From Terriglobia bacterium (lineage in GTDB: Bacteria; Acidobacteriota; UBA6911), in assembly GCA_020072565.1 (NCBI GenBank), contig JAIQGI010000018.1, forward strand, positions 62,001 to 126,000: a DNA stretch of 64,000 nucleotides. Reading direction: 5' to 3'. How positions within the stretch are numbered: position 1 is the stretch's first letter; every line of letters starts with the position of its first letter. The notes under the pieces are model-generated. The model made no database searches and had not been told where the DNA came from. It worked only from the letters and a program-made list of their open reading frames with translations. This document shows positions 1 through 64,000 of this stretch, one piece after another. Both the position numbers and the translations under genes were made by a program.

Positions 1-607
1 TTCCGGTGCCGTACTTGATGCGTTCCTTTTCGCTGCCATCGGTGGTCACTGCCTTCTCCCCGGTGCCGTCGAAATTGGCGACCCACATGTTGCGGTTGCG
101 GTAGAATGCCTTTAGCTTGCCGTCCGGCGAGACCACGCAGAAAGCCTGGCGACCGCGCGCCGCCGCCATCGAGGGACATCCCTCGACTGGAGTCAATGGC
201 ATCTCCGACTGCGCCTGCTGCATGCCGCCGCCGCGTGCCGGCGGTGTCTGGCCTTGGGTTTGCTGACCCTGCCCTGCCGGCGGCGCGCCCCTTCCGCCCC
301 GCCCGGCTCCGCCGCCTGCCGCCGGCGCCGGAGCATCTCCCGTTTCCGTAGCCTTCATGGTTGCGAGATCAAACTGGTATGCCTTGCCGGCGTGCGTGTA
401 GGTGAACGCTTTGCCGTCGTTCGTCCAGGTCACACTAACGTCACCCGACACGATGGCTGCGCCGATAAGGGGCTGCATTTTGGTGTACTGGTCGTACCCG
501 GGCATGCCGCGAAGTCGATCCTGCGCCAGGCCGAAGGTGACGGCGGCGAGTAGGGCGATGGCGATGAGGATGCCTGCGATGCGGGCGCTGGGTCTACGAT
601 CTTTCAT
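1..607 (-). CDS. S9 family peptidase (DPP IV-like), N-terminal part
   Basis: This gene is cut by the left window edge. The reverse frame opens at an ATG at 605-607 and stays open to base 1, giving about 202 residues. An N-terminal hydrophobic stretch (residues 8-23) looks like a signal peptide, so the protein is probably exported. The following sequence (SVTWTNDGKAF, a Gly/Gln-rich stretch around residues 90-130, then SPDGKLKAFYRNRN and WVANFDG) matches the start of the beta-propeller of dipeptidyl-peptidase IV / prolyl oligopeptidase proteins. The catalytic alpha/beta-hydrolase domain would lie outside the window, so activity cannot be judged. The Gly-rich insertion resembles those in the peptidases at 1765-4653 and 24577-26799. 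A small beta-propeller protein without a hydrolase domain is the alternative. Confidence 0.75.
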   Translation of the reverse strand, partial: MKDRRPSARIAGILIAIALLAAVTFGLAQDRLRGMPGYDQYTKMQPLIGAAIVSGDVSVTWTNDGKAFTYTHAGKAYQFDLATMKATETGDAPAPAAGGGAGRGGRGAPPAGQGQQTQGQTPPARGGGMQQAQSEMPLTPVEGCPSMAAARGRQAFCVVSPDGKLKAFYRNRNMWVANFDGTGEKAVTTDGSEKERIKYGTG

Positions 608-685
608 TACGGTCTCCTCTCAGGGCAGTTAAGATCGGGTAGTATATCATCGATAGGCAAACGCCCGGCCCACATTCCCTGAATC

Positions 686-1372
686 TCAGTCGATCCTGTA
701 TTCGCTGCCGGGTTTGACCAGGGCGGCCCTGCGGCCGGCGGCCTCGACCTTGCGTACAAACTCCTGCGGGTCGGCCTTGATTACATCGAAGGTGCCGTAG
801 TGCATCGGTATGTTAATCCTGGCCTTGAGAAAGGCGGTGGCGCGCACGGCGTCGTCAATGCCCATCGTAAAGTTGTCGCCGATGGGCAGAAGAGCGGCGT
901 CGAGCGGACCCCACGCATCCCCGATCAGCTGCATGTCCAGGAAGAGCCCCGTGTCTCCCGCGTGATAGACCTTCTTCCCCCCCATGGTCAGCACCACGCC
1001 GGCCGGGTTGCCGAGCGCTTCGCCGTTGGGACCGGTAGAGCCGTGGTGCGCGATCGTCAGTTTGACATGCCCGAACGGGAACTGGTGGCCGCCTCCGATA
1101 TGAAGTGGGTGTCCCTGGCAGCCCAGGTTTCCGAGGTAGTTGACAATCTCGTAATTCGACACGATCAGCGCTCCGCTGCACTTGGTGATCGCCACAGCGT
1201 CCCCGATGTGATCCCCGTGACCGTGAGTCACGATGATGGCGTCCAGTTTTGTGAAGGCATCGGCCTTTACGTCGGCAAGCGGATTGCCGCTCAAGAACGG
1301 GTCGATCAGCACGCGATGGCTCCCATCGTCGAACTCCCAGCAATCATGCCCGTGATAGCGCAACGTCAACAT
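686..1372 (-). CDS. UPF0173-type metal-dependent hydrolase (beta-lactamase fold)
   Basis: A 228-residue cytoplasmic protein with the metallo-beta-lactamase metal site HGHGDH at residues 50-55, a second histidine in IAHHGS, an aspartate in HAGDTGLF and a C-terminal histidine in MHYGTF. Length and motif order match the UPF0173 / UlaG-like family of metal-dependent hydrolases, whose physiological substrates are mostly unknown. The ATG has a usable purine-rich site (AGGAGG-like) just upstream on the minus strand. It lies downstream of the partial S9 gene's start (divergent-free, same strand, 78 bp apart), which says little about function. Confidence 0.85.
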   Translation of the reverse strand: MLTLRYHGHDCWEFDDGSHRVLIDPFLSGNPLADVKADAFTKLDAIIVTHGHGDHIGDAVAITKCSGALIVSNYEIVNYLGNLGCQGHPLHIGGGHQFPFGHVKLTIAHHGSTGPNGEALGNPAGVVLTMGGKKVYHAGDTGLFLDMQLIGDAWGPLDAALLPIGDNFTMGIDDAVRATAFLKARINIPMHYGTFDVIKADPQEFVRKVEAAGRRAALVKPGSEYRID

Positions 1373-1764
1373 ATTCGATTCCTCCTTGGGCCGATTATAG
1401 TCCAGGAGCCGGCCGGGGAAACTGCCAAATCAAACCCTCCATTCGACCAGATTCTACAGGAAACGGCTCCGCGCATCAGTACAGGTCGGCGTGTCGGACT
1501 GGGCGCGTGTTTCCCGGAACTGAACCAGCAAATGCAATCCGACCGGGCGCTCGGGGAGAGCCGGCATGATGCCGCCCGGGCGCGGCGTTCAAAGCGGCAT
1601 CGTGCCGTCGCCCTCTAAGTCTCCCGTTTTCGCTTGCCTTTCCGATGCGCTCCGAGATAAATAGTTGCTCACACTACCGACGGGCCGTGGCGGTGCGTTT
1701 CCTCATCTGACGCACTGCAGGCGAATCATTGTCATCCAGGTTCCGGGAAGGAGACACAGTTATC
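1373..1764. other. Intergenic region between divergent genes
   Basis: Nearly 400 bases between the divergently transcribed hydrolase and M14 peptidase. It must hold promoters for both. I see no convincing -35/-10 pair, repeat or conserved RNA. The last 20 bases carry the Shine-Dalgarno GGAAGGAG of the M14 gene. Confidence 0.5.
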
Positions 1765-4653
1765 ATGAGCACGAGAAGGAATGGACTGGCGCTGGTCTTG
1801 ATACTGGCTTTGTCACTGGCGGCTACGAGCAGCCTCTTCGCCCAGGCCGCGATTTCGCCGCCCAAATTCGGCCAATACACCGCCGGCGATGATTATTTTC
1901 TAGGAAACTATACCCAGCTTGTCGAGTACTGGGGCAAGCTCGCGAAGGAATCCGACCGGATGAAAGTGGTCGAGATCGGCAAGACTTCCGAGGGCAGGAC
2001 CATGATCATGGCGATCATTACCTCGCCGGCAAACCTTAAAAAGCTCGACCGCTACAAGGATATCTCCCAGCGGCTGGCGCGGGCCGAAGGACTGACCGAC
2101 GATGAAGCCCGGAAGTTGGCTGCCGAGGGCAAGTCCGTAGTCTGGATCGACGGCGGTCTTCATGCGACCGAGTGCGTCCCCGCGCAGCATCTGTTCGTGT
2201 TTGCCTACCAGATGGTCAGCCAGTCGGATCCGGAGACCATGCGGATCCTGAACGACGACATCCTGTTGCTTGTACCGGTCAATCCGGATGGCATGGAACT
2301 TGTCTCGAACTGGTACATGCGGGAAGCGGATCCGAAGCGGCGCTCCACGGGTGGGCTCCCCGTCCTCTACAGCAAGTATGCCGGCCACGACGACAACCGC
2401 GACTCGTTCATGGTGAATCTCTCGGAGACCGAGGCCATCTCGCGCCAGATGTACATCGAGTGGATTCCGCAGATAATGTACAACCAGCACCAGAGCGGCC
2501 CGGCCGGATCGGTCTTGTTTTGCGCTCCGTTCCGTGATCCCTTCAACTACAACCACGATCCATTGGTCCCGATCGGCATCGACCTCGTGGGCGCCGCGAT
2601 GCACAACCGATTCATCGCCGAAGGGAAGCCCGGCGCCGTGATGCGCAAGGCTGCTTCCTACTCGACCTGGTTCAACGGCGGCGTGCGCACAGCCACCGGA
2701 TTCCACAACCAGATCGGCATTCTGACGGAGATCATCGGCAACCCGACGCCCTCGAACATTCCCTTCGTGCCCTCGCGCTTCGTTCCCGACGGCAACCAAC
2801 CTTTCCCGATCATGCCTCAGGAGTGGCACCAGCGCCAGTCGATTGACTACCTGCTCACCGCAGACCGCGCGATCCTTGACATCGCCTCGAAGCTGCGCGA
2901 GGACTTCCTCTACCGGATTTACGTCATGGGGAGGAACTCGATCCAGCGCGGCAGCCAGGATTCCTGGACAATCACCCCGAAGCGCCTGACTGCGCTCCAG
3001 GAGGCGGTTGCCAGGGATCAAGGGGCGCAGCAGGGCGCGCAGCCGGCGGCGGGAGGCAGAGGCGGCCGGGGCGCAGGCCCGGGCGGAGCAGCAGGCGGGG
3101 GAGGCGCGGCCCCGAGCTTCGGCCGGGGCGGCACCGACATCAAGTACCTGAACGCGGTATTGCATGATCCGGCCCGGAGAGATCCCAGGGGCTACATCGT
3201 GCCCTCCGACCAGCCCGATTTCCTGACCGCGACGAAGTTCATGAACATCCTCATCAAAACAGGGGTCGTGATCCACCGGGCGACGAGTTCGTTTCAGGTT
3301 GCCGGGAAAACCTACCCGGCGGGTTCCTATGTCATCAAGACCGCCCAGGCTTTCCGCCCGCACCTGCTCGACATGTTCGAACCCCAGGATCATCCCGACG
3401 ATATTCCCTATCCCGGCGGGCCGCCCACGCGGCCTTACGATATCACCGGCTGGACTCTCGCCTTCCAGATGGGAGTGCAATTTGACCGCATTCTCGAAGG
3501 CTTTGACGGGCCCTTTGAGAAAATCCCGGCCTTGATCAAGGCCCCTGCCTTCAAATTGACGGCGGGAGGAACTGCAGCAGGCTACCTGTTGAGCCACCAG
3601 GTTAACGACGCGTTCGTGGGCACGACCCGTCTGCTGAAGACCGGGGAAGAGGTGTATTGGCTGAAATCGCCCTTCTCTGCAAACGGCAAGACATATCCAG
3701 TCGGCACTATCTATATTCCGGCCAGGACCACGACGCGCGCCGCTATAGAGAAGCTGGCCGCCGACATCGGCCTGGGCTTCGAGGCAACTTCGACCGCGCC
3801 CGCTGCGGACGCGCTGAAGTTGAAGCCGCTGCGCGTCGGCTTGTATGACACCTACGGCGGGTCGATGCCTTCCGGCTGGATCCGGTACATGTTCGAGCAG
3901 GGATTTCCTGATACTCCTTACGAGCTGGTTTTCGCCCCGGCCCTCGATGCCGGAAATCTCATCAGCAAGTACGATGTCATCATCCTGCCCGATGGGGCAG
4001 GGATGAGTGGGGGCGGAGGCCGGGGAGGCGGAGGCGGTGGCGGAGGCCGCGGCGGCGCTGCCAATGTCCCGCCTGAATACCAAAATCGCATCGGCTCGAT
4101 GACCGTCGCCACTACGTTGCCGCAGTTGCGGAAGTTCGTGGAAGACGGAGGGACGCTGGTTGCCATCGGCTCTGCGAGCAATATCGGACATCAGCTAAAC
4201 CTGCCGGTCTCGGACGCGCTCGCGGAGAAACTCCCGAACGGCACGGAGCAAGGGCTCCCGGCGGCGAAGTACTTCGTGCCCGGATCCGTCCTCCAGGTCA
4301 GCGTCGACAACACTAATCCCATCGCCTACGGCTTGTCCGAGAAGGTGGATGTCTTCTTTGACAACAGCCCCGTGTTCCGTCTCGATCCCGACGCAGTGCT
4401 GAAAGGCGTCCGCCCGCTGGCTTGGTTCTCCAGCGCGACGCCTCTGAGGAGCGGCTGGGCCTGGGGGCAGTTCTACCTCGAAGGCGGCGTTGCTGCGCTC
4501 GAAGCGCCCATGGGCAAGGGCAGGGTTGTGTTGATTGGGCCCGAGATCACGTTCCGCGCGCAGCCGCACGGCGCTTTCAAGTTCCTCTTCAACAGCATGT
4601 ACCTCGCAGGCGCGACACCGGTGAAGCTGGGAGCCGCCGCAGCGGGCCGATAA
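1765..4653 (+). CDS. Secreted M14-family zinc carboxypeptidase, Gly-rich insertions
   Basis: A 962-residue exported protein. The start at 1765 is chosen over an in-frame ATG 36 bases upstream because GGAAGGAG lies about 10 bases before it and the signal peptide then begins MSTRRNGLALVL with likely cleavage after FAQA. The M14 zinc-carboxypeptidase domain occupies roughly residues 30-390: metal ligands are suggested by GGLHATECVPAQH (HxxE) and by the histidines in YNQHQSG, NPDGMELVSNWY is the usual Asn/substrate region, and the glutamate in GILTEIIGNP is the probable catalytic base. Two low-complexity Gly/Arg-rich stretches interrupt it (around residues 415-455 and 750-765). The C-terminal third resembles a glutamine-amidotransferase-like fold common in large acidobacterial M14 proteins. 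It is followed 116 bp later by the M16 genes, a likely peptide-degradation cluster. Confidence 0.85.
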   Translation: MSTRRNGLALVLILALSLAATSSLFAQAAISPPKFGQYTAGDDYFLGNYTQLVEYWGKLAKESDRMKVVEIGKTSEGRTMIMAIITSPANLKKLDRYKDISQRLARAEGLTDDEARKLAAEGKSVVWIDGGLHATECVPAQHLFVFAYQMVSQSDPETMRILNDDILLLVPVNPDGMELVSNWYMREADPKRRSTGGLPVLYSKYAGHDDNRDSFMVNLSETEAISRQMYIEWIPQIMYNQHQSGPAGSVLFCAPFRDPFNYNHDPLVPIGIDLVGAAMHNRFIAEGKPGAVMRKAASYSTWFNGGVRTATGFHNQIGILTEIIGNPTPSNIPFVPSRFVPDGNQPFPIMPQEWHQRQSIDYLLTADRAILDIASKLREDFLYRIYVMGRNSIQRGSQDSWTITPKRLTALQEAVARDQGAQQGAQPAAGGRGGRGAGPGGAAGGGGAAPSFGRGGTDIKYLNAVLHDPARRDPRGYIVPSDQPDFLTATKFMNILIKTGVVIHRATSSFQVAGKTYPAGSYVIKTAQAFRPHLLDMFEPQDHPDDIPYPGGPPTRPYDITGWTLAFQMGVQFDRILEGFDGPFEKIPALIKAPAFKLTAGGTAAGYLLSHQVNDAFVGTTRLLKTGEEVYWLKSPFSANGKTYPVGTIYIPARTTTRAAIEKLAADIGLGFEATSTAPAADALKLKPLRVGLYDTYGGSMPSGWIRYMFEQGFPDTPYELVFAPALDAGNLISKYDVIILPDGAGMSGGGGRGGGGGGGGRGGAANVPPEYQNRIGSMTVATTLPQLRKFVEDGGTLVAIGSASNIGHQLNLPVSDALAEKLPNGTEQGLPAAKYFVPGSVLQVSVDNTNPIAYGLSEKVDVFFDNSPVFRLDPDAVLKGVRPLAWFSSATPLRSGWAWGQFYLEGGVAALEAPMGKGRVVLIGPEITFRAQPHGAFKFLFNSMYLAGATPVKLGAAAAGR

Positions 4654-4667
4654 CGGATTCCAGAATC

Positions 4668-4718
4668 TCAACGCAGAGGTCGCAGAGAGAAGTGCATTCC
4701 CGGCGAACTCTGCGTTGA
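4668..4718. repeat. Inverted repeat TCAACGCAGAG...CTCTGCGTTGA
   Basis: A perfect 11-base inverted repeat with a 29-base loop lies just after the M14 stop codon. Degenerate relatives of the same words occur at 21825-21875, 24393-24435 and 42057-42206. It may act as a terminator, but there is no clean T-tract directly after the stem (a short TTTTT follows four bases later). Confidence 0.6.
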
Positions 4719-4769
4719 TGTTTTTATGAAGATGTTATTCCTGCTTTCTACCAGGGAGGAACACACTCA

Positions 4770-6113
4770 ATGAGGATCTTCCTGATTGTCATTCTTATCG
4801 TCAGTCTGGCCGCTGCTTCCATGGCCGGGCCGCCGCAGGGAGGAAAGATATTCCCCTTCGACTACAAACTGGTAACGCTTCCCAACGGTTTTAAGGCCTA
4901 TCTCATCAAAGCCGGCGCGCCGGGACAGATCGCATATGTCACGGTGGTACGCACGGGTGCGCGCGAGGAATGGGAGCCGGGCAAGACCGGGTTTGCTCAC
5001 TTTTTTGAGCACATCATGTTCCGCGGTACGGACAAGTATCCCAACTATGATGCCATCACGACCCGCATCGGCGCCGCGCGCAACGCCTCGACGAACATCG
5101 ATGTCACCCAGTACTACCTGCTGGCTGCCAGCAGCTCGCTCGAGCAGATCATCGATCTCGAATCGGACCGCTTCATGAATCTCAAGTACACCGAGCCGAT
5201 TTTCCGTACGGAAGCCGGCGCGATACTGGGAGAATTCAGCCAGGGGCGCTCCAATCCGATGCTCTACCTGATGGAGAAGCTGATGGACACCGCGTTTGAC
5301 GCTCACACTTACAAGCACCTCACCATCGGCTTTGAAAAAGATGTCCGCAACATGCCCGAGGGTTACCAGTACAGCATCAGCTTCCACCAGCGCTATTACC
5401 GGCCGGAAAACTGCGTGCTGCTGCTGGCGGGGGACTTCGATGTGAATCACGCCGAACAGCTGATCACAAAATATTACTCGGCGTGGAAACCGGGCTATGT
5501 GAAGCCTGAGATCAAACCCGAACCCGCGCAAAAGACTCCTCGCGAAGCCACGGTGGAATTTCCCGGCCGCAGCCTTCCGATCCTGACGGTCGCCTTTAAG
5601 GGACCGGCCTGGAGCGCGCACGATAAGCTGGCGGTCGCCACGGAAGTCCTTGGAATGGTCGCCTTTGGACCCAACTCGGATATCTACAGAAAATTGGTCA
5701 TTCAGGATCAGAAAGTGCAATCCCTTTCGGGCGGATTCAACCTGAGCCGCGACCCGAACCTTCTTACCATCACGACCATGGTAACCAACCCGCAGGACCT
5801 GCCGATGATCAAAGATGAGATCCGCAAGACCGTCGAGAAGTTCCGTGCCGAACCTTGCGACTCGAAGCTGCTGGCCGACACCAAGAGCAGCATGAAATAC
5901 GGTTTTCTCATGCGGCTCGAGACTCCCCAGGGTATTGATTTCGCGCTTAGAAACTTCGTTGTCTTTACCGGCGGCATCGAAGCCGTGGAAGATTATTATA
6001 GGACACTCGAAGCGATCACCGCGGAGGACATCAAAGCAGCTGCCAACAGGTTCCTGGTCGAAAACGGCCGGACCACCGTAATCCTGCTGCCCGCCAAGGG
6101 AGGTGCCCAATGA
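4770..6113 (+). CDS. M16 family zinc peptidase (catalytic subunit)
   Basis: A 447-residue protein with a signal peptide (MRIFLIVILIVSLAAASMAG) and the inverted zinc motif HFFEH at residues 77-81 (H77, E80, H81) of M16/pitrilysin peptidases. The distal glutamate is expected in the helix around TEAGAILGEFSQG, about 75 residues later, as usual for M16B. The second half carries the M16 C-terminal domain. The ATG follows AGGGAGGA. The next gene starts within the last four bases (ATGA), so the two are translationally coupled, and the partner looks like the non-catalytic subunit. Together they probably form a periplasmic heterodimeric peptidase that degrades unstructured peptides. Confidence 0.88.
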   Translation: MRIFLIVILIVSLAAASMAGPPQGGKIFPFDYKLVTLPNGFKAYLIKAGAPGQIAYVTVVRTGAREEWEPGKTGFAHFFEHIMFRGTDKYPNYDAITTRIGAARNASTNIDVTQYYLLAASSSLEQIIDLESDRFMNLKYTEPIFRTEAGAILGEFSQGRSNPMLYLMEKLMDTAFDAHTYKHLTIGFEKDVRNMPEGYQYSISFHQRYYRPENCVLLLAGDFDVNHAEQLITKYYSAWKPGYVKPEIKPEPAQKTPREATVEFPGRSLPILTVAFKGPAWSAHDKLAVATEVLGMVAFGPNSDIYRKLVIQDQKVQSLSGGFNLSRDPNLLTITTMVTNPQDLPMIKDEIRKTVEKFRAEPCDSKLLADTKSSMKYGFLMRLETPQGIDFALRNFVVFTGGIEAVEDYYRTLEAITAEDIKAAANRFLVENGRTTVILLPAKGGAQ

Positions 6114-7645
6114 AAAAGATCGTTATTTCCACAGCGCTTGTCTGCTGCTGTATGACTCTCGGCTGCGCAGGACCCGAGAGGGCGAAAGCCCCGGAGGGGA
6201 TTGTCACTCTCAGCGAACCTGGCTCCCCTTTTGTTGCCTTCAACATCTGGGTGAAGGCCGGCTCTCAAAATGATCCACAAGGCAAGGAAGGGCTGGCTTC
6301 GCTCACGGCAAACCTGTTGTCGGAGAGCTCGACCCGGCAGGACAGCTACGAGCAAATCCTTGCCAAGCTGTATCCCATGGCCGCGGGATATGACTATAAT
6401 GTTGACAAGGAAATGACTGCCTTCAGCGGCCGGATTCACCGGGACAACCTGGAGACCTACTACAGCCTCTTTAAGAATGCACTACTCTCTCCCGCCTTCA
6501 AGGAAGAGGATTTCAAGCGCATCAAGACTCAGACTGTCAGCTACCTCAAACAAGCCCGGCGTTTCTCCAATGACGAGGAACTGAGCAAGGAACTGCTGTA
6601 CTGGCAGATCTTCAAGGGCACACCCTATGAGCACCCCGAGGAAGGGTACGTCACATCTGTCGAGTCCATCACCCTTGACGATGTGAAGGCCTTTTACGCA
6701 AGGTACTACACTCGCGACAACGTGGTAGTCGGCGTCGGCGGCGGCTATCCCGAAGATTTTGCCGCCCGGGTGCGTACTGACTTCGACACTTTGCCGGCCG
6801 GCAAGGTTGCGCCCGCGCAGAAGCCGTCACCCGCTGCCGGCGACGGGGTCAAGATCCTGATCGTCGAGAAAAACGTGATTTCCACGCCCATCTCCTTCGG
6901 CTTCCCGATCCCGCTGCAGCGCTCAGATCCGGATTTCTACGCCATGATGCTCGCCAACTCATGGATGGGCGAACACAGGACCTCCGTGAGTCATCTCTAT
7001 CAGGTGATCCGGGAGAAGCGCGGCATGAACTACGGCGATTACTCCTACATCGAGGCCTACCCTCAAGGGTACGCCACTCAAGTGCCGCCGACCAACGTCT
7101 GCCGCCGGTCGCAAATCTTCGAGGTATGGATCCGGCCGATCGCGGCGACGGCGCCCGGCACCCTGCACGACCGCTCGTTGTTTGCCTTCCGGGCCGCGTT
7201 GCGCGAGGTGGCCAGGCTGGTGGATAACGGCATGACATCGGAGGCGTTCGACACCCAGCGCGGATATCTCAAGAACTATTACGTCAACTTCGGAAACACG
7301 GTCGGGCGCCGCCTCGAGTACCGAATCGATGATGCTTTCTACGGCATCCCCGACCCGGGCTTCCTGGCCTCCACGCCTCAGGGACTCGATGCTCTGACGC
7401 TGGAGAAGGTGAATGCTTCCATCAAGAGGCACCTGCAGTCCAGGAACATGTGGGTGGTATTCATCACCCAGGACGCGGAGAGTATGAAGAAGAAGCTTCT
7501 GGCGGGAGCACCTACGAACATCACCTATGCCGGCAAACAACCCCAGGAAGTGCTCGATGAGGACAAGATCATCGCCGCCTTCCCGATCCCGGTAAAACCG
7601 GAAAACATTGCAATCATCAACATCAACGACGTCTTCGAGAAGTGA
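6110..7645 (+). CDS. M16 family peptidase-like lipoprotein (non-catalytic partner)
   Basis: A 511-residue lipoprotein. The N-terminus ends in the lipobox LGC (Cys20), so it is predicted to be lipid-anchored. The fold is M16: the strand and helix preceding the zinc site are visible (FNIWVKAGSQNDPQGKEGLASLTANLL), but the HxxEH motif is replaced by GLASLTAN, so it cannot bind zinc. The later region REKRGMNYGDYSYIEA corresponds to the Arg/Tyr substrate-binding segment of the partner subunit in two-subunit M16B enzymes. ATGA overlap with the upstream catalytic gene supports a complex. An independent binding or chaperone role is possible. Confidence 0.85.
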   Translation: MKKIVISTALVCCCMTLGCAGPERAKAPEGIVTLSEPGSPFVAFNIWVKAGSQNDPQGKEGLASLTANLLSESSTRQDSYEQILAKLYPMAAGYDYNVDKEMTAFSGRIHRDNLETYYSLFKNALLSPAFKEEDFKRIKTQTVSYLKQARRFSNDEELSKELLYWQIFKGTPYEHPEEGYVTSVESITLDDVKAFYARYYTRDNVVVGVGGGYPEDFAARVRTDFDTLPAGKVAPAQKPSPAAGDGVKILIVEKNVISTPISFGFPIPLQRSDPDFYAMMLANSWMGEHRTSVSHLYQVIREKRGMNYGDYSYIEAYPQGYATQVPPTNVCRRSQIFEVWIRPIAATAPGTLHDRSLFAFRAALREVARLVDNGMTSEAFDTQRGYLKNYYVNFGNTVGRRLEYRIDDAFYGIPDPGFLASTPQGLDALTLEKVNASIKRHLQSRNMWVVFITQDAESMKKKLLAGAPTNITYAGKQPQEVLDEDKIIAAFPIPVKPENIAIININDVFEK

Positions 7646-7706
7646 CGGAGAATGGATCCCGGCGGGCAGAACGCAACACAGCATTGTGGCGCAGCCAGAT
7701 TGGCAG

Positions 7707-7754
7707 CCACGAAACACGAGAGAATCCCTTTCGGGTGATTCGTGTGTTTCGTGG
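7707..7754. terminator. Long hairpin between convergent genes, likely terminator
   Basis: CCACGAAACAC at 7707-7717 is the exact reverse complement of GTGTTTCGTGG at 7744-7754, and the inner bases pair partly around a TTTC loop. It lies midway between the convergent M16-like and aminotransferase genes, so a bidirectional terminator is plausible. The words are also typical of dispersed intergenic repeats in environmental genomes. Confidence 0.5.
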
Positions 7755-7810
7755 CCTCTGGCGCCGGGTGCGACCGCCTTCCCGCGCCGTGCTATCTGCC
7801 CGTGAGGTTT

Positions 7811-9211
7811 TTACCTGCCAGTCCTGATTCTGCGTGCTGCGCGCTGGCAGGCAAGCTCCAGGAAAGCCATGTCCTCATCCGTGTGTGCTGTGGAGACTGC
7901 GCCATGGCCGTGTACGAAGTAGACGTTCTCGAGCAGCAGTGCGAGCGGAAGCACGTGCGCGCTCAATTCGGCGTCGCATATCGAGGGGTCAAACAACTTT
8001 TCGGGCCTGTCCAGGACAGTATCTTCCCGGTAGGGGAAGTGCAGGTAACCCAATGAACTGCCGGGGACCGCGTCGTTGCCGGAGCCGCTGCAGCGCGCAT
8101 AAAATCCCTCATTCCGGCAGGCGGTCTCCAATGCCCGGCGCATCTTCTCGCCGAGGATCGCGAGGCGTGGATAGATTTCTGCTTCGTGCTTGATCAGGTA
8201 CTCCAGCATGGTCTTGGCTGCGAGCATCGACGCCGGATGAGCTGAGAATGTGCCCCCGGAAAACTTGACTCGTCCACCGCCCGAACGTCCTGCCAGCCCC
8301 ATGACATCGGCGCGGCCCGCAACAGCTGCCACCGGCATACCGCCGCCGATGATCTTGCCGAAGACACTCAAATCCGGTGCAATCCCGTACAGAGCTCCCA
8401 GATTTCCGGCGCGAAAGCGAAAACCGCAAATAACCTCATCAAAAATGAGCAGGGCTCCCCGGTTCAGCGTCAGCTCGCGGGCGGTGTGGAGAAACTCGCG
8501 TGTGGCGGGCATGAGCCCACCGGCGCCGATGAACGGCTCGACGATGAAGCAAGCCAGCCGGTCACCGTACCTGCGGAAGCTCTCTTGCAGCCCCTCGGTA
8601 TCGTTGAAGCCCGTGATCGCCACCTCTCCGGCCACGGAGGAGGAAAGCCCTTCGCTGTCGAGCTTCATGAATCCCTTGCCGTTCTCCTCATGGAAACTCA
8701 CGCCTTTCAGCCCCCAGGGCTGTCCGCCATGCCAGCCGCCACCGATCTTGAGCACCATGGTTCGACCTGTGAAGGAGCGGGCGAGCATGATGGCGTACAT
8801 GGTTGCGAGCGATCCGCTGGTGGTGAAGCGCACGCGCTCGGCGCCGGTCTGCCGGCAGAGGAGCTCGGCCGTTTCCACCTGCAGAAGGTCGGTGAATCCG
8901 GTCTGCAGGCCGAAGCCGTCGGCAAAGGCACGTGCCAGAACATCAGTCACAACCGGCGGATTGTGGCCCAGCACATTGCCCAGGTGACCCTGCCAAAAAT
9001 CCAGGATATTGTGGCCATCCTCGTCCCGGATGTGAGCTCCCCGGGCAGAAACAATGCGAGGTGCAAAGGGCTGCATGAGGCGGAGCTGATGGCTGCCTCC
9101 ATCCACGAGGTGCCTCCTTGCCATCTCATCGATCGCGCCGGATTTGGGCGAGAAGCTCGCGTAGGCTTCCCGCAGGTTCGCCAACAGATTCGTGTGGTCC
9201 CCACTCCCCAT
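7811..9211 (-). CDS. Class III PLP aminotransferase (glutamate-1-semialdehyde aminomutase-like)
   Basis: A 466-residue fold-type I PLP enzyme. Visible class III features are the phosphate-binding region (TTSGSLATMYAI), the cofactor aspartate in LIFDEVICGFRF, and the Schiff-base lysine in FGKIIGGGMPVAAVAG (about residue 285). This lysine context is that of glutamate-1-semialdehyde 2,1-aminomutase and related enzymes, but there is no haem-synthesis context, so the substrate is uncertain. The ATG is preceded by a strong AGGAGG. It is the second gene of a two-gene minus-strand unit, 43 bp behind another aminotransferase, suggesting amino-acid or modified-amino-acid metabolism. Confidence 0.8.
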   Translation of the reverse strand: MGSGDHTNLLANLREAYASFSPKSGAIDEMARRHLVDGGSHQLRLMQPFAPRIVSARGAHIRDEDGHNILDFWQGHLGNVLGHNPPVVTDVLARAFADGFGLQTGFTDLLQVETAELLCRQTGAERVRFTTSGSLATMYAIMLARSFTGRTMVLKIGGGWHGGQPWGLKGVSFHEENGKGFMKLDSEGLSSSVAGEVAITGFNDTEGLQESFRRYGDRLACFIVEPFIGAGGLMPATREFLHTARELTLNRGALLIFDEVICGFRFRAGNLGALYGIAPDLSVFGKIIGGGMPVAAVAGRADVMGLAGRSGGGRVKFSGGTFSAHPASMLAAKTMLEYLIKHEAEIYPRLAILGEKMRRALETACRNEGFYARCSGSGNDAVPGSSLGYLHFPYREDTVLDRPEKLFDPSICDAELSAHVLPLALLLENVYFVHGHGAVSTAHTDEDMAFLELACQRAARRIRTGR

Positions 9212-9254
9212 CGATTCCTCCTGATGTGCCGGTGGACTGCATCGTGATCAGAAT

Positions 9255-10490
9255 TTACAGATTTGAACGGCTCGAAGCCTCGGAGCGCTCACGGTATGCG
9301 TCCGCGCCCAGCATTTCTTTCACGGCAGCCGCCAGGCGGCGGATGCCCTCTTCGATGCGGGCTACGGGCATGTTTGAGTAGGTGAGCCGCATGGTATTCT
9401 CCTTGTTCCCCTTGGGATAGAATCCCCCGCCCGGGACAAAGGCGACGTCACGCTCCAGGGCACGGCGCAAGAGCTCTCTCGCGTCCAGATGGGGCGGCAG
9501 CTCAACCCAGACAAACAAGCCTCCTGAAGGGCGTGAAAAGCGCACACCCTTGGGCATCTCTCTCTCCAGCGCTTGAATCATGGCGTCCCGGCGCTCGCGA
9601 TAGACGGAGCGCATGCGAGCGAGACTCGTGTCAATGTCGAACATCTCCAGATATGCGGCGATCTGCATCTGGCACAGGGTCGAAGTGTGGAGATCACTCC
9701 CTTGTTTGAGGATCACATATTTCTCATAAAGCGGGCTGCTCGCAGTGAGCCATCCGATGCGCATGCCCGGGCTCAGGATCTTGGAGAAGGTCGAGATGTA
9801 GACGACGTACCCTTTCGTGTCGAACGACTTGATCGGAGGCAGGGGCAATCCTTCAAAACGAAGCTCGCCGTAGGTGTTGTCCTCCACGACGGCGACCGAA
9901 TACTTCATTACGACTTCGGAGAAACGCCGCCGGCGTTCCAGCGACCATGTCGTCCCGGTCGGATTCTGGAAATTGGGAACGACATAGATCAGCTTGATCC
10001 GGTCGCAGTTCTCCAGCCGCCTCTCCAGTGCATCGACATCCATTCCTTCCTCATCCGTGGGCACCTCCACCCAGCGCGGATTGAACACCTGGAGCGCGGA
10101 CATGGCCCCGACGTAGGTCGGGCTCTCGCACAGAACTGTGTCACCTTCGTCGAGAAATAGCTTTCCTGTCAGATCCAAAGCCTGCTGCGAGCCGGTCGTG
10201 ATCAGCACTTCGTCCGCCGTTGCGCGAATGCCGTATTTGGAGCGCATCCTCTGGGCGATCCTCTCGCGCAGCGGCAGATACCCTTCCGAGGTCGAGTACT
10301 GGAGTGCCTGCGGACCCTGTTCTTCGAGAACTCTCCGGGTTGCCTCTTCCAGCTCCTTGACGGGAAGCAGTTCAGGTGCCGGCAATCCTCCGGCGAATGA
10401 GATGATTTCGCTGCGCTGCGTGATCTTCAGCATCTCCCTCACGTCTGAAGCTTTCAACCCGTTCATGCGTTTTGCCAGCTGCAGAGACAT
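9255..10490 (-). CDS. Class I/II PLP aminotransferase (2-aminoadipate transaminase / MocR-type domain)
   Basis: A 411-residue cytoplasmic aminotransferase. Hallmarks are the PLP-stacking region ITTGSQQALDL, the Asn/Pro cofactor motif FQNPTGTTWS, the Asp/Tyr pair in VVEDNTYGELRF and the Schiff-base lysine in STFSKILSPGMRIGWL. The sequence pattern is that of the LysN / 2-aminoadipate aminotransferase branch, also found as the effector domain of MocR regulators; no winged-helix domain is present here. The start ATG has GGAGGT five to ten bases upstream. It is divergent from gatE (147 bp between start codons) and probably co-transcribed with the downstream class III aminotransferase. Exact substrate is not determined. 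Confidence 0.82.
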   Translation of the reverse strand: MSLQLAKRMNGLKASDVREMLKITQRSEIISFAGGLPAPELLPVKELEEATRRVLEEQGPQALQYSTSEGYLPLRERIAQRMRSKYGIRATADEVLITTGSQQALDLTGKLFLDEGDTVLCESPTYVGAMSALQVFNPRWVEVPTDEEGMDVDALERRLENCDRIKLIYVVPNFQNPTGTTWSLERRRRFSEVVMKYSVAVVEDNTYGELRFEGLPLPPIKSFDTKGYVVYISTFSKILSPGMRIGWLTASSPLYEKYVILKQGSDLHTSTLCQMQIAAYLEMFDIDTSLARMRSVYRERRDAMIQALEREMPKGVRFSRPSGGLFVWVELPPHLDARELLRRALERDVAFVPGGGFYPKGNKENTMRLTYSNMPVARIEEGIRRLAAAVKEMLGADAYRERSEASSRSNL

Positions 10491-10636
10491 TTGTACCTCC
10501 TGGTTCAGTCCTCCGATATCCGGCTATTCTATTGGTTTTGACGCGAAAAGCAACAACCGCAGGAGTCAGGGGTTAGGAGTCCTTGACAAGATGACGCGCT
10601 AAGGTATGATCAGCCTCTTCCCCGAGGGAGCGAGAC

Positions 10637-12601
10637 GTGGATCAGAAGATTGACTACGCGGAAGTCGGCCTCATTGCCGGCCTGGAAGTGCATCAACAGC
10701 TGATGACCGAGCGCAAGATGTTCTGTCACTGCCCGGCGGGCCTGTACACCGACACGCACGACGGCGTGGTACTGCGTCACATGCGCCCCACACTGTCCGA
10801 GTTGGGGGAGTATGACGGCACGGCGCTGATGGAATTCAAGACCAAGAAGAACATCATCTACCTCTTGCACCAGCGGAACGTCTGCACCTACGAGATGGAT
10901 GACACGCCCCCTTTCCTGGTCAATCAGCAGGCTGTGGATATCGCGATTGAGCAATGTCTGATGCTGGGCTGCGACATTGTGGACGAAGTGCATATCGCCC
11001 GCAAGCAGTACCTGGATGGCTCCATTCCGACCGGGTTCCAGCGTACCGCGATCGTGGGCGTCAACGGGCGATTGCCGTTCCGGGGGCGGGAAATCTCCAT
11101 CATCCAGGTCAGCGTCGAAGAGGATTCCTGTCGCGAGGTCTCGGATCAGGGCCACCTCATTGTCTGGCGTACGGACCGGCTGGGAATGCCTCTGATCGAG
11201 ACTGTCACCGGCCCGGACCTGCACACACCGGAGGAAGTGGAAGAGGCGATCCTGCTCGTCGGCCGCGTGTGCCGTTCGACCGCGCACGTTCGCGTCGGCC
11301 TCGGCGCCAGTCGCCAGGATGTCAACGTGTCGGTGCGCGGCGGACGCCGGGTCGAGATCAAGGGAGTGCCCAAGGCAGGATGGGCGCCAAGGCTGGTTCA
11401 CGGCGAAGCGGTTCGCCAGGTCAACATGCTCAGGCTGCGGGAAGAATTACACCGGCGCGGCTGCACCGCACCCGGAACGATCGCAGTGGATTCTGCGGAC
11501 GTGACGGATCTGTTTGCCAATTCCGAGTACCAGCCTCTCCGCCGCGAGGCTTGGGAGCAGTGGGTGAAAGAGCAAAAACGGCGGACCGGCTTCGAGCTGG
11601 GCGTGGGAGCATTCGTTGTCCAGGCTGTGCGGCTGAAGGGCCTGACAGGAACTCTCTCCTGGCCGTCACAGCCGGACCTCACCTTTGCCCACGAACTGGC
11701 CGGGCGCGTACGCGTGATCTCCGGATTGGATCAGCCTCCCATCCTGTTGAGCGGGGAAAAATGGCCGGATTACCGGGGAGCACTCCAGGAGTTGCGCCGG
11801 GTGCGATCCCGGCTGCACTGTGAAACCGAGGATGCGATCGTCGTGGTCTGGGGACCGGAGGAGGACTGCCGTACCGCGGCCGACGAGATTCGCCTCCGCT
11901 ATGCCGACGCCACTGCGGGCGTACCCAATGAAACGCGCCAGCCGTTCGAGGACGGCAGTACGGATTTCGAACGTATTCTGCCCGGACCGGACCGCATGTA
12001 TCCGGACACCGACAGCCCGCCGACGCGAGTCACCCGCGAACGCGTATCACGGCTGCAGGCGAACCTGGCCGAGAAGCCCTGGCAGCGCGAGACACGCTAT
12101 GCTGCCGTAGGAGTGCCGGCCGCGACCACCCACTTCCTGATTCGCCGGGGCGGCGCGGCGATGGTCGATCGCGTCGTCGCGGAGTGCGGCGCCGACCTGC
12201 GACAGGCATGTTTCCTTTTCGGCGAGCGGCTCGTAGGTTTGCGGCGGGCGGGCATTGCCGTCCACCAGATTCCGGCGGAACGCTGGTGCGAGTTCTTCCG
12301 GGCGCTGGTCGCCCGCCCGGTGCTGTTCGAGGCCAGGGACATCCTGGTGCGGCGCATGGCGGAAACCCCCGGCGAAAGCCTGCCTGGGATCCTGGAGAAA
12401 CACGGGTTCAATCAGACGCCGGAAGACTGGCGCGCGAGCCTGCTGCAGCGTGTCGCCGAGTCGGCTCAGGCCGCCTACCGCAAAGATTCGGAGTTAGTGC
12501 GCCGCCTTGCGATGGGGCGGATGATGTCCGGTCTGCTGGGCCGGGTACCCGCGCGCGAAGTCGCCGCGGCACTGCGAAGCAGGATGGAGGAAATTCAATG
12601 A
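10637..12601 (+). CDS. gatE: Archaeal-type Glu-tRNA(Gln) amidotransferase subunit E
   Basis: A 654-residue protein matching GatE, the tRNA-binding kinase/transamidase subunit that converts Glu-tRNA(Gln) to Gln-tRNA(Gln) with GatD. The GatB-like cradle domain (residues 1-280) begins GLIAGLEVHQQLMTERKMFC and contains DGSIPTGFQRT and GLGASRQDVNVSVRGG. A GAD insertion domain follows (about residues 280-405), ending in the GatE-specific VPNETR and PDRMYPDTDSPP segments. GatB lacks this insertion. Helical and YqeY-like tail domains occupy the C-terminus. The start is GTG with GAGGGAG upstream. The stop overlaps the gatD start (ATGA). GatDE is regarded as the archaeal system; bacteria normally use GatCAB or GlnRS, so this pair is probably horizontally acquired. 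The spacing and intact motifs argue it is functional. Confidence 0.93.
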   Translation: MDQKIDYAEVGLIAGLEVHQQLMTERKMFCHCPAGLYTDTHDGVVLRHMRPTLSELGEYDGTALMEFKTKKNIIYLLHQRNVCTYEMDDTPPFLVNQQAVDIAIEQCLMLGCDIVDEVHIARKQYLDGSIPTGFQRTAIVGVNGRLPFRGREISIIQVSVEEDSCREVSDQGHLIVWRTDRLGMPLIETVTGPDLHTPEEVEEAILLVGRVCRSTAHVRVGLGASRQDVNVSVRGGRRVEIKGVPKAGWAPRLVHGEAVRQVNMLRLREELHRRGCTAPGTIAVDSADVTDLFANSEYQPLRREAWEQWVKEQKRRTGFELGVGAFVVQAVRLKGLTGTLSWPSQPDLTFAHELAGRVRVISGLDQPPILLSGEKWPDYRGALQELRRVRSRLHCETEDAIVVVWGPEEDCRTAADEIRLRYADATAGVPNETRQPFEDGSTDFERILPGPDRMYPDTDSPPTRVTRERVSRLQANLAEKPWQRETRYAAVGVPAATTHFLIRRGGAAMVDRVVAECGADLRQACFLFGERLVGLRRAGIAVHQIPAERWCEFFRALVARPVLFEARDILVRRMAETPGESLPGILEKHGFNQTPEDWRASLLQRVAESAQAAYRKDSELVRRLAMGRMMSGLLGRVPAREVAAALRSRMEEIQ

Positions 12602-13995
12602 GCGCAGAGACGCGGGACGAACTCAAAGGGTACAGGGGGAGAGCCCGCGCCAGGCTCGCCGCCCTCGGGCTGCGCGTCTGGAGCGAAGTGCGTCTGACGA
12701 ACGACGCCGGCAGCATCTTCGAGGGCGTGATCCTGCCTCGCAGCGAGACACTGGACGATGAGCACATCGTGATCAAGATGAAGAACGGGTATAACGTGGG
12801 CGTGCACTTCGAACGTGTGGCCGCTGCGGTGGAACTCGGGTACAAGGAGGCAATCTACAAGATTCCCGAAAAGGCGTTCCCGGTCAATCCGGCCCTGCCT
12901 CGAGTGACTCTTCTGGGCACCGGAGGCACAATCGCATCGAGGCTCGACTACCGCACCGGTGCCGTGATCCCCGCCTTCACGCCGGGAGAATTGTACGGAG
13001 CCGTACCCGAACTCGCCGACATCTGCAACCTGACCACGAAGAAGCTGTTCGGCGTTTTCTCCGAGAACATGGCTATGGAACAGTACGTCGTGCTGGCACG
13101 GGCGATCGGCTCGGAAATCGAAGCCGGCGTCGACGGCATCGTGATCGGTCACGGCACAGACACCATGGGGCACACCGCTGCGATCCTGTCGTTCATGGTG
13201 CAGAACTCTCCGGTGCCCATCGTCATCGTCGGCAGCCAACGATCAAGCGACCGCCCATCCTCTGACGCCGCCCTCAACCTGATCCACTCCGTGCGCTCCG
13301 CGGCCTACGGCGACATTGCCGAGGTGCAGATCTGCATGTTCGGCCCGACCTCCGACCGCTACGGCTTGCTTCACCGGGGCACGCGCACACGCAAGATGCA
13401 TAGTTCCTATCGGAACACATTTCGCACGATCGGCGACATCCCCCTTGCGATTGTCAGCCGCGATAGCTTTACCTATATCAACAATGACTACGCAAAACGA
13501 GATCGCAGCCGGAAAGTGAAGATCGATCCGGCCTATAACGACCGCACCACCATTCTTTACTACTATCCGGGGATGAATCCCGACCTCGTGGACGCGCTGG
13601 TCGAAAAAGGCTACCGCGGGATCGTCATTGCGGGCACCGGACTCGGCCATGTCAACAAGCCACTCTACCCCGCACTCAAACGCGCGGTTGCCGCGGGTGT
13701 TCACGTGGTGATGACCGTCCAGACACTCTGGGGCTATGCCCAGATGTATGTCTACGACACCGGGCGCGATCTGCTCGATCTGGGAATTGTTCCGCTCGAC
13801 AACATGCTCCCCGAAACCGCCCTCATGAAGCTTTCCTGGGTGCTCGGCCACACGGATGATCACGAAGAGGTGACGCGCCTGATGCGCCTCCCGATCAACC
13901 ATGAAATCACCGAGCGGGAACCCCATAACGGCTACCTGATCATGCAGGGCGGACTCCCCGAGACCGAGGAATACATCCAGTCCCACTGGAAATAA
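12598..13995 (+). CDS. gatD: Archaeal-type Glu-tRNA(Gln) amidotransferase subunit D (asparaginase-like)
   Basis: A 465-residue protein, the ammonia-producing partner of GatE. The start at 12598 overlaps the gatE stop by four bases; longer readings into gatE are excluded. An N-terminal SH3-like domain (residues 30-85: FEGVILPRSE, HIVIKMKNGYNVG) is specific to GatD and absent from plain asparaginases. The L-asparaginase I-type domain follows, with catalytic residues visible as T111 (GTGGTIAS), T187-D188 (GHGTDTM) and K266 (GTRTRKMHSS). SSDRPSSDAALNL, GTGLGHV and DMLPETA-like signatures also match GatD. It would hydrolyse glutamine and pass ammonia to GatE. Neighbours give no archaeal context. 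A cytoplasmic asparaginase is the alternative, but the N-domain and the gatE coupling make it unlikely. Confidence 0.93.
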   Translation: MSAETRDELKGYRGRARARLAALGLRVWSEVRLTNDAGSIFEGVILPRSETLDDEHIVIKMKNGYNVGVHFERVAAAVELGYKEAIYKIPEKAFPVNPALPRVTLLGTGGTIASRLDYRTGAVIPAFTPGELYGAVPELADICNLTTKKLFGVFSENMAMEQYVVLARAIGSEIEAGVDGIVIGHGTDTMGHTAAILSFMVQNSPVPIVIVGSQRSSDRPSSDAALNLIHSVRSAAYGDIAEVQICMFGPTSDRYGLLHRGTRTRKMHSSYRNTFRTIGDIPLAIVSRDSFTYINNDYAKRDRSRKVKIDPAYNDRTTILYYYPGMNPDLVDALVEKGYRGIVIAGTGLGHVNKPLYPALKRAVAAGVHVVMTVQTLWGYAQMYVYDTGRDLLDLGIVPLDNMLPETALMKLSWVLGHTDDHEEVTRLMRLPINHEITEREPHNGYLIMQGGLPETEEYIQSHWK

Positions 13996-14269
13996 CTCGC
14001 CCTGCCACCAATAACGTGAGGACGCAATGGGCCGTAGAAGCGAAAGAGATCCCCGAACTAATGTTTGAAGCTTCACCTCGCCTCTTTTTTGCTAATGTAA
14101 TACTTTAAATATGCTGATTATAATTGGCTTCATACAATAGCAATTTGTTTGTTGTTCCACCCAAATCACACTCCGGAAATGCATCCCGGATTCAAAATGT
14201 GCTGTAACCTCTTTGCAGCCGGAACACTCTATGGTTCAGCAGGGAAAAACCTGTGGGGAGGTATCGAAA

Positions 14270-15010
14270 ATGAGCGCAGCTGAAAATGCACCGGTCTTCA
14301 TGGCGAAACTGGCAAAACGTGCTGAAGTTGCCGATCGCTCCATGGCCTTTTGGTTTGAGAAGCCGCCCACCTGGACTTTCAAGGCAGGCCAATTCATCGA
14401 CGTCACGTTGATCGATCCTCCGGAAACCGACGCGGAGGGGGACACGAGGGAGTTCTCGATTGCCAGCGCCCCGAGCGAGCCTGCGATCATGGTCGCAACC
14501 CGCCTGCGCGACACCGCATTTAAACGCGTCCTGCGTGATCTCGCCCTCAACACGCAGGTCAGGATCGAGGGGCCGTTCGGCGATCTCGTGCTGCACAATA
14601 ATGTGTCACGCCCGGCGGTCTTTTTGTCCGGCGGCATAGGCATCACACCGTTGAGAAGCATCCTGGTGCGCGCCGCACGGGAGCGGCTGCCGCACCGGCT
14701 TTTTCTTTTTTATGCCAACCGGCGACCTGAAGATGCTCCGTTTTTGGATGACATCAGGATGTTGGAGCGGGAGAATCCGAACTTCACATTCGTTCCGACT
14801 ATGACGGAAATGGCAAATTCCCGGCGTCCCTGGCAGGGAGAGACAGGCCGGATCGATCAGGACCTGCTCAACAAGTATCTGAAGAACCTGGGATCAGCGA
14901 TCTATTACATCACCGGGCCGGCCGGGATGGTGTCGGGGATGCGGCAGTTGCTCAATCGCACGGGGATCGACGATGACGATATACGCACGGAGGAATTTTC
15001 CGGCTACTAG
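14270..15010 (+). CDS. FAD-dependent ferredoxin/flavodoxin reductase-like oxidoreductase
   Basis: A 246-residue cytoplasmic flavoprotein. The start at 14270 follows GGGGAGG by about eight bases and is preferred to an in-frame ATG 57 bases upstream. The FAD-binding barrel (residues 1-100) contains REFSIAS (Arg/Ser flavin contacts), and the NAD(P)-binding Rossmann half begins with FLSGGIGITPLRSI (about residue 117) and includes LFLFYANRRPEDAPF. The C-terminus YYITGPAGMVSGMRQLL is the usual nucleotide-contact helix. No [2Fe-2S] domain is present, so it is a stand-alone reductase of the FNR superfamily whose partner is unknown. Upstream DNA is locally AT-rich with a TATAAT at 14119-14124 but no good -35. 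Confidence 0.85.
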   Translation: MSAAENAPVFMAKLAKRAEVADRSMAFWFEKPPTWTFKAGQFIDVTLIDPPETDAEGDTREFSIASAPSEPAIMVATRLRDTAFKRVLRDLALNTQVRIEGPFGDLVLHNNVSRPAVFLSGGIGITPLRSILVRAARERLPHRLFLFYANRRPEDAPFLDDIRMLERENPNFTFVPTMTEMANSRRPWQGETGRIDQDLLNKYLKNLGSAIYYITGPAGMVSGMRQLLNRTGIDDDDIRTEEFSGY

Positions 15011-15181
15011 CCCAAATTATTCGTGAAGCAGAACCGGACGCCGGTGAAAGGCAACAAAATTGGACGCGGACAGACGCTGGCAGGACCTCCTGCACGCCCA
15101 CCAAGACCGAACGGTCAGCGTCTGTCAGCGTTTTTCCGCGTCCAAAGTTTCTTTTGATCGCATTTTCATGAATGATCCGGG
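15011..15181 (+). repeat. MITE-like repeat, copy 1
   Basis: A ~170-base non-coding element that recurs in inverted orientation at 24205-24354. The copies share the left end AATTATTCGTGAAGCAGAAC, the internal block GGCAACAAAATTGGACGCGG and the centre ACCGAACGGTC. The ends are imperfect inverted repeats of each other (AATTATTCGTGAA against CATGAATGATCCGGG). The interior contains complementary ACGC/GCGT arms that could fold. No coding capacity is evident. Interpreted as a small non-autonomous transposable or REP-type repeat. Confidence 0.75.
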
Positions 15182-15292
15182 CCAGGCCGGTACGGACGGT
15201 AATTGAATCCGGCAGGAGGAGGGAACGCATGATCATGGGGAAGAAGCTGAAACCTCCTTCGCCTGCTCCAGCGAATCGGCACCACCCTGGCG

Positions 15293-15415
15293 CTACTCGC
15301 GTTTCCTGGGCTGGTAAGTCCCCACCTCTTCGCGGAAGCCGATGGCGAGGCGATTCCAGGTGTTGATGGCCAGGATCGCCAGAGTGAGGTCGACCAGTTC
15401 CTTCTGAGGATTCAT
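15293..15415 (-). pseudogene. Carboxymuconolactone decarboxylase family C-terminal remnant
   Basis: A 40-codon frame starting at ATG 15413-15415 and ending at TAG 15293-15295. It encodes QKELVDLTLAILAINTWNR followed by LAIGFREEVG, which is the conserved C-terminal helix of AhpD / carboxymuconolactone decarboxylase proteins (normally about 150 residues). The N-terminal two thirds and the CxxC redox motif are missing, so it should be inactive. It begins within the stop of the upstream TPR lipoprotein gene (ATGA), so it may still be translated as a short peptide. Copy 1 of the MITE-like repeat lies 110 bp further on. Confidence 0.7.
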
Positions 15416-16929
15416 TTCGCGCTGATTGCCTGCACTTTGGCCAGGAGATCGTTCATCGAGTTCATGAAGATCTGCTTCCAGTCGGCATCAATCGTTGCAT
15501 CCCGGATCAATCCGATCATGCGCCCGATCAGGTCGGCCGAGGAATCCCTGTACTCGACAAGTTTCATTTCCATCCTCAGCTGAAGAGCCTCTTTCTCGCT
15601 CGGCTCGACGTCAAGGCCTGAGAGGGATCGGATGTTCTCCTTCAACGCGCGCAGGCCTCTTTCGAGGCAGGTACTGCAGGTGAGGAACTGGGCGGCTGCG
15701 GTGGGCCCGCCCCTCTTGAACTCGATCAGACCAAGGTAATGGTAGGCGTAGCAGTTTTTCCCCGTTCTGATCGCCTTTTCAAAATCCGCTTTGGCGGCAT
15801 CCAGTTGACCGGCATTATAGTAGAGGAGACCCGACAGGTAATTGATCTCCTCGGCTTGGGGCAGATCACGCTTGGCCACTTCGATGAGTTCCCGAGCCCG
15901 CACGGGATCCTGCATCATGTGATAGTTGTAAGCCTTATAGTAATTCGCTTCGCCGCGATAATACTGGACGCTGTTTGAGGTGACCCGTCCGTTGCGGCTG
16001 AGATCGCTTGCGAGCATCCGGTCCATTGCGGCATTGGAATCTTCGTATCTATCCAGGTGATGCAGCGCCGCTCCCTGGCCGAAGAGAGCCGCCGTGTTCT
16101 GGGGATCCCACTTGAGCGCGCTTTCGTAAGTCTTGAGGGCGTTCGGGTAATCTTCCAGTGTGAAGAAGTAGATGTTGGCTAGGCCATTGATCGACCGGGT
16201 GTAATCGGGAATCAGAGTGAGTGCCTTGGAAAAGCCGGTTCTGGCAGACTTGATGAGGTTCCGTTGAAAGTTCATTTCGGCGGAGAATTCCCAAGCCTCT
16301 GCAAAATCGGGAAACTGCTGGGTCACACGGGAAGATAGGGGGCCGATATTCAGATACATGAATAGTGGCGAGTCTTTGTACTTCTCAAATAACTGTTTTC
16401 TAACGCTGTCATCTTTGGCGTCCAGGCCGAACGTTCTGGTATGGAGCGCAAAGAAATAGGCGTCCAGGGGCGAGGTTTCCACTTGAAGGACGGCGGGGTC
16501 GACTCGTTTCATTTGCTCCGCCGCGGCCATCGGGCCCAAAGCGTAACCCCTGGCCAGATCGCAAAGAGCCTGCCCGCGAGCGTCGAGCGGATCCTGGCAG
16601 ATGAAGCGGACATCTTCCTTCAAGCCCGGGCAGGCAATGTCCTCGTCGATCTCTCGGGTCATGCGGAGAAGCTTGACCAGAGCGAGTTTGTCGCGAATCT
16701 CCTGCCGGGCTGCGAGGCCGTAAGCCTTCGTGTAGGCTGCTTCGGCCCTGCGCCAGGCATAGAGGTGCATTGCCTGGAACAGATCGTCTCCCTGGGAGAC
16801 GTACTCCTGGATCAGCGCTTCGGGAACAGGGGGGCCGATGGGTGCGGTGATGGCTTGCGGTCTCTTGTGGCAAGCAAGCACGGCGAGTGTCAATACCAGA
16901 GACAGAATCCAACAGGCCAGGCGCTTCAT
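15412..16929 (-). CDS. TPR-containing lipoprotein
   Basis: A 505-residue predicted lipoprotein: the N-terminus MKRLACWILSLVLTLAVLAC ends in a lipobox cysteine (Cys20). The rest is helical with tetratricopeptide repeats, clearest between residues 225 and 400 (SINGLANIYFFTLEDYPNAL, NTAALFGQGAALHHLDRYED, NYLSGLLYYNAGQLDAAKAD). Such proteins usually act as scaffolds at the envelope; no enzyme motif is visible. Five cysteines near CYAYHY and CSTCLERG are unusual for a periplasmic scaffold. The ATG has GGGAGGAT upstream and a good promoter 40-70 bases before it. Function is unknown. Confidence 0.8.
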   Translation of the reverse strand: MKRLACWILSLVLTLAVLACHKRPQAITAPIGPPVPEALIQEYVSQGDDLFQAMHLYAWRRAEAAYTKAYGLAARQEIRDKLALVKLLRMTREIDEDIACPGLKEDVRFICQDPLDARGQALCDLARGYALGPMAAAEQMKRVDPAVLQVETSPLDAYFFALHTRTFGLDAKDDSVRKQLFEKYKDSPLFMYLNIGPLSSRVTQQFPDFAEAWEFSAEMNFQRNLIKSARTGFSKALTLIPDYTRSINGLANIYFFTLEDYPNALKTYESALKWDPQNTAALFGQGAALHHLDRYEDSNAAMDRMLASDLSRNGRVTSNSVQYYRGEANYYKAYNYHMMQDPVRARELIEVAKRDLPQAEEINYLSGLLYYNAGQLDAAKADFEKAIRTGKNCYAYHYLGLIEFKRGGPTAAAQFLTCSTCLERGLRALKENIRSLSGLDVEPSEKEALQLRMEMKLVEYRDSSADLIGRMIGLIRDATIDADWKQIFMNSMNDLLAKVQAISAK

Positions 16930-16966
16930 GATCCTCCCGACTTTATAATCCGGACAATATGCTAAA

Positions 16967-16996
16967 ATAATAGTACTAAATATATGATTGAGTCAA
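16967..16996 (-). promoter_or_regulatory. Predicted sigma-70 promoter of the TPR lipoprotein gene
   Basis: Read on the minus strand, TTGACT (16991-16996) and TATTAT (16967-16972) are separated by 18 bases in an AT-rich stretch, and lie about 40 bases before the start codon at 16929. This is the best promoter-like match in the window. Confidence 0.5.
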
Positions 16997-17151
16997 CGAA
17001 AAACCCAAAACATGCCGCGGAGTTTCCCGAGGGCACAGCACAGGCTAGCACCGACGACGGTCAGGAGAAATCGAAAAATACTTAGTGCAATCGGTGAACT
17101 TGTGGCAGCTTTTTATTCTGTGGCTTTTCACTTGCGACCGGTGAGATCCCG

Positions 17152-17928
17152 ATGTTCGGATTCAAGAAGTGGCATCGACAGCGGCTATTGAAAAAGCCGC
17201 TGCCGCCCGCTTGGCTGGCGGTGATGGAAAGGAATGTGCCCTACTATCGGCTCCTGCCGGGGAAGCAGCAGCGTGAGCTTCAGGGGTTGACCCAGGTCTT
17301 TCTCGCAGAGAAGCGTTTCGAGGGCTGCGGCGGCCTCGAACTCACCGATGAAATCCGAGTGACCGTCGCCGCGCAAGGCTGCATCCTGTTACTCGGCCGC
17401 GAGACCGACATCTATCCCAAATTACGGTCAGTGCTCGTCTACCCCGGTGCCTACGTCGCCAATGTGACCGCCCCGCAGCCGGATGGGACCGTTGTCGAAG
17501 GTTGGCAGGGACGTCTTGGCGAGTCCTGGATGCAGGGATATGTCGTGCTTTCGTGGAATGATGTTCTGCGCGGCGCTGCCGACATTCACGACGGCCGCAA
17601 TGTGGTGTACCACGAATTTGCGCATCAACTGGACAACGAATCCGGGGCCCCCGAGGGAGCTCCTCTGCTGCCGGAGAGTTCGATGTATACCGACTGGGCT
17701 CGCGTTTTCGGCGCCGAATACCGGGCGCTTTGCGACAGCGTGGAACGCGGCCAGCCGGCACTTCTGGACGCCTACGGCGCCGTCAGTCCCGCGGAGTTCT
17801 TCGCTGTGGCCACGGAATTCTTCTTTGAACGGCCGGTTGAGGTGAGAGCACAGCACCCGGAGCTGTACGATCAGCTGAAGTTGTACTATCAACAGGACCC
17901 GGCACTTCGTATGGCGCATGCGGTCTGA
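17152..17928 (+). CDS. mtfA: MtfA-like zinc metallopeptidase
   Basis: A 258-residue cytoplasmic protein of the MtfA (YeeI) family, gluzincin peptidases that in Escherichia coli bind the Mlc glucose repressor. The zinc motif is HEFAHQLD at residues 154-161 (H154, E155, H158), and the third ligand is expected in the helix AEFFAVATEFFFE (about residues 205-217). Length is normal. MtfA in other phyla occurs without Mlc, so the regulatory role should not be assumed; a general aminopeptidase activity is known for the family. The 3' end is overlapped antisense for 146 bases by the convergent HExxH-TPR gene. Confidence 0.88.
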   Translation: MFGFKKWHRQRLLKKPLPPAWLAVMERNVPYYRLLPGKQQRELQGLTQVFLAEKRFEGCGGLELTDEIRVTVAAQGCILLLGRETDIYPKLRSVLVYPGAYVANVTAPQPDGTVVEGWQGRLGESWMQGYVVLSWNDVLRGAADIHDGRNVVYHEFAHQLDNESGAPEGAPLLPESSMYTDWARVFGAEYRALCDSVERGQPALLDAYGAVSPAEFFAVATEFFFERPVEVRAQHPELYDQLKLYYQQDPALRMAHAV

Positions 17929-19867
17929 CGCCCGGCGCCTCCTCGTTACACAGGACGGGCCGGATTATGACACCGCCTGCGTTCCGCTTTTGATCCTCCA
18001 AAACTATCGCGGCACAGGTCTTGAGGGCTGTGTCCGGCTTCAGAAACTCGATGCTGACGATCTGGCCTGCCGTGCCGAATTGTGCATTCGGCTTCGGGAT
18101 ATAGGTAACAACGACAGGCAAGTCCGGCTGCGGGCCGCAATAAAATACAACCGTCGCCTGTTTGCTGCCTTTAATGATAACGCGCGTTGGATCGACGATC
18201 AGGAATGCCACCTGCTTATGGCCGGCATCGAGGATCAAGCGCAGCTTTCTATCGAGACAGTCGATGCGTCGCAGTTGACCCCTGATTTGCAGATCCGGTG
18301 CTGCACGATCAGCCTGAGGCTGCGCCTCCTCTGACGCAGGCACTGATTTCGGACTGCCCTGGAGGGGCGGAGTTTCCGCAGTCTTAGAGGGCCGGTATGC
18401 AGGCTCAGGCTTCGGTTGGGCGGCGATCTGTTGCTGATCTGTCACCGAACGTGACAGGCGCTCCACTTCGGACACCTCCGACGGCGTGCGGGCACACGTT
18501 CGCGCATCTTCTACGGATTTTTTTGCCGCGCCGATTTCACCGAGACCGAGATACGCGTAAGCCAACAGGCAGGATGCCTGAAAGGTTTCCGCTATGCCTG
18601 CGGCTCTGAGTTTGCGAAGGCGTGCCACGGCCATTTCGTACCTGCGATCGCTCAAGTATAGGGATGCCAGTTTCAGATTGGCTTGCCGGTTTGTCGGCTG
18701 CAGCTCAAGCGCCTTTTCCAAAAGGGGGATCAGGGTCGAATTCGCGACACCGGTTTCTCCGAGGAGTCCCGCATAATCGAGATAGGTCTTGGCGTTGGTA
18801 GTGCCTTTTTCCACCGCGCGCCTGAAATGGCGCCGGGCTTCTTCATGGCTGGCGGCCAGCCAGTAGACATAGCCGAGAGATTCATCAACCTCCCGGCTGT
18901 CAGGATAGACACGGCTTAACCGTTCCAGTATTTGGCGAGCCTGGATGCTCTTTCCCATGGCCAAAGATACGTTCGCCAGTGCCACTTGCACTTCCAGATC
19001 GGTTGCAGGAGCGACCACCAGGGGTTCCTTGGATTTCCCGAGCTTTACCGAAAAGAGCACGCTGTTGAATGCGCCTCTGTGCAGATATGACGCGAGATCC
19101 TTTTGCACCTGCGGGAGGGTCTTGCCGTAGACCTTGTTGAAAACATCTGCCGGATCTGCCTCAGTCGCCAGCATTTTCAAAAAGTCGTCGGATCGAGGGC
19201 CGTACTCTTCCGAAACGAGCAGCATGTGGACGAGTGCCCAGCTCTCCGCATAGAACAGCTCGGCCTTGTCCTTATCGTTGTAGAGAGGTGAATCGTGGCC
19301 GGCTCTCAAGAGTACTGCGAGATCGAGCAGCGGCTCCTTCTTCAAGCGGTTGAAGCGCCCTCGGAGGACCGTGCCGACTTCCACCTTGTCGCCGGCGGCT
19401 CTCAGCGTGGAGTACAGCTCGGCAAGTCCCTCCTGCCACCAGGGTGGCGCGCGGAGCCCCGAATAGCGGGTGAGCAGGTGCACATATTCGTGGATCGCCA
19501 TCGGGTAGTAGTCGGGGGATGCATCCTTCATCACGATGTAGTCGCCGTTGAGTCCTCCCGCAAAGAAAGCGGCGGCGGCTTCATTCGGCTGGAACGGCTC
19601 GAATTCCCTGTCAGAATTGAAGCCTATAATGCGCACTGGAAAAGACGGCACTTCTACGGATCCCATGGAAGCGACGAAAAAACTCCTTACGCGTTCGAAG
19701 TGGAGGACGAGATTCCGGCCCTTTTTCTCGCCGGCAGAGGTGAGAAGATCGAAGTTTGAAGATCTCAATCTGAGCCACCGGGAGGCGCCAGACAACTCCG
19801 GCGACTGCAGCGTCACACATGCCAGGAGCAAGCCCAGCATATTCAATGGGCTGAGACGCTTCCTCAT
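17783..19867 (-). CDS. HExxH metallopeptidase-like / TPR protein, paralogue B with extended C-terminus
   Basis: A 694-residue exported protein with a signal peptide (residues 1-27). Residues 30-270 form a peptidase-like domain with HEYVH (H126, E127, H130) and a downstream glutamate in EGLAEL (E150), the arrangement of gluzincin (peptidase MA-like) zinc proteases. TPR-type helices follow (about 290-450), then a proline-rich linker and a small beta domain (520-610: RGQLRRIDCLDRKLRLILD). It is the second gene of a tandem duplication, nine bases after paralogue A. Paralogue A ends where this protein reads IVSIEF; here an additional 86 residues follow, about 48 of them antisense to mtfA, so the original stop seems lost. 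Substrate unknown. Confidence 0.82.
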   Translation of the reverse strand: MRKRLSPLNMLGLLLACVTLQSPELSGASRWLRLRSSNFDLLTSAGEKKGRNLVLHFERVRSFFVASMGSVEVPSFPVRIIGFNSDREFEPFQPNEAAAAFFAGGLNGDYIVMKDASPDYYPMAIHEYVHLLTRYSGLRAPPWWQEGLAELYSTLRAAGDKVEVGTVLRGRFNRLKKEPLLDLAVLLRAGHDSPLYNDKDKAELFYAESWALVHMLLVSEEYGPRSDDFLKMLATEADPADVFNKVYGKTLPQVQKDLASYLHRGAFNSVLFSVKLGKSKEPLVVAPATDLEVQVALANVSLAMGKSIQARQILERLSRVYPDSREVDESLGYVYWLAASHEEARRHFRRAVEKGTTNAKTYLDYAGLLGETGVANSTLIPLLEKALELQPTNRQANLKLASLYLSDRRYEMAVARLRKLRAAGIAETFQASCLLAYAYLGLGEIGAAKKSVEDARTCARTPSEVSEVERLSRSVTDQQQIAAQPKPEPAYRPSKTAETPPLQGSPKSVPASEEAQPQADRAAPDLQIRGQLRRIDCLDRKLRLILDAGHKQVAFLIVDPTRVIIKGSKQATVVFYCGPQPDLPVVVTYIPKPNAQFGTAGQIVSIEFLKPDTALKTCAAIVLEDQKRNAGGVIIRPVLCNEEAPGVRPHAPYEVPGPVDSTTSADRTAPGAVLSPQPAVQRRIPWPQRRTPRD

Positions 19868-19876
19868 AAGCGGATC

Positions 19877-21658
19877 TTATGGAAAATCGATGATGACAAC
19901 CTGGCCTACCGTACCGGATTGCGCATCCGGTTTTGGAATATATGTAACGACAACGGGCGTGCCGGGTTGCGGCCCGCAATCGAACGCGACCGTGACTCCC
20001 TTCTGACCCTTGATGGTGACGCGCGCGGGATCGAGGATCAAGAGCGCTACCTGCTTGCCGTCGGCCTCAATGATCAGGCGCGCCTTCTTGTCGAGACAGT
20101 CGAAGCGCCGCAACCGGCCTTTGATTTGCAGGACCTGCGGCTCGGGATCCGCTGGGAGCGGGGTGAACACCGTGGAGGCGGGCGGCAATGCGGGTGCGGG
20201 CTTCGGTGGGGTGGCGTCCCGTTGTCGTTCGGCCAAGGAACGGAAAAGACTCTGGGTTTCGGCTACCTCCGACTTGGTGCGGGCATAGGTTCGGGCACCT
20301 TCCGCGGATTTTGTAGCGTTGTCGATCTCACCAAGGCCAAGGTATGTGTAGGCCAGCAGGCGGAACATGCGATGGGCATCGTCTGCCCTGACGGTGCCTC
20401 TGATGGCGATCAGGTGCGAGAGCGCCTGACTGAACATGCCTTCGTCCAAGAATAGTGACGCCAGGGTCAGATGAGCATCGCGGCTTTCCGGCCGAAGCTG
20501 GAGTGCTTTTTCGACAATTGGCATCAGAGTCGAGCCGGAGGCGCCGGTATCTCTCATGAGACCCGCATAATCCAGGTAGGTACCGGCATTCGTTGTCCCC
20601 AGTTGTACAGCCCGTCCGAGATGGACTCGAGCCTCCTCTCTCTTGCCGGCATACCAGTTAACGTAGCCGAGAGCCTCCTCCACTTCCCAGCGGTCGGGAT
20701 ATTGCAGGCTCAACCCCTCCAGGATTTGCCGTGCGCGGCTGCCCTTCTCGATGTCCATGGACACATTCGCCAGTGCCACCTGGACCTCCAGGTCGGTTGC
20801 CGGCGCGACATCGGGGGTTTCGACCGACTTCTCCAGTCTTATGGAGAAGCGCACGGCATTGAATGCGGTTCTGCGCAGGTAAGTCTCGAGGTCCCTTTGC
20901 ACCTGTGCCGGGGTCTTGGCATAGACCCTGCCAAAGAGCTCAGCAGGACTGGCGCCGGCCGGGAGCATTTTCTTTAGGTCATTGAGGTGCGGCTGGTAAA
21001 GTTCCGATAGGTTCAGCATGTGCACCAGGGCCCAGCTTTCCGCATAGAACATTGCGGCTTTATTCTTTTCATCGTAAAGGGGCGATTCGCGATCTGCCCC
21101 CATGATGACCGCGAGGTCAAGTAACGGCTGCCGCTTCAGAAGGTCGTAGCGGTCGGCGATCATGTCGCCGATCTCGACCTCATCGCCGACAGGCTTCAGG
21201 TTCGAGAACAAGTCCGCGAGTCCTTCCTTATACCAGAGTGGCCAGTTCAGCCCGGTGTGCCTGACGAGCAGGTGCACATATTCGTGAATTGCCACAGGGT
21301 ACCCGGAGGCAGATACGTCCTTCATCACGATGTAGTCGCCATTGGATCCTCCTGCATAGAAGGCCGTGGCGGATTCGTTCGGGCGATAGTCGTCGTACTC
21401 TTTGTCCGAGTCGAAACCGACGATGCGAACCGGGAAAAGCGTTCCCTGCAGGGTGGGCATGGTCGAGACAAAGAAGCTCCTTACCCTCTCAAAGTGAAGG
21501 ATGAGGTTTCGCCCCTTTTTTTCGTCGCCGGCGGTGAGGAGTTCAAAGTTTGTAGACTTCAACTTAAGCCAGCGGGAAGCGCCGAACAGGCCCGCCAATT
21601 GCATCGCAGCGTATGCAGTAAGGAGTAGGAGGGCTATCCTGGAGATCGGTCTTCTCAT
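19877..21658 (-). CDS. HExxH metallopeptidase-like / TPR protein, paralogue A
   Basis: A 593-residue exported protein, signal peptide residues 1-27 (ends LFGA). The layout equals paralogue B: HEYVH at 125-129 with the third-ligand glutamate-like position replaced by aspartate in EGLADLF (paralogue B has EGLAEL), TPR helices (about 290-450), a Pro/Lys linker, then the C-terminal domain with RGRLRRFDCLDKKARLII ending IIDFP. The two proteins are collinear and highly similar over their full length, so they arose by tandem duplication. The E-to-D change next to the zinc site may affect activity. Probably acts on the cell envelope or extracellular protein; no direct functional evidence. Confidence 0.82.
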   Translation of the reverse strand: MRRPISRIALLLLTAYAAMQLAGLFGASRWLKLKSTNFELLTAGDEKKGRNLILHFERVRSFFVSTMPTLQGTLFPVRIVGFDSDKEYDDYRPNESATAFYAGGSNGDYIVMKDVSASGYPVAIHEYVHLLVRHTGLNWPLWYKEGLADLFSNLKPVGDEVEIGDMIADRYDLLKRQPLLDLAVIMGADRESPLYDEKNKAAMFYAESWALVHMLNLSELYQPHLNDLKKMLPAGASPAELFGRVYAKTPAQVQRDLETYLRRTAFNAVRFSIRLEKSVETPDVAPATDLEVQVALANVSMDIEKGSRARQILEGLSLQYPDRWEVEEALGYVNWYAGKREEARVHLGRAVQLGTTNAGTYLDYAGLMRDTGASGSTLMPIVEKALQLRPESRDAHLTLASLFLDEGMFSQALSHLIAIRGTVRADDAHRMFRLLAYTYLGLGEIDNATKSAEGARTYARTKSEVAETQSLFRSLAERQRDATPPKPAPALPPASTVFTPLPADPEPQVLQIKGRLRRFDCLDKKARLIIEADGKQVALLILDPARVTIKGQKGVTVAFDCGPQPGTPVVVTYIPKPDAQSGTVGQVVIIDFP

Positions 21659-22071
21659 CTTTCATGCCCTGCGTAGTAGTTCGATGATGAAACCCATTGT
21701 CGGGGATGCCGAGTTTAAAATCACCATAATCCCCATACGGCTGAGGACAGCAGGACTGATCATGCGATGGAATTAAATTTTACCTCATCGGCAGGACCGC
21801 TGGGGGAAATTTTAAAAACACCTCAATTCTCTGTGATCTTTGTGAGCTCCGCGGACCCCGCGTTGAGATTTTCCGGATCCAGCGATGTCGAGCCGTATGA
21901 CTCATGGCTGTGGTTGGAACGCGTGCCGGAACTGCCGGGCAATGTAAGACTCTGGAGCGTTTTCCTGCTTTTCTTGTTACAATTTCATCTACATAGATTT
22001 CGTGGCCTGATCAGAAAGTGAATGTAACATGGGCAACTTAGGTTCGGAAAATTTTATGAAGGAGGTATGCG
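21659..22071. other. Intergenic region with degenerate CTCTGCG-type repeat
   Basis: About 410 bases between divergent genes. At 21825-21875 it holds CTCTGTGATCTTTGTGAGCT and CCCCGCGTTGAGATTTT, a decayed member of the repeat family at 4668-4718. The end carries GGAGGT (22061-22066), the ribosome site of the SRPBCC gene. No other gene or RNA is apparent. Confidence 0.5.
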
Positions 22072-22467
22072 GTGGTTTCGAGTTCCGTCACTAAGAAAAT
22101 TTCAATCAACGCACCTGTCTCGAAAGTGTTCACGTTCGTTGCCAATCTCGCCAACTGGCCCCAATGGGCCATCGCCAATGTGGTGGCAGTCAAGCCGGGC
22201 TCCGACGAATGGTGGGCCCTGGAAACGTGCACGGGCCTTGGCAGGCTCCGCATCAAACCCGACGAGGCCTCGGGAACTCTTGACTACGACATATCTGTCT
22301 CCGGGGTGAAATGGACGGTCGCGGCGCGCGTCGTCGCCGACGGTGCAGGCAGCGAATTCTCCGTAACATATTCGCAGCCTCCGTCGCTTTCAAAGGATGC
22401 GTTCGACAAGCAAATCTCTCTCGTTGACAAGGAACTCGCGAAGCTCAAGGAACTGATGGAATCCTGA
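22072..22467 (+). CDS. SRPBCC / polyketide-cyclase-like small ligand-binding protein
   Basis: A 131-residue cytoplasmic protein starting at GTG with GGAGGT six bases upstream. The N-terminal pattern KKISINAPVSKVFTFVANLA and then NWPQWAI is the typical first strand and helices of the START/SRPBCC helix-grip fold, and the last 25 residues form the long C-terminal helix. These proteins bind hydrophobic ligands or act as cyclases/dehydratases. The ligand cannot be inferred. It lies 49 bp before the broken ABC ATPase gene and may share its transcript. Confidence 0.75.
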   Translation: MVSSSVTKKISINAPVSKVFTFVANLANWPQWAIANVVAVKPGSDEWWALETCTGLGRLRIKPDEASGTLDYDISVSGVKWTVAARVVADGAGSEFSVTYSQPPSLSKDAFDKQISLVDKELAKLKELMES

Positions 22468-22516
22468 GGGAACGCAAGACCGGCGTAAAAAAGAAGCTGT
22501 TGATGAGGAAACGCGT

Positions 22517-23348
22517 ATGTCCATACCGGCAATTTCCCTGCAAGGGCTCACCAAGCGGTACGGACGACTGCTCGCGGTCAGCAATCTCACGCTCGATGTG
22601 ACAGAGAGCGAAATCTTCGGATTTCTCGGGCTTAATGGTGCCGGCAAAACCACCACCATCCGCATGCTTCTGGATTTGCTGCGACCGAACTCAGGTAGCG
22701 CCAAGGTTCTGGGTCACGACTGCCAGCGTGCCGGCCTGCGGGTGCGCGCCCTCGTCGGTTATCTGCCGGGGGAGGTGGATTTCTATGGTGACATGACCGG
22801 CAGGGAAGTGCTCGAGTTGCTCGGCCGCCTGCAGACACGGCCGGTTTCGCCGGAGTATCGCAGGGAGTTGCAGGAGAGATTCGATCTGCCGGATGTCGAT
22901 TTGCGCCGCAAGCTGCGCGAGTACAGCACAGGAATGAAGCGGAAGCTCTGCCTGATCCAGGCCTTTCAGGGCGATCCTCCGCTCCTCATCCTCGACGAGC
23001 CGACCGATGTCCTCGCATGTCCTTTCGGAGGTGGAGCGCGTGTGCGGGCGCATCGGCTTGATCCGCAAAGGCGAGCTGGCCCTGCTTGCATCGGTCGAGG
23101 ACCTGCATAGGATGGCGCAGCGCAAAGTGCGCATCACCTTCAACTCCGACGTTTCCACCCGCCCACAGGGCCTTCCACCGGAGTACGAGATCCTCGAGGT
23201 CCAGCCGCGTCTATGGCAGTTCCGGGTGAGAGGCGCGCTGGGGCCGCTCATGGCATTGCTCGCCGGGATGCCCGTGCTCGACGTCGATATCAGCGAGGCG
23301 CGCCTGGAAGAAGTGCTCATGCGATATTACCGCGAGGAGCGCGCATGA
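22517..23348 (+). pseudogene. ABC-2 type transporter ATPase, disrupted by internal deletion and frameshift
   Basis: An ABC ATPase gene in two frames. The first (22517 to about 23008) has Walker A (GLNGAGKTTT, residues 36-45), the signature EYSTGMKRKL and Walker B LLILDEPT. The next recognisable segment, MSSHVLSEVERV (H-loop), lies directly adjacent at 23007 in a different frame. In intact relatives about 30-35 residues (D-loop and the following helix) separate these, so a segment of non-triplet length is missing. The second frame runs to 23348 and overlaps the permease start by ATGA. Without the D-loop and in two frames it should be non-functional. A sequencing or assembly deletion is the main alternative. 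Confidence 0.85.
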
Positions 23349-24157
23349 GAGCCTGCCTTGCCCTCCTCCTGCACTCAGTCCGGCGGGTGCGCTCGCTGGT
23401 TCTGGCAATGGCCGCTTTGTTGGCGGCCTTCCAGATTCTGCTCGCGTTTGCAGCCAGGTCGCTGCAGGAACTCAATACCTTTCCTCAATTGGCGGCGTTG
23501 ATACCGGATTTTCTCCGGCAGATACTGGGGCCGTCTCTCCTGACGCTGATGTCGTTCCGGGGGATCGCCTGTCTGGGCTATTTCCACGTCGCCATCATGG
23601 CAACGCTGATCGGGCTGATGATCGCGCTTGCCACCGAACCCGTGAGCGAGGCCGAAACCCGATTCCTCGATCTTATACTCTCGCACCCGCTGGCCCGGCA
23701 CTGGGTGATAAGCCGGACTATCGCATTGCTGGCCGCATGCATTGTCCTCTTGCTGGGCGCGATGATGTCAGGTACGCGGCTCGGGCTCTACTGGCTGGCC
23801 CCCGAAGATATGGCGCAGGCAACCTTTCGTGTCATTCCCGCACTTACATTGAATCTGGGATTGCTGCTGCTCTGTTGGGGCAGCATCGCGTTGGCCTTGG
23901 CCTCGATCGCCCACCGTCGGAGCGTGGCGGCTGCCGCCACGGCCCTGCTGGCGATGGCGTGCTACATGACCGACTTGATCGCCCAGATCTGGAAGCCCTT
24001 GAAACCAGTGGTACGATACTCTCCCTTCCATTACTACAACTCATTGAATCTGATCATGGGTTCCTCGGATATGACCGGGGACACCTTGACTCTGGCATCC
24101 ATCGCTGTGACCGGTTTTCTCCTGGCCTACCTTTTTTTCCAGCGCCGCGACCTCTGA
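23345..24157 (+). CDS. ABC-2 type transporter permease
   Basis: A 270-residue integral membrane protein starting at the ATG that overlaps the stop of the ATPase reading frame. About six hydrophobic segments are visible (residues roughly 17-40, 62-80, 85-105, 135-158, 180-225, 245-263). The region NLGLLLLCWGSIALALASIA followed by a small-residue-rich segment, and the closing FHYYNSLNLI then AYLFFQRRDL, are typical ABC-2 export permeases. Intact in itself, but its ATPase partner is broken, so transport through this pair is doubtful unless another ATPase substitutes. Cargo unknown. Confidence 0.8.
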   Translation: MRACLALLLHSVRRVRSLVLAMAALLAAFQILLAFAARSLQELNTFPQLAALIPDFLRQILGPSLLTLMSFRGIACLGYFHVAIMATLIGLMIALATEPVSEAETRFLDLILSHPLARHWVISRTIALLAACIVLLLGAMMSGTRLGLYWLAPEDMAQATFRVIPALTLNLGLLLLCWGSIALALASIAHRRSVAAAATALLAMACYMTDLIAQIWKPLKPVVRYSPFHYYNSLNLIMGSSDMTGDTLTLASIAVTGFLLAYLFFQRRDL

Positions 24158-24204
24158 CAGGGCTCCATTGAGAATGCTAAGATCGCGATGTTCTTTTTTC
24201 GTTC

Positions 24205-24354
24205 TTAACCCGGATTATTCAGGAATGTGTGACCAAAGTGCAGTTTTGGACGCGGACCAACGCCGACCGTTCGGTTTTGGTCGGCGTTGATCCGCGACCA
24301 ATTTTGTTGCTTTTCACGGGCGTGCGGTTCTGCTTCATGAATAATTCAGGTTAA
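24205..24354 (-). repeat. MITE-like repeat, copy 2 (inverted)
   Basis: A ~150-base element homologous to 15011-15181 in the opposite orientation. Its outer ends CCCGGATTATTCAGG and CATGAATAATTCAGGTT are imperfect inverted repeats, and the centre holds a strong hairpin (AACGCCGACC, then GGTCGGCGTT). It occupies the middle of a 419-base gap between the ABC permease and an S9 peptidase. The rest of that gap (24355-24576) contains a decayed CTCTGCGTTGGGAATC repeat at 24410-24435 and otherwise nothing recognisable. Confidence 0.75.
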
Positions 24355-24576
24355 GGCACGGCAGGTTTAGCGGCCTTGCGGTCACGAACTACACGCTCAG
24401 CGGTCCCTGCGTTCTCAGCGAACTCTGCGTTGGGAATCTTTGGGTGCGGCTGTGCCGCGAACTGTTTTTCGTGGTTGCGGTGAGACTCGTTTTTGATGGC
24501 GTTTCGCGAACGCCCTTAGTATGATCACCGCCAAATTGCTGACAGGCTGGTCTCGAACAATCTCCTGGAGGATGGT

Positions 24577-26799
24577 ATGAAGAATCATCGCATCCTGACG
24601 GCGGGTTGTGCCGTCATTGTTTTCCTTCTGCTTTCCGTCTCGCTCCTATCTGCGCAAAAATCATTCACCATCGAAAAGATCCTGAGCTATTCCTGGCCGT
24701 CCGAGCTGGTATCGGCAAAAAAGGCGGACCGCATCGCCTGGTTGGAAGCCGAACGGGGATTGCGCAATGTCTACACCGCGGTGGGGCCCGGCTTCAAGCC
24801 TGTCCGTCTTACCGATTTCATGCAGGACGATGGCAAAGAGCTTACCGGGCTCAGGATTTCAGAGGATGGTTCGGTGGTCGTTTTCGTTCGCGGCCAGGGC
24901 CCCAACCGTGACGGTTGGATCGCGAATCCAGCGAACGATGCGGCTGGCGGTCACCAGGAAATCTGGTCGGTCAGCACGAGGAAGGGAAAGCCCGCAAGAC
25001 TCGCAGAGGCGAACGGACCCGTCCTTGCTCCCAACGGCAAGTGGGTGCTCTTCGTCCGTGACGGCCAGATCTTCGAAGTTCCGGTGAATGTTTCCGGCAA
25101 GCTTGCCGCAACATCAAGCGGGGAGCCGCTGATCAAGGCATGGGGGAGAAACGGCGACCCCAAGTGGTCGCCCGACAGCAAGAAGATCGCTTTTGTCAGC
25201 AATCGAACGGACCACAGCCTCATCGTGATCTATGATCACGAGAAGCGGCAGCTCGCCTACCTGTCGCCTTCCGTCGACAGGGACTCCAGTCCCACATGGT
25301 CGCCCGACGGCAAAAGGATCGCATTTCTCCGCAGGCCCGGGGCCTCGTTTGTGCAGACGACCACACTCGCCCAACAGCAGGCGCAACAGGGGAGAGGAGT
25401 CGGTACCGGCAGAGTCGGCGGTGCGCCTCAGGCCGGAAGGGGCGGGGCGGCACAGGGAGGGCAGAGGGGGGCTGGGGCTTCGATCTACCAGCGTGCAGAA
25501 CTCCCGGGCGGCCATACCCTCGCCATCTTCGTGGCTGATGTGGCGTCGGGAGAGGCACACGAAATCTGGCATCCTGCGCAGGAGGATCCATCCTTCGCAC
25601 CGAACAACCGCATCGAATGGGCAGGGAACAGCCTGATCTTTCAGCTGGTGCGCAACAACTGGCAGCATTACTTTTCGCTTCCCACCTCCGGCGGCGACAA
25701 TGTGATGCCCGTCGATCTCACGCCTGGCGAGGGGGAAACGCCCGGCTCAGATGAGGCCGAAACCCTCGGCGTGTCCAGCAATGGCGCCTACCTCTACTAC
25801 GGCACCAACGTCGGTGACATCGACCGGCGCCATGTCTGGAAAACTCCGACAGGCGGCGGCGCTCCTGTCCAGCTCACCAAGGGAGAGGGAATCGAGAACT
25901 ATCCGGCTGCGCTGGCCTCCGGGGACAAAGTGGCATGTTTTTATGCCGACGCGAAGCAGCCGAAGTGCATTGCAATTGTGCCGGCCGAAGGGGGGAAACC
26001 GAACATTATCTCCCGCAAGCTGCCGGCGGATTTTCCCTACGATGCGCAGGTCGTGCCTGAGCAGGTAGTCCTGACTGCCGAAGATGGGTTGAAATTTCAC
26101 AATCAGATTTTCGTGCCGAAAGACATCAAACCGGGCGAGCGCCGGCCGGCCATCATCTTCACCCATGGCGGCCCCAGCCGTCAGATGTTGCTCGGCTATC
26201 ACTACCTGTACTTCTACCACATGGCCTATGCGATGAATCAGTACTTCGCGAACCAGGGGTATGTGGTCATGTCCGTGAATTACCGATCCGGGATCGGCTA
26301 CGGCCGGGAGTTCAGGTCGGCGCCGAACAGCGGCCAACGAGGGTCCGCTGAATATCAGGATCTCGTCGCAGCGGGGCGCTATCTGCAATCACGCCCGGAT
26401 GTCGATGCCCAACGCATCGGCTTGTACGGGCTGTCCTACGGCGGCCTCATGACTGCGATGGGCCTTTCCAGGAACTCCGACATGTTTGCCGCCGGAGTCG
26501 ACATTGCCGGCGTGCACCTCTGGGGCAATTCCCTGGATCCGGAGAACCTGGCCTTCAAGGCATCTTCGATTGCAACCATAGACAAATGGACGTCTCCGGT
26601 TCTGCTGGTGCAGGGCGATGACGATCGCAACGTCCAGTTCTCACAGACCGTCGGCCTCGTCCAGCTGCTCAGGGCAAAGAATGTGCATTACGAGCTGATC
26701 GTCTTTCCTGATGAAGTGCACGATTTCCTCGTCTTCCAGAGATGGCTGAAGACTTTCAATGCAGCCGACGATTTCCTGAATCGTTTCCTGAGGAAGTAA
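24577..26799 (+). CDS. Secreted S9 family prolyl oligopeptidase
   Basis: A 740-residue exported serine peptidase. A signal peptide ends near LLSAQK (residue 28). Residues 30-490 are a WD/TolB-like beta-propeller (repeats such as WSPDSKKIAFVSNR and WSPDGKRIAFLRR), interrupted by a Gln/Gly/Arg-rich insertion (about 265-305). The alpha/beta-hydrolase domain has the nucleophile in GLSYGG (Ser620, nucleotides 26434-26436), the acid in VQGDDDRNVQ and the histidine in DEVHDFLVF. All triad residues are present. GGATGGT-type ribosome site precedes the ATG. It would cleave oligopeptides in the periplasm or outside the cell; substrate preference is unknown. Confidence 0.9.
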   Translation: MKNHRILTAGCAVIVFLLLSVSLLSAQKSFTIEKILSYSWPSELVSAKKADRIAWLEAERGLRNVYTAVGPGFKPVRLTDFMQDDGKELTGLRISEDGSVVVFVRGQGPNRDGWIANPANDAAGGHQEIWSVSTRKGKPARLAEANGPVLAPNGKWVLFVRDGQIFEVPVNVSGKLAATSSGEPLIKAWGRNGDPKWSPDSKKIAFVSNRTDHSLIVIYDHEKRQLAYLSPSVDRDSSPTWSPDGKRIAFLRRPGASFVQTTTLAQQQAQQGRGVGTGRVGGAPQAGRGGAAQGGQRGAGASIYQRAELPGGHTLAIFVADVASGEAHEIWHPAQEDPSFAPNNRIEWAGNSLIFQLVRNNWQHYFSLPTSGGDNVMPVDLTPGEGETPGSDEAETLGVSSNGAYLYYGTNVGDIDRRHVWKTPTGGGAPVQLTKGEGIENYPAALASGDKVACFYADAKQPKCIAIVPAEGGKPNIISRKLPADFPYDAQVVPEQVVLTAEDGLKFHNQIFVPKDIKPGERRPAIIFTHGGPSRQMLLGYHYLYFYHMAYAMNQYFANQGYVVMSVNYRSGIGYGREFRSAPNSGQRGSAEYQDLVAAGRYLQSRPDVDAQRIGLYGLSYGGLMTAMGLSRNSDMFAAGVDIAGVHLWGNSLDPENLAFKASSIATIDKWTSPVLLVQGDDDRNVQFSQTVGLVQLLRAKNVHYELIVFPDEVHDFLVFQRWLKTFNAADDFLNRFLRK

Positions 26800-27019
26800 A
26801 GCAGAGGCCTTCACGAATGCGCCGGAAGACTGCGTCGACTTTGCGATCGCAACGGACCAGATGGAACTGGAAGGCCTCGCCCATGACGGCGCCCGATTGG
26901 GCGTAGAGGCGCCTGCGCATGAGTCCACGGGCCCGATGAAGCCGTACTTTCACGCTCTCCGGAGTGATTCCGAGGCACTCGGCGGTTTCCCCTGTACCGA
27001 GCCCCTCGATCTCTCTCCA
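26759..27019 (-). pseudogene. ECF sigma-70 factor, C-terminal (region 4) remnant
   Basis: The minus-strand frame begins just after a TGA near 27020 and encodes REIEGLGTGETAECLGITPE, then SVKVRLHRARGLMRRRLYA and AFQFHLVRCDRKVDAVFRRI. This is the helix-turn-helix and tail of an ECF RNA polymerase sigma factor (region 4.2). Regions 1-3 are absent; the upstream sequence instead runs into the end of the GGDEF gene. The reading frame runs to a stop around 26756, inside the antisense of the S9 peptidase 3' end. With no region 2 it cannot be a sigma factor, so it is a relic left by a deletion or rearrangement. Confidence 0.8.
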
Positions 27020-27046
27020 TCAAGAGCTGGTCGTGCCCAAGCCCGG

Positions 27047-28351
27047 CTAGTCGGCGACGGTCGCAACAGTATCTTGAAGCACGATGCGATCGCGCCCGCC
27101 ACGTTTCCCCAGATAGAGCCGCTGGTCCGCAAGCATGACCAGGGAGGGCATCGAGGTCGCCTCGTCGGGGAAAAACGACGCTCCCATGGTGATCGTCACG
27201 CAGGTGCCGGGAAGGCGCGGCTCTGCCTCTCCCCACTTCTGCCTGAGGTTGTTCCGAATTCGTTCGGCAGTGACGCGCGCAAATCTCGGATCTGCGTCAG
27301 GGAGAATCGCCGCGAACTCTTCGCCGCCGTAACGGCATGCCATGTCACTGGACCGCAGGCTCCCACTCAATGTGGCTCCTATCAGAGTCAGTACCTTGTC
27401 GCCCGCAGGGTGCCCCAGCGAGTCGTTGTACTCTTTGAAATGGTCCACATCCAGCATCAGCAGAGCAAGAGGCCGACGCAGCCGCGAGGCGCGTTCCAGT
27501 TCCTTGGGCAGCATGTCGTCGAAAAATCCGCGGTTGTAGAGCCCCGTCAACGGGTCGCGCACAACCCTTTCACGCAGCGATTCGTACTTCTGGCGGTAAG
27601 TGAGCATCTGGAAGATGTCCTGGATCCGGACGTCGCCGCGAGGCTCGACGTATTCGGGCTTCTCGAAGAAGCGCAGGTAGAGGGACAGAACCACGGCATA
27701 GAAAATTGAGATCAGGATCTTGCCCATCCACCCGGAAAGAAAAACCGACAGAAACACTGGCTGCCCCCAAAAACTGCCGGCAGTGAAAATCAGGGTATCG
27801 ATTGAAAGAACGAGCACCATCGAGACGTAAATCCGCAAAAACAGAAAGCGGGAAACGTGCCGGCTGACCCACTCGTAGGCGATGATGACCACGATGACAT
27901 CTACGAGCAAAGCGATGGAACCGGAAAAGGCGATACGCGGATCGTGCACGAACAGCTCGCGCGGCAGATGGTAGAGGTTCTGCATGCCGCGGCCGTCGAA
28001 TTGACGGCCGAACAGAAAGGACAGAACTTCGATGGAGATGTTCGCAATGACCAAGCCGTAGATCAGCTTTCGGGCTTCAGAGGCATCCTCTCGAATGTAG
28101 ATCAGGAGAGCCGCAAAGAGGCCGGACGTGAACAATACAACCGACCCTGGGCTGACCAGGACACCGGGCGCGAGCTCCACATAGAAGGAACGCGCCAGCG
28201 TCATCTGCATCTGTTGAAAGGCACCCAGCGTGATGAAGAGCAGGGAAAGCCGGAAGCGAGTTCGCAGGCGAAACAAGACCAGCAGCAGGATTGAGACCAG
28301 CGTCGCCTGCACCCCGAGCAGGCCGATCTGGCCGTAATTGAGTTCGGGCAT
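27047..28351 (-). CDS. Membrane-bound diguanylate cyclase (GGDEF)
   Basis: A 434-residue protein with the start placed at 28351 (MPELNYGQIG); a longer reading of 68 residues upstream has low-quality sequence. Residues 1-245 hold six or seven membrane segments (for example LVSILLLVLFRL, VVLFTSGLFAALLIYI, ILISIFYAVVLSLYLRF). A short linker helix leads to a GGDEF domain (about 275-430) with RDPLTGLYNRGFF, the active-site motif GGEEF in CRYGGEEFA, and DVDHFKEYNDSLGH. All nucleotide and metal residues appear intact, so it should make cyclic di-GMP in response to a membrane signal. No PAS or EAL domain is present. The start context lacks a strong ribosome site, so the exact start is uncertain. Confidence 0.85.
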   Translation of the reverse strand: MPELNYGQIGLLGVQATLVSILLLVLFRLRTRFRLSLLFITLGAFQQMQMTLARSFYVELAPGVLVSPGSVVLFTSGLFAALLIYIREDASEARKLIYGLVIANISIEVLSFLFGRQFDGRGMQNLYHLPRELFVHDPRIAFSGSIALLVDVIVVIIAYEWVSRHVSRFLFLRIYVSMVLVLSIDTLIFTAGSFWGQPVFLSVFLSGWMGKILISIFYAVVLSLYLRFFEKPEYVEPRGDVRIQDIFQMLTYRQKYESLRERVVRDPLTGLYNRGFFDDMLPKELERASRLRRPLALLMLDVDHFKEYNDSLGHPAGDKVLTLIGATLSGSLRSSDMACRYGGEEFAAILPDADPRFARVTAERIRNNLRQKWGEAEPRLPGTCVTITMGASFFPDEATSMPSLVMLADQRLYLGKRGGRDRIVLQDTVATVAD

Positions 28352-28653
28352 GCGCCGAGGATACCACAAGGCAGCTGCCGTGCATCCCCCCGAGTTAATG
28401 TCAGCTGCAAGCACAAGGGGACATTGATCTTCTGGTTCGAGGAAGTATGCTGAACAGCAAAGTGCAAGAGGCCGGAAAACAAGCAACCGGTCGTGTTGCT
28501 GCAACGGTCTTCGCTCAAGGACCTCGACTGTGGACCGTAACCACTGCATCCGCAAGCGTGCGGCCGGACTGATTATCCAGGCCCACCTTCCTGGCGGTCA
28601 CAGGCCAGACTTGATAACCAGGATCACGCGCGGGAACGCACCGGCCCGGATTC
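28352..28653. other. Intergenic region, nothing recognised
   Basis: About 300 bases between two minus-strand genes (frameshifted S9 peptidase and GGDEF protein). No repeat, RNA or additional gene was recognised; a promoter for the GGDEF gene is expected but not evident. Confidence 0.4.
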
Positions 28654-31624
28654 CTATTTCGCTTTCTTCAAGAACGGCACGCTGTTGGTCATCCAGTCGG
28701 GCGCAGGCTTGTCCTTGAGGTAGTGGTCGTAGAACTGCTGGATACGGGCCAGGAAGTCTTTCTGGTTTTCGATATTGCGCAGGCCGTGGGCCTCGCCGGG
28801 ATACGACAGCAAAATCACATTTTTCTTGTTAAAGCGCAGGGCATTATAAAACTCGACCGCCTGCAACCACTCGACCGAGCCGTCATCCGTGCCGTGCAAG
28901 AGCAGGAGCGGCGTATTCATCGTCCGGGCGTGAAAGACCGCGGACTGGTCGATGAAGAGTTGGAGGTCGTCGTAAGGGTTCGAGCCGAATCGGCCTTGGC
29001 CGTAGATGTCGTATCGATGCTGGTTTGTGCCGCTGCTCTTCCAGAGCTGGTTGAAGTCGCTGATCAGGTCCGTCGCGGCGGCGCCGGCCACGATCGCGGC
29101 AAACATCTTCGACTGGGTGGAAATGAAAGCGGAGCCCTGGCCGCTGTAGCTGTGGCCGTGGAGGCCGATCCGCTTCGGGTCCGCATAACCCATGTCGATG
29201 ACCTTCTGAACCGCCGCCTCGACGCATTCGAGCATGTCCGAGTGAGATGTGCGCGTGTTGTAATGAATGTCAGGCTGCATGACCAGGTAGCCTTGACTCA
29301 CGAATCCTGCGAACTGCGGACTCGAGGCGTAGGCTGGCGCCTGGTACACATGGAGGTTCTGGGAATTCTTTTCGTAAAAATTGACTAACATGGGCAGCTT
29401 CTGCCCCTGCTTGTAGTCGTCCGGGATGGCCAGCGTGCCCTGCATCCGGATGCCTGCCTTGTTCTTGAAGTCGAACAGGATGCGGTGCCCCCACTGGTAT
29501 TCCGATTGCTGGGGATTGGCGTCCGTCACCTGCCTGGGATTCGAAAACTTAGTGTCCGTGACGTAATAGTTCGGGAAATCGACGAACGTCCCCTGGGTGA
29601 AAAGCAGTCGGTCTGCCTTTTTCGCCTTGGTCACACCGCCGAAAGCCTTGTCTTCGTAAATAAGTCTTTTCAGATCCTTGCCGTTGAGCTCGTAGAAACC
29701 CGCTTTCTTTGTCCACTCGCCGAAGGCCGTAAGGAGCACAGGCTTGGAGAGGTCGATGGTCCGGTCCTGCTGGCGTCCTCCTGGTCCGCCTGCCTGCCGG
29801 TCGTCGAGATCTGGATCCTCCTCGCCTTCCTCCCTGGTGGTAACAGCCTGATCTGCTTCGCCTCCAAGGGGCTGGTATCGGAAGCGGATCTCTTCCCTGG
29901 TGCCCACACCCCCGGTCAGGTTCACTGCGGGCGAACCGTCATAGGGCTGCAGGTAAAGGTCGTATTTGTGGTTGAGAACTACTCCCCGGCCGTCTTTTGC
30001 GAATCCCGCAACGCGGTAGGAGGGTTTGGTACCGGGATGGTCATAGTCCTTGTCGACAAAGCTGACCGCGGCGCGCTGCGTCAGGTTTTTCGTTTCGCCG
30101 GTCTCGATGACGTAATCCCAGACGTGGCCGTCCTTCCAGTAGAGGAAGTGTTTGGAGTCGGGTGACAAACCCAGCGTCTCGCCCTGCGCCTTGAACATCG
30201 GCGTCCGCTCGCCGGTTGTCGTGTTGACGCGATAGTAATCGGACTTGGACTCCTCCCAGTCGGAGATGTAGGCGCGATCGTCGCGGCCGATACCCCAGGC
30301 CTCGTTCTGGGTGAGCTGGATCGTGCGCATGCTCTCGTCCGTGAGCCGGACGAATTTTTTGGTGCTGAGGATAGAAACGGCCCGAAAGGTGAAGTTCCGG
30401 TCGGTGTTGGCGCGGATCATCTGCTCGGCCTGGATGCGGTCGTCCTTCCAGTGCCAGATGTCGACATTGGCGACCGCCGGCGCGTCGTCCCTTTTCTTCT
30501 CAGGCTCCTTCTCCTGCTCCTTGATGCCGAAGAAGACCTTGCTCAGATCCTCACTCCAGGACAAGGCGGCTTTTTCGCTGATGACCATGTCCTTGGGAAA
30601 ATCGGCGGCGTCGGTCGATTTGAATTCGAAACCTTCGGGCTCCTTGTCCATCCCCTTGAAGGCCAGGAGACTGTTTTCTCGCTCGACAAAACCAGTCTTC
30701 TTTGCGCCTTTGAGCAAGGCAAGCGCCGTTCCTTCGTCGTTCCAGACCAGTCGCTCGTAGAGTGCTTTGCCGCTGTCCAGGGTCCGGCGCATGCCAGTGG
30801 CGAGGGACAAAACGGAGATGCCGTTCCCGGTCATGTCCGCGGCATCGGTGGCAAAGGCCAGCAGCGTGCCTCCCTTGTTCACGGCAAATTCTCCGGTGCT
30901 GCCAAACAGTTCGTCCACCCCGCGGTCGAGTCGCCGGATGATCAAGTCTGTGCCGTTATGAGTGGCTTCGCGATCGAGCTTCGGCCGCTTGATGATCAGG
31001 ACCCGTGAACCCTCGGCAAAGGCGAAGGAGGCAACGTTGTCCCAGGACGTCTTTTCGCCGCTCGCCAGGTTGAGCAGTTCCAGCAGGCGCGTGGGTGCGG
31101 CTGCAGGCGCCGCACCTGTTGTGCTTTGAGCCCCGCCCCGGCCGCCCGAAGTCGCGGGCGCGGCGCCGCGTCCAGCAGTTCCGCGCGCGCCGGCGGCACC
31201 GGTGCGCTCAGGGGGATACACGAAATAGGCAATCCAACGGGAGTCATCGGAGAACTGGGGGCCGCCTCCGCCACCGGCTGCAGGGCCGCCGGGCGCCGGC
31301 GCCACGTCCGCCGGCTCCCTGGGATCCGATCGAAATCGTGTACAGCTTTTCGCCATCGAGTTGCTTGACATAGAGAGTCGAGTCCCCCTCGCGGGGCCGG
31401 TAGATGGAGCACGCCCATTGGCCGTCCTCAGAGGGGGCGACTGAGGCGATCGACCGCCAGCGTCCGTAGTCTGCGACAGTCAGGGCTTTCTTCTCGCCGG
31501 CGGCCTGTTGCGCCGGCTGAGCCTGGTTTTGTGCGGGGGGCCCGGCCTGGAATCCCCCTGCCGGAACGATAGTGAGCGAAATCGCGGCCACAAGAACGGA
31601 CAAGCAAAATTGGAATTTCTTCAT
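28654..31624 (-). pseudogene. S9 family peptidase with a frameshift near the N-terminus
   Basis: The N-terminal part (ATG at 31622-31624, ribosome site GGGAGAGG) encodes a signal peptide and the propeller start ending KQLDGEKLYTI; the remainder continues in another frame from DPREPADVAPAPGG to the stop at 28654, the switch lying around 31320-31345. The combined product would be about 990 residues: exported, beta-propeller with a Gly/Ala-rich insertion, and an S9 hydrolase domain with nucleophile in GHSYSGQG, acid in HGTDDGSVEW and histidine in PGEAHGLRN. Everything after the shift is intact, so this is a recent lesion, a consensus error in a GC-rich stretch, or (less likely) a slippage site. 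Confidence 0.8.
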
Positions 31625-32001
31625 TGGCGCCTCTCCCTGACGGATTGACTCGATCGCGAAAATTCACCTCGATGGCAGAATTGCAACGTCGGCGTTCATT
31701 CGGAGCGGTGCTTCTGCGACTCGAAGTGCAAATAAGACCTGGTGGGGCCTCGAGGCCCGGCTACGATTCCTCCCCTCCACGGGGGGCAGGTAGCAAAGTC
31801 AGCTGCACTGAGCGCTCCGAGGCCTGAACATGTAGCTTTTCCAACTGTGGTGCCGGCTCCGGAGCCCGGGCATCTTGCGGATCATACGCCAAAAGGATGT
31901 TGCGGCAGCAGAATTTTCAGGAAAACCTCTAAGGCCGGCATCGCCTGGCATGTGATACTGCTCTCGTTGCTGGGCGCTGAGACTTTGCGGCACGGGCATT
32001 C
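31625..32001. other. Intergenic region left of the TonB-receptor relic
   Basis: The first half of a 745-base gap between divergent genes (31625-32369). Apart from the receptor relic at 32002-32220 I recognise no gene, RNA or clear promoter. The final bases of the gap (32355-32360, GAGGA) form the ribosome site of the transporter gene. Confidence 0.4.
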
Positions 32002-32220
32002 TTAGAACCGATAGGCCAGGGTCAGATCGAGACGCCTGGCCGGCAGCCAGTAGTACTGCGCGTCGCCGAGCTCGCTCTCGGACACCGGCGGCCTTCTGTC
32101 GGTGAGATTGATGCCGTCCAGCCGCAGTTCGTATTTTCCGAAGCGATAGCCGAAGCTGGCACCGACTGTTACATAGCCGCCCGCGAGCGTCGTGTTTCTC
32201 TTGTTGAGAAACAGGGGAAA
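32002..32220 (-). pseudogene. TonB-dependent receptor C-terminal remnant
   Basis: The minus-strand frame, bounded upstream by TGA at 32221-32223 and ending at TAA 32002-32004, encodes 72 residues: TTLAGGYVTVGASFGYRFGK, then ELRLDGINLTDRRPPVSESE and LDLTLAYRF with a terminal Phe. This is the last three beta strands of an outer-membrane TonB-dependent receptor, including the conserved NLTDRRPP element and the C-terminal aromatic residue used by the BAM machinery. The plug and most of the barrel are gone, so it is a relic. Confidence 0.8.
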
Positions 32221-32369
32221 TCACCCGAGGCGCTCATGATAGTCGGGTTTACGAACTACTACCAGTGTTCGTAGAAGATCCGGGCAGTAGGCAAGGTCCC
32301 TTCGCAGCCATCAAACGCTTGCCATCGCTCGCCCGCCTACGTTAACCTTCGCGGTGAGGAAACGTCATC

Positions 32370-33578
32370 TTGAATTCTACATCCAGCGCTGTGCCGCCGC
32401 GGAAGGCGCGCTTTGGCTTCCTGCTCCCCCGACTGAATCGCCACGAGATCTCAGGCTCGCTGGGTGATCTGGGGACATTTATCCCCCTCTTGGTCGGGAT
32501 GAGCATTACTAATGGATTGGATTTCACATCGGCGCTGTTTTTTGCAGGTCTATTCAACATCGTCACAGGTTTGACGTTTTCCATCCCGATGGCTGTGCAG
32601 CCGATGAAGGCCATAGCAGCCGTTGCGATTTCTGAACACCTCCCTCTGGGGCAGATTCTTGCTGCAGGGATCTGGACCAGCCTGATTATTCTCATCCTAG
32701 GTATCACCGGGCTCATCACCGTCGTGGATCGCATCATACCGAAACCGGTTGTTCGGGGGCTTCAGTTGGGGCTGGGTCTGCAACTGCTGATAAAGGGTGT
32801 GCAGCTTGTGCGTGATACCAATGTGCTTTGGGGATTGGACAGTGTCAGTATTGGAATCCTGGGCTTCGCATTGGTGCTCGCTTTTGCTTCGTCCAGCAAG
32901 GTCCCTTCCGCACTGATTCTGTTTGTGGCCGGATTGGGCCTGGCCATTGTCATCAACACGGGAGTCGTGTCGTCGCTTCGCCCGGGCTTCCATATTCCTC
33001 ACTGGGTGCCGTTGACCCGGGATGACTTCCTCGGCTCCTTTTTTCGCGCCGCTCTGCCTCAGATTCCGTTGACTACTCTGAACTCAGTGATCGCTGTTTG
33101 CGCACTTTCTGTCGACCTGTTTCCCAATCGGCCCGCGCGACCGAGAAGTGTCGCCGTCAGTGTTGGTCTGATGAATCTCGTATCCGGTTGGTTTGGAGCC
33201 ATGCCCATGTGTCACGGTGCCGGGGGTCTGGCCGGGCAGTATCGGTTTGGAGCCCGCAGCAGCGCCAGCATTTTATTCCTCGGCAGCGTAAAGCTCTTAC
33301 TGGCGGTGTTCTTCGGTGGGTCTTTGCTTACGCTGCTTCACGTCTATCCTGCCTCAATCCTGGGAGTTCTGCTCAGCATCAGTGGGCTGGAGCTGGCCCT
33401 CGTTGCGACAGATCAGAGGGAGCGCGTGCCCGCGACGATCATGTTCGGGACTGCTGCGGGGGTACTGGCCCTCGGCAGTACCGCAACCGGGTTTGCCATG
33501 GGCTGGATCCTCGCGTTGCTGATCGGGTGGAGGAAAAACGATAACGGTATGCCGGAAAGAGGGCCGCAGAAGAAGTAA
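32370..33578 (+). CDS. MOT1-type (SulP-related) molybdate/sulfate transporter
   Basis: A 402-residue inner-membrane protein with about ten hydrophobic segments. ISGSLGDLGTFIPLLVGMS near residue 25 and SIPMAVQPMKAIAAVAISEH near residue 72 are the signatures of the MOT1 molybdate transporter family (PF16983), relatives of SulP sulfate transporters; the second half repeats the pattern (PMCHGAGGLAGQYRFGARS). Family members import molybdate with high affinity, and some may carry sulfate. Next to dsr genes either ion would make sense. The start is TTG, supported by GAGGA nine bases upstream. The gene converges on cydB with only 11 bases between stops. Confidence 0.8.
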   Translation: MNSTSSAVPPRKARFGFLLPRLNRHEISGSLGDLGTFIPLLVGMSITNGLDFTSALFFAGLFNIVTGLTFSIPMAVQPMKAIAAVAISEHLPLGQILAAGIWTSLIILILGITGLITVVDRIIPKPVVRGLQLGLGLQLLIKGVQLVRDTNVLWGLDSVSIGILGFALVLAFASSSKVPSALILFVAGLGLAIVINTGVVSSLRPGFHIPHWVPLTRDDFLGSFFRAALPQIPLTTLNSVIAVCALSVDLFPNRPARPRSVAVSVGLMNLVSGWFGAMPMCHGAGGLAGQYRFGARSSASILFLGSVKLLLAVFFGGSLLTLLHVYPASILGVLLSISGLELALVATDQRERVPATIMFGTAAGVLALGSTATGFAMGWILALLIGWRKNDNGMPERGPQKK

Positions 33579-33589
33579 TATGAGATCCT

Positions 33590-34612
33590 TCAATAGCTGA
33601 ACCGGTCCAGTTTGACCTTACCTCGGAATACCCAGTATATACTTGCCGTATACGAGAGAACCAGAGGCACTCCGATGATCGCGATTACCAGCATGATGCC
33701 GAGAGTTTTCGGAGAAGATGCCGCGTTATAGACCGTCAGGCTGTTCGCGGGGTCGTTGGCGGCCGTTACGATATCGGGGTACATGCCGATGCCGAAAAGC
33801 GTCATCAGCGCTGCCATGGCAGCGCATGAGGAAAGAAATGCATAAAAATCACGGCCATGGTGGATCTCCCGGGGAATGTTGGCGATCGCCAGCGTGTTCA
33901 GGAGCGAAATGCCGAAGAAAACTGGATGGGTCTTGATCGCAACCACCATGTGCGGCACGTAGAGAAGCGTCGCCATGGTCGTGATCGTATAGCAGAGACT
34001 GAAGAAGATGATGGCGTTTTTGACCCAGCCGCGGACCCTCTCATGCAAAGTGCCTTCGGTTTTCAACACCAGATAGATGGCTCCGTGCATCATGAACAGA
34101 GCGACCGTGGTTACTCCCACCAGCAGCGAGTAAGGATTCAACAGTCCCAGGAAAGTTCCGGCATACTCGTGGTCCGGACGCAGCGGCACGCCCCAGGCGA
34201 TGTTACCCAAGGCCACCCCCAAAAGGAGGCTTGAGGCAAGACTGGTCACGCTGAAGCTGATGTCCCAGGTTTTGCGCCACCAGACCATGGGTTGCTTACT
34301 GCGGAACTCGATGGCCACAGCCCGAAAGATAAGCATCACGAGCAGCAGCATGAGCGCCATATAAAAGCCCGAGAAGACCGTGGCGTAGACATGAGGGAAC
34401 GCCGCGAAGAGAGCACCCCCGCCGGTGACCAGCCATACCTCGTTCCCGTCCCAGACCGGCCCGATGGCATTGAGCATGATCCGGCGCTCCTCGTCCTTTT
34501 TGGCCAGGAGGTGGAGGGCTCCGACCCCAAGATCAAACCCGTCCAGCAGTGCATAGCCGGTCAGCAGCACCCCTACCAGAACAAACCACACCGTGTTGAG
34601 GTCCAGGGTCAT
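33590..34612 (-). CDS. cydB: Cytochrome bd ubiquinol/menaquinol oxidase subunit II
   Basis: A 340-residue membrane protein beginning [16 protein letters not shown] at 34612; the ATG overlaps the cydA stop (ATGA). It carries the CydB features YALLDGFDLGVGAL, PVWDGNEVWLVTGGGALFAAFP and about eight membrane helices. It pairs with CydA to reduce oxygen to water with quinol as donor, with high oxygen affinity and no proton pumping. Length is somewhat shorter than E. coli CydB (379), which is common. In the window it gives an oxygen-respiring or oxygen-protecting route beside dissimilatory sulfite reductase genes. Confidence 0.92.
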   Translation of the reverse strand: MTLDLNTVWFVLVGVLLTGYALLDGFDLGVGALHLLAKKDEERRIMLNAIGPVWDGNEVWLVTGGGALFAAFPHVYATVFSGFYMALMLLLVMLIFRAVAIEFRSKQPMVWWRKTWDISFSVTSLASSLLLGVALGNIAWGVPLRPDHEYAGTFLGLLNPYSLLVGVTTVALFMMHGAIYLVLKTEGTLHERVRGWVKNAIIFFSLCYTITTMATLLYVPHMVVAIKTHPVFFGISLLNTLAIANIPREIHHGRDFYAFLSSCAAMAALMTLFGIGMYPDIVTAANDPANSLTVYNAASSPKTLGIMLVIAIIGVPLVLSYTASIYWVFRGKVKLDRFSY

Positions 34613-35964
34613 TGCAGCACCGCCTTTCCGTGCAACCCGTCTTCCTCCTCGATGGGCCCCTGTCTGATCTTGTGATCCAGAAGGTAGATGAACAAAGCGA
34701 ATAGCAGGAGGTATACGAATGAGAACAGGATCAGGGACGCAAGCGTCTCCCCCGCGCCGACTACCCTGGATATGCCATCTCTGGTGCGCAGCAGCCCATA
34801 GACGATCCAAGGTTGACGCCCAACCTCGGCCGACAACCATCCAAGCTGGTTGGCGAATTGCGGGAGGCCGACGGCGAACACATAGATCCATAGCAGCCCA
34901 CGGTTTTGGAACAGGGTCCCGCGGAGCCAGCAAAAACCGCCGAGCAGGCTGAGCACTATAAGTGCCACGCCGATGGTGACCATGGCATGGTAAGTCTGAA
35001 ACACAGCGTTCACCGGCGGCCGGTCCTCAGGTGCGAAGGCCTTGAGGCCGGTCACGGGTTTCTGGAAGTCTCCCGAGATCAGCCAGCTGAGCATGCCGGG
35101 GATGGCAACCGAAAACTCAACCCGCTCGGTGCGTTGGTTAACCCAGCCGAACAGATTCATTGCGCCCGGGGCGCTCGCCGCGTAGTGACCTTCAAATGCC
35201 GCCAGTTTAGCGGGCTGCGTTCGTGCCACGCCCACCGCGCTCGAGTGACCCGTGATCAGCTGAAGCGGCGAGCCCACCAGCGCCATCAGCAAACCGATTC
35301 TCAACGAAGCCCGGGCGAACTCGAGGTGACGCTTCTTGATCAGGTAGAAGGCGCTCACGCTGATGACAAGGAAAGCGCCTGTCTGGAGAGCAGCTGCCAG
35401 GACATGGCTGAGCCGATCCAGAGTGGAGGGATTCAGAATGACATCCTGAAAGGAGACAACCTCCGCCCTTATCCCCGAAGTCGTTTCGACAAGATGGAAT
35501 CCGGCCGGAGTCTGCTGCCAGGAGTTGGCTACAATGATCCAGACCGCACTGAAAATGGAACCCAGCGACACCATCAAGGTGGAGAAAAAGTGCATCCTCG
35601 GGCTCACCCGATCCCAACCGAAGAGCAGGAGTGCGAGAAATCCCGACTCCAGAAAAAACGCGAAGATGCCCTCGGCCGCTAGGGCGCTGCCGAAAACGTC
35701 GCCGACAAACCGTGAGTACGCCGCCCAGTTCGTGCCGAACTGAAACTCCATCACGATCCCCGATGCCACACCGATGGCAAACATGAGACCAAAGATCTTC
35801 ACCCAGTAGCGCGTCATCTCGTGATAAAGCTGCCGCCTGGTCGCCAGGTAGGTGCCCTCCATGACGACGAGGATCAGTCCCAAGCCGATGGAGAAGGGGG
35901 GAAAAATATAGTGGAATCCTATCGTCAGCGCAAACTGCAGCCGCGCCAGCATCAGGACGTCCAT
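34609..35964 (-). CDS. cydA: Cytochrome bd oxidase subunit I (short Q-loop type)
   Basis: A 451-residue membrane protein. The start at 35964 ([20 protein letters not shown]) has GAGGAGGAT upstream and is preferred to a longer upstream reading. Haem ligands are suggested by the His in [17 protein letters not shown] (b595), and by the conserved helices around [13 protein letters not shown] and [11 protein letters not shown] (b558 His/Met region). The Q-loop between them is short, as in the CIO/short-loop class. It forms the quinol-oxidising, oxygen-reducing core with CydB, whose gene overlaps by four bases. No cydX or cydCD is present nearby. Confidence 0.92.
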
Positions 35965-36172
35965 CGGATCCTCCTCTCGGGGCTCTGCGCCGCGCGTGGT
36001 CTGCCAGTGGCGTCTCCTTCCAGGCCCCGCCAAAGTGGGTACTATGACTGACGGGCTTTATACGACACCGGGCGCAAATTCGCAAGCGGCAACGCCTCCC
36101 ACTTTGGATTTTTGAAATAGGATTTTGGATTGAGCCGTGAAGGAGGCCGAAAGTCTGATGCCGGATGGCGGT

Positions 36173-36415
36173 TCAGGCAAGATCGTCCTGGCCCGGCGAG
36201 GAGCCGGACAAGCCGCGCGGATGTCCCCATTCAAAGCGGCACGTGAGGCAGGCCCAGCGAGGATCGTTCCCCGTGGGCGCGCGCCTGTCGAGTAGGGCCC
36301 TGCGGTTCTGCAAATCCTCCTGCAGCTTCTTGTCTGCAGCAGGGAAGTCGTACAAGACTGCGGCGATGTGGCCGGAGCCGCAAGACGGGCACCTTGCTGG
36401 TCTGGCGGAAGTCAT
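36173..36415 (-). CDS. Small zinc-ribbon protein
   Basis: An 80-residue protein starting at 36415 (MTSARPARCPSCGSG), with GGAG eleven bases upstream. Two CxxC pairs, CPSCGSGHI at residues 9-17 and CLTCRFEWGHP near residue 55, form a zinc ribbon; between them lies YDFPAADKKLQEDLQNRRAL. Small proteins of the pattern CPxCGS...(E/D)L...CxxCxHEW occur widely and have no assigned function. The gene is bracketed by AATCCAAAATC-type repeats at 36105-36132 and 36494-36526. Nucleic-acid or metal binding is possible. Confidence 0.6.
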   Translation of the reverse strand: MTSARPARCPSCGSGHIAAVLYDFPAADKKLQEDLQNRRALLDRRAPTGNDPRWACLTCRFEWGHPRGLSGSSPGQDDLA

Positions 36416-36493
36416 TTCTTTTGAGACTCCAGGATTCGAAGAGTCGAAGAAGGTCCCTTTAGGTTCTTTGGATTCCTCGCGTATATGCCGTTT

Positions 36494-36526
36494 GAATCTG
36501 AAATCCAAAATCCGCAATCCAAAATC
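36494..36526. repeat. AATCCAAAATC direct repeat flanking the zinc-ribbon gene
   Basis: GAATCTGAAATCCAAAATCC followed by a second AATCCAAAATC. A related segment in the opposite orientation (GGATTTTTGAAATAGGATTT) lies at 36105-36132 on the other side of the zinc-ribbon gene. Similar AATCCAAAATC words recur in intergenic DNA of many environmental genomes. Confidence 0.55.
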
Positions 36527-37529
36527 AGGAGTGGTGGTGGTTCGCAGCCATTTGGCGGACGCGCTGCACCTGCTGGCGCGCGGCTTTTGCGGATTTCGCA
36601 TGTCCGCAGAGGAGAAAGCAGTCGTGCGCCTCCTGGAAACATGCCACTGCCTTCACGTAACAATCCTGAGGATCCTCTGCCGCCAGCAGCAAGAATGCCT
36701 GGCCGCGATTGTACTGCGTCACCGCGAAATCAACCGGATACTCGGCGCGCGTGCGCACCCGGAGGGCACGGTCCAGGTGCTCAAGCGCGTAGCAGGCACA
36801 GCGGCGCCTGATGCGCTCGTTGGCTATGGCGAGAGAAAGATAGGCGTTCCCGAAATTATTGTGCAGCGCGGCATGCTGCACCGGGAATGCGGAGAGGTTG
36901 TAGACTCGCAAGGCGCGGCGATAGCAGTCGGTAGCCTTCAGCACGTTGGCAGTTTTATCCCCGCTGTCGAGCTGGCGGTACGCTGTGCCAAGGTTCTGGA
37001 GGGTGGCAGCATAGCGCAGGGGATTTTTGTCTCGGGTCCTCACACGCAGCGCCTGCTCGTAGTGCATGACGGCCTGCTGCCACTTGTCGGGGTACTCCTC
37101 CTCCGGTAGTTCGCACCAGGCATTTCCCTGGTTGTATTCTTCCCGGGCCCAGTCGTCGAGCTGGTTCCGGCTGAGATAGAGTTCGGCAGCCGTCCGGTGA
37201 CATTCTAGCGCAGCTTCGAGGCGGGCCTTCTTGGGCAGCTGCCGGGAGTAGACATACGCGTTGCCCAGGGCGTCCAGGATGCCGGCACAGATGAGCGAAT
37301 CCTTGGAAGAAGCGGTGAGAGACAGAGCACGGCGCAAATACTCTACGGCCACGTCCGGATTGGTCAGGGAGTTCTGCATGCAGCCCCCGCTGTGGCAGAT
37401 GCCGAGGCGATAGTGGAGTTCAGAGTTTGACGGTTGCAGGCGGACCGCCTCCTCCAGCAGAACTACCGCTTCTTCGCAGCGATGGTTTATGCAACTCGCC
37501 GCCGCTCTATCCAGCAAGGCACTCAACAT
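36525..37529 (-). CDS. Tetratricopeptide-repeat protein, last gene of the dsrD-N-M2-K2 string
   Basis: A 334-residue, mostly helical soluble protein without signal peptide. Repeats with TPR spacing are visible throughout: EEAVVLLEEAVRLQPSNSEL (residues 19-38), AVEYLRRALSLTASSKDSL, YPDKWQQAVMHYEQALRVRT, KATDCYRRALRVYNLSAF and CYALEHLDRALRVRTRAEYP. It is cysteine-rich for a TPR protein (for example the GGCMQN and RRRCACYAL regions). It lies 61 bp downstream of dsrK2 on the same strand and is probably co-transcribed. Likely a protein-protein scaffold; its target is unknown. Confidence 0.75.
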   Translation of the reverse strand: MLSALLDRAAASCINHRCEEAVVLLEEAVRLQPSNSELHYRLGICHSGGCMQNSLTNPDVAVEYLRRALSLTASSKDSLICAGILDALGNAYVYSRQLPKKARLEAALECHRTAAELYLSRNQLDDWAREEYNQGNAWCELPEEEYPDKWQQAVMHYEQALRVRTRDKNPLRYAATLQNLGTAYRQLDSGDKTANVLKATDCYRRALRVYNLSAFPVQHAALHNNFGNAYLSLAIANERIRRRCACYALEHLDRALRVRTRAEYPVDFAVTQYNRGQAFLLLAAEDPQDCYVKAVACFQEAHDCFLLCGHAKSAKAARQQVQRVRQMAANHHHS

Positions 37530-37590
37530 ATCACCAGAAGTTTACCCTTTCCCGGCTGGTCCTGCGAGTCCAACTACGTGGATTTTGCCA

Positions 37591-39198
37591 TCAATGCCAA
37601 TCCCACTCGATGAAACCAGGATTCACACCGACCATGGCATTAACGATCAGTTCGACCAGGCCGCCATAGAGAATCCTGTTTTTTCCCCAGAGATCATAGT
37701 AAGCCAGCATATCCCGGAACTGCCCCTTGCAGTTGCTGCAGGGAGCGCAGAGATATTTCGGGATTGAAGGATCCATGCAGTCGGCAAAAGCGTTCAGTAT
37801 CTGCGCGAGCTTCTTGCGGCCGGATACGTGCAACCTCCAGTCCACGAAGTTGTTGCCGCTCATGACGGCAAACCCGCTTCCGCCCCCGCAGCAATAATTG
37901 TCGACCCCATGCGGCTCCATCTCCCGGAATCGCGGGCAGATCCTGCGCAGAATCTCGCGCTGCGGTTCGACCACACCCATGAGACGCACCATGTTGCATG
38001 GGTCGTGCAGCGTCACGGGGAAATTGTTGCGGTCGGGATCCAGCTTGATGCGCTCGTTCAGCACGACGTCGCGCAGGAGTGTCATCGAGCTTTCGCGCGG
38101 GATGTTGAGATCACCCGTCAGCAGCCGATCGGCGACGACGGAGAGCGACTTGTGGGCATGCCCGCATTCGCCCAGCACGATTTTCTTGACCCCCAGTTTT
38201 TTTGCTGCCTCTGCGTGCTTGATCGCAACGCGGGCAAATTGCGCGTCGTCATACCAGAGCCCGTAGTTGACGGAGTCATATCCGGCCAGTTCGGAGGAAA
38301 GGGTCCAGGAGATCCCCGCGGCATTCAGTATCACGGCGAAGGCACCGGGATTCTCCGGCCAAGCCATGATCTCGCCGGCGTTGTGGATCAACAGCACTTC
38401 GGCCCCTTCCACATCCCAGGGGGTTTCCACCTTGATGCCGGTCTTCTCCGTCATCTCCTGGTCTATGAACTCGATGTTGTCCTTGACCACAATGGAGTTC
38501 ATGCCCGTGGAAGAGCCCACTTTGAGCTGCACCATCGAGCCGTGGTCGTGGATCTCTTTCGCGGCGATTCCCATTTCCTGGCTGAAGAGTTTCCTCAACT
38601 CGTGCGCGACCAGGCCGTTATCAGCGCCGATCGGGCATGTCTGCGCACATCTGCGGCACAGGTTGCAGCGATATGACAGCTCGATCAGCCTGGCAATCAA
38701 TGGCCAGTTGAGAGCGATATCGCCATGCTGCCAGGCCGAAAGCAGGCCGCCCTTCCTGACAAATTTGAAATAGAGGCGTCGCAAAACTTCCGAGCGATAC
38801 GTGGGCCGATACAGTTCGTTGTTGCCACTCGCCTCGTAGATGTGGCAGGCCTCCGAGCAGGTTTGACAGCGGGTGCAGTTTTCCATCGTCAAGAGCAGCG
38901 GCTGAAGAAAGGTCCAGTTGTTTTCCTTGGTGAAGAGCTTTTCCAGCCCAGACACGAACTTCCTGATCAGTTCATCCTCTTCCTGCTTCGACTTCGGCTG
39001 AGGCACATTCACCACACAGGTATCGTCGAGGATGCATTCGCTCCTCTTGCGGACTTGCTCCGAAAGCGGTGCCCAGGAAGGGTCAAGTGCGTGGTCGCCC
39101 AGGGGATCCGGCAGTGGCATCAAGTCTTCGTTTTCCAGGTGCGCAAGCGGTCGGCCATCTTTGCGCGCCATGTCGTTCAGCCGGATCTTCCCGCTCAT
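37591..39198 (-). CDS. DsrK/HdrD-like iron-sulfur subunit, second copy
   Basis: A 535-residue cytoplasmic protein starting at 39198, its ATG overlapping the stop of the membrane-partner gene. Two [4Fe-4S] binding motifs (NCTRCQTCSEACHIY near residue 125 and CNLCRRCAQTCPIG near residue 190) precede a CCG domain like that of heterodisulfide reductase HdrD/HdrB, with HDPCNMVRLMGV, NYCCGGGSG and CAPCSNCKGQ supplying the non-cubane cluster cysteines. The first motif context (SGNNELYRPTYRSEVLRRLY) corresponds to that of DsrK at 56341-57960, so the two are paralogues. It should pass electrons between quinol and a soluble disulfide or trisulfide. HmeD/DsrK2 naming is possible; the exact partner is unknown. 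Confidence 0.85.
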   Translation of the reverse strand: MSGKIRLNDMARKDGRPLAHLENEDLMPLPDPLGDHALDPSWAPLSEQVRKRSECILDDTCVVNVPQPKSKQEEDELIRKFVSGLEKLFTKENNWTFLQPLLLTMENCTRCQTCSEACHIYEASGNNELYRPTYRSEVLRRLYFKFVRKGGLLSAWQHGDIALNWPLIARLIELSYRCNLCRRCAQTCPIGADNGLVAHELRKLFSQEMGIAAKEIHDHGSMVQLKVGSSTGMNSIVVKDNIEFIDQEMTEKTGIKVETPWDVEGAEVLLIHNAGEIMAWPENPGAFAVILNAAGISWTLSSELAGYDSVNYGLWYDDAQFARVAIKHAEAAKKLGVKKIVLGECGHAHKSLSVVADRLLTGDLNIPRESSMTLLRDVVLNERIKLDPDRNNFPVTLHDPCNMVRLMGVVEPQREILRRICPRFREMEPHGVDNYCCGGGSGFAVMSGNNFVDWRLHVSGRKKLAQILNAFADCMDPSIPKYLCAPCSNCKGQFRDMLAYYDLWGKNRILYGGLVELIVNAMVGVNPGFIEWDWH

Positions 39199-40130
39199 TT
39201 TTTTGCCTCTGACGCCGGCTTGCCGGCAACCACCTGTGCCCAGGTCTTCCGTCCATCGGCGCCCAGGTGTGGAGCCGCCCATGTCGGCCGATAGGTCAGA
39301 GACTCGGCGATCTTTGGTTCCAATTCGCCGCCTCTGCGGTTGGGGAGATCGTCCCAGCGCACTGAGTGGTAAGTAAAGAATTTGGCGATGAAGTGAGACA
39401 TGTGCGTCAGCGGCACGTAGGCGACCAGGAAGGCCGACAGCATAAGTCCCGCGCTAAGTAGCATGGGTATCTCTAGGCTCACATCGAATGTCAGGAGACC
39501 GCTCGAAATTGCCAGCAGGTCGGGTGACGACGATCCCCTCGAGAGATAGCCGGCGGCAAGTACTACGAGCGTGGCCAGAAAGCATACCAGGTTGAAGATG
39601 TCCCCGACCGTCGTGTAAATCCTGAGATTTTCGTCCGTCATGCGGCGCAGCAGCAGTCCAAGGGCACCCAGGGTGGCGAGGGCCGAACCTGCCGTTCCCG
39701 TGAGCCCGATTAGAAGCCGGATGATGCCGTTCACCCCTACTGCGATCGGCGTCGGGGCGAGAACGGACAAAGCCCCACCGAACGCCAGGAAGGTAAGGGT
39801 CGCGATCAGCAGGTAAAGGCCGAAATGGAACGGGAAGCTGCGGTACCACATCCTGCGGTTGTGTTCCCACAGCCCCTTCAGGAAGAAAATCTCGACAATC
39901 ATGAACCTGAGTTCGCCGGCGAGCGAGATCTGCCGTGGCCGGGTCCACCAGTCAAGAGTCTCAAAATACGAGCCGCCGTGCTTCACCCGTTCGGGATCCT
40001 CGTGGGGAACCGGGTAGAGCTCCCAACGCAGGTGGATAGGAGTTCGCGCATAAGAGACAGTGCGGAATATGCAGGCGCCCGCAAACACCAAAGCAGCGGC
40101 GTAAACAACCAGATACAACAGAACCGTCAT
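39195..40130 (-). CDS. DsrM/NarI-like haem b membrane subunit, second copy
   Basis: A 311-residue inner-membrane protein, start at 40130 (MTVLLYLVVYAAALVFAGAC) with GGAAGGG upstream. Five to six hydrophobic segments and histidines spaced as in the nitrate-reductase gamma/DsrM family are visible (FPFHFGLYLL, LTHMSHFIAKFFTYHSVRW). It would bind two haem b groups and oxidise menaquinol for the iron-sulfur partner encoded next (ATGA overlap). It follows the dsrN gene after 171 bp on the same strand. Compared with the DsrM at 55346-56338 it is shorter and clearly distinct, so this is a separate module and not a duplication of the last few thousand years of evolution. Confidence 0.82.
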   Translation of the reverse strand: MTVLLYLVVYAAALVFAGACIFRTVSYARTPIHLRWELYPVPHEDPERVKHGGSYFETLDWWTRPRQISLAGELRFMIVEIFFLKGLWEHNRRMWYRSFPFHFGLYLLIATLTFLAFGGALSVLAPTPIAVGVNGIIRLLIGLTGTAGSALATLGALGLLLRRMTDENLRIYTTVGDIFNLVCFLATLVVLAAGYLSRGSSSPDLLAISSGLLTFDVSLEIPMLLSAGLMLSAFLVAYVPLTHMSHFIAKFFTYHSVRWDDLPNRRGGELEPKIAESLTYRPTWAAPHLGADGRKTWAQVVAGKPASEAKK

Positions 40131-40301
40131 CACTACCCTTCCGGCGACGCTGAGATCAAAGCACAAAGGCTTCCAAAACCGCAAAGGAAATCGATGCAGT
40201 GCGACGCCCCGGCAGCGATCTCAAATAGGTCGCAAGGGTGCCGGTTCCTGAGCATTGTGGAGGTTTTGATGGCGGACTCCAATATGCCCTTGCGCGGCAG
40301 A

Positions 40302-41696
40302 TCAATGCCGACGTCGATACTGCCTGGCGGCCGTTAGCATGCCGGGCGCCCACTCGGGTGTTCCAAGGGCATGAAGGTGCGTGTAGGAGGCCCACACGTT
40401 TCCCTGGAACAATCCGTCACGCCCCTGCCCGCAACCCGTTCCGCGCCTTACCCGGCATGCGGTGGTCACAGCAGCGCTCTCCGTGATGATGCGGGAATAG
40501 TGGAACTCATGCCCCCTGATAACAATACCGTCAGGGAAAAACGGATTGGGCTGATCCACGAGCAGCTCGACATATCCGTGGCCCTGCGGGGCAGAAAAAA
40601 CCTCGACCTCGAATGGAAACACCCCCGCCATGGGGTAGCGCGCCTCGTTCCAGCGGATAGCCTGGGACAGGAGCATCAAGCCCCCACACTCGGCATAGAT
40701 CGGCAAGCCTTCCAGGGCTGCCCGCCGCAGCGCTGCAAGAAAATCCGCATTTGCGGCAAGTGAGGCGCCGTGAGTTTCCGGGAAGCCGCCGCCGATATAC
40801 AGTGCGTCTAGGGGATGAGGCAGCTCAGTGGCCGTCAAAGGAGAACAGGGCACGAGTGCAGCTCCCGACTGTCCGAGGATCTCGAGGTTCTCAGGGTAGT
40901 AGAAGCTGAGGGCTGAATCTATCAGGAATCCCACCCTGATCCCGCGCGCGTCGGGTAGATCGGGGGAAATCGCTCCGGCGCTTTCGAGCGTAGGAGCCTC
41001 TCCGGCCAGGGCGAGAATCCTGTCGAGGTCAAGCCGGCCCTGAGCGAGGTTCATCAGGTTCATTTTCAACTCGTCGGCCCGCGGATGCTCGTCCGGCATC
41101 ACCAGTCCCAGGTGACGCGCCGGGAGTAACGCGTCGCCCGCTGCAGTCGGTAGAACGCCAAGCACGGGTAAGCCGCACTCCGTCGCGATCGCGTCCCGAA
41201 GCACGCTCTCGTGGCGCGCACCGCTCACCCGGTTGAGGATCACGCCCGCAACGTAGGCCTGGGGATCGAGCTTCTGGCAGCCGAGGACCCAGGCCGCGAC
41301 GGTGCGGGTGGTTTTGCCGGCATTGACTATCAGGAGAATGGGGGCCTTCAAGCACTTGGCTAGTTCAGCCGTGCTGTGGGTTCCTCGTGCATCCGAACCG
41401 TCGTACAGACCGCGATTGCCCTCGATGACGTTGAGCCCGGACGCTGAGGCCGATTGCATAAACGAAGAAGTACATCCACGAAATCCCATAAGGTAGCTGT
41501 CGAGATTGCGCGCCGAATGGCCCGAGGCCCAGGCGAGCCAGGCAGCATCGATGTAGTCGGGGCCTTTCTTAAATGCGCGAACCTCGATCCCGCGCTCCCG
41601 GAGCGTCAGGAGGAGACTGAGAGCGAGCAGAGTCTTGCCCGAATCGCCGGACATGCCTGCAATTACGAGCCGCGGGTAAGTATCCGAGGTGCTCAC
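40302..41696 (-). CDS. dsrN: DsrN: cobyrinate/sirohaem amidase (CbiA-type)
   Basis: A 464-residue cytoplasmic protein starting at the GTG at 41696, which overlaps the dsrD stop (GTGA). The N-terminal ATPase half has a P-loop in GMSGDSGKTLLAL and IEGNRGLYDG; the C-terminal half is a class I glutamine amidotransferase-like domain with the nucleophile in AECGGLMLL and LYIGGGFPETH. This is the CobB/CbiA cobyrinate a,c-diamide synthase fold. In dsr loci the homologue DsrN is thought to amidate sirohaem to siroamide for DsrAB. No other cobalamin genes are nearby apart from cobA, which also serves sirohaem, supporting the DsrN assignment. Confidence 0.88.
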   Translation of the reverse strand: MSTSDTYPRLVIAGMSGDSGKTLLALSLLLTLRERGIEVRAFKKGPDYIDAAWLAWASGHSARNLDSYLMGFRGCTSSFMQSASASGLNVIEGNRGLYDGSDARGTHSTAELAKCLKAPILLIVNAGKTTRTVAAWVLGCQKLDPQAYVAGVILNRVSGARHESVLRDAIATECGLPVLGVLPTAAGDALLPARHLGLVMPDEHPRADELKMNLMNLAQGRLDLDRILALAGEAPTLESAGAISPDLPDARGIRVGFLIDSALSFYYPENLEILGQSGAALVPCSPLTATELPHPLDALYIGGGFPETHGASLAANADFLAALRRAALEGLPIYAECGGLMLLSQAIRWNEARYPMAGVFPFEVEVFSAPQGHGYVELLVDQPNPFFPDGIVIRGHEFHYSRIITESAAVTTACRVRRGTGCGQGRDGLFQGNVWASYTHLHALGTPEWAPGMLTAARQYRRRH

Positions 41697-41944
41697 GTCG
41701 GCGTGGAATCTTCTTTGGGTGGAAGTTGGATATAGGAACCGCCCAGATAGCTGTACACGCAGCGGCCCGAGTCGATAAGCAGCCGGATCGCTCGCTTGCA
41801 GTCTTCCTTGGTGCAAGCGTCGGCTCCATGCCTGGCGATCATTTCTTTGGTCAAATCCCCGGCCTTGAGGTTCTTTTTACCGGTGTATTCCGTCACCAGG
41901 CTGAACATATCCTCAGCCAGAGTCTCGATCGAAACCGTCCCCAC
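41693..41944 (-). CDS. dsrD: DsrD: winged-helix activator of dissimilatory sulfite reductase
   Basis: An 83-residue protein starting at GTG 41944, supported by GGAGGT five bases upstream. It has the length and winged-helix pattern of DsrD: a helical N-terminus (LAEDMFSLVTEYTGKK), the recognition region CTKEDCKRAIRLLIDSGRCV and the C-terminal wing YSYLGGSYIQLPPK. DsrD has been shown to stimulate sulfite reduction by DsrAB and is used as a marker of the reductive direction. Here it is not beside dsrAB, as in Desulfovibrio, but heads a separate operon with dsrN on the opposite strand, about 8 kb away. Similarity is recognised by pattern, not search, so a search is desirable. Confidence 0.78.
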   Translation of the reverse strand: MGTVSIETLAEDMFSLVTEYTGKKNLKAGDLTKEMIARHGADACTKEDCKRAIRLLIDSGRCVYSYLGGSYIQLPPKEDSTPT

Positions 41945-42312
41945 ACGGCACCTCCATACCAGCGAAACGTCCCGGGCGCGTCGGGCGCCGGGCGTGGTGT
42001 GATTCTAGCAAAAGAAACCGAGAAAAACACGATGCGGTATGGCCGCAACCACAAATCTCAGCGCGGAGGCCGCAGAGAAGAGACGGCTGCTGATGCACGC
42101 AAATAAACACAGATTGAGCCCATGGCCATGTGAAAGAAGCGCTTGCGCTCCGCCCTGTGCGATACCTCCGTTTTTCTCTGCATTCTCCGCGACCTCAGCG
42201 TTGAGGTTCTTGCCTTGTCAGGCGATTCGCAATCTGCCGGCTGTTTGTCCCTTTCCAGCTCTCCGGCAGTCCACTATAATTCCGCAGTATTTTAGGGGGC
42301 GGGGACGGACAC
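41945..42312. other. Divergent intergenic region with CTCTGCG-type inverted repeats
   Basis: About 370 bases between dsrD and an ABC exporter gene. CTCAGCGCGGAGGCCGCAGA at 42057-42076 and CTCTGCATTCTCCGCGACCT at 42176-42195 are mutually inverted members of the repeat family seen at 4668-4718. Next to dsrD the minus strand reads TAGAAT (42001-42006 in plus coordinates), a possible -10, but no good -35 is present. Confidence 0.5.
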
Positions 42313-43266
42313 ATGGAATCAGCCATCAGGTGCCGGGATCTGCGCAAGCGGTACAAAACGCGGAATGGCAGCGTCGACGCTGTCAACGGTCTGGATCTAG
42401 ATGTCGGCCAGGGCGAATGTTTCGGACTTCTGGGCCCCAACGGAGCCGGCAAGACGACGACCATCGAGATCCTCGAGGGACTGCTCGATGCCAGCTCGGG
42501 CGAAGTCAGCGTGCTGGGCCGACGCTGGGGCGAACATGACGATGAGCTGCGCCAGCGCCTCGGCATTTCGCTTCAGGAAACCCGCTTTCCGGAGAAGCTG
42601 ACGGTATACGAAACGCTGGTTCTGTTCCGGAGCTTCTACCGCGACGGCAACGATCCTGCGGAGGTCATGAAGGAGGTCGGGCTCAGCGAGAAACAGAAGT
42701 CCTGGGTGGGCAAGCTGTCCGGAGGTCAGCGCCAGCGCCTGGCTGTGGCTTGCGCGCTGGTCGGCAATCCGGAGCTGCTGTTCCTCGACGAGCCGACGAC
42801 CGGCCTGGACCCACAGTCCCGGCGACAGCTGTGGGAGATCATTCGCAGGCTCGGAGAACAGGGCCGGACAACGCTTCTCACCACCCACTACATGGACGAA
42901 GCTGAGCGGCTGTGCGGCCGCGTGGCCGTAGTCGATCACGGCGAGATTATCGCGCTGGGTTCACCGGCCGAACTCATTGCCGGCCTGGGCGGCGACCATG
43001 TGGTCGAGTTTGCCCTCGCCAATGGATCGGTCATCGCCGAGGCAGAACTCGCGTCTCTGCCTGCGGTGCGCGAAGTGCGGAAAGAGGCGGCTGGCATGGC
43101 TTTGACCGTGACCGAGCCTCACGTCACCATCCCGGCGTTGCTGCAGATCCTGCAGCACCGTGGTTTCGACCTGATCCGGCTGACCACGCGCCACGTCAGC
43201 CTCGAGGACGTCTTTGTTCACCTGACCGGAAGACGGTTGCGCGATGAAGAAATATCATCCTCTTAG
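42313..43266 (+). CDS. ABC transporter ATP-binding protein (ABC-2 exporter)
   Basis: A 317-residue cytoplasmic ATPase. Walker A is GPNGAGKTTT (residues 41-50), the signature is KLSGGQRQRLAVA (about 134-146), Walker B plus D-loop LLFLDEPTTGLDP, and the H-loop TTHYMDEAE; all are intact. The C-terminal 80 residues form the extra domain typical of CcmA/DrrA-type exporters. The following permease gene starts 23 bases before this stop. Cargo unknown; drug or lipid export is common for this class. Confidence 0.9.
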   Translation: MESAIRCRDLRKRYKTRNGSVDAVNGLDLDVGQGECFGLLGPNGAGKTTTIEILEGLLDASSGEVSVLGRRWGEHDDELRQRLGISLQETRFPEKLTVYETLVLFRSFYRDGNDPAEVMKEVGLSEKQKSWVGKLSGGQRQRLAVACALVGNPELLFLDEPTTGLDPQSRRQLWEIIRRLGEQGRTTLLTTHYMDEAERLCGRVAVVDHGEIIALGSPAELIAGLGGDHVVEFALANGSVIAEAELASLPAVREVRKEAAGMALTVTEPHVTIPALLQILQHRGFDLIRLTTRHVSLEDVFVHLTGRRLRDEEISSS

Positions 43267-44281
43267 AGAACTGCTGCTGGCGCGGGTGCGCGAATTCGTC
43301 CGCGAACCGGAAGCCATCTTCTGGGTCTATGGATTCCCCCTGCTCCTGGCTCTGGGGCTGGGGATCGCATTCCGCAATCAGCCGGCAGCGAAGGTTTACG
43401 TGGATGTGCAGGAGGGCGCCACGGCGGAGAATATCGCCCAGAGCCTGAAAAAAAGCCCGGAGATGGTGGTTGAGATTCATGCTCCAGCCGAATGCCGCAA
43501 CCGTCTGCGCCTGGGCAAGTCATCGCTGGTGGTGTTGCCGGGAGATCCGACCACATTCCTGTTCGATCCCACTCGGTCCGAGAGTGTTCTGGCACGGCAG
43601 CGTGTGGACGACGCGCTGCAGCGCGCCGCGGGACGCCAGGATGCGGTTGCCACCCGCGAGGAGCATCTGACGCAGCCGGGAGCGAGGTACATCGACTTTT
43701 TGGTGCCAGGTCTTCTGGGGATGAACCTCATGGGAAGCGGCATGTGGGGTGTCGGTTTCGTGATTGTCGACATGAGGGTGCGTAAGCTGCTGAAGCGGTT
43801 CGTGGCGACGCCCATGAAGCGGGCCGACTTCCTCTGGTCGATGATCGGTGCGCGCCTCGTGTTCATGGTTCCCGAGCTCGTGATCGTGTTGGGAGCCGGC
43901 GTGCTCGTCTTCGGCATCCTGATCCGCGGGAGCGTTCTCTCCATCCTGACCTTGTGTTTCCTGGGGGCGGTTTCGTTTTCCGGGCTTGGACTGCTGGTTG
44001 CGAGCCGTGCCCAGCGCATCGAGACCGTGTCGGGATTGATGAATCTGGTCCAGCTGCCGATGTGGTTGTTCTCGGGGATCTTTTTCTCCTCCGATAGATT
44101 TCCCGCGGTCCTCCAGCCCTTTGTGCGCGCCCTGCCGTTGACCCAGCTCAACAATGCGCTCCGGGCAGTGATCCTGGAAGGGGCTTCGCTTCCGTCCCAG
44201 GGCTGGAAACTGGTAATCCTGGCCGCCTGGGGCGGCATATCCTTTTTTTGCGCTCTCCGCTGGTTTCGGTGGAATTCCTGA
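43244..44281 (+). CDS. ABC-2 type transporter permease
   Basis: A 345-residue membrane protein. One N-terminal helix (FWVYGFPLLLALGLGIAF, residues 28-45) is followed by a large soluble loop (50-145) and five C-terminal helices (from about 155 to 335), the layout of ABC-2 / YhgE-like exporters. The region MNLMGSGMWGVGFVIVDMRV precedes the second membrane segment. It overlaps the ATPase gene, indicating a two-gene export unit. The gene is convergent with the ATPase-TPR gene downstream. Substrate is not predictable. Confidence 0.85.
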   Translation: MKKYHPLRELLLARVREFVREPEAIFWVYGFPLLLALGLGIAFRNQPAAKVYVDVQEGATAENIAQSLKKSPEMVVEIHAPAECRNRLRLGKSSLVVLPGDPTTFLFDPTRSESVLARQRVDDALQRAAGRQDAVATREEHLTQPGARYIDFLVPGLLGMNLMGSGMWGVGFVIVDMRVRKLLKRFVATPMKRADFLWSMIGARLVFMVPELVIVLGAGVLVFGILIRGSVLSILTLCFLGAVSFSGLGLLVASRAQRIETVSGLMNLVQLPMWLFSGIFFSSDRFPAVLQPFVRALPLTQLNNALRAVILEGASLPSQGWKLVILAAWGGISFFCALRWFRWNS

Positions 44282-44312
44282 AAATGACGACTGACGGACT
44301 CGTCGCTCGGCC

Positions 44313-46796
44313 TTACGCGGTCGCCTGCACCTTTACGCCCAGCAGAGGTTCCAGGAGGACCCGCTCTTCGAGGGGGAGTTCCATCAAGACGCGAAGGTCC
44401 CGGGTCTGGCGATAAGAAACGGCGGAATCGAGGAGGCGCAGGGGAAGTCTGAACTCCGGCCGGCTTCCTGCGAGGCTGCGCCACAGGTCGAGCCAGCGGC
44501 GGGCAGTGAGCTCCTGAAAGACGGGTGAAAACAGGTCGGGGATGCACTCCACCAGGGCATGGGCCAACGCGGCGAGGGCGCCATATTTATAGTAGACAAG
44601 AATCAGAACTTTGATGCGCAACTGCAGTCCCTTTTCGTCGTGAAGCATGCGCTGCAAAATGCGGATCAGGGCAGTCGTGTTTCCCGCATCGGGATTGTCC
44701 GAGCGATAGAAGCGATTGAGCGCTTCCCCGAGGGCGGTACTGCCTTCCTGCCACCTGTCCTCGGCAAAGAGGATTTCGGCATGCTTGAAGAACACGAAGG
44801 CGGATTGTTCGCCGAGTTCGATTGCGCGTTCCGTTGAGATCAGAGCATCACGATAGTGTTCCAGCGCTGCCTGAGCAGTGCCGCGCACGGCCCACGCCAG
44901 AGGCTGGTCCGGCGCAATTTCCAATGCACGTTCGGCATGCTCCAACGCCTGCTCAAAGTGCTTCAGCTCGATCAAAGCTGCGCACCTGTAAACGTAGGGC
45001 ATCTCGTCGAACGGATCAATCTCTGCTGCCTTGGCAAAGGATGCGGATGCCTCCTCATAACAACTGAGGTCCGACAGGGATATGCCCCGGTAGATCCAGG
45101 CGAATGAGTCGTCGGGATCGAGCTGGGTGGCTTTCTCGAAAGACGCCAGCGCCTGGTCGGGATGCCCGGTGTTGAGAAGGATCGCGCCCCGGTCGCTCCA
45201 GGCTCTTGCCTCCTGCGGATTCAGCTCAATAGCCTGGTCGCAGGAGTCCAGGGCTTCCTCGCACCTGCCAAGCTTGGACAGCGCTGAGCCGCGAAGCATC
45301 CAGGCCAACGCATCCTTCGGATTGAATGCGATCATCTTGTCATAGCAGGCCACTGCCTCTTCGTGGCGTCCAAGGCTCCGCAGGCAAAAGCCGAGAACCG
45401 ACAAATCCTCGGGGCGACCTCGAAGAGCGACCAGTTCCTCCGCGGCCCGCAGGGCGCGCGGGAAGTCGCTCTTTTCGACGGCGCTCTTATATTCTGCACA
45501 GCAAATGGGGACGCGGGGATGTTCGCCCTCCTCTTCGCGCACCTCAAGCGCGGGTTGGACATACGCCCGCTCCAGTGCCGCATCGGCAGGAAGAGATGCC
45601 AATCGCTGCCGCAATTCTGCGGGGGAATACCACAACCGGAGAAAGTCGACGAGCAGACGCACAGGTTTGCCCCGGTGCTTCTTGACCTCGATCGACAGCC
45701 TCATGAGCGGCTCGCGCAGCTCATAATACCTGTCCGCTCCCACAGCGAAGGAGTGGAGATGCCCGATCTTGCGCAGAGCCTCGAGATGCGTGGTAGCGTT
45801 TTCCGGTTTCATGAAACAGCGCCGTGCGATTTCCTTGACGGGCATCGGGTGACGCCATTCGCAGATGAAGGCAATGATCTTCCTTTGCTGGGGTGAAAGC
45901 CATGCCATGCGCGCCTGATAGTAGGGCGTCAGATCGTCGATGGTGCGCATGAGCGGTTCAATCAACTCGTCAAGAGAGTCGCGCGTGAGAAACTGCGAGA
46001 AGATGACGTAAGCACGGTGGTTGCCTCCCGCCAGGTACTTTAAGGCGCGCATCCTCCCCAGCCCTCGAGGGGTAGTGATAAAGTCGGAGAGCTTCCGGTC
46101 TCCCCGGTAGTTAGCGATTTTCACGAGCAGACGCATAGCGTCTTCATGCGTAAGCTCCTCCAATTGGTGAAAATGGCGGATGCCGGGGAAAGATGTCCCG
46201 CCCGGTAGCAGAGCATCATCCAAGGGACTCTGACTGGAGGCCAGCATCAGAAAGTGAGGATTCACCCGCATGAAGCGATCGAAATGCCGGCGCCCGTCAG
46301 GTCCTATCCCTTGCAAGAGTTCATCCAGGTTTTCCATCAGGATGAGCAGAGTCCGCCCCTGCAACAGTTCTTGGAGGATTTCGGTGGCGGCGATCTCCGC
46401 CTTTTCCGCCGGAAGATTGTACAGTGCATTAATGCGCTGAGCCGACACTTCATCATTCTCAATTTCAGCAATCAAAGCGTGAAGGATGCGCAACAGCAGA
46501 TCCAGGAAGGTGGTGATCTCCCATTCCTCCTCGCGCAACCAGGCGAGGTACATCCGCTCGCGCACATCCGCCATGGCACGCAATCGGTAGTAGATCAAGG
46601 AAATCAGATGGGTCTTTCCGATCCCCCTCGGGCCGATAAGGAAGGTGTGCTGCTGGCTGCGGTCGAATGCGCAAGTGCGGATCCGCTCCATGATTTCCTG
46701 TGCGAGATCATGCCTCTGGACAAAAATACCCTCCAATGCTTCCTGCGGCATCAAACTCGGGGTGAAACGGGAGAGAAAAGCGGGCTGCTGGGTCAT
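44313..46796 (-). CDS. AAA/STAND-type ATPase with winged-helix and TPR domains
   Basis: An 827-residue cytoplasmic protein; ATG 46796 is used because four residues further upstream the only start is TTG. Residues 45-330 are a P-loop ATPase: GPRGIGKTHLISL (55-67), a Walker B-like ILMENLDELLQG, and a sensor-like ASSQSPLDDA. A winged-helix follows (MPVKEIARRCFMKPENATTH), then about eight TPR motifs (roughly 470-730, for example AVACYDKMIAFNPKDALAWM). This arrangement resembles regulatory STAND/archaeal-ATPase proteins that couple nucleotide binding to a TPR sensor. A small coiled-coil gene and a TonB-like gene lie upstream on the same strand. Function unknown; signal transduction or a scaffold ATPase is inferred. 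Confidence 0.75.
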   Translation of the reverse strand: MTQQPAFLSRFTPSLMPQEALEGIFVQRHDLAQEIMERIRTCAFDRSQQHTFLIGPRGIGKTHLISLIYYRLRAMADVRERMYLAWLREEEWEITTFLDLLLRILHALIAEIENDEVSAQRINALYNLPAEKAEIAATEILQELLQGRTLLILMENLDELLQGIGPDGRRHFDRFMRVNPHFLMLASSQSPLDDALLPGGTSFPGIRHFHQLEELTHEDAMRLLVKIANYRGDRKLSDFITTPRGLGRMRALKYLAGGNHRAYVIFSQFLTRDSLDELIEPLMRTIDDLTPYYQARMAWLSPQQRKIIAFICEWRHPMPVKEIARRCFMKPENATTHLEALRKIGHLHSFAVGADRYYELREPLMRLSIEVKKHRGKPVRLLVDFLRLWYSPAELRQRLASLPADAALERAYVQPALEVREEEGEHPRVPICCAEYKSAVEKSDFPRALRAAEELVALRGRPEDLSVLGFCLRSLGRHEEAVACYDKMIAFNPKDALAWMLRGSALSKLGRCEEALDSCDQAIELNPQEARAWSDRGAILLNTGHPDQALASFEKATQLDPDDSFAWIYRGISLSDLSCYEEASASFAKAAEIDPFDEMPYVYRCAALIELKHFEQALEHAERALEIAPDQPLAWAVRGTAQAALEHYRDALISTERAIELGEQSAFVFFKHAEILFAEDRWQEGSTALGEALNRFYRSDNPDAGNTTALIRILQRMLHDEKGLQLRIKVLILVYYKYGALAALAHALVECIPDLFSPVFQELTARRWLDLWRSLAGSRPEFRLPLRLLDSAVSYRQTRDLRVLMELPLEERVLLEPLLGVKVQATA

Positions 46797-46864
46797 ATAC
46801 CGGCACAATTCAAAGAGGGCTTCGTCTCGGCGCCCCGCGAATTCCTAAAGCGGAGATGCGGGGA

Positions 46865-47107
46865 CTACGCATGCTTCTCAAGCTCTGCAAGGTCATAATT
46901 CTGCACCTTCAGATCACTCTGCACCCCCAATCGGGCCAAAGCTCCGTCGTAAATAAGCTTTACTGCCTTCTTCGCCTCCTGCAGTTCATGCAGCCTTTCT
47001 TTGGCTCGTGTTATCTCGGCTGCTAGCTCCAGATCAAGTTGCTCCAACTCGTCCTTAGCCAGCTCCAGAGTTTCCTCATATCTGCGTTTTTGTTCTTGCG
47101 TCAGCAT
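46865..47107 (-). CDS. Small coiled-coil protein
   Basis: An 80-residue, highly charged helical protein (residues 1-55 form one long heptad-like helix: KRRYEETLELAKDELEQLDL). No cysteines, no membrane segment, no recognised family. It sits 69 bp before the ATPase-TPR gene and 102 bp after the TonB-like gene on the same strand, so it is likely an accessory of one of them. Coding is supported by amino-acid composition and by its fit in the operon, not by a family match. Confidence 0.6.
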   Translation of the reverse strand: MLTQEQKRRYEETLELAKDELEQLDLELAAEITRAKERLHELQEAKKAVKLIYDGALARLGVQSDLKVQNYDLAELEKHA

Positions 47108-47209
47108 AGGTTTTACGCCCTCTTCCGGTGATCAGTGCTTGTGTCTTCCAACAGTGCAAACTCAAGTCTCATCGCATCCTGCAACAGAGGCTTCACCGCC
47201 GGCCGCAGC

Positions 47210-48883
47210 CTAGCGCTTGAAATCCACCGTTATGGTTGTCTCGCTCTTAATACTCACACCCCGAAGCGTCGCGGGCTTGAATTGCCATTTCATAACGGCC
47301 GCTTCGGCAGCAGGACGGAGGAGTGACGGGCCGCGCACTGCAGTTGCCTTGGTCACTCTCCCCTGCTCATCAACTTCCACCGTAAGCTCCACCCTGCCCA
47401 TGATCCTCATCTTGACGGCCACCGGAGGATATTCCGGAACTACCCTGGAAAGCGGCAGCGGGGCCGTTGCCGCGGGCGCAGGGCTTACCGTCGGGGCTTC
47501 AGCAGCGGACTTCACTTCGGTGCTGGGCGGAGGGCCGGACGGAGCGACGGGCACGTTAGCGGGAAGCCGCTCGGGAATCGGCACCTGAGACACCCGTGCC
47601 GGCGGCATCTCAACGGTGGTCTTGGGTAGGGTCCCCTGAGTGGCGAACGACTGAGGCGGCGCAATCGTCGCCGGGCGCGTTTCATCAACAGTAGCCGGCG
47701 GAGGTGTCGGCACAGGGGGGAAAGTTCCGTGGGAATTGCCTGCCCCGGCTGCCGGTTGTCCTGACGCATCTCCTTTAGCACTTGCCGATTTCGTTCGAGC
47801 CGCTGCCGATTGAGCAGCGGAGGGATCCGGACGAGCAGCGTTGCGCGCCGCCTGGGACGACGCGGGAGATGCCTCACGAGTCGCCGCGCCCGCGGCGTTC
47901 AGGCGCATCGAATCACTTGCGGTCTTTCCCGGGTCGGCGGCAGTCCTCTGGGGCCCGACGGTTTGCGAGGACCCTCCCAGCGGCGTTCCGGGCGATACCG
48001 ACGATCCGACATCCGTTTGGGATGACGGAGCTTTGGCCTGACTCGAGGAGTCGCTCTTCGTGAAAAAATAGCGATAGGAAAAAACGCAAGCCGCGATCAG
48101 GGTCACGGCCGCGAAGCCGACAACTGCCCGCCGCGGAGCCCTGTGAAGGCGCCCCACTTCCGAAATGATTGCAGTGGACCTGCCAGGTCTTGCCACGACA
48201 TCCGGCTTGTCACCAATGTATGCCTTGGGTGGAAGTTTAACCTTCTCTCCAGGCGGAGCTTCGGCCGGCACTGCCGGCGGCAGATGCGGCAGCGCCGCTG
48301 CTCGCATCGGAGATTCTTCGGGTACTTTGGCAGTGACCGCTTTTGCAGCGAGCGTGGCAGGGGGAGCGGATCGAACCTCCTTGCGATCCGCAGCCTCGGC
48401 CGGAATGGCTGTGGCGACAGATGCCGCACCCGATGCCGGCGCTTCCGGTGGAGGCGCGGGTTCGGGCGCACCTGCAGGCTGGAACCTCGTGGCCTCACGT
48501 ATCGTAAGCGGGATGACATTGGATTTCGGTCGCGATTGGAGTTCGTCGAGTGTCCGCGCGAGTTCCGCATCCACATCGGCATAAAAAACTCCACCATCGT
48601 CCGACTCTGGTTCCTGCGTGTTTCGGGAACCCGGCAGCTTTGGGATGCCGCCGGCGCTTTCCAGTGAGCCGTGCTGAGATGCGGGTTCGACTGCAGCTGC
48701 ATCCGATCGTTCGGGCGGTACTTCCAAGACGGCAGAGACGGCGTCCAGCTCTTCCAGGAATTGAAAAACAAGCGCGTCCACATCCGGTGCTTTGGCACGC
48801 GTCCCCCTGCTTTTGGGATCAGTTGCCTGTGTGTTCAGGTGTTCTCCGTCCATTTCCATTCTGCGCACCTTCTCCTTGTTCAT
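47210..48883 (-). CDS. TonB-like energy-transduction protein with long cytoplasmic N-terminus
   Basis: A 557-residue protein, start at 48883 (MNKEKVRRMEMDGEHLNTQ) with GGAGG upstream. Its single membrane helix is near residues 245-262 (VVGFAAVTLIAACVF), unusually far in, with about 240 acidic/proline-rich residues before it. A Pro/Ala/Ser-rich periplasmic spacer follows, then the TonB C-terminal domain (about 475-555: VVPEYPPVAVKMRIMGRVEL, KWQFKPATLRGVSI). The C-terminal domain would contact TonB-box receptors. The long cytoplasmic segment is atypical for TonB and may couple it to the ATPase/coiled-coil proteins encoded downstream. Similar fusions occur in acidobacteria and deltaproteobacteria as regulators of unknown role. 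Confidence 0.8.
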   Translation of the reverse strand: MNKEKVRRMEMDGEHLNTQATDPKSRGTRAKAPDVDALVFQFLEELDAVSAVLEVPPERSDAAAVEPASQHGSLESAGGIPKLPGSRNTQEPESDDGGVFYADVDAELARTLDELQSRPKSNVIPLTIREATRFQPAGAPEPAPPPEAPASGAASVATAIPAEAADRKEVRSAPPATLAAKAVTAKVPEESPMRAAALPHLPPAVPAEAPPGEKVKLPPKAYIGDKPDVVARPGRSTAIISEVGRLHRAPRRAVVGFAAVTLIAACVFSYRYFFTKSDSSSQAKAPSSQTDVGSSVSPGTPLGGSSQTVGPQRTAADPGKTASDSMRLNAAGAATREASPASSQAARNAARPDPSAAQSAAARTKSASAKGDASGQPAAGAGNSHGTFPPVPTPPPATVDETRPATIAPPQSFATQGTLPKTTVEMPPARVSQVPIPERLPANVPVAPSGPPPSTEVKSAAEAPTVSPAPAATAPLPLSRVVPEYPPVAVKMRIMGRVELTVEVDEQGRVTKATAVRGPSLLRPAAEAAVMKWQFKPATLRGVSIKSETTITVDFKR

Positions 48884-49182
48884 ATTACTGCCTCCGCCCG
48901 GTATAGAGTCGTAAGGCTGCGTTCGGGATGAGGGGACTAATTGGCTGATTTTAGCATTGACGCAAGGACGCACACCACAAAAATCGCTCTTGTTACCCTG
49001 CCAGAATCTGCACAAACTATTAAATATGTGTGAGTTACAGCAAGAACAGACCGCCATTTTCCACACGGGCGCGAAATATCAGACAGACTTATGTTGAAGT
49101 CATTTCGCGCGCGTGATAGACAAGGGGGTCCGGCAGCATCCCTACGGCCCGGCGGGCGGGGAAGCTGTCAGGGAGACTGTCC

Positions 49183-49944
49183 ATGAAGCCCGGCAAAGTG
49201 TACCTCGTGGGGGCGGGTCCCGGAAGTCCGGAGCTGTTGACCCTTAAAGCGGCTGACCTGTTGAAGAGAGCCGATGTTGTTGTCTATGACCGGCTTATCC
49301 AGCAGGAAGTGCTCGGTCTTTCCAGGCCTTCCGCCGAGTGCATTTACATGGGCCAGCCGGTTGGCAGGCATGAATCGCGGCAGGAAGAAATCCACGCCCT
49401 GCTCGTGCAAAAGGCTCGGGAAGGAAAGCTGGTGGTTCGGCTCAAGGGCGGAGACCCATTCCTGTTCGGACGCGGCGGCGAAGAGGTGGAGTTTCTTGCC
49501 GAGCACGGCGTACCGTTTGAGGTGATACCGGGCGTTTCCGCCGCCCTGGCCGCGCCTCTTGCAGCCTGCATCTCCGTGACGCACCGGAACGCGGCCTCAT
49601 CCGTAGCGATCGTAACCGGCCACGAGGCCAGTGTGGAAACCAGCCGGATACACTGGGACGCACTCAGCAAGCTGGACACCCTCGTATTTCTCATGGGGGT
49701 GCACAACGTGCGCAATATCAGCCGGAGCTTGATCGCGCATGGCCGAAGCCCCGAAACGCCTGCAGCCATGATCCAGATGGCATTCTGGCCGGACCAGTTC
49801 GTAGTCACCGGGACACTGGCCAATATCGCCGACGAAGTCGAGCATGCCGCCATAAAGCCGCCCGCCACTCTGGTTGTGGGTGAAGTGGTGAGGCTTCGGG
49901 AGAAACTCTGCCTCGCCGCACGATCGTCGGCCGCCACGAAATGA
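49183..49944 (+). CDS. cobA: Uroporphyrinogen-III C-methyltransferase
   Basis: A 253-residue cytoplasmic SAM-dependent enzyme that methylates uroporphyrinogen III to precorrin-2, the branch point to sirohaem and cobalamin. Motifs are GAGPGSPELLTLKA (residues 9-22), YDRLI, the SAM loop GGDPFLFGRGGEE (about 87-99) and VTGHEA. Only the methyltransferase part is present; no CysG dehydrogenase/chelatase domain is fused. It lies 189 bp upstream of dsrA on the same strand and supplies the cofactor of DsrAB, with DsrN. No riboswitch was recognised upstream. Confidence 0.92.
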   Translation: MKPGKVYLVGAGPGSPELLTLKAADLLKRADVVVYDRLIQQEVLGLSRPSAECIYMGQPVGRHESRQEEIHALLVQKAREGKLVVRLKGGDPFLFGRGGEEVEFLAEHGVPFEVIPGVSAALAAPLAACISVTHRNAASSVAIVTGHEASVETSRIHWDALSKLDTLVFLMGVHNVRNISRSLIAHGRSPETPAAMIQMAFWPDQFVVTGTLANIADEVEHAAIKPPATLVVGEVVRLREKLCLAARSSAATK

Positions 49945-50075
49945 AAACCGACACCGAACCAGAGGCAGAATCGGCGAAAATCCGTTTTTCCCGGCTCCGG
50001 CCAGTTCGAAAGCCATGCAGGTGCGAAACGAGATTGTACGGGTCGGATACCCGATCTGTTTATGGCTTAATAAGC

Positions 50076-50103
50076 TTGTATTGCGGATTGATCGCGTTTA
50101 AAT
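50076..50103 (+). promoter_or_regulatory. Possible promoter of the dsrAB operon
   Basis: TTGTAT (50076-50081) and TTAAAT (50098-50103) are 16 bases apart in a locally AT-rich stretch about 30 bases before the dsrA start. Matches to the sigma-70 consensus are moderate. Confidence 0.3.
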
Positions 50104-50132
50104 TCTTCCCGCAGTTTCATGGGGGATGACCG

Positions 50133-51326
50133 ATGGCAAAAGACGACAACAGGAAAACCGGGATGCTGGACGAGCTCGAGCAAGGGCCCTGGCCCAGCTT
50201 CGTGAAGGAGATCAAGAAAGCCGCAGAGAGCAGCGAGGTGTGCGAGGATCTCCTCGGGCAACTGGAACTCTCTTATGAAGAAAAAAAGGGGCACTGGAAG
50301 CACGGCGGCATTGTCGGCGTGCTCGGTTACGGCGGAGGCGTCATCGGGCGCTATAGCGATGTGCCGGACCGGTTCCCAAAGGTGGCACATTTCCACACTC
50401 TGCGCGTTAACCAGCCCTCGGGCTGGTTTTACAGCAGTTCTGCACTGCGGACGTTGTGCGACATCTGGGAACGTCATGGCTCAGGCCTGACCAATATGCA
50501 TGGCGCCACCGGGGACATCGTGTTTCTGGGCACCAGAACCGACGAGCTGGAACCGACTTTTAAAGAACTGACTGCAGCCGGATTCGACCTGGGCGGGTCC
50601 GGCTCCTCCATGCGCACTCCCTCATGCTGCGTCGGCAAAGCGCGCTGCGAATGGTCCTGCTACGACACGATGAGGGCCTGCTACAACATCACCCAGACCT
50701 ACCAGGACGAGATGCACCGGCCTCCATTCCCCTATAAATTCAAACTCAAATTCTCCGGCTGCCCGAACGATTGCGTCGCTTCAATCGCGCGCGCAGATCT
50801 TTCGGTTATCGGCATATGGAAGGACGACATCCGGCAGGACGACGCCGCGGTGGCTGAGTATGCTGCCCAGGGTCTCGACATTCAAAACGATGTCTGCGAC
50901 CGATGCCCGAGCCGGTGCATGAATTGGGATGGCAAGGAGCTTGCCATAAAAAGCAGCGAATGTGTGCGCTGCATGCACTGCATCAATGTGATGCCGAAGG
51001 CCCTGCGGCCGGGAACCGACCAGGGTGCAGCCATCCTGATCGGGTCGAAGGCTCCCATAGTCCAGGGGGCGCTCCTGTCCTCGGTTCTGGTCCCCTTTGT
51101 TCCCGCCGATGAACTCGAGGAGACTCTTAAGGAGCTTATTTCCCGAGTCTGGGAGTTCTGGGATGAGTATGGAAAAAGTCGCGAGCGGATTGGCGAACTC
51201 ATCCAGCGTGTCGGCATGGCCAACTTCCTTGATGCCATCGGTCTGGATCCGGTGCCCGAGATGATCACGGCCCCCAGGGACAATCCGTACATCTTCATCC
51301 AGCCCGGCGAAGAGAAGGAGAAATAG
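50133..51326 (+). CDS. dsrA: Dissimilatory sulfite reductase subunit alpha
   Basis: A 397-residue cytoplasmic protein, somewhat shorter than typical DsrA. With DsrB it forms the alpha2-beta2 enzyme that reduces sulfite (forming the DsrC trisulfide) using sirohaem-[4Fe-4S]. Cluster cysteines C166, C172, C210 and C214 are in [14 protein letters not shown] and SGCPNDC. The C-terminal ferredoxin domain has CDRCPSRC and CVRCMHC (C255-C283). The ribosome site is GGGGGAT. Protein features alone do not tell oxidative from reductive type; the presence of DsrD points to reduction. It starts the plus-strand unit dsrA-B-L-C-rsbRD-M-K-J-O-P. Confidence 0.96.
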
Positions 51327-51386
51327 GCTGCATCCGGCATGGCAACGACATCCAGGCCGCCCCAGCGATTATCAGGAGTCATCAAG

Positions 51387-52469
51387 ATGGCAACACAACC
51401 TGTCAAGAGAATCACCGACATCGGACCGCCGCACTACGAGCAGTTTCTTCATCCGATCATCAAGCGGAACTACGGGCAGTGGAGGTATCACGAATCTATT
51501 GCTCCGGGCGTGCTCTGCCATGTGGCTGAGTCTGGCGAGAAGATCTACACGGTCCGCGCCGGTTCGCCGCGCCTGCTGAGCGTCCAGACGCTCAGGCTCT
51601 TCGCCGATCTCGCGGACAAATACTGCGAAGGGTATCTGCGATTCACCAGCCGCCATAACGTCGAGTTCCTTCTTGACGATCCGGCCAAGATCGAGCCCCT
51701 CAAGAAGGATCTGTTGGCGTCCGGCTTTCCGGTGGGCGGCACCAACAACGCCATCAGCAACATCGTCCACACCCAGGGGTGGATTCACTGCCACTCTTCC
51801 GCCACCGACGCGTCGGGCATAGTCAAAAACGTCATGGACGCTCTCTACCAACACTTCACGCATGAAGATATGCCCGCCAAGCTGCGCATCGCGCTCGCGT
51901 GCTGTCTCAACATGTGCGGCGCAGTGCACTGCTCAGACATCGCAATCCTGGGCGTTCACCGCAAGCCGCCGAAGATCCAGCACGATGTGCTGCCGAGGAT
52001 TTGCGAAGTCCCAACCCTGATCGCTTCGTGTCCGACAGGGGCGATCCGGCCTGCCACGGTGGATGGAAAGCAGTCGGTCGAGGTGGTGGAAGGGCAGTGC
52101 ATGTTTTGCGGCAACTGTTACACGGTATGCCCGGCAATGACGATGAACGATCCCGAAAACGACGGCCTGTCCATCTGGGTAGGGGGGAAGGTGAGCAATG
52201 CGCGCACCGCTCCGAAGTTCACCAAGCTCGCCATTCCGTTCCTCCCGAACAATCCGCCCCACTGGCCTGAGGTGGTCGAGGCGGTGGTGAACATCGTCCG
52301 GGTTTACGCCGAAAACGCCCGCAGATATGAGCGCGTAGGTGAGTGGATTGAACGGATCGGCTGGCCGAGATTTTTCCAACTGACCGGGATTCCGTTTACT
52401 CGCTACCACATCGATGATTTCAAGAACGCCGGCCTGACGTATGCGCGCTCCACGCATATAAGGTTTTAG
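51387..52469 (+). CDS. dsrB: Dissimilatory sulfite reductase subunit beta
   Basis: A 360-residue cytoplasmic protein. The start at 51387 has AGGAG nine bases before it; an in-frame ATG 48 bases upstream lacks one. Cofactor cysteines are in GWIHCHSSA (C135) and [12 protein letters not shown] (C172-C182); the ferredoxin part has SCPTG (C215) and [12 protein letters not shown] (C238-C248). DsrB carries the catalytically competent sirohaem site of the heterodimer and binds the C-terminal arm of DsrC. It follows dsrA by 60 bp and is followed by dsrL, the order reported in acidobacterial sulfur-cycling genomes. Confidence 0.96.
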
Positions 52470-52572
52470 CGGGCCCCAGTGCAAACCGCAGAGACCTTGA
52501 AGACCGCAAGGGAAAACCTCGTTTCCGGGCGCCCTTTACGGTGTCGGTGGCGGCATTTTCAGGAAGCGAGCC

Positions 52573-54234
52573 ATGGGGTTGTTTAAGGAAGTCAAGAAGC
52601 CGATCATCAAGGCCACGGCGAGCGTCGGTGCTCAGATCAGCCCGCTGCGCCCGAAGTATGTCCCCAAGTCGGCGCCGTGCATCGGGCGGTGCCCGGGTGG
52701 CGCGGATATCCGCGGCTGGCTGACGACGATTGCCCAGGCCGAAGCGTATGGCCGAAGCGACGAGCAGGCTTACGAACTCGCATGGAAAATGATCGCCGAA
52801 CGGAATCCCTTTCCCGCCGTCTGCGGGCGTGTGTGCCCTCACCCTTGCGAGGACGCCTGCAACCGTGGCGCCAAGGATGGGGCCGTGGCGATCAACGCCC
52901 TGGAGAGATTCATTGGCGACATCGGCCTGGCGCACAACCTCAAGTTCTCCATGCTGACCGGGGAACGTCATGAGGAGAAGATCGCCGTGATCGGCGCAGG
53001 CCCCGCGGGGCTCTCCTGTGCTTATCAACTTGCGCGCCGCGGCTATCCGGTCACGGTGTTCGAGGCGTTCAGCGCGCCTGGGGGAATGCTTCGCTATGGG
53101 ATTCCAGCGTACCGTCTTCCTCGTGAAGTGCTGGATGGAGAAATAGGGCGGATTCTTGAACTGGGCGTTGAATTGAAGTGCAACGTCATTGTGGGCAGGG
53201 ACATTTCCCTCGCACAGTTGCGCACGGAGCATCGGGCGATCTTTGTGGGCATCGGAGCACATAAGGGATTGAAGTTGGGGGTGCCCGGCGAGGAATCCAG
53301 CAATATCTTCACGGGGACTGAGTTTCTGAATCACGTCAACTCCGGCGAGGAGTTGTCGCTGGGAGGGAAAGTCGTCGTGATCGGCGGAGGAGACACGGCC
53401 ATCGACGCGGCGAGGGTGAGCAGGCGCCTGGGTGCCGACGTCACGTTGCTCTACCGCAGGACGCGTGCCGAGATGCCCGCCATCAAGCCCGAAATCGAAG
53501 GGGCTCTCGAGGAAGGTGTCAGGATCGAGTTTCTGGCCGCGCCGGTAGAGGTCCTCCGCGAACAAGATCTGGCGGTGGGATTGAAGTGCATCCGCATGAG
53601 GTTGGGCGAAGCGGATGCGTCGGGCCGGCCGCGTCCCGTGCCGGTCGCGGATTCGGAATTCGCCGTCGAGGCGACCACCATCATCGCAGCCATCAGCCAG
53701 GAACCTGAGTTTCAGGGTTTTGCGGAACTGCGGGAAGCTGATGGCTGGATCAAGATCAATGAGTGGGGAAACACGGGCACAGACGGTGTTTATGGGGGCG
53801 GCGATGACGTCGCGCTCGGTCTGGTCTCCATCGCGATCGCCCAGGGGCGTTTTGCCGCCGAGGCAATCGATGCGTGCCTGCGCGGAACCAGGCTGGTGAA
53901 GCCGGACCTGCCGGCGCAAATGAAGCCCGAGAAAATGAAGCTCGCCTGGTACAAGGAGGCGCCGCGCCACGAACGCTCTCACGTTCCCGTAGAACAGCGC
54001 GGCATGAACACGGAGATCGAATCCGGCTTGTCCGACGCAGAGGCGCGCGAGGAAGCCAAGCGCTGTCTCTCATGCGGCATGTGTATGGACTGCGAAACCT
54101 GCTGGATGTACTGTACCCCAAACGCCTTCACAAAGCTTCCCAAAGGCCAACATTACAGAGTCAAGCTCGAATTGTGCAACGGCTGCAAGAAATGCGCGGA
54201 AGAATGCCCGTGCGGATATATTGAAATGGTTTAG
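52573..54234 (+). CDS. dsrL: DsrL: iron-sulfur flavoprotein NAD(P)H:acceptor oxidoreductase
   Basis: A 553-residue cytoplasmic protein of the glutamate synthase small-subunit (GltD) type. A cysteine-rich N-terminus (CIGRCPGG, CGRVCPHPCEDACNRGA) binds a [4Fe-4S] cluster, then an FAD site GAGPAGLSCAYQLA (about 139-152), an NAD(P) site GGGDTAIDAARVSRR, and a two-cluster ferredoxin tail (CLSCGMCMDCETC and CNGCKKCAEECPCG). DsrL of sulfur oxidisers (DsrL-1) is longer, near 650 residues; this length fits the shorter type found in reducers and acidobacteria (DsrL-2), but the subtype needs a tree. It would link DsrAB electrons to NAD(P)H. It lies between dsrB and dsrC. Confidence 0.9.
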   Translation: MGLFKEVKKPIIKATASVGAQISPLRPKYVPKSAPCIGRCPGGADIRGWLTTIAQAEAYGRSDEQAYELAWKMIAERNPFPAVCGRVCPHPCEDACNRGAKDGAVAINALERFIGDIGLAHNLKFSMLTGERHEEKIAVIGAGPAGLSCAYQLARRGYPVTVFEAFSAPGGMLRYGIPAYRLPREVLDGEIGRILELGVELKCNVIVGRDISLAQLRTEHRAIFVGIGAHKGLKLGVPGEESSNIFTGTEFLNHVNSGEELSLGGKVVVIGGGDTAIDAARVSRRLGADVTLLYRRTRAEMPAIKPEIEGALEEGVRIEFLAAPVEVLREQDLAVGLKCIRMRLGEADASGRPRPVPVADSEFAVEATTIIAAISQEPEFQGFAELREADGWIKINEWGNTGTDGVYGGGDDVALGLVSIAIAQGRFAAEAIDACLRGTRLVKPDLPAQMKPEKMKLAWYKEAPRHERSHVPVEQRGMNTEIESGLSDAEAREEAKRCLSCGMCMDCETCWMYCTPNAFTKLPKGQHYRVKLELCNGCKKCAEECPCGYIEMV

Positions 54235-54264
54235 GAACGGGAACGCCGGTATGCGGATTTTGAA

Positions 54265-54306
54265 TGACGAACAAAATGTGACTCATGAGATTTGAGTCAT
54301 TCGTCA
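54265..54306. other. Two-part inverted repeat between dsrL and dsrC
   Basis: TGACGAA (54265-54271) pairs with TTCGTCA (54300-54306), and inside it TGACTCA (54279-54285) pairs with TGAGTCA (54293-54299) around a 7-base loop. A one-sided bulge (54272-54278) separates the two stems. It sits 46 bases before dsrC. It could terminate, stabilise or process the dsrABL transcript so that dsrC is expressed separately, or bind a dimeric regulator. No T-tract follows. Confidence 0.55.
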
Positions 54307-54351
54307 ACCAATCCTGCTGCCCGGCTCCGGAAGATGAATAGGAGACGGAGA

Positions 54352-54669
54352 ATGCCGACATTGAAAGTCAACGGAAAGACCTATGAAGTGGATGAGGACG
54401 GGTTTTTGCAGGATCCCACCATATGGAATGAGGAAGTAGCCAGGGACTTTTCAACGGGCGAGGGGGTCGCCGAGTTGACCGACGACCACTGGAAGGTCAT
54501 CAACTACCTCAGAAGCTACTACCTTGAATTCGGCATCGCGCCGATGATCCGGAAGCTGTGTAAGGAGACCGGCTTCAAGTTGAACCAGATCTATGAACTT
54601 TTCCCTTCCGGACCGGCCAAAGGCGCCTGCAAGCTTGCAGGCCTGCCCAAGCCGACGGGATGCGTTTAG
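54352..54669 (+). CDS. dsrC: DsrC: sulfur-carrier substrate protein of sulfite reductase
   Basis: A 105-residue cytoplasmic protein, start at 54352 with GGAG upstream. The C-terminal arm contains C93 and C104 separated by ten residues (CKLAGLPKPTGC), the CX10C signature of genuine DsrC rather than TusE-like relatives that lack the first cysteine. The core (KVNGKTYEVDEDGFL, ELTDDHWKVINYLRSYY, RKLCKETGFKLNQIYELFP) is typical. DsrC carries sulfite-derived sulfur as a trisulfide from DsrAB, which is then reduced by DsrMKJOP. It is preceded by an inverted repeat and followed by the RsbRD-like gene. Confidence 0.95.
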   Translation: MPTLKVNGKTYEVDEDGFLQDPTIWNEEVARDFSTGEGVAELTDDHWKVINYLRSYYLEFGIAPMIRKLCKETGFKLNQIYELFPSGPAKGACKLAGLPKPTGCV

Positions 54670-54758
54670 CACATCCTCAACCGCAATGACACCCGAGGAC
54701 ACGAAAGACATCTCTCTATGATCTTTTTGGCCTCGGCGGTCTGCACCGGAGAGCGTGA

Positions 54759-55292
54759 GTGGAGTGCCTGCTGAAATATCTGGCGTGCAAGAAGAAAGCC
54801 ATTGTGGCACAGTGGCTCGAGGGCACCCTTCGGGGGTATGAGGAAAGCACTGCCCGATTCCTGCTTTACGAGCAGGACCGCTTCCGTAATCCCGTAGGGC
54901 ATACCTTGAAGGAGAGCTTGCCGGCGCTGTTCGATGCGCTCCTCGATAAGGAAGCTGCAGTCGCGATCGAATCCAGGCTGGATGCGATTATCAGGATGCG
55001 TGCGGTCCAGGAATTCAGTGCCTCGGAAGCGGTCTCGTTCGTCTTGCTCCTCAAGGAAATCGTGCGGCAGGAGTTGAGGAGCAACAGTCAGATCGACCCG
55101 GACGGCAACGACTTTGCTTCTTTCGAAGCGCGCGTTGACGGCATGGCTCTCCTGGCCTCCGACCTGTTCGTGAAGTGCCGCGAGCAGATCCGTGCGATCA
55201 AGGCCGACGACGCCCGGCGCAGGCTGTACCTGCGGGAGAGAATGCGGTCGGCGACAAGAACGAAGCCGCGGCCGGATGCAACTGAAGGCTGA
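54759..55292 (+). CDS. RsbRD N-terminal domain-like protein in the dsr operon
   Basis: A 177-residue soluble helical protein starting at GTG 54759. The sequence resembles the RsbRD / RsbU N-terminal-type sensor domain: an N-terminal IVAQWLEGTL with its conserved Trp, a middle region VGHTLKESLPALFDALLDKE, and the helix FSASEAVSFVLLLKEIVRQE. Stand-alone proteins of this type occur just upstream of dsrM in many sulfate reducers. The role is unknown; RsbR proteins sense signals in stressosomes, so a regulatory or assembly function at DsrMKJOP is an inference. It lies 89 bp after dsrC and 53 bp before dsrM. Confidence 0.7.
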   Translation: MECLLKYLACKKKAIVAQWLEGTLRGYEESTARFLLYEQDRFRNPVGHTLKESLPALFDALLDKEAAVAIESRLDAIIRMRAVQEFSASEAVSFVLLLKEIVRQELRSNSQIDPDGNDFASFEARVDGMALLASDLFVKCREQIRAIKADDARRRLYLRERMRSATRTKPRPDATEG

Positions 55293-55345
55293 TGTCGATC
55301 CGCGTTCACCTGTGTCCGCAACTGCCGTGTTTCCGGTGATGGTTC

Positions 55346-56338
55346 ATGAACTTTCTTTATGCGCTGATTGCAGTTTTGGCGCTCATTGCGCTGGCTCTTT
55401 TCGGCGATGATGCTGCCGGGCTGCGCCCCTTTTTCGCCATCATTATCCCTTATGCGGCGATCGCGATTTTCCTGACCGGAGTCGCTTATCGCGTCCTGAA
55501 GTGGGCGCGCTCGGCCGTCCCTTTCCGCATCCCCACCACCAGCGGCCAGCAACAATCCCTGCCTTGGATCAAATCCGGCCGGCTTGAAAGCCCTTCTACC
55601 AAGGTGGGGGTCGCGGCGCGCATGGCTTTGGAGATACTCCTCTTCCGCTCCCTTTTCCGCAACACCAGGGCAGATGTGCGCAACAGGCCGCGAATGGTCT
55701 ACGGCGAAGAGAAGTTCCTCTGGTTGGGCGCCCTGGCTTTTCACTGGTCGTTCCTGATCATTTTCCTCAGGCATCTGCGCTTCTTCATGGAGCCTGTTCC
55801 CGGGCTCGTACTTGTTCTCCAGAGCCTGGACGGCTTTTTCCAGGTAGGCACGCCGGTCCTCTACTTGACGGATGTGATCATCATTATTGCTCTGGTATAT
55901 CTCTTGCTGCGGCGGCTACGCAATCCACAGCTCCGCTACATTTCACTTTTTACCGACTATTTTGCGCTGTGTATGCTCCTGGGCCTGGCGGCCACCGGCA
56001 TCTGGATGCGCTACCTCGCTAAAGTGGATATCCTTCCGATCAAAGAGATAGCGGTGGGCCTCGTGACCTTTTCCCCGCGGATTCCGGAAGGAGCGGCTCC
56101 GCTTTTCAATGCCCACCTGCTCCTCGTGTGCACCCTGCTCGCGTACTTTCCCTTCAGTAAATTGATGCATTTGGCCGGAGTGTTTCTCAGCCCCACCCGG
56201 AACCTCTCGAACAATAACCGAATGAACAGGCACGTCAACCCCTGGGACTACCCCGTCAAGGTTCACACCTATGAAGAGTGGGAAGACGAATTCCGTGACA
56301 AGATCGCGGCCGCGGGACTGCCGCTCGAGAGGCAATAG
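55346..56338 (+). CDS. dsrM: DsrM: haem b membrane subunit of DsrMKJOP
   Basis: A 330-residue inner-membrane protein with about six helices (for example FFAIIIPYAAIAIFLTGVAY, FLWLGALAFHWSFLIIFLRH and DVIIIIALVYLLLRRL). Histidines in AFHWSFLIIFLRHLRF and in the late helices near LFNAHLLLVCTLLAYFPFSK and LMHLAGVF match the haem ligands of the NarI/DsrM family. It oxidises menaquinol and passes electrons to DsrK. The dsrK gene starts two bases after its stop, so both are co-translated. Confidence 0.93.
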   Translation: MNFLYALIAVLALIALALFGDDAAGLRPFFAIIIPYAAIAIFLTGVAYRVLKWARSAVPFRIPTTSGQQQSLPWIKSGRLESPSTKVGVAARMALEILLFRSLFRNTRADVRNRPRMVYGEEKFLWLGALAFHWSFLIIFLRHLRFFMEPVPGLVLVLQSLDGFFQVGTPVLYLTDVIIIIALVYLLLRRLRNPQLRYISLFTDYFALCMLLGLAATGIWMRYLAKVDILPIKEIAVGLVTFSPRIPEGAAPLFNAHLLLVCTLLAYFPFSKLMHLAGVFLSPTRNLSNNNRMNRHVNPWDYPVKVHTYEEWEDEFRDKIAAAGLPLERQ

Positions 56339-56340
56339 CC

Positions 56341-57960
56341 ATGGCTGATCCGAAGCCGAAACCCGAGCAATTGACTCAGATCGAATATCGGCCGCCGCGC
56401 AAGAGCTGGCTGAAGACGGTGGTGGAGTTTCGCAAGGGAACCTTCTGCTACAGCGCTCTGGCCAAAAACCTGGAATATCTCGGCCTGCCCAATCCGCGGG
56501 ACTGGCAGCCCTTCGAGAAGGATTGGAAGCTCCCTGCCGACTGGAGGCAGAGGATCCTCGACGGGATGCGGGACCGGCTCGAAAAATATCGCTCTTTCCG
56601 GCTCTTTATGGATATCTGCGTCCGATGCGGCGCCTGCGCCGACAAGTGCCACTTCTACATCGGTTCTGGTGATCCGAAAAACATGCCGGTTCTGCGAGCC
56701 GAGCTCATGAGGTCCGTGTATCGCCGGTATTTCACGGCCACGGGCAGGGCTTTCGGCCGCCTGGCCGGGGCGCGCGACCTCACCGTGGACGTGCTCAAAG
56801 AGTGGTTCTATTACTTTTACCAGTGCACCGAGTGCCGCCGCTGCTCGGTTTTCTGCCCCTATGGCATTGATACGGCGGAAGTGACCATGATCGGCCGCGA
56901 GTTACTGAACCTGGTGGGCTGCAATATCAACTGGGTGCTGGAGCCTGCGGCCAATTGCTACCGCACGGGAAACCATCTCGGCGTCCAGCCCCACGGTTTC
57001 AAAGACAGCATTGAGTTCGCGGTGGACGAGCTGGAGGAGATGACCGGCATCCGTGTCGAGGCGCCGATCAACAAGAAAGGGGCTGAGATCCTGTTCATTG
57101 TTCCGTCGGCGGACTATTTCGGCACGCCTCACTACTTCACACTGCTCGGCTACCTGCTGCTCTTTCACGAAATCGGTCTGGACTACACGTTCAGCGCATT
57201 CGCCTCCGAGGGCGGCAACTTCGGCCTGTTCACGTCGCACGAGATGGTGAAGCGCCTAAACGCGAAGATCTACTCGGAGGCCAGGCGCCTCGGCGTCAAG
57301 TGGATCATGGGCGGCGAGTGCGGGCATATGTGGCGCGTCCTCCACCAGTACATGGACACCATGAATGGCCCGGCGGACTTCCTTGAGGTTCCGGTATCGC
57401 CTGCAACCGGCACGTGCTTTGAGAATGCCCGGTCCACCAAGATGGTTCACATCTGCGAGTTCACCGCCGACCTCATCCACAATCACAGGATCAAGCTCGA
57501 TCCGGGTCGCAACGACCGCTGGCGCGTGACCTTCCACGATTCCTGCAATCCGTCGAGAGCGATGGGGCTCTACGAGGAGCCGCGCTACATCCTGAGGAAC
57601 GTGTGCCGCAACTTCCATGAGATGCCCGAAAACACCATCCGCGAGCAGACCTTCTGCTGCGGAAGCGGCTCGGGGCTGGGTACGGACGAGAATTTCGAAA
57701 TGAGAATGCGTGGCGGGCTGCCGCGAGCCGGCGCCGTGAAGTTCGTCAAGGAGGAGTTCGGCGTGAACCTGGTTGCCTGTATCTGTGCGATTGACAAGGC
57801 GACACTGCCGCCGCTGCTGGAATACTGGGTTCCGGGGGTGGAGGTTGCCGGGGTGCATGAACTCCTCGGCAACGCCCTGGTCCTGTCGGGAGAGAGCGGC
57901 CGCACCGCTGATCTTCGCGGCGAGCCGTTCCAGCCGAAGGAGGTGCGCGCTCATGCGTGA
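56341..57960 (+). CDS. dsrK: DsrK: catalytic iron-sulfur subunit of DsrMKJOP
   Basis: A 539-residue cytoplasmic protein. Two [4Fe-4S] motifs, CVRCGACADKCHFY (about residue 97) and CTECRRCSVFCPYG (about 162), precede the CCG domain with HDSCNPSRAMG and TFCCGSGSG. The final CCG cysteine motif reads ACICAIDK (CxC), unlike the CxxC of the paralogue at 37591-39198. DsrK is the subunit proposed to reduce the DsrC trisulfide with a non-cubane [4Fe-4S] centre. The dsrJ start lies inside its last eight bases. Confidence 0.93.
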   Translation: MADPKPKPEQLTQIEYRPPRKSWLKTVVEFRKGTFCYSALAKNLEYLGLPNPRDWQPFEKDWKLPADWRQRILDGMRDRLEKYRSFRLFMDICVRCGACADKCHFYIGSGDPKNMPVLRAELMRSVYRRYFTATGRAFGRLAGARDLTVDVLKEWFYYFYQCTECRRCSVFCPYGIDTAEVTMIGRELLNLVGCNINWVLEPAANCYRTGNHLGVQPHGFKDSIEFAVDELEEMTGIRVEAPINKKGAEILFIVPSADYFGTPHYFTLLGYLLLFHEIGLDYTFSAFASEGGNFGLFTSHEMVKRLNAKIYSEARRLGVKWIMGGECGHMWRVLHQYMDTMNGPADFLEVPVSPATGTCFENARSTKMVHICEFTADLIHNHRIKLDPGRNDRWRVTFHDSCNPSRAMGLYEEPRYILRNVCRNFHEMPENTIREQTFCCGSGSGLGTDENFEMRMRGGLPRAGAVKFVKEEFGVNLVACICAIDKATLPPLLEYWVPGVEVAGVHELLGNALVLSGESGRTADLRGEPFQPKEVRAHA

Positions 57961-58396
57961 CCGTGGGGTGATAGTTGCCGGGCTGCTCGCCTTCCTGGGG
58001 CTGATCTCGTTTCCGTTCTGGTACGACCTGGGAGCAGGGAAGACGGCCAAGGGACCTGAGCTCCGGCTTCCTGAGCATGAAAAGGAGTGCGTGGCCCCGG
58101 TCCCTTACATGAAGACTTCACACATGAAACTGCTCAATGAGTGGCGCGACCAGGTTGTGCGCAACGGTATTCGGACGTACACCGCCTACAACGGCAAAAC
58201 CTATGCCATCAGCCTTACGGGAACCTGTCTGCAGAGGTGTCATGTCGGGAAGGCGGAGTTCTGCGATCGCTGTCATGCCTATAATGGTGTCCGGAGCCCA
58301 TACTGTTGGGATTGTCATGTTGATCCTCAACTCGCCCGGCAGGCGCAGATTCAAATGAACGCGACGCGCACAGGAGATCAGGATGGCCGTCGATAG
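57953..58396 (+). CDS. dsrJ: DsrJ: triheme cytochrome c of DsrMKJOP
   Basis: A 147-residue periplasmic protein anchored by an N-terminal helix (VIVAGLLAFLGLISFPF). Three haem sites are visible: CLQRCH (C92, C96, H97), CDRCH (C104-H108) and CWDCH (C118-H122). The first has three residues between the cysteines instead of the usual two, which is atypical. C46 in KECVAPVPYMKTSHM corresponds to the cysteine proposed as the unusual distal haem ligand in DsrJ. AEFCDRCHAY and YCWDCHVDP are family signatures. It relays electrons between the periplasmic DsrO and its partners. It overlaps dsrK by 8 and dsrO by 14 bases. Confidence 0.9.
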   Translation: MRDRGVIVAGLLAFLGLISFPFWYDLGAGKTAKGPELRLPEHEKECVAPVPYMKTSHMKLLNEWRDQVVRNGIRTYTAYNGKTYAISLTGTCLQRCHVGKAEFCDRCHAYNGVRSPYCWDCHVDPQLARQAQIQMNATRTGDQDGRR

Positions 58397-59156
58397 AAAA
58401 TCATTCCTGCGGATCACAGGACTGTCGCTGGCGGCCCTCGTAACGAGAAAAGCTGCAGGTGCCTTTGCCGGTCCGGGCCCCGATCAGGCTGCATCCGAAC
58501 CGGGCCTCCTGACTGCGCGGCGTTGGGCGATGGTTGTCGATGCGCGCAAGTGTCTCAAAAAGGAGGGCTGCGACCTGTGCATCAGGGCCTGCAACCGGAG
58601 CCACAATGTTCCTGAGATCAGCGACCCGCATCATGAGGTTAAATGGATCTGGAAGGAACGCTTCAAGGACGCCTTCATTTCCGAGCAAAGTGATTTTGCC
58701 AATGTCATGTTTCAGGACAAGCCGTTCGTGGTCTTCTGCAATCATTGCGACCGGCCCCCATGCGTGCGCGTCTGCCCTACTCAGGCGACCTGGAAACGGG
58801 AGGACGGCATCGTCATGATGGACTGGCACCGCTGCATCGGTTGCCGCTACTGCATGGCGGCATGCCCGTATGGCTCGCGTAGCTTCAACTGGGTGGATCC
58901 GCGTCCCTATGTCAAGAATCTGAACGTGGAGTTTCCGACTCGAACCAAAGGGGTTGTAGAGAAATGCACGTTCTGCGCGGAGCGGCTGGCCCTGGGAAAG
59001 CCGCCTGCCTGCGTGGAAGCCTGCGAACCCAAGGCATTGCTGTTCGGCGATCTCGAAGATCCGGCTTCCGCCGTGCGCGCAGCGCTGCGTTCCGACTTTG
59101 CCATCCGGCGCAAGGCCGAACTGGGGACCGCCCCGGAAGTCTACTACATCGTCTAA
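58383..59156 (+). CDS. dsrO: DsrO: periplasmic iron-sulfur protein of DsrMKJOP
   Basis: A 257-residue ferredoxin-like protein with four [4Fe-4S] cluster motifs: CLKKEGCDLCIRAC (about 57-70), CNHCDRPPCVRVCP, CIGCRYCMAACPYG and CTFCAERLALGKPPAC with EACEPKA. The N-terminus has a Tat-type signal (VDRKSFLRITGLSLAALV), but the second arginine is lysine (RKxFL), a conservative variant reported to work in some proteins. It is exported folded and transfers electrons between DsrJ and the membrane subunit DsrP. The dsrP gene begins nine bases after its stop. Confidence 0.92.
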   Translation: MAVDRKSFLRITGLSLAALVTRKAAGAFAGPGPDQAASEPGLLTARRWAMVVDARKCLKKEGCDLCIRACNRSHNVPEISDPHHEVKWIWKERFKDAFISEQSDFANVMFQDKPFVVFCNHCDRPPCVRVCPTQATWKREDGIVMMDWHRCIGCRYCMAACPYGSRSFNWVDPRPYVKNLNVEFPTRTKGVVEKCTFCAERLALGKPPACVEACEPKALLFGDLEDPASAVRAALRSDFAIRRKAELGTAPEVYYIV

Positions 59157-59165
59157 GGTGCGCTC

Positions 59166-60329
59166 ATGTTCATGTTTGAGAAGGCGATCATCGGGAGCCG
59201 GAGGTACTGGATCTGGATTCTGGCGCTGCTCGCGGTGATGGGCGCGGGCCTCTTTGCCTACCTGCGGCAACTGGACTACGGCCTGGGAATAACCGGGTTG
59301 AGCCGTGATGTCACCTGGGGGCTTTATATCGCGCAGTTCACTTTCCTGGTCGGGATCGCAGCCTCGGCGGTCATGGTGGTGCTGCCCTACTATCTGCACG
59401 ACTACAAAGCCTTCGGCAGGATCACGATTCTGGGCGAATTCCTGGCCATATCAGCCGTCACCATGTGCATGCTGTTTATCTTCGTCGACATGGGGCAGCC
59501 CATGAGAATCCTCAATGTTCTGCTCTACCCGACGCCCGGATCGATGATGTTCTGGGATATGGTCTCGCTTCTCGGCTATCTCTTGCTCAATGCCGTAATC
59601 GCGCTGGTCACGCTCGGTTCCGAGCGCAAAAGTGTGCCACCCCCGGGCTGGATCAAGCCGGTCATTCTGATCTCCATCCCCTGGGCGATCAGCATTCACA
59701 CGGTGACTGCATTTCTCTACAACGGTCTGCCCGGGCGATCCTTCTGGCTGACCGCGATTCTGGCGCCCCGATTCCTCGCATCGGCTTTTGCCGCCGGGCC
59801 GGCACTCCTGATCCTGCTCTGTCTGGCAATGCGCAGGTTGACGCGTTTCGATGCGGGGAAGGAGCCGATCCAGAAGCTGGCACTCATCGTCACTTACGCC
59901 ATGATCATCAACGTATTTTTTGTACTCATGGAGCTCTTCACGGTTTTCTACAGCCGGATCCCCGAGCACATGGAACATTTTGAATACCTGTTCCTGGGAC
60001 TGAACGGGAACGCCTCACTGGTGCCGTGGATGTGGACATCGACGATGCTGGCGGTGATCTCGGTGATCCTTTTGGTTGTGCCGCGTACGCGGAAGGCCGA
60101 AAAAATCCTTGCGCCGACATGTGTGCTCATATTTCTCTCGCTGTGGATTGACAAGGGCATCGGTTTGATCGTGGGTGGGTTCGTTCCCTCGCCGCTCGGA
60201 GCTGTCACCGGATATGCTCCGACACTGCCGGAGATCGCGATCGTGCTTGGCATCTGGGCGGCGGGTTTCCTGATGGTGACGGTCTTTTACAAAATCACAC
60301 TCTCCGTTCGCGAGACACTTGCAGGGTAG
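59166..60329 (+). CDS. dsrP: DsrP: NrfD-like membrane subunit of DsrMKJOP
   Basis: A 387-residue inner-membrane protein with about ten hydrophobic segments (first near residues 13-33, WIWILALLAVMGAGLFAYL; last near 355-375). The NrfD/PsrC-type pattern is visible, with GLSRDVTWGLYIAQFTFLVG near residue 45 and PWAISIHTVTAFLYNGLPG near residue 180. NrfD-type subunits interact with quinol and the DsrO clusters but lack haem. It is the last gene of the operon; 59 bases separate its stop from the convergent VWFA gene, where no strong terminator was seen. Confidence 0.92.
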   Translation: MFMFEKAIIGSRRYWIWILALLAVMGAGLFAYLRQLDYGLGITGLSRDVTWGLYIAQFTFLVGIAASAVMVVLPYYLHDYKAFGRITILGEFLAISAVTMCMLFIFVDMGQPMRILNVLLYPTPGSMMFWDMVSLLGYLLLNAVIALVTLGSERKSVPPPGWIKPVILISIPWAISIHTVTAFLYNGLPGRSFWLTAILAPRFLASAFAAGPALLILLCLAMRRLTRFDAGKEPIQKLALIVTYAMIINVFFVLMELFTVFYSRIPEHMEHFEYLFLGLNGNASLVPWMWTSTMLAVISVILLVVPRTRKAEKILAPTCVLIFLSLWIDKGIGLIVGGFVPSPLGAVTGYAPTLPEIAIVLGIWAAGFLMVTVFYKITLSVRETLAG

Positions 60330-60388
60330 GCGGAAAAGACTTCCTTCGATCACTTCATCATGATCTCGTTGCCGGCTGCGGAGGAGAT

Positions 60389-62296
60389 CTACTTGAACTT
60401 GACCAGCTTGCTGCCCACTCGGTCGCCCACCGTGTCGTAGACAACCACTTTGAGGATTTGGTTTGGCGCTTTGAGCGGAATAAGCGCGGAGTACTTGATT
60501 CCTGACTGCATGATCTGCTGATAGCTATCTTCCTGCAGCTCCATGTCGACAGTTTTCCAGTCGTCCCCGAGACTATTGCCGTTGGCATCGGCGTAGAAGA
60601 TGGCAATGCGCAGCCTGCCCACATGGCGCAGGTCGACCATCTTGAATCCGACCTTCTCGGGATCGATCTGCAGGTCGACTTTAATCTGCGGTTGGCTGCC
60701 CGCCTCTCTTGCCGCGGTGATCTTCAGGGGAATGTCCCCGACTTCGGATTCGTAGGCTCCGGCTGCGGAAATCCGGCTGAATGCGAGAAATTCCTCGCGA
60801 TCGTAAGGCCGCAGCGTGTCGCGGGCGTAGTAGCCGTGTCTGAAAGATACCTTCGTGCCGGGTCGGTTCAGTTTCACCTGAATCTGCCGGTACTGGCCAT
60901 CCCAACGCTCATCCTTAGGATAATAGCCGAGCAGGTACTCGACGCGCGTGGTTTCGTCGAGGCGGTCAAGCGCCTTGCCGATGTCCACGCCGATGGTTGC
61001 GCGTCCCCCTGTCAGCGCTGAGAAACTTCCCAGGGTGGAGAGCATGAAAGATCTGCTCCAGTTTGTTTGCGAGAGCACCGGTGGCGGAGGCGACACCGGG
61101 GAGGTCGATCCCCTAGGCTGAGTGGGAAGTACGACTCCTTTTGTGGGGACAATCTCGGGATCCGCAAAAGTGCCGCTGGTTTGGAATGAGTGGATTGCCA
61201 CGCGCGCATCGTTTGACATGGCGACGAGGCCCTTATCGTATTCCACATTGCCGTTCGGAAACAGGAGCCCGTCACCGCTGAAAAAAATCAGGTGCTTTTC
61301 ACCTTCCATGTACCGCAGATATTCAATGCAGGTAAAGAGGTTTTGCAGATCCTGGAAGGATCCTCCGGCCTTGGGGGCGAACTCGTCAAACGGCAGGGAA
61401 AAAGTGACAAACGCCGCGTCGATGGTGTCAAACCTGATCATGTTCTGCATTATCTGCGATCCCGGTCCTCCATCCTCGGCTATTTGGTCAGCGACCGCCC
61501 TGCGCGCATCTGTTTCAGATGCCCTGTCCGTATCCCTCAGGAAGACATCCGCGGCACGGTCCCAGTCTCTGATGATCGTGCCCTTCTCCGTAATCCGCCC
61601 CGGCGGCACCTGCCGGGATGCCAGCGTTTGAGTGGTCGCGAAGATCCTGTCTATTTCAGGTTGAACGGACTTGGGAACATCCTTGATCCCGTAAACGGTC
61701 GCGAGACCGCGCAGGTGCAACTCCAGCCAGGACTCGATCTTGTCGTTTGCCTTTTTGTAGCGCTCAAGCACCTGTGCAATCCGCTCGTGATCAGTGGTGA
61801 AGTCAGTGGCACTGTTGTAAGCAAATACTGCCACGCGATCCTGGGGCAAAAGATCCTTGCGCACGAACTGAATCAATGCGTCCACAGCCTTCAGCGGCGT
61901 CTGATGACGTCCTCGCCCCATCAAGAAGAGAAAGGTGCGTGCCAGCTGCGGTGCGAGTTCAAGAGTGGGAACATTCCGCAGCAACGGGCGCTGGCCTGGT
62001 AGCGGTGCATCTGCAGTGAAGGTCTGCACCGAGAAGTGCCGGATCTCCTGGGGACGACCGTTCTCGAGGATCTGGAAGTCCTCCCGCTTCAAATCCGTTA
62101 TCGGGTGATCGCGCGGATCGGTGACGATCACATCCACCGGGATCAGCCGCACGTGGACACGAAAAGTTCCCGGGGGGCCGGGTTGTTGTGTCTGCACCAC
62201 ACCCTGGCCTTGCGCGACAGTGGTTTGAAAGGCGGTCGTCAGTGAACCTGACATTGCGACAACTGAGATCAATATCAGATTTCTAAGGAACTTCAT
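60389..62296 (-). CDS. Acidobacterial-type VWFA domain protein (exported)
   Basis: A 635-residue exported protein, start at 62296 (MKFLRNLILISVVAMSGSLT), preferred to a reading ten residues longer for its signal-peptide form and AGGAT site. The opening RVHVRLIPVDVIVTDPRDHP, then LKREDFQILENGRPQEIRHF, is the hallmark of the VWFA-related domain that is greatly expanded in Acidobacteria. The MIDAS-like DxSxS motif is not obvious; FLFMGRGRHQTPLKAVDALI marks the domain core and a serine-rich DxS is replaced. A C-terminal beta-domain (about 490-630) follows. Probable role is periplasmic or surface protein binding. It is convergent with dsrP. Confidence 0.88.
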   Translation of the reverse strand: MKFLRNLILISVVAMSGSLTTAFQTTVAQGQGVVQTQQPGPPGTFRVHVRLIPVDVIVTDPRDHPITDLKREDFQILENGRPQEIRHFSVQTFTADAPLPGQRPLLRNVPTLELAPQLARTFLFLMGRGRHQTPLKAVDALIQFVRKDLLPQDRVAVFAYNSATDFTTDHERIAQVLERYKKANDKIESWLELHLRGLATVYGIKDVPKSVQPEIDRIFATTQTLASRQVPPGRITEKGTIIRDWDRAADVFLRDTDRASETDARRAVADQIAEDGGPGSQIMQNMIRFDTIDAAFVTFSLPFDEFAPKAGGSFQDLQNLFTCIEYLRYMEGEKHLIFFSGDGLLFPNGNVEYDKGLVAMSNDARVAIHSFQTSGTFADPEIVPTKGVVLPTQPRGSTSPVSPPPPVLSQTNWSRSFMLSTLGSFSALTGGRATIGVDIGKALDRLDETTRVEYLLGYYPKDERWDGQYRQIQVKLNRPGTKVSFRHGYYARDTLRPYDREEFLAFSRISAAGAYESEVGDIPLKITAAREAGSQPQIKVDLQIDPEKVGFKMVDLRHVGRLRIAIFYADANGNSLGDDWKTVDMELQEDSYQQIMQSGIKYSALIPLKAPNQILKVVVYDTVGDRVGSKLVKFK

Positions 62297-62491
62297 AGAT
62301 ATCCTGTCTTTCGGGATAGAGTGCACCCCCCCAATTTTACTCTCTGCAGAATACCGCAGACAGAATTTGTTTTGGAAAATGCCAATGTGGCAGGTAAATG
62401 CCGATGGGCTTAAGACAATCCCGGCGTCTGGGTACGAGCCCGAACTGTCGTCAGAAGAAATGCAGGTCGGGGTTCCCAGCAGCTTGGAGGT

Positions 62492-62992
62492 CTATCCGTG
62501 TGCGAGCAGGGTGGCGATTTGCCTGTCAAGAGCGACCGGATCGAATTTACCCATGACGTAGAAAACCAACTTGCCATTCTGATCGAAGAGCCAGGTGGCG
62601 GGCAATGCGCCAAGCCATTGCTTGTCGAAGCCGTTTATGAATGCGTCATCGTCCTGTTTCGGACTCTTCAGCAGGTTGATGAAATCCGCCTTCTGCCTGT
62701 CGAGGAAGGGAATCGCAACAGGGGCCTCCGTATCAAATGACACGGCAATCACTTCCAGGCCCCTGGCATGGTATTTCTTATAGAGCTTCACGATGTCCGG
62801 AAACTCAGCAACGCACGGTGCACACCACGTGGCCCAGAAATTTACGAACAGCACTTTACCTTTTTGTTCAGCCACTGCCTTTTTCAACCCCGCGGCGTTC
62901 ACTTCCGGCAGGGATCGCTTCTGCTGGGCCAGGCTGCCACTCGAGATCGGCAGGGTCGATGCCAACATCAACAACAGGAAGGTTCGCCGCAT
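62492..62992 (-). CDS. TlpA-like periplasmic thioredoxin
   Basis: A 166-residue exported thioredoxin-fold protein. The start at 62992 (MRRTFLLLMLASTLPISSGS) has GGGAG eight bases upstream; another ATG 15 bases earlier is possible. The redox motif WCAPC is at residues 56-60 (C57, C60) after VLFVNFWAT, and the cis-proline region is GALPATWLFDQ. Length and VIAVSFDTEA match the TlpA/ResA group that reduces disulfides in the periplasm, for example on apocytochromes before haem attachment. With the triheme DsrJ in the window, a role in cytochrome maturation is possible, though not shown. Confidence 0.87.
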   Translation of the reverse strand: MRRTFLLLMLASTLPISSGSLAQQKRSLPEVNAAGLKKAVAEQKGKVLFVNFWATWCAPCVAEFPDIVKLYKKYHARGLEVIAVSFDTEAPVAIPFLDRQKADFINLLKSPKQDDDAFINGFDKQWLGALPATWLFDQNGKLVFYVMGKFDPVALDRQIATLLAHG

Positions 62993-63219
62993 ATCCACGA
63001 CTCCCATTCTGACACTATAATGATGGTTGCGGCTGTAACACTTTTCATCCTGATCCTCCCCGAGTAACGGTGGCGTGGCTGCTCGGCGCCCGCCTGCGAT
63101 TCCCATACACTCGACTCATGATTTTGACACTTGCCGGAGAAAAGTCAAAGCGGCCCCTTGACGCATCGGTGCCTTTCAGGCATGAAGGTGAGCATTGGTT
63201 GTTTCGTGTTGCGCACCTA

Positions 63220-64000
63220 TCACCGCTTTTTAGCAACTGATTTTTGTTGCTTCATGACGGTCGGCTGGCGCAGCCGGTACTTCTGTTGATAGAATGTCGT
63301 CTGGTCTGTGATGGTCACTTCGATAATGCCGTGGGGATTGCACAGATAACGCTCTTCGATTAGCTGCGAGGCGAACTCATCAGCCCGGCGCACTTCGACG
63401 ATGTCGGGTTTGGATGCAGCACGCAGCGCCGGATCAACAGGGAAGACAATCTCGTCCCACGGCGTGATGTCGCCGGCGGGCTGTCCGTCCTCGGTCAAAC
63501 GACTGCACTCCAAGTAGCGGAAATGGGCGACGTTATGGGCGGGATGGTAGATGCGTGTGTGAGCGAGCGATGGTTTCGACCGTTCGGGAAGGGGCGTGTC
63601 TTTGGGAAAGATCGGGTCGAAGACGACACGGCGGCCTGATTCGGCCTCGCGCCAGACGCCGAAGTGACGCGTGAACCGCTCCTTGAGCTGGTGCCCCGCC
63701 TCGGCGTCCGCTGCGATGGCCAGGCCGATGGCGGTGGCGGAATACGGATAGGGGGAGCGGCGCACACGGCGGCCGTAGCGTTCGCGCAGCATGCGGCCGA
63801 CGATCGGCAGGTCGCTGGAGCCGCCGACCAGGTAAATGGTTTCGACACCACCCCAGGCCACACCTGACCGCTGGCGTGCGCGCCCCATGGCTGCCTCCAT
63901 GGCCGTGATGGTCTGTTCCACCAGCGGTGCGCAGCGCGCATACAACTCTTCCGTGGTCACAATCACGGTGCCGCTGCCCTCGATGGCCCTGGCGAGATCG
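63220..64000 (-). CDS. Hsp70/DnaK-like protein, C-terminal part
   Basis: The gene is cut by the right window edge; the frame is open to 64000 and includes an ATG-like start at 63966 only by chance. Two hundred and fifty-nine residues are visible. IYLVGGSSDLPIVGRMLRER then YSATAIGLAIAAD is the phosphate-2/adenosine site of Hsp70 ATPase domains. The rest, up to the stop at 63220, is a divergent C-terminal region (FDPIFPKDTPLPERSKPSLA) unlike the standard substrate-binding domain of DnaK, so it belongs to the 'Hsp70 family protein' group of uncertain role. Confidence 0.8.
   Translation of the reverse strand, partial: DLARAIEGSGTVIVTTEELYARCAPLVEQTITAMEAAMGRARQRSGVAWGGVETIYLVGGSSDLPIVGRMLRERYGRRVRRSPYPYSATAIGLAIAADAEAGHQLKERFTRHFGVWREAESGRRVVFDPIFPKDTPLPERSKPSLAHTRIYHPAHNVAHFRYLECSRLTEDGQPAGDITPWDEIVFPVDPALRAASKPDIVEVRRADEFASQLIEERYLCNPHGIIEVTITDQTTFYQQKYRLRQPTVMKQQKSVAKKR

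Follow-up and report, generated by a model that had tools for sequence, protein, structure and literature searches.

A bacterial gatE-gatD pair in an acidobacterial genome that also encodes GlnRS, and its comparison with archaeal GatDE and bacterial GatCAB

Archaeal GatDE is a Glu-specific amidotransferase of two subunits, represented by PDB entries from Pyrococcus abyssi (1ZQ1) and Methanothermobacter thermautotrophicus (2D6F, with tRNA-Gln). Bacterial GatCAB belongs to the same reaction class, and the catalytic domain is common to GatB and GatE; GatCAB differs in that GatB is without the GAD insertion, the amidase GatA is used instead of the asparaginase-type GatD, and GatC is needed. Type I asparaginases share the catalytic domain and triad of GatD but have neither its N-terminal domain nor a GatE partner. 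In reviews from 2022, GatDE is reported to be found only in archaea (PMC9499178) and is regarded as an archaeal signature (PMC8762117), with the A1-U72 pair of tRNA(Gln) required and read by the archaeal enzyme (PMC9499178). According to one paper, the two Gln-tRNA routes are not known to occur together in any bacterium, and no paper describing bacterial GatDE is found in the literature searched, subscription papers being outside that search. In Acidithiobacillus ferrooxidans, GluRS1 glutamylates tRNA-Gln(CUG) and not tRNA-Gln(UUG), and the same is predicted for acidobacteria (PMC3927822).

The window, the whole 64,000-nucleotide stretch of DNA analysed here (Terriglobia bacterium, Acidobacteriota; contig JAIQGI010000018.1), carries a gatE-gatD pair on the + strand. 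The gatE gene (10637..12601, +; GTG start) encodes subunit E of a predicted Glu-tRNA(Gln) amidotransferase, a kinase/transamidation and tRNA-binding protein of 654 aa, while gatD (12598..13995, +; ATG start) encodes the glutaminase/asparaginase-type, ammonia-supplying subunit of 465 aa. The two genes are joined by an ATGA overlap, as described in a first-pass annotation of this DNA and confirmed by the gene coordinates, and the GGAGG ribosome site for gatD sits within the 3' end of gatE. A spacing of -60 to +20 nt separates gatE from gatD in 53 of 67 measured pairs across many phyla, with the exact ATGA in 30. The dN/dS of gatE and gatD is 0.03-0.21 in six close pairs of relatives; thus, both genes are under purifying selection. 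A sigma-70-like promoter, TTGACA-16-TATGAT (10583..10610, +), matches the consensus at 11 of 12 positions in a consensus scan and ends 26 bases before the gatE GTG; chance alone would give one site of this quality in the region, and the position of the promoter is suggestive only. Among 80 other loci, no neighbour of the window gatED is conserved and the gatE-gatD pairing alone is kept; thus, the flanking aminotransferases and FNR-like gene lie outside the GatDE system, and a partnership with them was dropped.

That gatED is a true GatDE by family is well shown. GatE passes the NCBIfam models NF003107 (466 bits, cut-off 456) and TIGR00134 (388 bits, cut-off 320) and falls below the GatB models (best 134 bits against a cut-off of 338), which separates the locus from GatCAB, defined by a GatB equivalog with GatA and GatC. 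Residues E17, H19, E161 and E188 are invariant in an alignment of 80 bacterial and three archaeal GatEs. The AlphaFold model of GatE (pLDDT 90) finds its top PDB matches in 1zq1_C (TMt 0.81) and 2d6f GatE (0.79-0.81), ahead of all GatB chains, and GatE is thus predicted to fold like its archaeal counterpart. An insertion without counterpart in GatB lies in the catalytic domain (11459..11926, +; approximately residues 275-430, borders approximate), its extent based on the gap in the Pfam GatB_N match (13-470 aligned to 2-276) and on the alignment of GatE to 1ZQ1 and 2D6F. The insertion noted in the first-pass annotation is therefore present; however, the GAD model itself gives no match to the window GatE in the Pfam search (10 of the 43 family members do match it), and the PDRMYPDTDSPP motif ascribed to the insertion is actually placed in the GatE catalytic domain, downstream of it.

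GatD scores 491 bits against TIGR02153 (cut-off 324) and 494 bits against NF003217 (cut-off 310). The broad type I asparaginase subfamily model is also passed (367, cut-off 260), far under the GatD models, while the asparaginase II model is below cut-off. The protein is composed of an N-terminal domain (PF18195) followed by PF00710 and PF17763, and all 67 bacterial and both archaeal GatDs compared have T111, T187, D188 and K266, in agreement with the N-terminal SH3-like domain and asparaginase triad positions described previously. These four residues and the four invariant residues of GatE are the catalytic residues of the two subunits, all of which are kept. A C-terminal extension of GatD (13918..13992, +; residues 441-465) is missing from the two archaeal GatDs, while its residues E441, P442, N444, G445, Y446, Q450 and G451 are invariant in the bacterial GatDs; model confidence is low at residues 442-453. 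Clade-wide substitutions near conserved motifs are V374, T376 and W378 in bacterial GatD and I130, P131, C165 and V190 in bacterial GatE. The bacterial and archaeal enzymes are alike in their two subunits, domain order, fold, catalytic residues and GatD N-terminal domain. By contrast, the bacterial proteins form a deep separate clade, carry the conserved extension on GatD, and occur in hosts with GlnRS, which is missing in archaea, and with U1 rather than the archaeal A1 in tRNA(Gln).

A scan of the GTDB species genomes, with GatE of the window as query, yields at least 581 relatives, of which the best 80 were used. These 80 are all bacterial, are 42-76% identical and span more than 10 phyla, with representatives in the Acidobacteriota, Myxococcota, Gemmatimonadota, Planctomycetota, Ignavibacteriota, Chlorobiota, Bacteroidota, Calditrichota, Zixibacteria, Latescibacterota, Aminicenantes and other groups. 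The archaeal sequences compared are the two PDB entries (1ZQ1, 2D6F) and a truncated, unannotated Natrinema GatE copy, and no GatE is found in the viral contigs searched. In trees, the window GatD and GatE nest deep among Acidobacteriota/Myxococcota sequences (nearest GatD relative 86% identical, from the Acidobacteriota), and the branch that parts 67 bacterial GatDs from the two archaeal ones has a length of 2.45 changes per column and an SH-aLRT of 100%. The window GatDE belongs to a widespread, deep and old bacterial clade, and the mixing of phyla in the tree suggests that GatDE moved among bacteria. Within the host class, the window genome alone carries GatE among 11 sampled genomes; since the other ten are without it, the gain in the host lineage does look horizontal, with another bacterium as the most likely donor. 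While this patchy presence would also fit a recent form of the gain from an archaeon that was put forward in the first-pass annotation, such an origin is highly improbable given that the best 80 relatives are bacterial, that GatD shares as much as 86% identity with other Acidobacteriota proteins, and that the long, supported branch keeps the two archaeal GatDs apart.

The window genome, a draft of 7.46 Mb with a completeness of 98%, has 3.8% estimated contamination, which is the one feature in favour of an assembly chimera or contaminant. The contig that carries gatED is, however, 189 kb in length and includes glnS with an adjoining tRNA-Gln(CUG) approximately 20 kb upstream of gatE, a neighbourhood common to another genome of the same family (G135), and several neighbour genes have the same GC3 as gatED (0.77-0.78). 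Thus, a chimeric or archaeal contaminant origin is very unlikely, consistent with the initial view of the locus as part of a bacterial chromosome. The same operon is present in MAGs and in three chromosome-level records (CP070758, CP054675 and CP070631) from independent studies, which makes an artefact scarcely credible.

A survey of the window genome for glnS, gatCAB and GluRS, as advised in the first-pass annotation, finds all of them: GlnRS (756 bits; encoded on the gatED contig), two GluRS and a complete GatCAB (GatA, GatB and GatC) apart from gatED, together with AsnRS. Replacement of the bacterial route by GatDE is contradicted by the presence of GlnRS, GatCAB and AsnRS, while the duplication proposed alongside it is possible. 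Among 50 other GatDE genomes, GlnRS is over the cut-off in 43 and fragmentary in two more, and GatB is found in 19 and absent from 31. In a sample of 119 evenly drawn genomes of the host phylum, 16 of them with GatE, GlnRS is encoded by 14/14 near-complete genomes with GatE versus 54/91 without (p=0.001); the association across all 119 is at p=0.024, both statistics ignoring shared ancestry. Of the 14 near-complete genomes with GatE, nine pair GlnRS with a single GluRS, and in G043, a complete Ignavibacteria genome, GlnRS, AsnRS and GatDE occur without GatB. This pattern is the opposite of the archaeal one, where GatDE takes the place of GlnRS. The GluRS residue R358, said to mark tRNA(Gln) discrimination, is Arg in most GatDE genomes; it decides nothing on this point because Arg is also found where GatCAB occurs and GlnRS does not, in genomes whose GluRS must be non-discriminating.

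Widespread bacterial GatDE beside GlnRS contradicts the archaea-only view of the enzyme, and the coexistence makes the question of whether a bacterium has both Gln-tRNA routes testable. In bacteria, GatDE nearly always accompanies GlnRS, the usual enzyme for charging tRNA with glutamine, in whose presence it should be dispensable. The argument that archaeal GatDE blocks the entry of GlnRS is likewise affected, since the two coexist in bacteria, as are classifications of bacterial GluRS specificity that look for GatCAB alone (PMC3927822). The novelty lies in the biology of bacterial GatDE, not in the existence of the sequences, which databases may already annotate.

The tRNA-Gln genes were identified with a covariance model and a pattern allowing A1 or U1. 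U1 is found in every one of approximately 120 genes over 74 genomes, and the archaeal A1-U72 signature is not found among them. In most GatDE genomes examined, tRNA-Gln(UUG) is canonical and tRNA-Gln(CUG) is without nt 47, with A46 in the tRNA-Gln(CUG) of the window genome; by the general identity rule, the missing nt 47 and A46 are tRNA(Glu)-like features. Loss of nt 47 is not specific to GatDE, as genomes without the enzyme show it too, among them G135 and G163, which belong to the same family. U1-G2-G3 is intact in the two tRNA(Gln) genes of the window genome, G2 and G3 being the positions read by Escherichia coli GlnRS. Of 28 genomes with GatDE as sole amidotransferase, 8 have a tRNA(Gln) without G2 or G3, versus 3/46 others (p=0.013, confounded by taxonomy) and versus 0/8 GlnRS-only genomes (p=0.10, not significant). 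In two related Myxococcota (L022 and L024), tRNA-Gln(CUG), here of the C2 type, is located approximately 120 bases upstream of gatE in divergent orientation; in a member of the Holophagaceae (L050), a tRNA that resembles tRNA(Gln) and has a CUA anticodon is 69 bases upstream; and at a further locus (L052), glnS is divergent beside gatE. Thus, three unrelated lineages have tRNA(Gln) or glnS immediately upstream of gatE, compared with approximately 0.04 expected in 80 genomes by a rough estimate.

Bacterial GatDE is proposed, with a probability of about 0.5, to be an active amidotransferase of Glu-tRNA(Gln) whose task is the repair of mis-glutamylated tRNA(Gln), mainly the CUG isoacceptor, in parallel to GlnRS. 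GluRS would mis-glutamylate tRNA(Gln), chiefly the CUG isoacceptor; GatD would release ammonia from glutamine or asparagine; and GatE would phosphorylate the gamma-carboxyl of the tRNA-bound Glu and then amidate it, such that Glu-tRNA(Gln) is converted to Gln-tRNA(Gln) beside GlnRS. In lineages where tRNA(Gln) has drifted from GlnRS identity, GatDE may be a second real route. The enzymatic activity, tRNA(Gln) substrate, repair role and CUG preference are each predicted, with repair viewed as the most likely task because GlnRS already charges tRNA(Gln) in these bacteria. The invariant catalytic residues, low dN/dS, maintained operon, company of GlnRS and adjacency to tRNA(Gln) or glnS all favour repair, as do the tRNA(Glu)-like features of tRNA-Gln(CUG), the loss of G2 or G3 in 8/28 genomes and the precedent of A. 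ferrooxidans GluRS1. Against it are the loss of nt 47 in genomes without GatDE, the small and taxonomically confounded G2/G3 comparison, and the intact U1-G2-G3 of the window tRNA(Gln); furthermore, the GatCAB of the window genome could perform the same repair. The proposed system resembles the GluRS1/GluRS2-GatCAB system of A. ferrooxidans in that a GluRS charges tRNA-Gln(CUG) but not tRNA-Gln(UUG) and an amidotransferase is needed, as reported there (PMC3927822) and predicted here. By contrast, A. ferrooxidans is without GlnRS and uses GatCAB, whereas here GlnRS is present and GatDE is extra.

Other roles for bacterial GatDE are each less probable than repair. A tentative variant is a dual system in which GlnRS and GluRS plus GatDE divide tRNA(Gln) between them, with GatDE serving a CUG isoacceptor whose acceptor stem would be free to lose GlnRS identity and whose gene lies beside gatED in some lineages. 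It is rather unlikely that GatDE instead duplicates GlnRS as a redundant source of Gln-tRNA(Gln) from both isoacceptors, kept because its amide donor differs (Asn can serve in addition to Gln) or because its regulation is unlike that of GlnRS. Such redundancy would fit the intact enzyme and operon, the asparaginase family membership of GatD, and the single GluRS in 9/14 near-complete phylum GatE genomes, which implies that no dedicated second GluRS is needed; yet GatDE is kept over many phyla at dN/dS 0.03-0.21, and its occurrence almost only with GlnRS suggests a job arising from the presence of GlnRS. A shift to another substrate, whether a different Glu-tRNA or a non-translational amidation, would make the link to tRNA(Gln) historical. 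The clade-wide changes in GatD and GatE, the conserved GatD extension, the presence of GatDE although GlnRS and AsnRS cover Gln and Asn, and U1 in place of the A1-U72 read by archaeal GatDE are consistent with such a shift. It is nonetheless unlikely, as all core catalytic residues are kept, no biosynthetic neighbour gene is conserved, and the telling neighbours, where there are any, are tRNA(Gln) or glnS. The absence of GatB from 31 of the 50 GatDE genomes raises the prospect that GatDE supplies Asn-tRNA(Asn) where GatCAB is missing. This role is highly doubtful and was rejected, as archaeal GatDE is specific for Glu and AsnRS is encoded by the window genome and by 36 of 39 GatDE genomes without GatB.

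A tRNA-Gln(CUG) of the C2 type, in which position 2 is C2 and not G2, is divergent from gatE in two Myxococcota MAGs (L022:7804-7875 and L024:5660-5731) and is also found in genomes G012 and G047. Upstream of gatE in the Holophagaceae MAG bog_363, at a distance of 69 bases, is a tRNA with the anticodon CUA (L050:4188-4263) and a terminator-like hairpin 3' of it. ARAGORN labels this tRNA as tRNA-Pyl; its body is that of the tRNA-Gln(CUG) of genomes G147 and G077, and it may be an amber-reading tRNA(Gln).

The glnS gene of one bacterial locus (L052:6232-7881) is divergent from the adjoining gatED. In the window genome, glnS is adjoined by tRNA-Gln(CUG) (contig C18:51133-53061), an arrangement common to G135 of the same family, where 88 bases separate the two; likewise, glnS of G063 is adjoined by tRNA-Gln(CUG), then tRNA-Glu(CUC).

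Residues C30, C32, H48 and C83 of bacterial GatE (window gatE, 10637-12601) do not vary among the bacterial sequences. The three cysteines have counterparts in Methanothermobacter thermautotrophicus GatE, whereas Pyrococcus abyssi GatE lacks Cys at these positions. The four residues may form a metal site. A truncated, unannotated gatE copy, perhaps a pseudogene, is carried by the Natrinema thermotolerans plasmid CP031304 (L123:3995-5341), a haloarchaeal megaplasmid.

Two consecutive M16-type peptidase-like genes (window 4770-7645) match the YfmH and YfmF families weakly.

Follow-up and report, generated by a model that had tools for sequence, protein, structure and literature searches.

A second, divergent DsrMK-like gene pair, dsrM2-dsrK2, beside a complete dsr operon in an acidobacterial genome

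Two loci in one window

The window (the whole stretch of 64,000 nucleotides analysed here, from the genome of a soil acidobacterium) encodes both DsrMKJOP, the terminal reductase, and a second DsrMK-like pair, which raises the question of whether the second pair repeats the job of the first or has one of its own. The main cluster, on the plus strand, is a complete dsrAB-L-C-MKJOP operon:

49183..49944, plus: uroporphyrinogen-III C-methyltransferase of the siroheme branch, opening the main dsr cluster
50133-51326, plus: dsrA (580.6 bits, over the cut-off)
51339-52469, plus: dsrB (518.5 bits, over the cut-off)
52573..54234, plus: NAD(P)-binding flavoprotein (family match to the NAD(P)-binding protein PRK12771), which we take to be dsrL
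54292..54669, plus: dsrC, with both C-terminal cysteines (GAC...GCV)
55346-56338, plus: canonical dsrM, four heme histidines (514.6 bits)
56341-57960, plus: canonical dsrK (718 bits)
ending at 58396, plus: dsrJ-like multiheme stretch, dsrJ being named by eye only
58383-59156, plus: dsrO-like ferredoxin, likewise named by eye only
59166-60329, plus: dsrP

At 7-8 kb from this operon, five genes form one minus-strand string. A sequence-only reading had described them as a second, divergent DsrMK-like module encoded with dsrD and dsrN and joined by GTGA and ATGA overlaps; all five reading frames are present, and translation and family matches bear out both the overlaps and the divergent module beside dsrN and a DsrD-like gene:

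41693..41944, minus: DsrD-like protein of 83 aa with a predicted winged helix, read from a GTG (from translation, modelled fold and position among relatives)
40302..41696, minus: dsrN, CobB/CbiA-type amidotransferase (CobB family match); its GTG start at 41696 overlaps the stop of the DsrD-like gene as GTGA
39195..40130, minus: dsrM2, NarI-type membrane protein, 311 aa, ATG at 40130 (family match E 6e-7, and model)
37591..39198, minus: dsrK2, encoding a complete CCG site and two sites for 4Fe-4S clusters (family match, motifs); its ATG at 39198 overlaps the dsrM2 stop as ATGA
36525..37529, minus: TPR protein (TPR_12 family match), 61 bases downstream of dsrK2, a neighbour only

A scan of positions 36000-42600 for promoters and terminators was uninformative (one promoter-like site against 1.8 expected by chance, eight terminator-like sites against 5.8). 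DsrN, a CobB/CbiA amidotransferase in a dsr cluster, scores 406 bits against a CobB cut-off of 254 and is the sole such gene in the genome. The naming of the first gene as dsrD stands only in part: a DsrD-like gene is present, but sequence comparison did not establish it as DsrD: the protein has no match to Pfam DsrD (PF08679, cut-off 24.2 bits; passed in the L140 genome only, among 18 genomes), no BLAST match to canonical DsrD and an hhalign value of 1.4%. Among the 50 matches listed for its structural model, 1ucr was absent; a weak match to ribosomal L37ae was taken as chance. We keep the label for position and modelled fold only, a predicted winged helix beside dsrB or dsrN: relatives lie directly after dsrB in six loci (L060, L062, L063, L102, L139, and L204), and in other loci they adjoin dsrN or dsrM2. 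Since relatives have these genes just after dsrP, or the DsrD-like gene just after dsrB, their distance from dsrAB in the window is a local rearrangement, and not the separation of functions first suggested.

Relationships of DsrK2 and heme ligands of DsrM2

As a gene find, the pair has a precedent: in peatland Acidobacteria SbA1-7, Hausmann et al. (2018, PMC6018796) named dsrM2/dsrK2 beside dsr genes and described dsrD-dsrN pairs. In its available part, the paper only names dsrM2/dsrK2 and does not discuss heme loss, a separate clade, or DsrAB-free loci. The DsrK2 of the MAG SbA5 (locus L116, in the order dsrM2-dsrK2-dsrA) is 75% identical to that of the window, and this kinship, together with the adjacent dsrM2, places our pair within DsrM2K2 as named there. 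In the accessible portions of the literature, we found no biochemical data for any member.

In the wide sense of a NarI-type subunit adjoining a CCG protein with two 4Fe-4S sites, the pair is a DsrMK-type module, with the same plan of a membrane subunit and a CCG/ferredoxin subunit as the DsrMK of DsrMKJOP in the same genome. It differs from the latter in lacking two of the four heme ligands, in having no JOP genes adjoining it in the window, and in the CCG site, which reads CxxCxxC in DsrK2 versus CxC in DsrK. This CxxCxxC form occurs in 94/97 DsrK2 sequences, and two Fer4 motifs in all 97. Against the DsrK equivalog NF045796 (NCBIfam), DsrK2 scores 324.7 bits, under the curated cut-off of 400, with the profile aligning from residue 101 of the 563-aa dsrK2 frame; an N-terminal extension peculiar to DsrK2 was considered and dropped, canonical DsrK having a similar leader. 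TmcB and HmcF of the Tmc and Hmc complexes share the CCG/ferredoxin superfamily with DsrK2, which however stays far under their cut-offs (195 bits against 735, and 162 against 750). Among solved structures, a sequence search gave one match, an iron-sulfur reductase at E 6e-5, and a profile search at 1e-6 none.

We calculated a tree from 64 of 234 sequences, those left after removal of near-copies (with six canonical DsrK rows representing 84), which covered canonical DsrK, DsrK2, DsrMK-like, and TmcB/HmcF-like proteins. The 34 DsrK2 rows form one branch with support 100/100 on a stem as long as 1.68 changes per column, outside canonical DsrK and apart from the TmcB/HmcF-like branches; within this sampling, the first reading's DsrK kinship is borne out only in part, by a fully supported branch that does not lie inside canonical DsrK. 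DsrMK-like proteins of 200-290 bits, tried as close kin of DsrK2, are set apart by the same tree. Judged from sequence, DsrK2 forms a clade of its own, old and spread across phyla, with its Fe-S and CCG sites intact, a status not found in the open-access literature searched and, to that extent, new.

DsrM2 scores only 18.2 bits against the DsrM equivalog NF038037 (NCBIfam; cut-off 300). Its AlphaFold2 model (pLDDT 85.5) has the five-helix fold of NarI, and the top eight Foldseek matches are all NarI, every one with E >0.001. NarI has four heme histidines; DsrM2, unlike NarI, keeps a single pair, which aligns with the first and last of the four of canonical DsrM (His133, His143, His257, and His275, in 59/59 rows):

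39825..39827, minus: codon of DsrM2 His102, kept heme ligand in TM helix 2, aligned with DsrM His133
39393..39395, minus: codon of DsrM2 His246, kept heme ligand in TM helix 5 (cytoplasmic end), aligned with DsrM His275

All four histidines are found in 0/86 DsrM2 rows versus 59/59 of canonical DsrM, and both of the His143 and His257 positions likewise in 0/86. Since a more divergent DsrM, with only 65-79 bits to the DsrM of the window, keeps all four, divergence does not by itself account for the loss. Hydropathy and charge place the kept pair where helices 2 and 5 end on the cytoplasmic side; the loop joining helices 3 and 4 has a charge of -0.9, against the positive-inside rule. In 7/86 DsrM2 rows, six of them from Zixibacteria, a histidine persists close to where helix 5 begins, and one row has a histidine in the helix 2 stretch but lacks His102. 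Defined by two hemes b and four conserved transmembrane histidines, DsrM does not include DsrM2, which seems to have lost one of two heme groups; His33, His43, and His255, invariant or near-invariant in DsrM2 and close to the inner face, could bind a second heme by a different arrangement. The loss of two ligands was not found in the open-access literature searched, and we regard it as new.

Co-occurrence and gene neighborhoods

Relatives were compared over the best 80 of at least 508 loci. In 78 of these best 80, dsrM2 directly precedes dsrK2 (76 counted by script, with L090 and L141 added by eye from the same output), and the other two are cut by a contig end; the arrangement is therefore not due to chance. 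The proposed co-occurrence of all five genes holds for a smaller set: the order dsrD-dsrN-dsrM2-dsrK2 recurs in 6/80 of the best 80 loci, but a relative of the TPR gene in 0/80, and we dropped the latter as a fifth member of the module. Other gene families around DsrK2 were also set aside, being mostly wrong-strand frames of GC-rich DNA.

Among 396 genomes of the phylum, 29 encode canonical DsrK, 29 DsrK2, and 25 both (Fisher p 2e-31, in a test that ignores kinship; at most four candidates were scored per genome, and paralogs may be missed). Of the genomes that carry the 80 best DsrK2 loci, out of at least 508, 68 encode dsrA. By score thresholds, 46 of these best 80 loci, many on short contigs, hold no other dsr gene, which limits direct linkage with DsrC to four loci (L117, L124, L134, and L139), where dsrC lies directly before dsrM2 and its product has both redox C-terminal cysteines. 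In L139, dsrM2-dsrK2 sits inside a dsr operon, between dsrC and an RsbRD-like gene. DsrC is present in 11 of 13 genomes searched, including that of the window. In five DsrK2 genomes no sulfite reductase was detected, the MAGs being incomplete; four of these have DsrC, three of them as dsrC-dsrM2-dsrK2, and in the genomes of L117, L124, and L134 no dsrA, canonical DsrK, or NIR_SIR protein was seen. This occurrence of DsrK2 with DsrC where sulfite reductase is unseen was not found in the open-access literature searched and would be new. A single-contig Gemmatimonadota genome (G449, locus L127) was dropped as a case of dsrAB and DsrK2 without DsrK or DsrC: the missing genes may lie in gaps, since its dsr stretch (L204) is interrupted next to dsrP by masked or unknown runs.

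Proposed role of DsrM2K2

Because one heme seems lost and relatives sometimes occur where sulfite reductase is unseen, the second pair, though related to the first, probably has a job of its own and is not a spare copy. Our favored account, to which we give an even chance, is that DsrM2K2, as an old sister family of DsrMK, is a single-heme, electroneutral menaquinone:DsrC oxidoreductase beside DsrMKJOP. The complex would be membrane-bound and made of two subunits. On the cytoplasmic side, DsrK2, with two 4Fe-4S clusters and a complete heterodisulfide-reductase-type CCG cluster, would act on oxidised DsrC (trisulfide, disulfide, or persulfide). DsrM2 would carry one heme b, placed toward the cytoplasm, as it has lost the two histidines that bind the second heme on the outer side. 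Menaquinol would give up its electrons close to the inner face, releasing protons into the compartment where DsrC reduction consumes them, so that electron transfer would build no membrane potential. That dsrN and the DsrD-like gene lie in this string may reflect work for the same sulfite reductase.

Work beside DsrMKJOP is the best reading; the substitution first suggested, in which DsrM2K2 does the same job as DsrMKJOP and replaces or supplements it under some conditions in passing electrons from menaquinol to DsrC trisulfide, we consider unlikely. The shared subunit plan, the close association with dsrA and canonical DsrK across genomes, and the position inside a dsr operon in L139 fit such a substitute, but an ancient clade under both the DsrK and the DsrM cut-offs, without two heme ligands and found with DsrC where sulfite reductase is unseen, does not. 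Rather doubtful is a substrate other than DsrC, another disulfide or thiol as for HdrDE of methanogens: the heterodisulfide-reductase type of the CCG site and the 46 of the best 80 loci without dsrC or another dsr gene are consistent with it, and dsrC as direct operon partner in four of those 80, with DsrC in most genomes searched, argues against it. Least probable is the reverse direction, in which DsrC thiols or persulfide would be oxidised and electrons passed to menaquinone for the oxidation or disposal of sulfide or sulfane sulfur: cysteine desulfurase-family proteins encoded near dsrM2-dsrK2 in L124 and L134, a rhodanese in L124, and electron flow through a single inner-side heme at no cost in membrane potential agree with it, but the set in the window includes a DsrD-like protein, and DsrD marks the reductive direction in the part of the literature available.

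Beyond the menaquinone:DsrC oxidoreductase favored here, we offer as a tentative idea that DsrC and a one-heme DsrM2K2 form a free-standing sulfur redox module, predating or apart from sulfite reductase: cysteine desulfurase and rhodanese would charge DsrC with persulfide sulfur, which DsrM2K2 would reduce with menaquinol without charge separation, and in organisms with dsrAB the module would clear or recycle DsrC persulfide beside the energy-conserving DsrMKJOP.

DsrM2K2 touches the question of how sulfite reducers divide electrons between energy-saving and non-saving complexes, and genome counts of DsrMK may mix two families. If true, a one-heme DsrMK family would show the NarI fold occurring in nature with one heme, and a one-heme DsrM2 would offer a test of the outer-side heme as the source of energy conservation by DsrMK. 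The occurrence of DsrM2K2 with DsrC where sulfite reductase is unseen points to a role of DsrC outside sulfite respiration.

Gene content of the dsr region

The five genes taken as one minus-strand string in the sequence-only reading are present at 36525-41944 of the window, part of contig 18 in a genome of 7.46 Mb with 98% completeness and 3.8% contamination:

41693-41944, minus strand, DsrD-like gene, first of the string
40302-41696, minus strand, dsrN
39195-40130, minus strand, dsrM2
37591-39198, minus strand, dsrK2
36525-37529, minus strand, TPR gene, last of the string

About 7-8 kb away, the plus strand carries a full dsr cluster in the order uroporphyrinogen-III methyltransferase, dsrA, dsrB, dsrL-like, dsrC, RsbRD_N protein, dsrM, dsrK, dsrJ-like, dsrO-like and dsrP, whose canonical DsrM, DsrK and DsrP pass the curated cut-offs. 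As a genome-wide search gave no match to aprA, and none to qmoC above the cut-off, the likely acceptor is sulfite, not sulfate. Between the string and this cluster lie minus-strand genes for a large TPR/AAA protein (44313-46808) and a TonB C-terminal protein (47210-49066); downstream of the TPR gene are both subunits of a cytochrome bd oxidase (33590-36033, minus strand), adjoined by a MOT1-type molybdate transporter (32370-33578).

The small protein is probably DsrD. A confident winged-helix model was obtained for it, and six of its 15 distinct relatives among the loci lie directly 3' of dsrB. Pfam DsrD gave no match to it, and neither hhalign nor BLAST linked it to the sole canonical DsrD among the loci, which matches 1ucr.

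In peatland acidobacteria, Hausmann et al. (2018; PMC6018796) recognise dsrMK paralogs that they name dsrM2 and dsrK2; they state that among sulfate reducers it is not uncommon to find such paralogs upstream of dsrAB, and describe the paired occurrence of dsrD and dsrN. A second paper names the dsrM2/dsrK2 pair in Desulfosporosinus SbF1. Since the pair is thus named in print and the peatland acidobacterium SbA5 itself carries dsrM2-dsrK2-dsrA (L116, with a DsrK2 75% identical to that of the window), the gene find as first given is already known. We found no published account, in the literature searched, of what the pair is.

DsrK2 as a separate family

At least 508 relatives of DsrK2 turned up when named genomes were scanned, in Acidobacteriota, Planctomycetota, Zixibacteria, Myxococcota and other Deltaproteobacteria, Gemmatimonadota, Poribacteria, Sumerlaeota and others; the loci of the best 80 of these were studied. 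Mean identity in a DsrK2 alignment of 22 acidobacterial rows was 76%. In a 64-row tree, the 34 DsrK2 rows form one side of a branch that has 100/100 support and a 1.68 stem. Apart from them lie canonical DsrK (six rows once near-copies were removed, with a 100/100 branch of its own), the DsrC-linked third type of DsrMK-like pair and TmcB/HmcF-like proteins. The DsrK of the divergent DsrMK-like module in the sequence-only reading falls outside canonical DsrK, in a 100/100 clade of its own, and on this phylogeny DsrK2 appears as a separate, old family. DsrK2 scores 325 bits against the DsrK model (cut-off 400) and DsrM2 18 bits against that of DsrM (cut-off 300); as judged by these strict cut-offs, the two are not DsrM and DsrK.

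By its conserved motifs, the catalytic site of DsrK2 is intact: two CxxCxxCxxxC ferredoxin motifs occur in 97/97 rows, and 94 of these rows have CxxCxxC at the CCG site, whereas CxC stands there in 46 of the 68 canonical DsrK rows (20 being missed by the pattern).

Among 396 genomes of the phylum, canonical DsrK was found in 29, DsrK2 (called at 303-344 bits, a band drawn by eye) in 29 and both in 25 (Fisher p 2e-31, uncorrected for kinship, the 25 falling in eight family codes). Several TmcB/HmcF-like matches of this survey contain an internal stop (TGA, TAG or TAA), and are probably alignments running past frame ends. The dsrA gene was matched in 68 of the 80 named DsrK2 genomes and follows dsrK2 in 10 of the 80 loci; 46 showed no other dsr gene above the score thresholds within the DNA examined per locus. 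As for the proposed five-gene unit, the order dsrD-dsrN-dsrM2-dsrK2 recurs in 6/80 loci, with the end of dsrN adjoining dsrM2 in four (L104, L113, L119, L125), but a relative of the TPR gene in none of the 80.

Heme ligands of DsrM2

The structure prediction for DsrM2 (pLDDT 85.5) gives a NarI-type bundle, and the top eight Foldseek matches to the model are all NarI (best E 0.02). Histidines 133, 143, 257 and 275 are all present in 59/59 canonical DsrM. In a profile alignment, His102 of DsrM2 corresponds to 133 and His246 to 275, and none of 86 rows (eight further rows without the start motif left aside) has histidines at both remaining places, which shows the loss of two heme ligands. Seven rows, from six Zixibacteria and one Deltaproteobacterium (L137, L128, L142, L144, L145, L147, L120), retain a histidine close to where helix 5 starts, which may be a remnant of the lost site; one row has a histidine in the helix 2 stretch, without His102. 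The third-type DsrM, at 65-79 bits to that of the window, served as a control and keeps all four histidines in 6/6 rows (four distinct).

Hydropathy indicates five helices. Since the positively charged side is the one that holds the C-terminal tail and the first loop, a long one, the kept pair would sit at the cytoplasmic end; the helix 3-4 loop departs from the charge rule. DsrM2 would hold one heme, at the inner face. His33, His43 and His255, invariant or nearly so and close to that face, may leave room for an unusual second heme site.

DsrC and genomes in which no sulfite reductase was seen

Third-type pairs, with a short four-histidine DsrM, lie at L208:8071-10556, L210:1626-3718, L211:13699-16223 and L209:6886-9473; in L208, L209 and L211 the adjacent DsrC reads GAY where a GAC cysteine is usual, and carries a cysteine at LFPCG instead. 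In L069-L072 (Acidobacteriota) a DsrC gene precedes a TmcB/HmcF/DsrK-like CCG protein. An Abyssobacteria MAG (G443, the L121 genome) has eight DsrC-family matches (loci L195, L197, L199-L203), some in tandem and several without the C-terminal cysteine pair.

Five DsrK2 genomes (L117, L124, L134, L150, L153) yielded neither dsrA nor canonical DsrK, nor any NIR_SIR protein, for which the window genome, as positive control, gave two matches; dsrA was also unmatched in seven further of the 80, the NIR_SIR search covering the five. DsrC is present in four of the five. In L117, L124 and L134 it has both redox cysteines, and dsrC, dsrM2 and dsrK2 follow one another with gaps within 40 bases (start codons chosen by hand); L124 and L134 have, ahead of dsrC, a protein of the cysteine desulfurase family and, past dsrK2, a second class-V aminotransferase, and L124 also carries a rhodanese. 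In L153, where dsrK2 is at the contig end, dsrC follows it at a distance of 2 kb; this genome, the only one of the five with a completeness figure, appears to be G021, which is 98% complete with 1% contamination.

The analysis establishes the gene content, the clade, the intact catalytic site and the loss of two heme ligands. On the best reading, to which we give an even chance, DsrM2K2 would work alongside DsrMKJOP as a menaquinone:DsrC oxidoreductase that has one heme and is electroneutral, its heme count, partner, direction and energetics being the parts that we infer.
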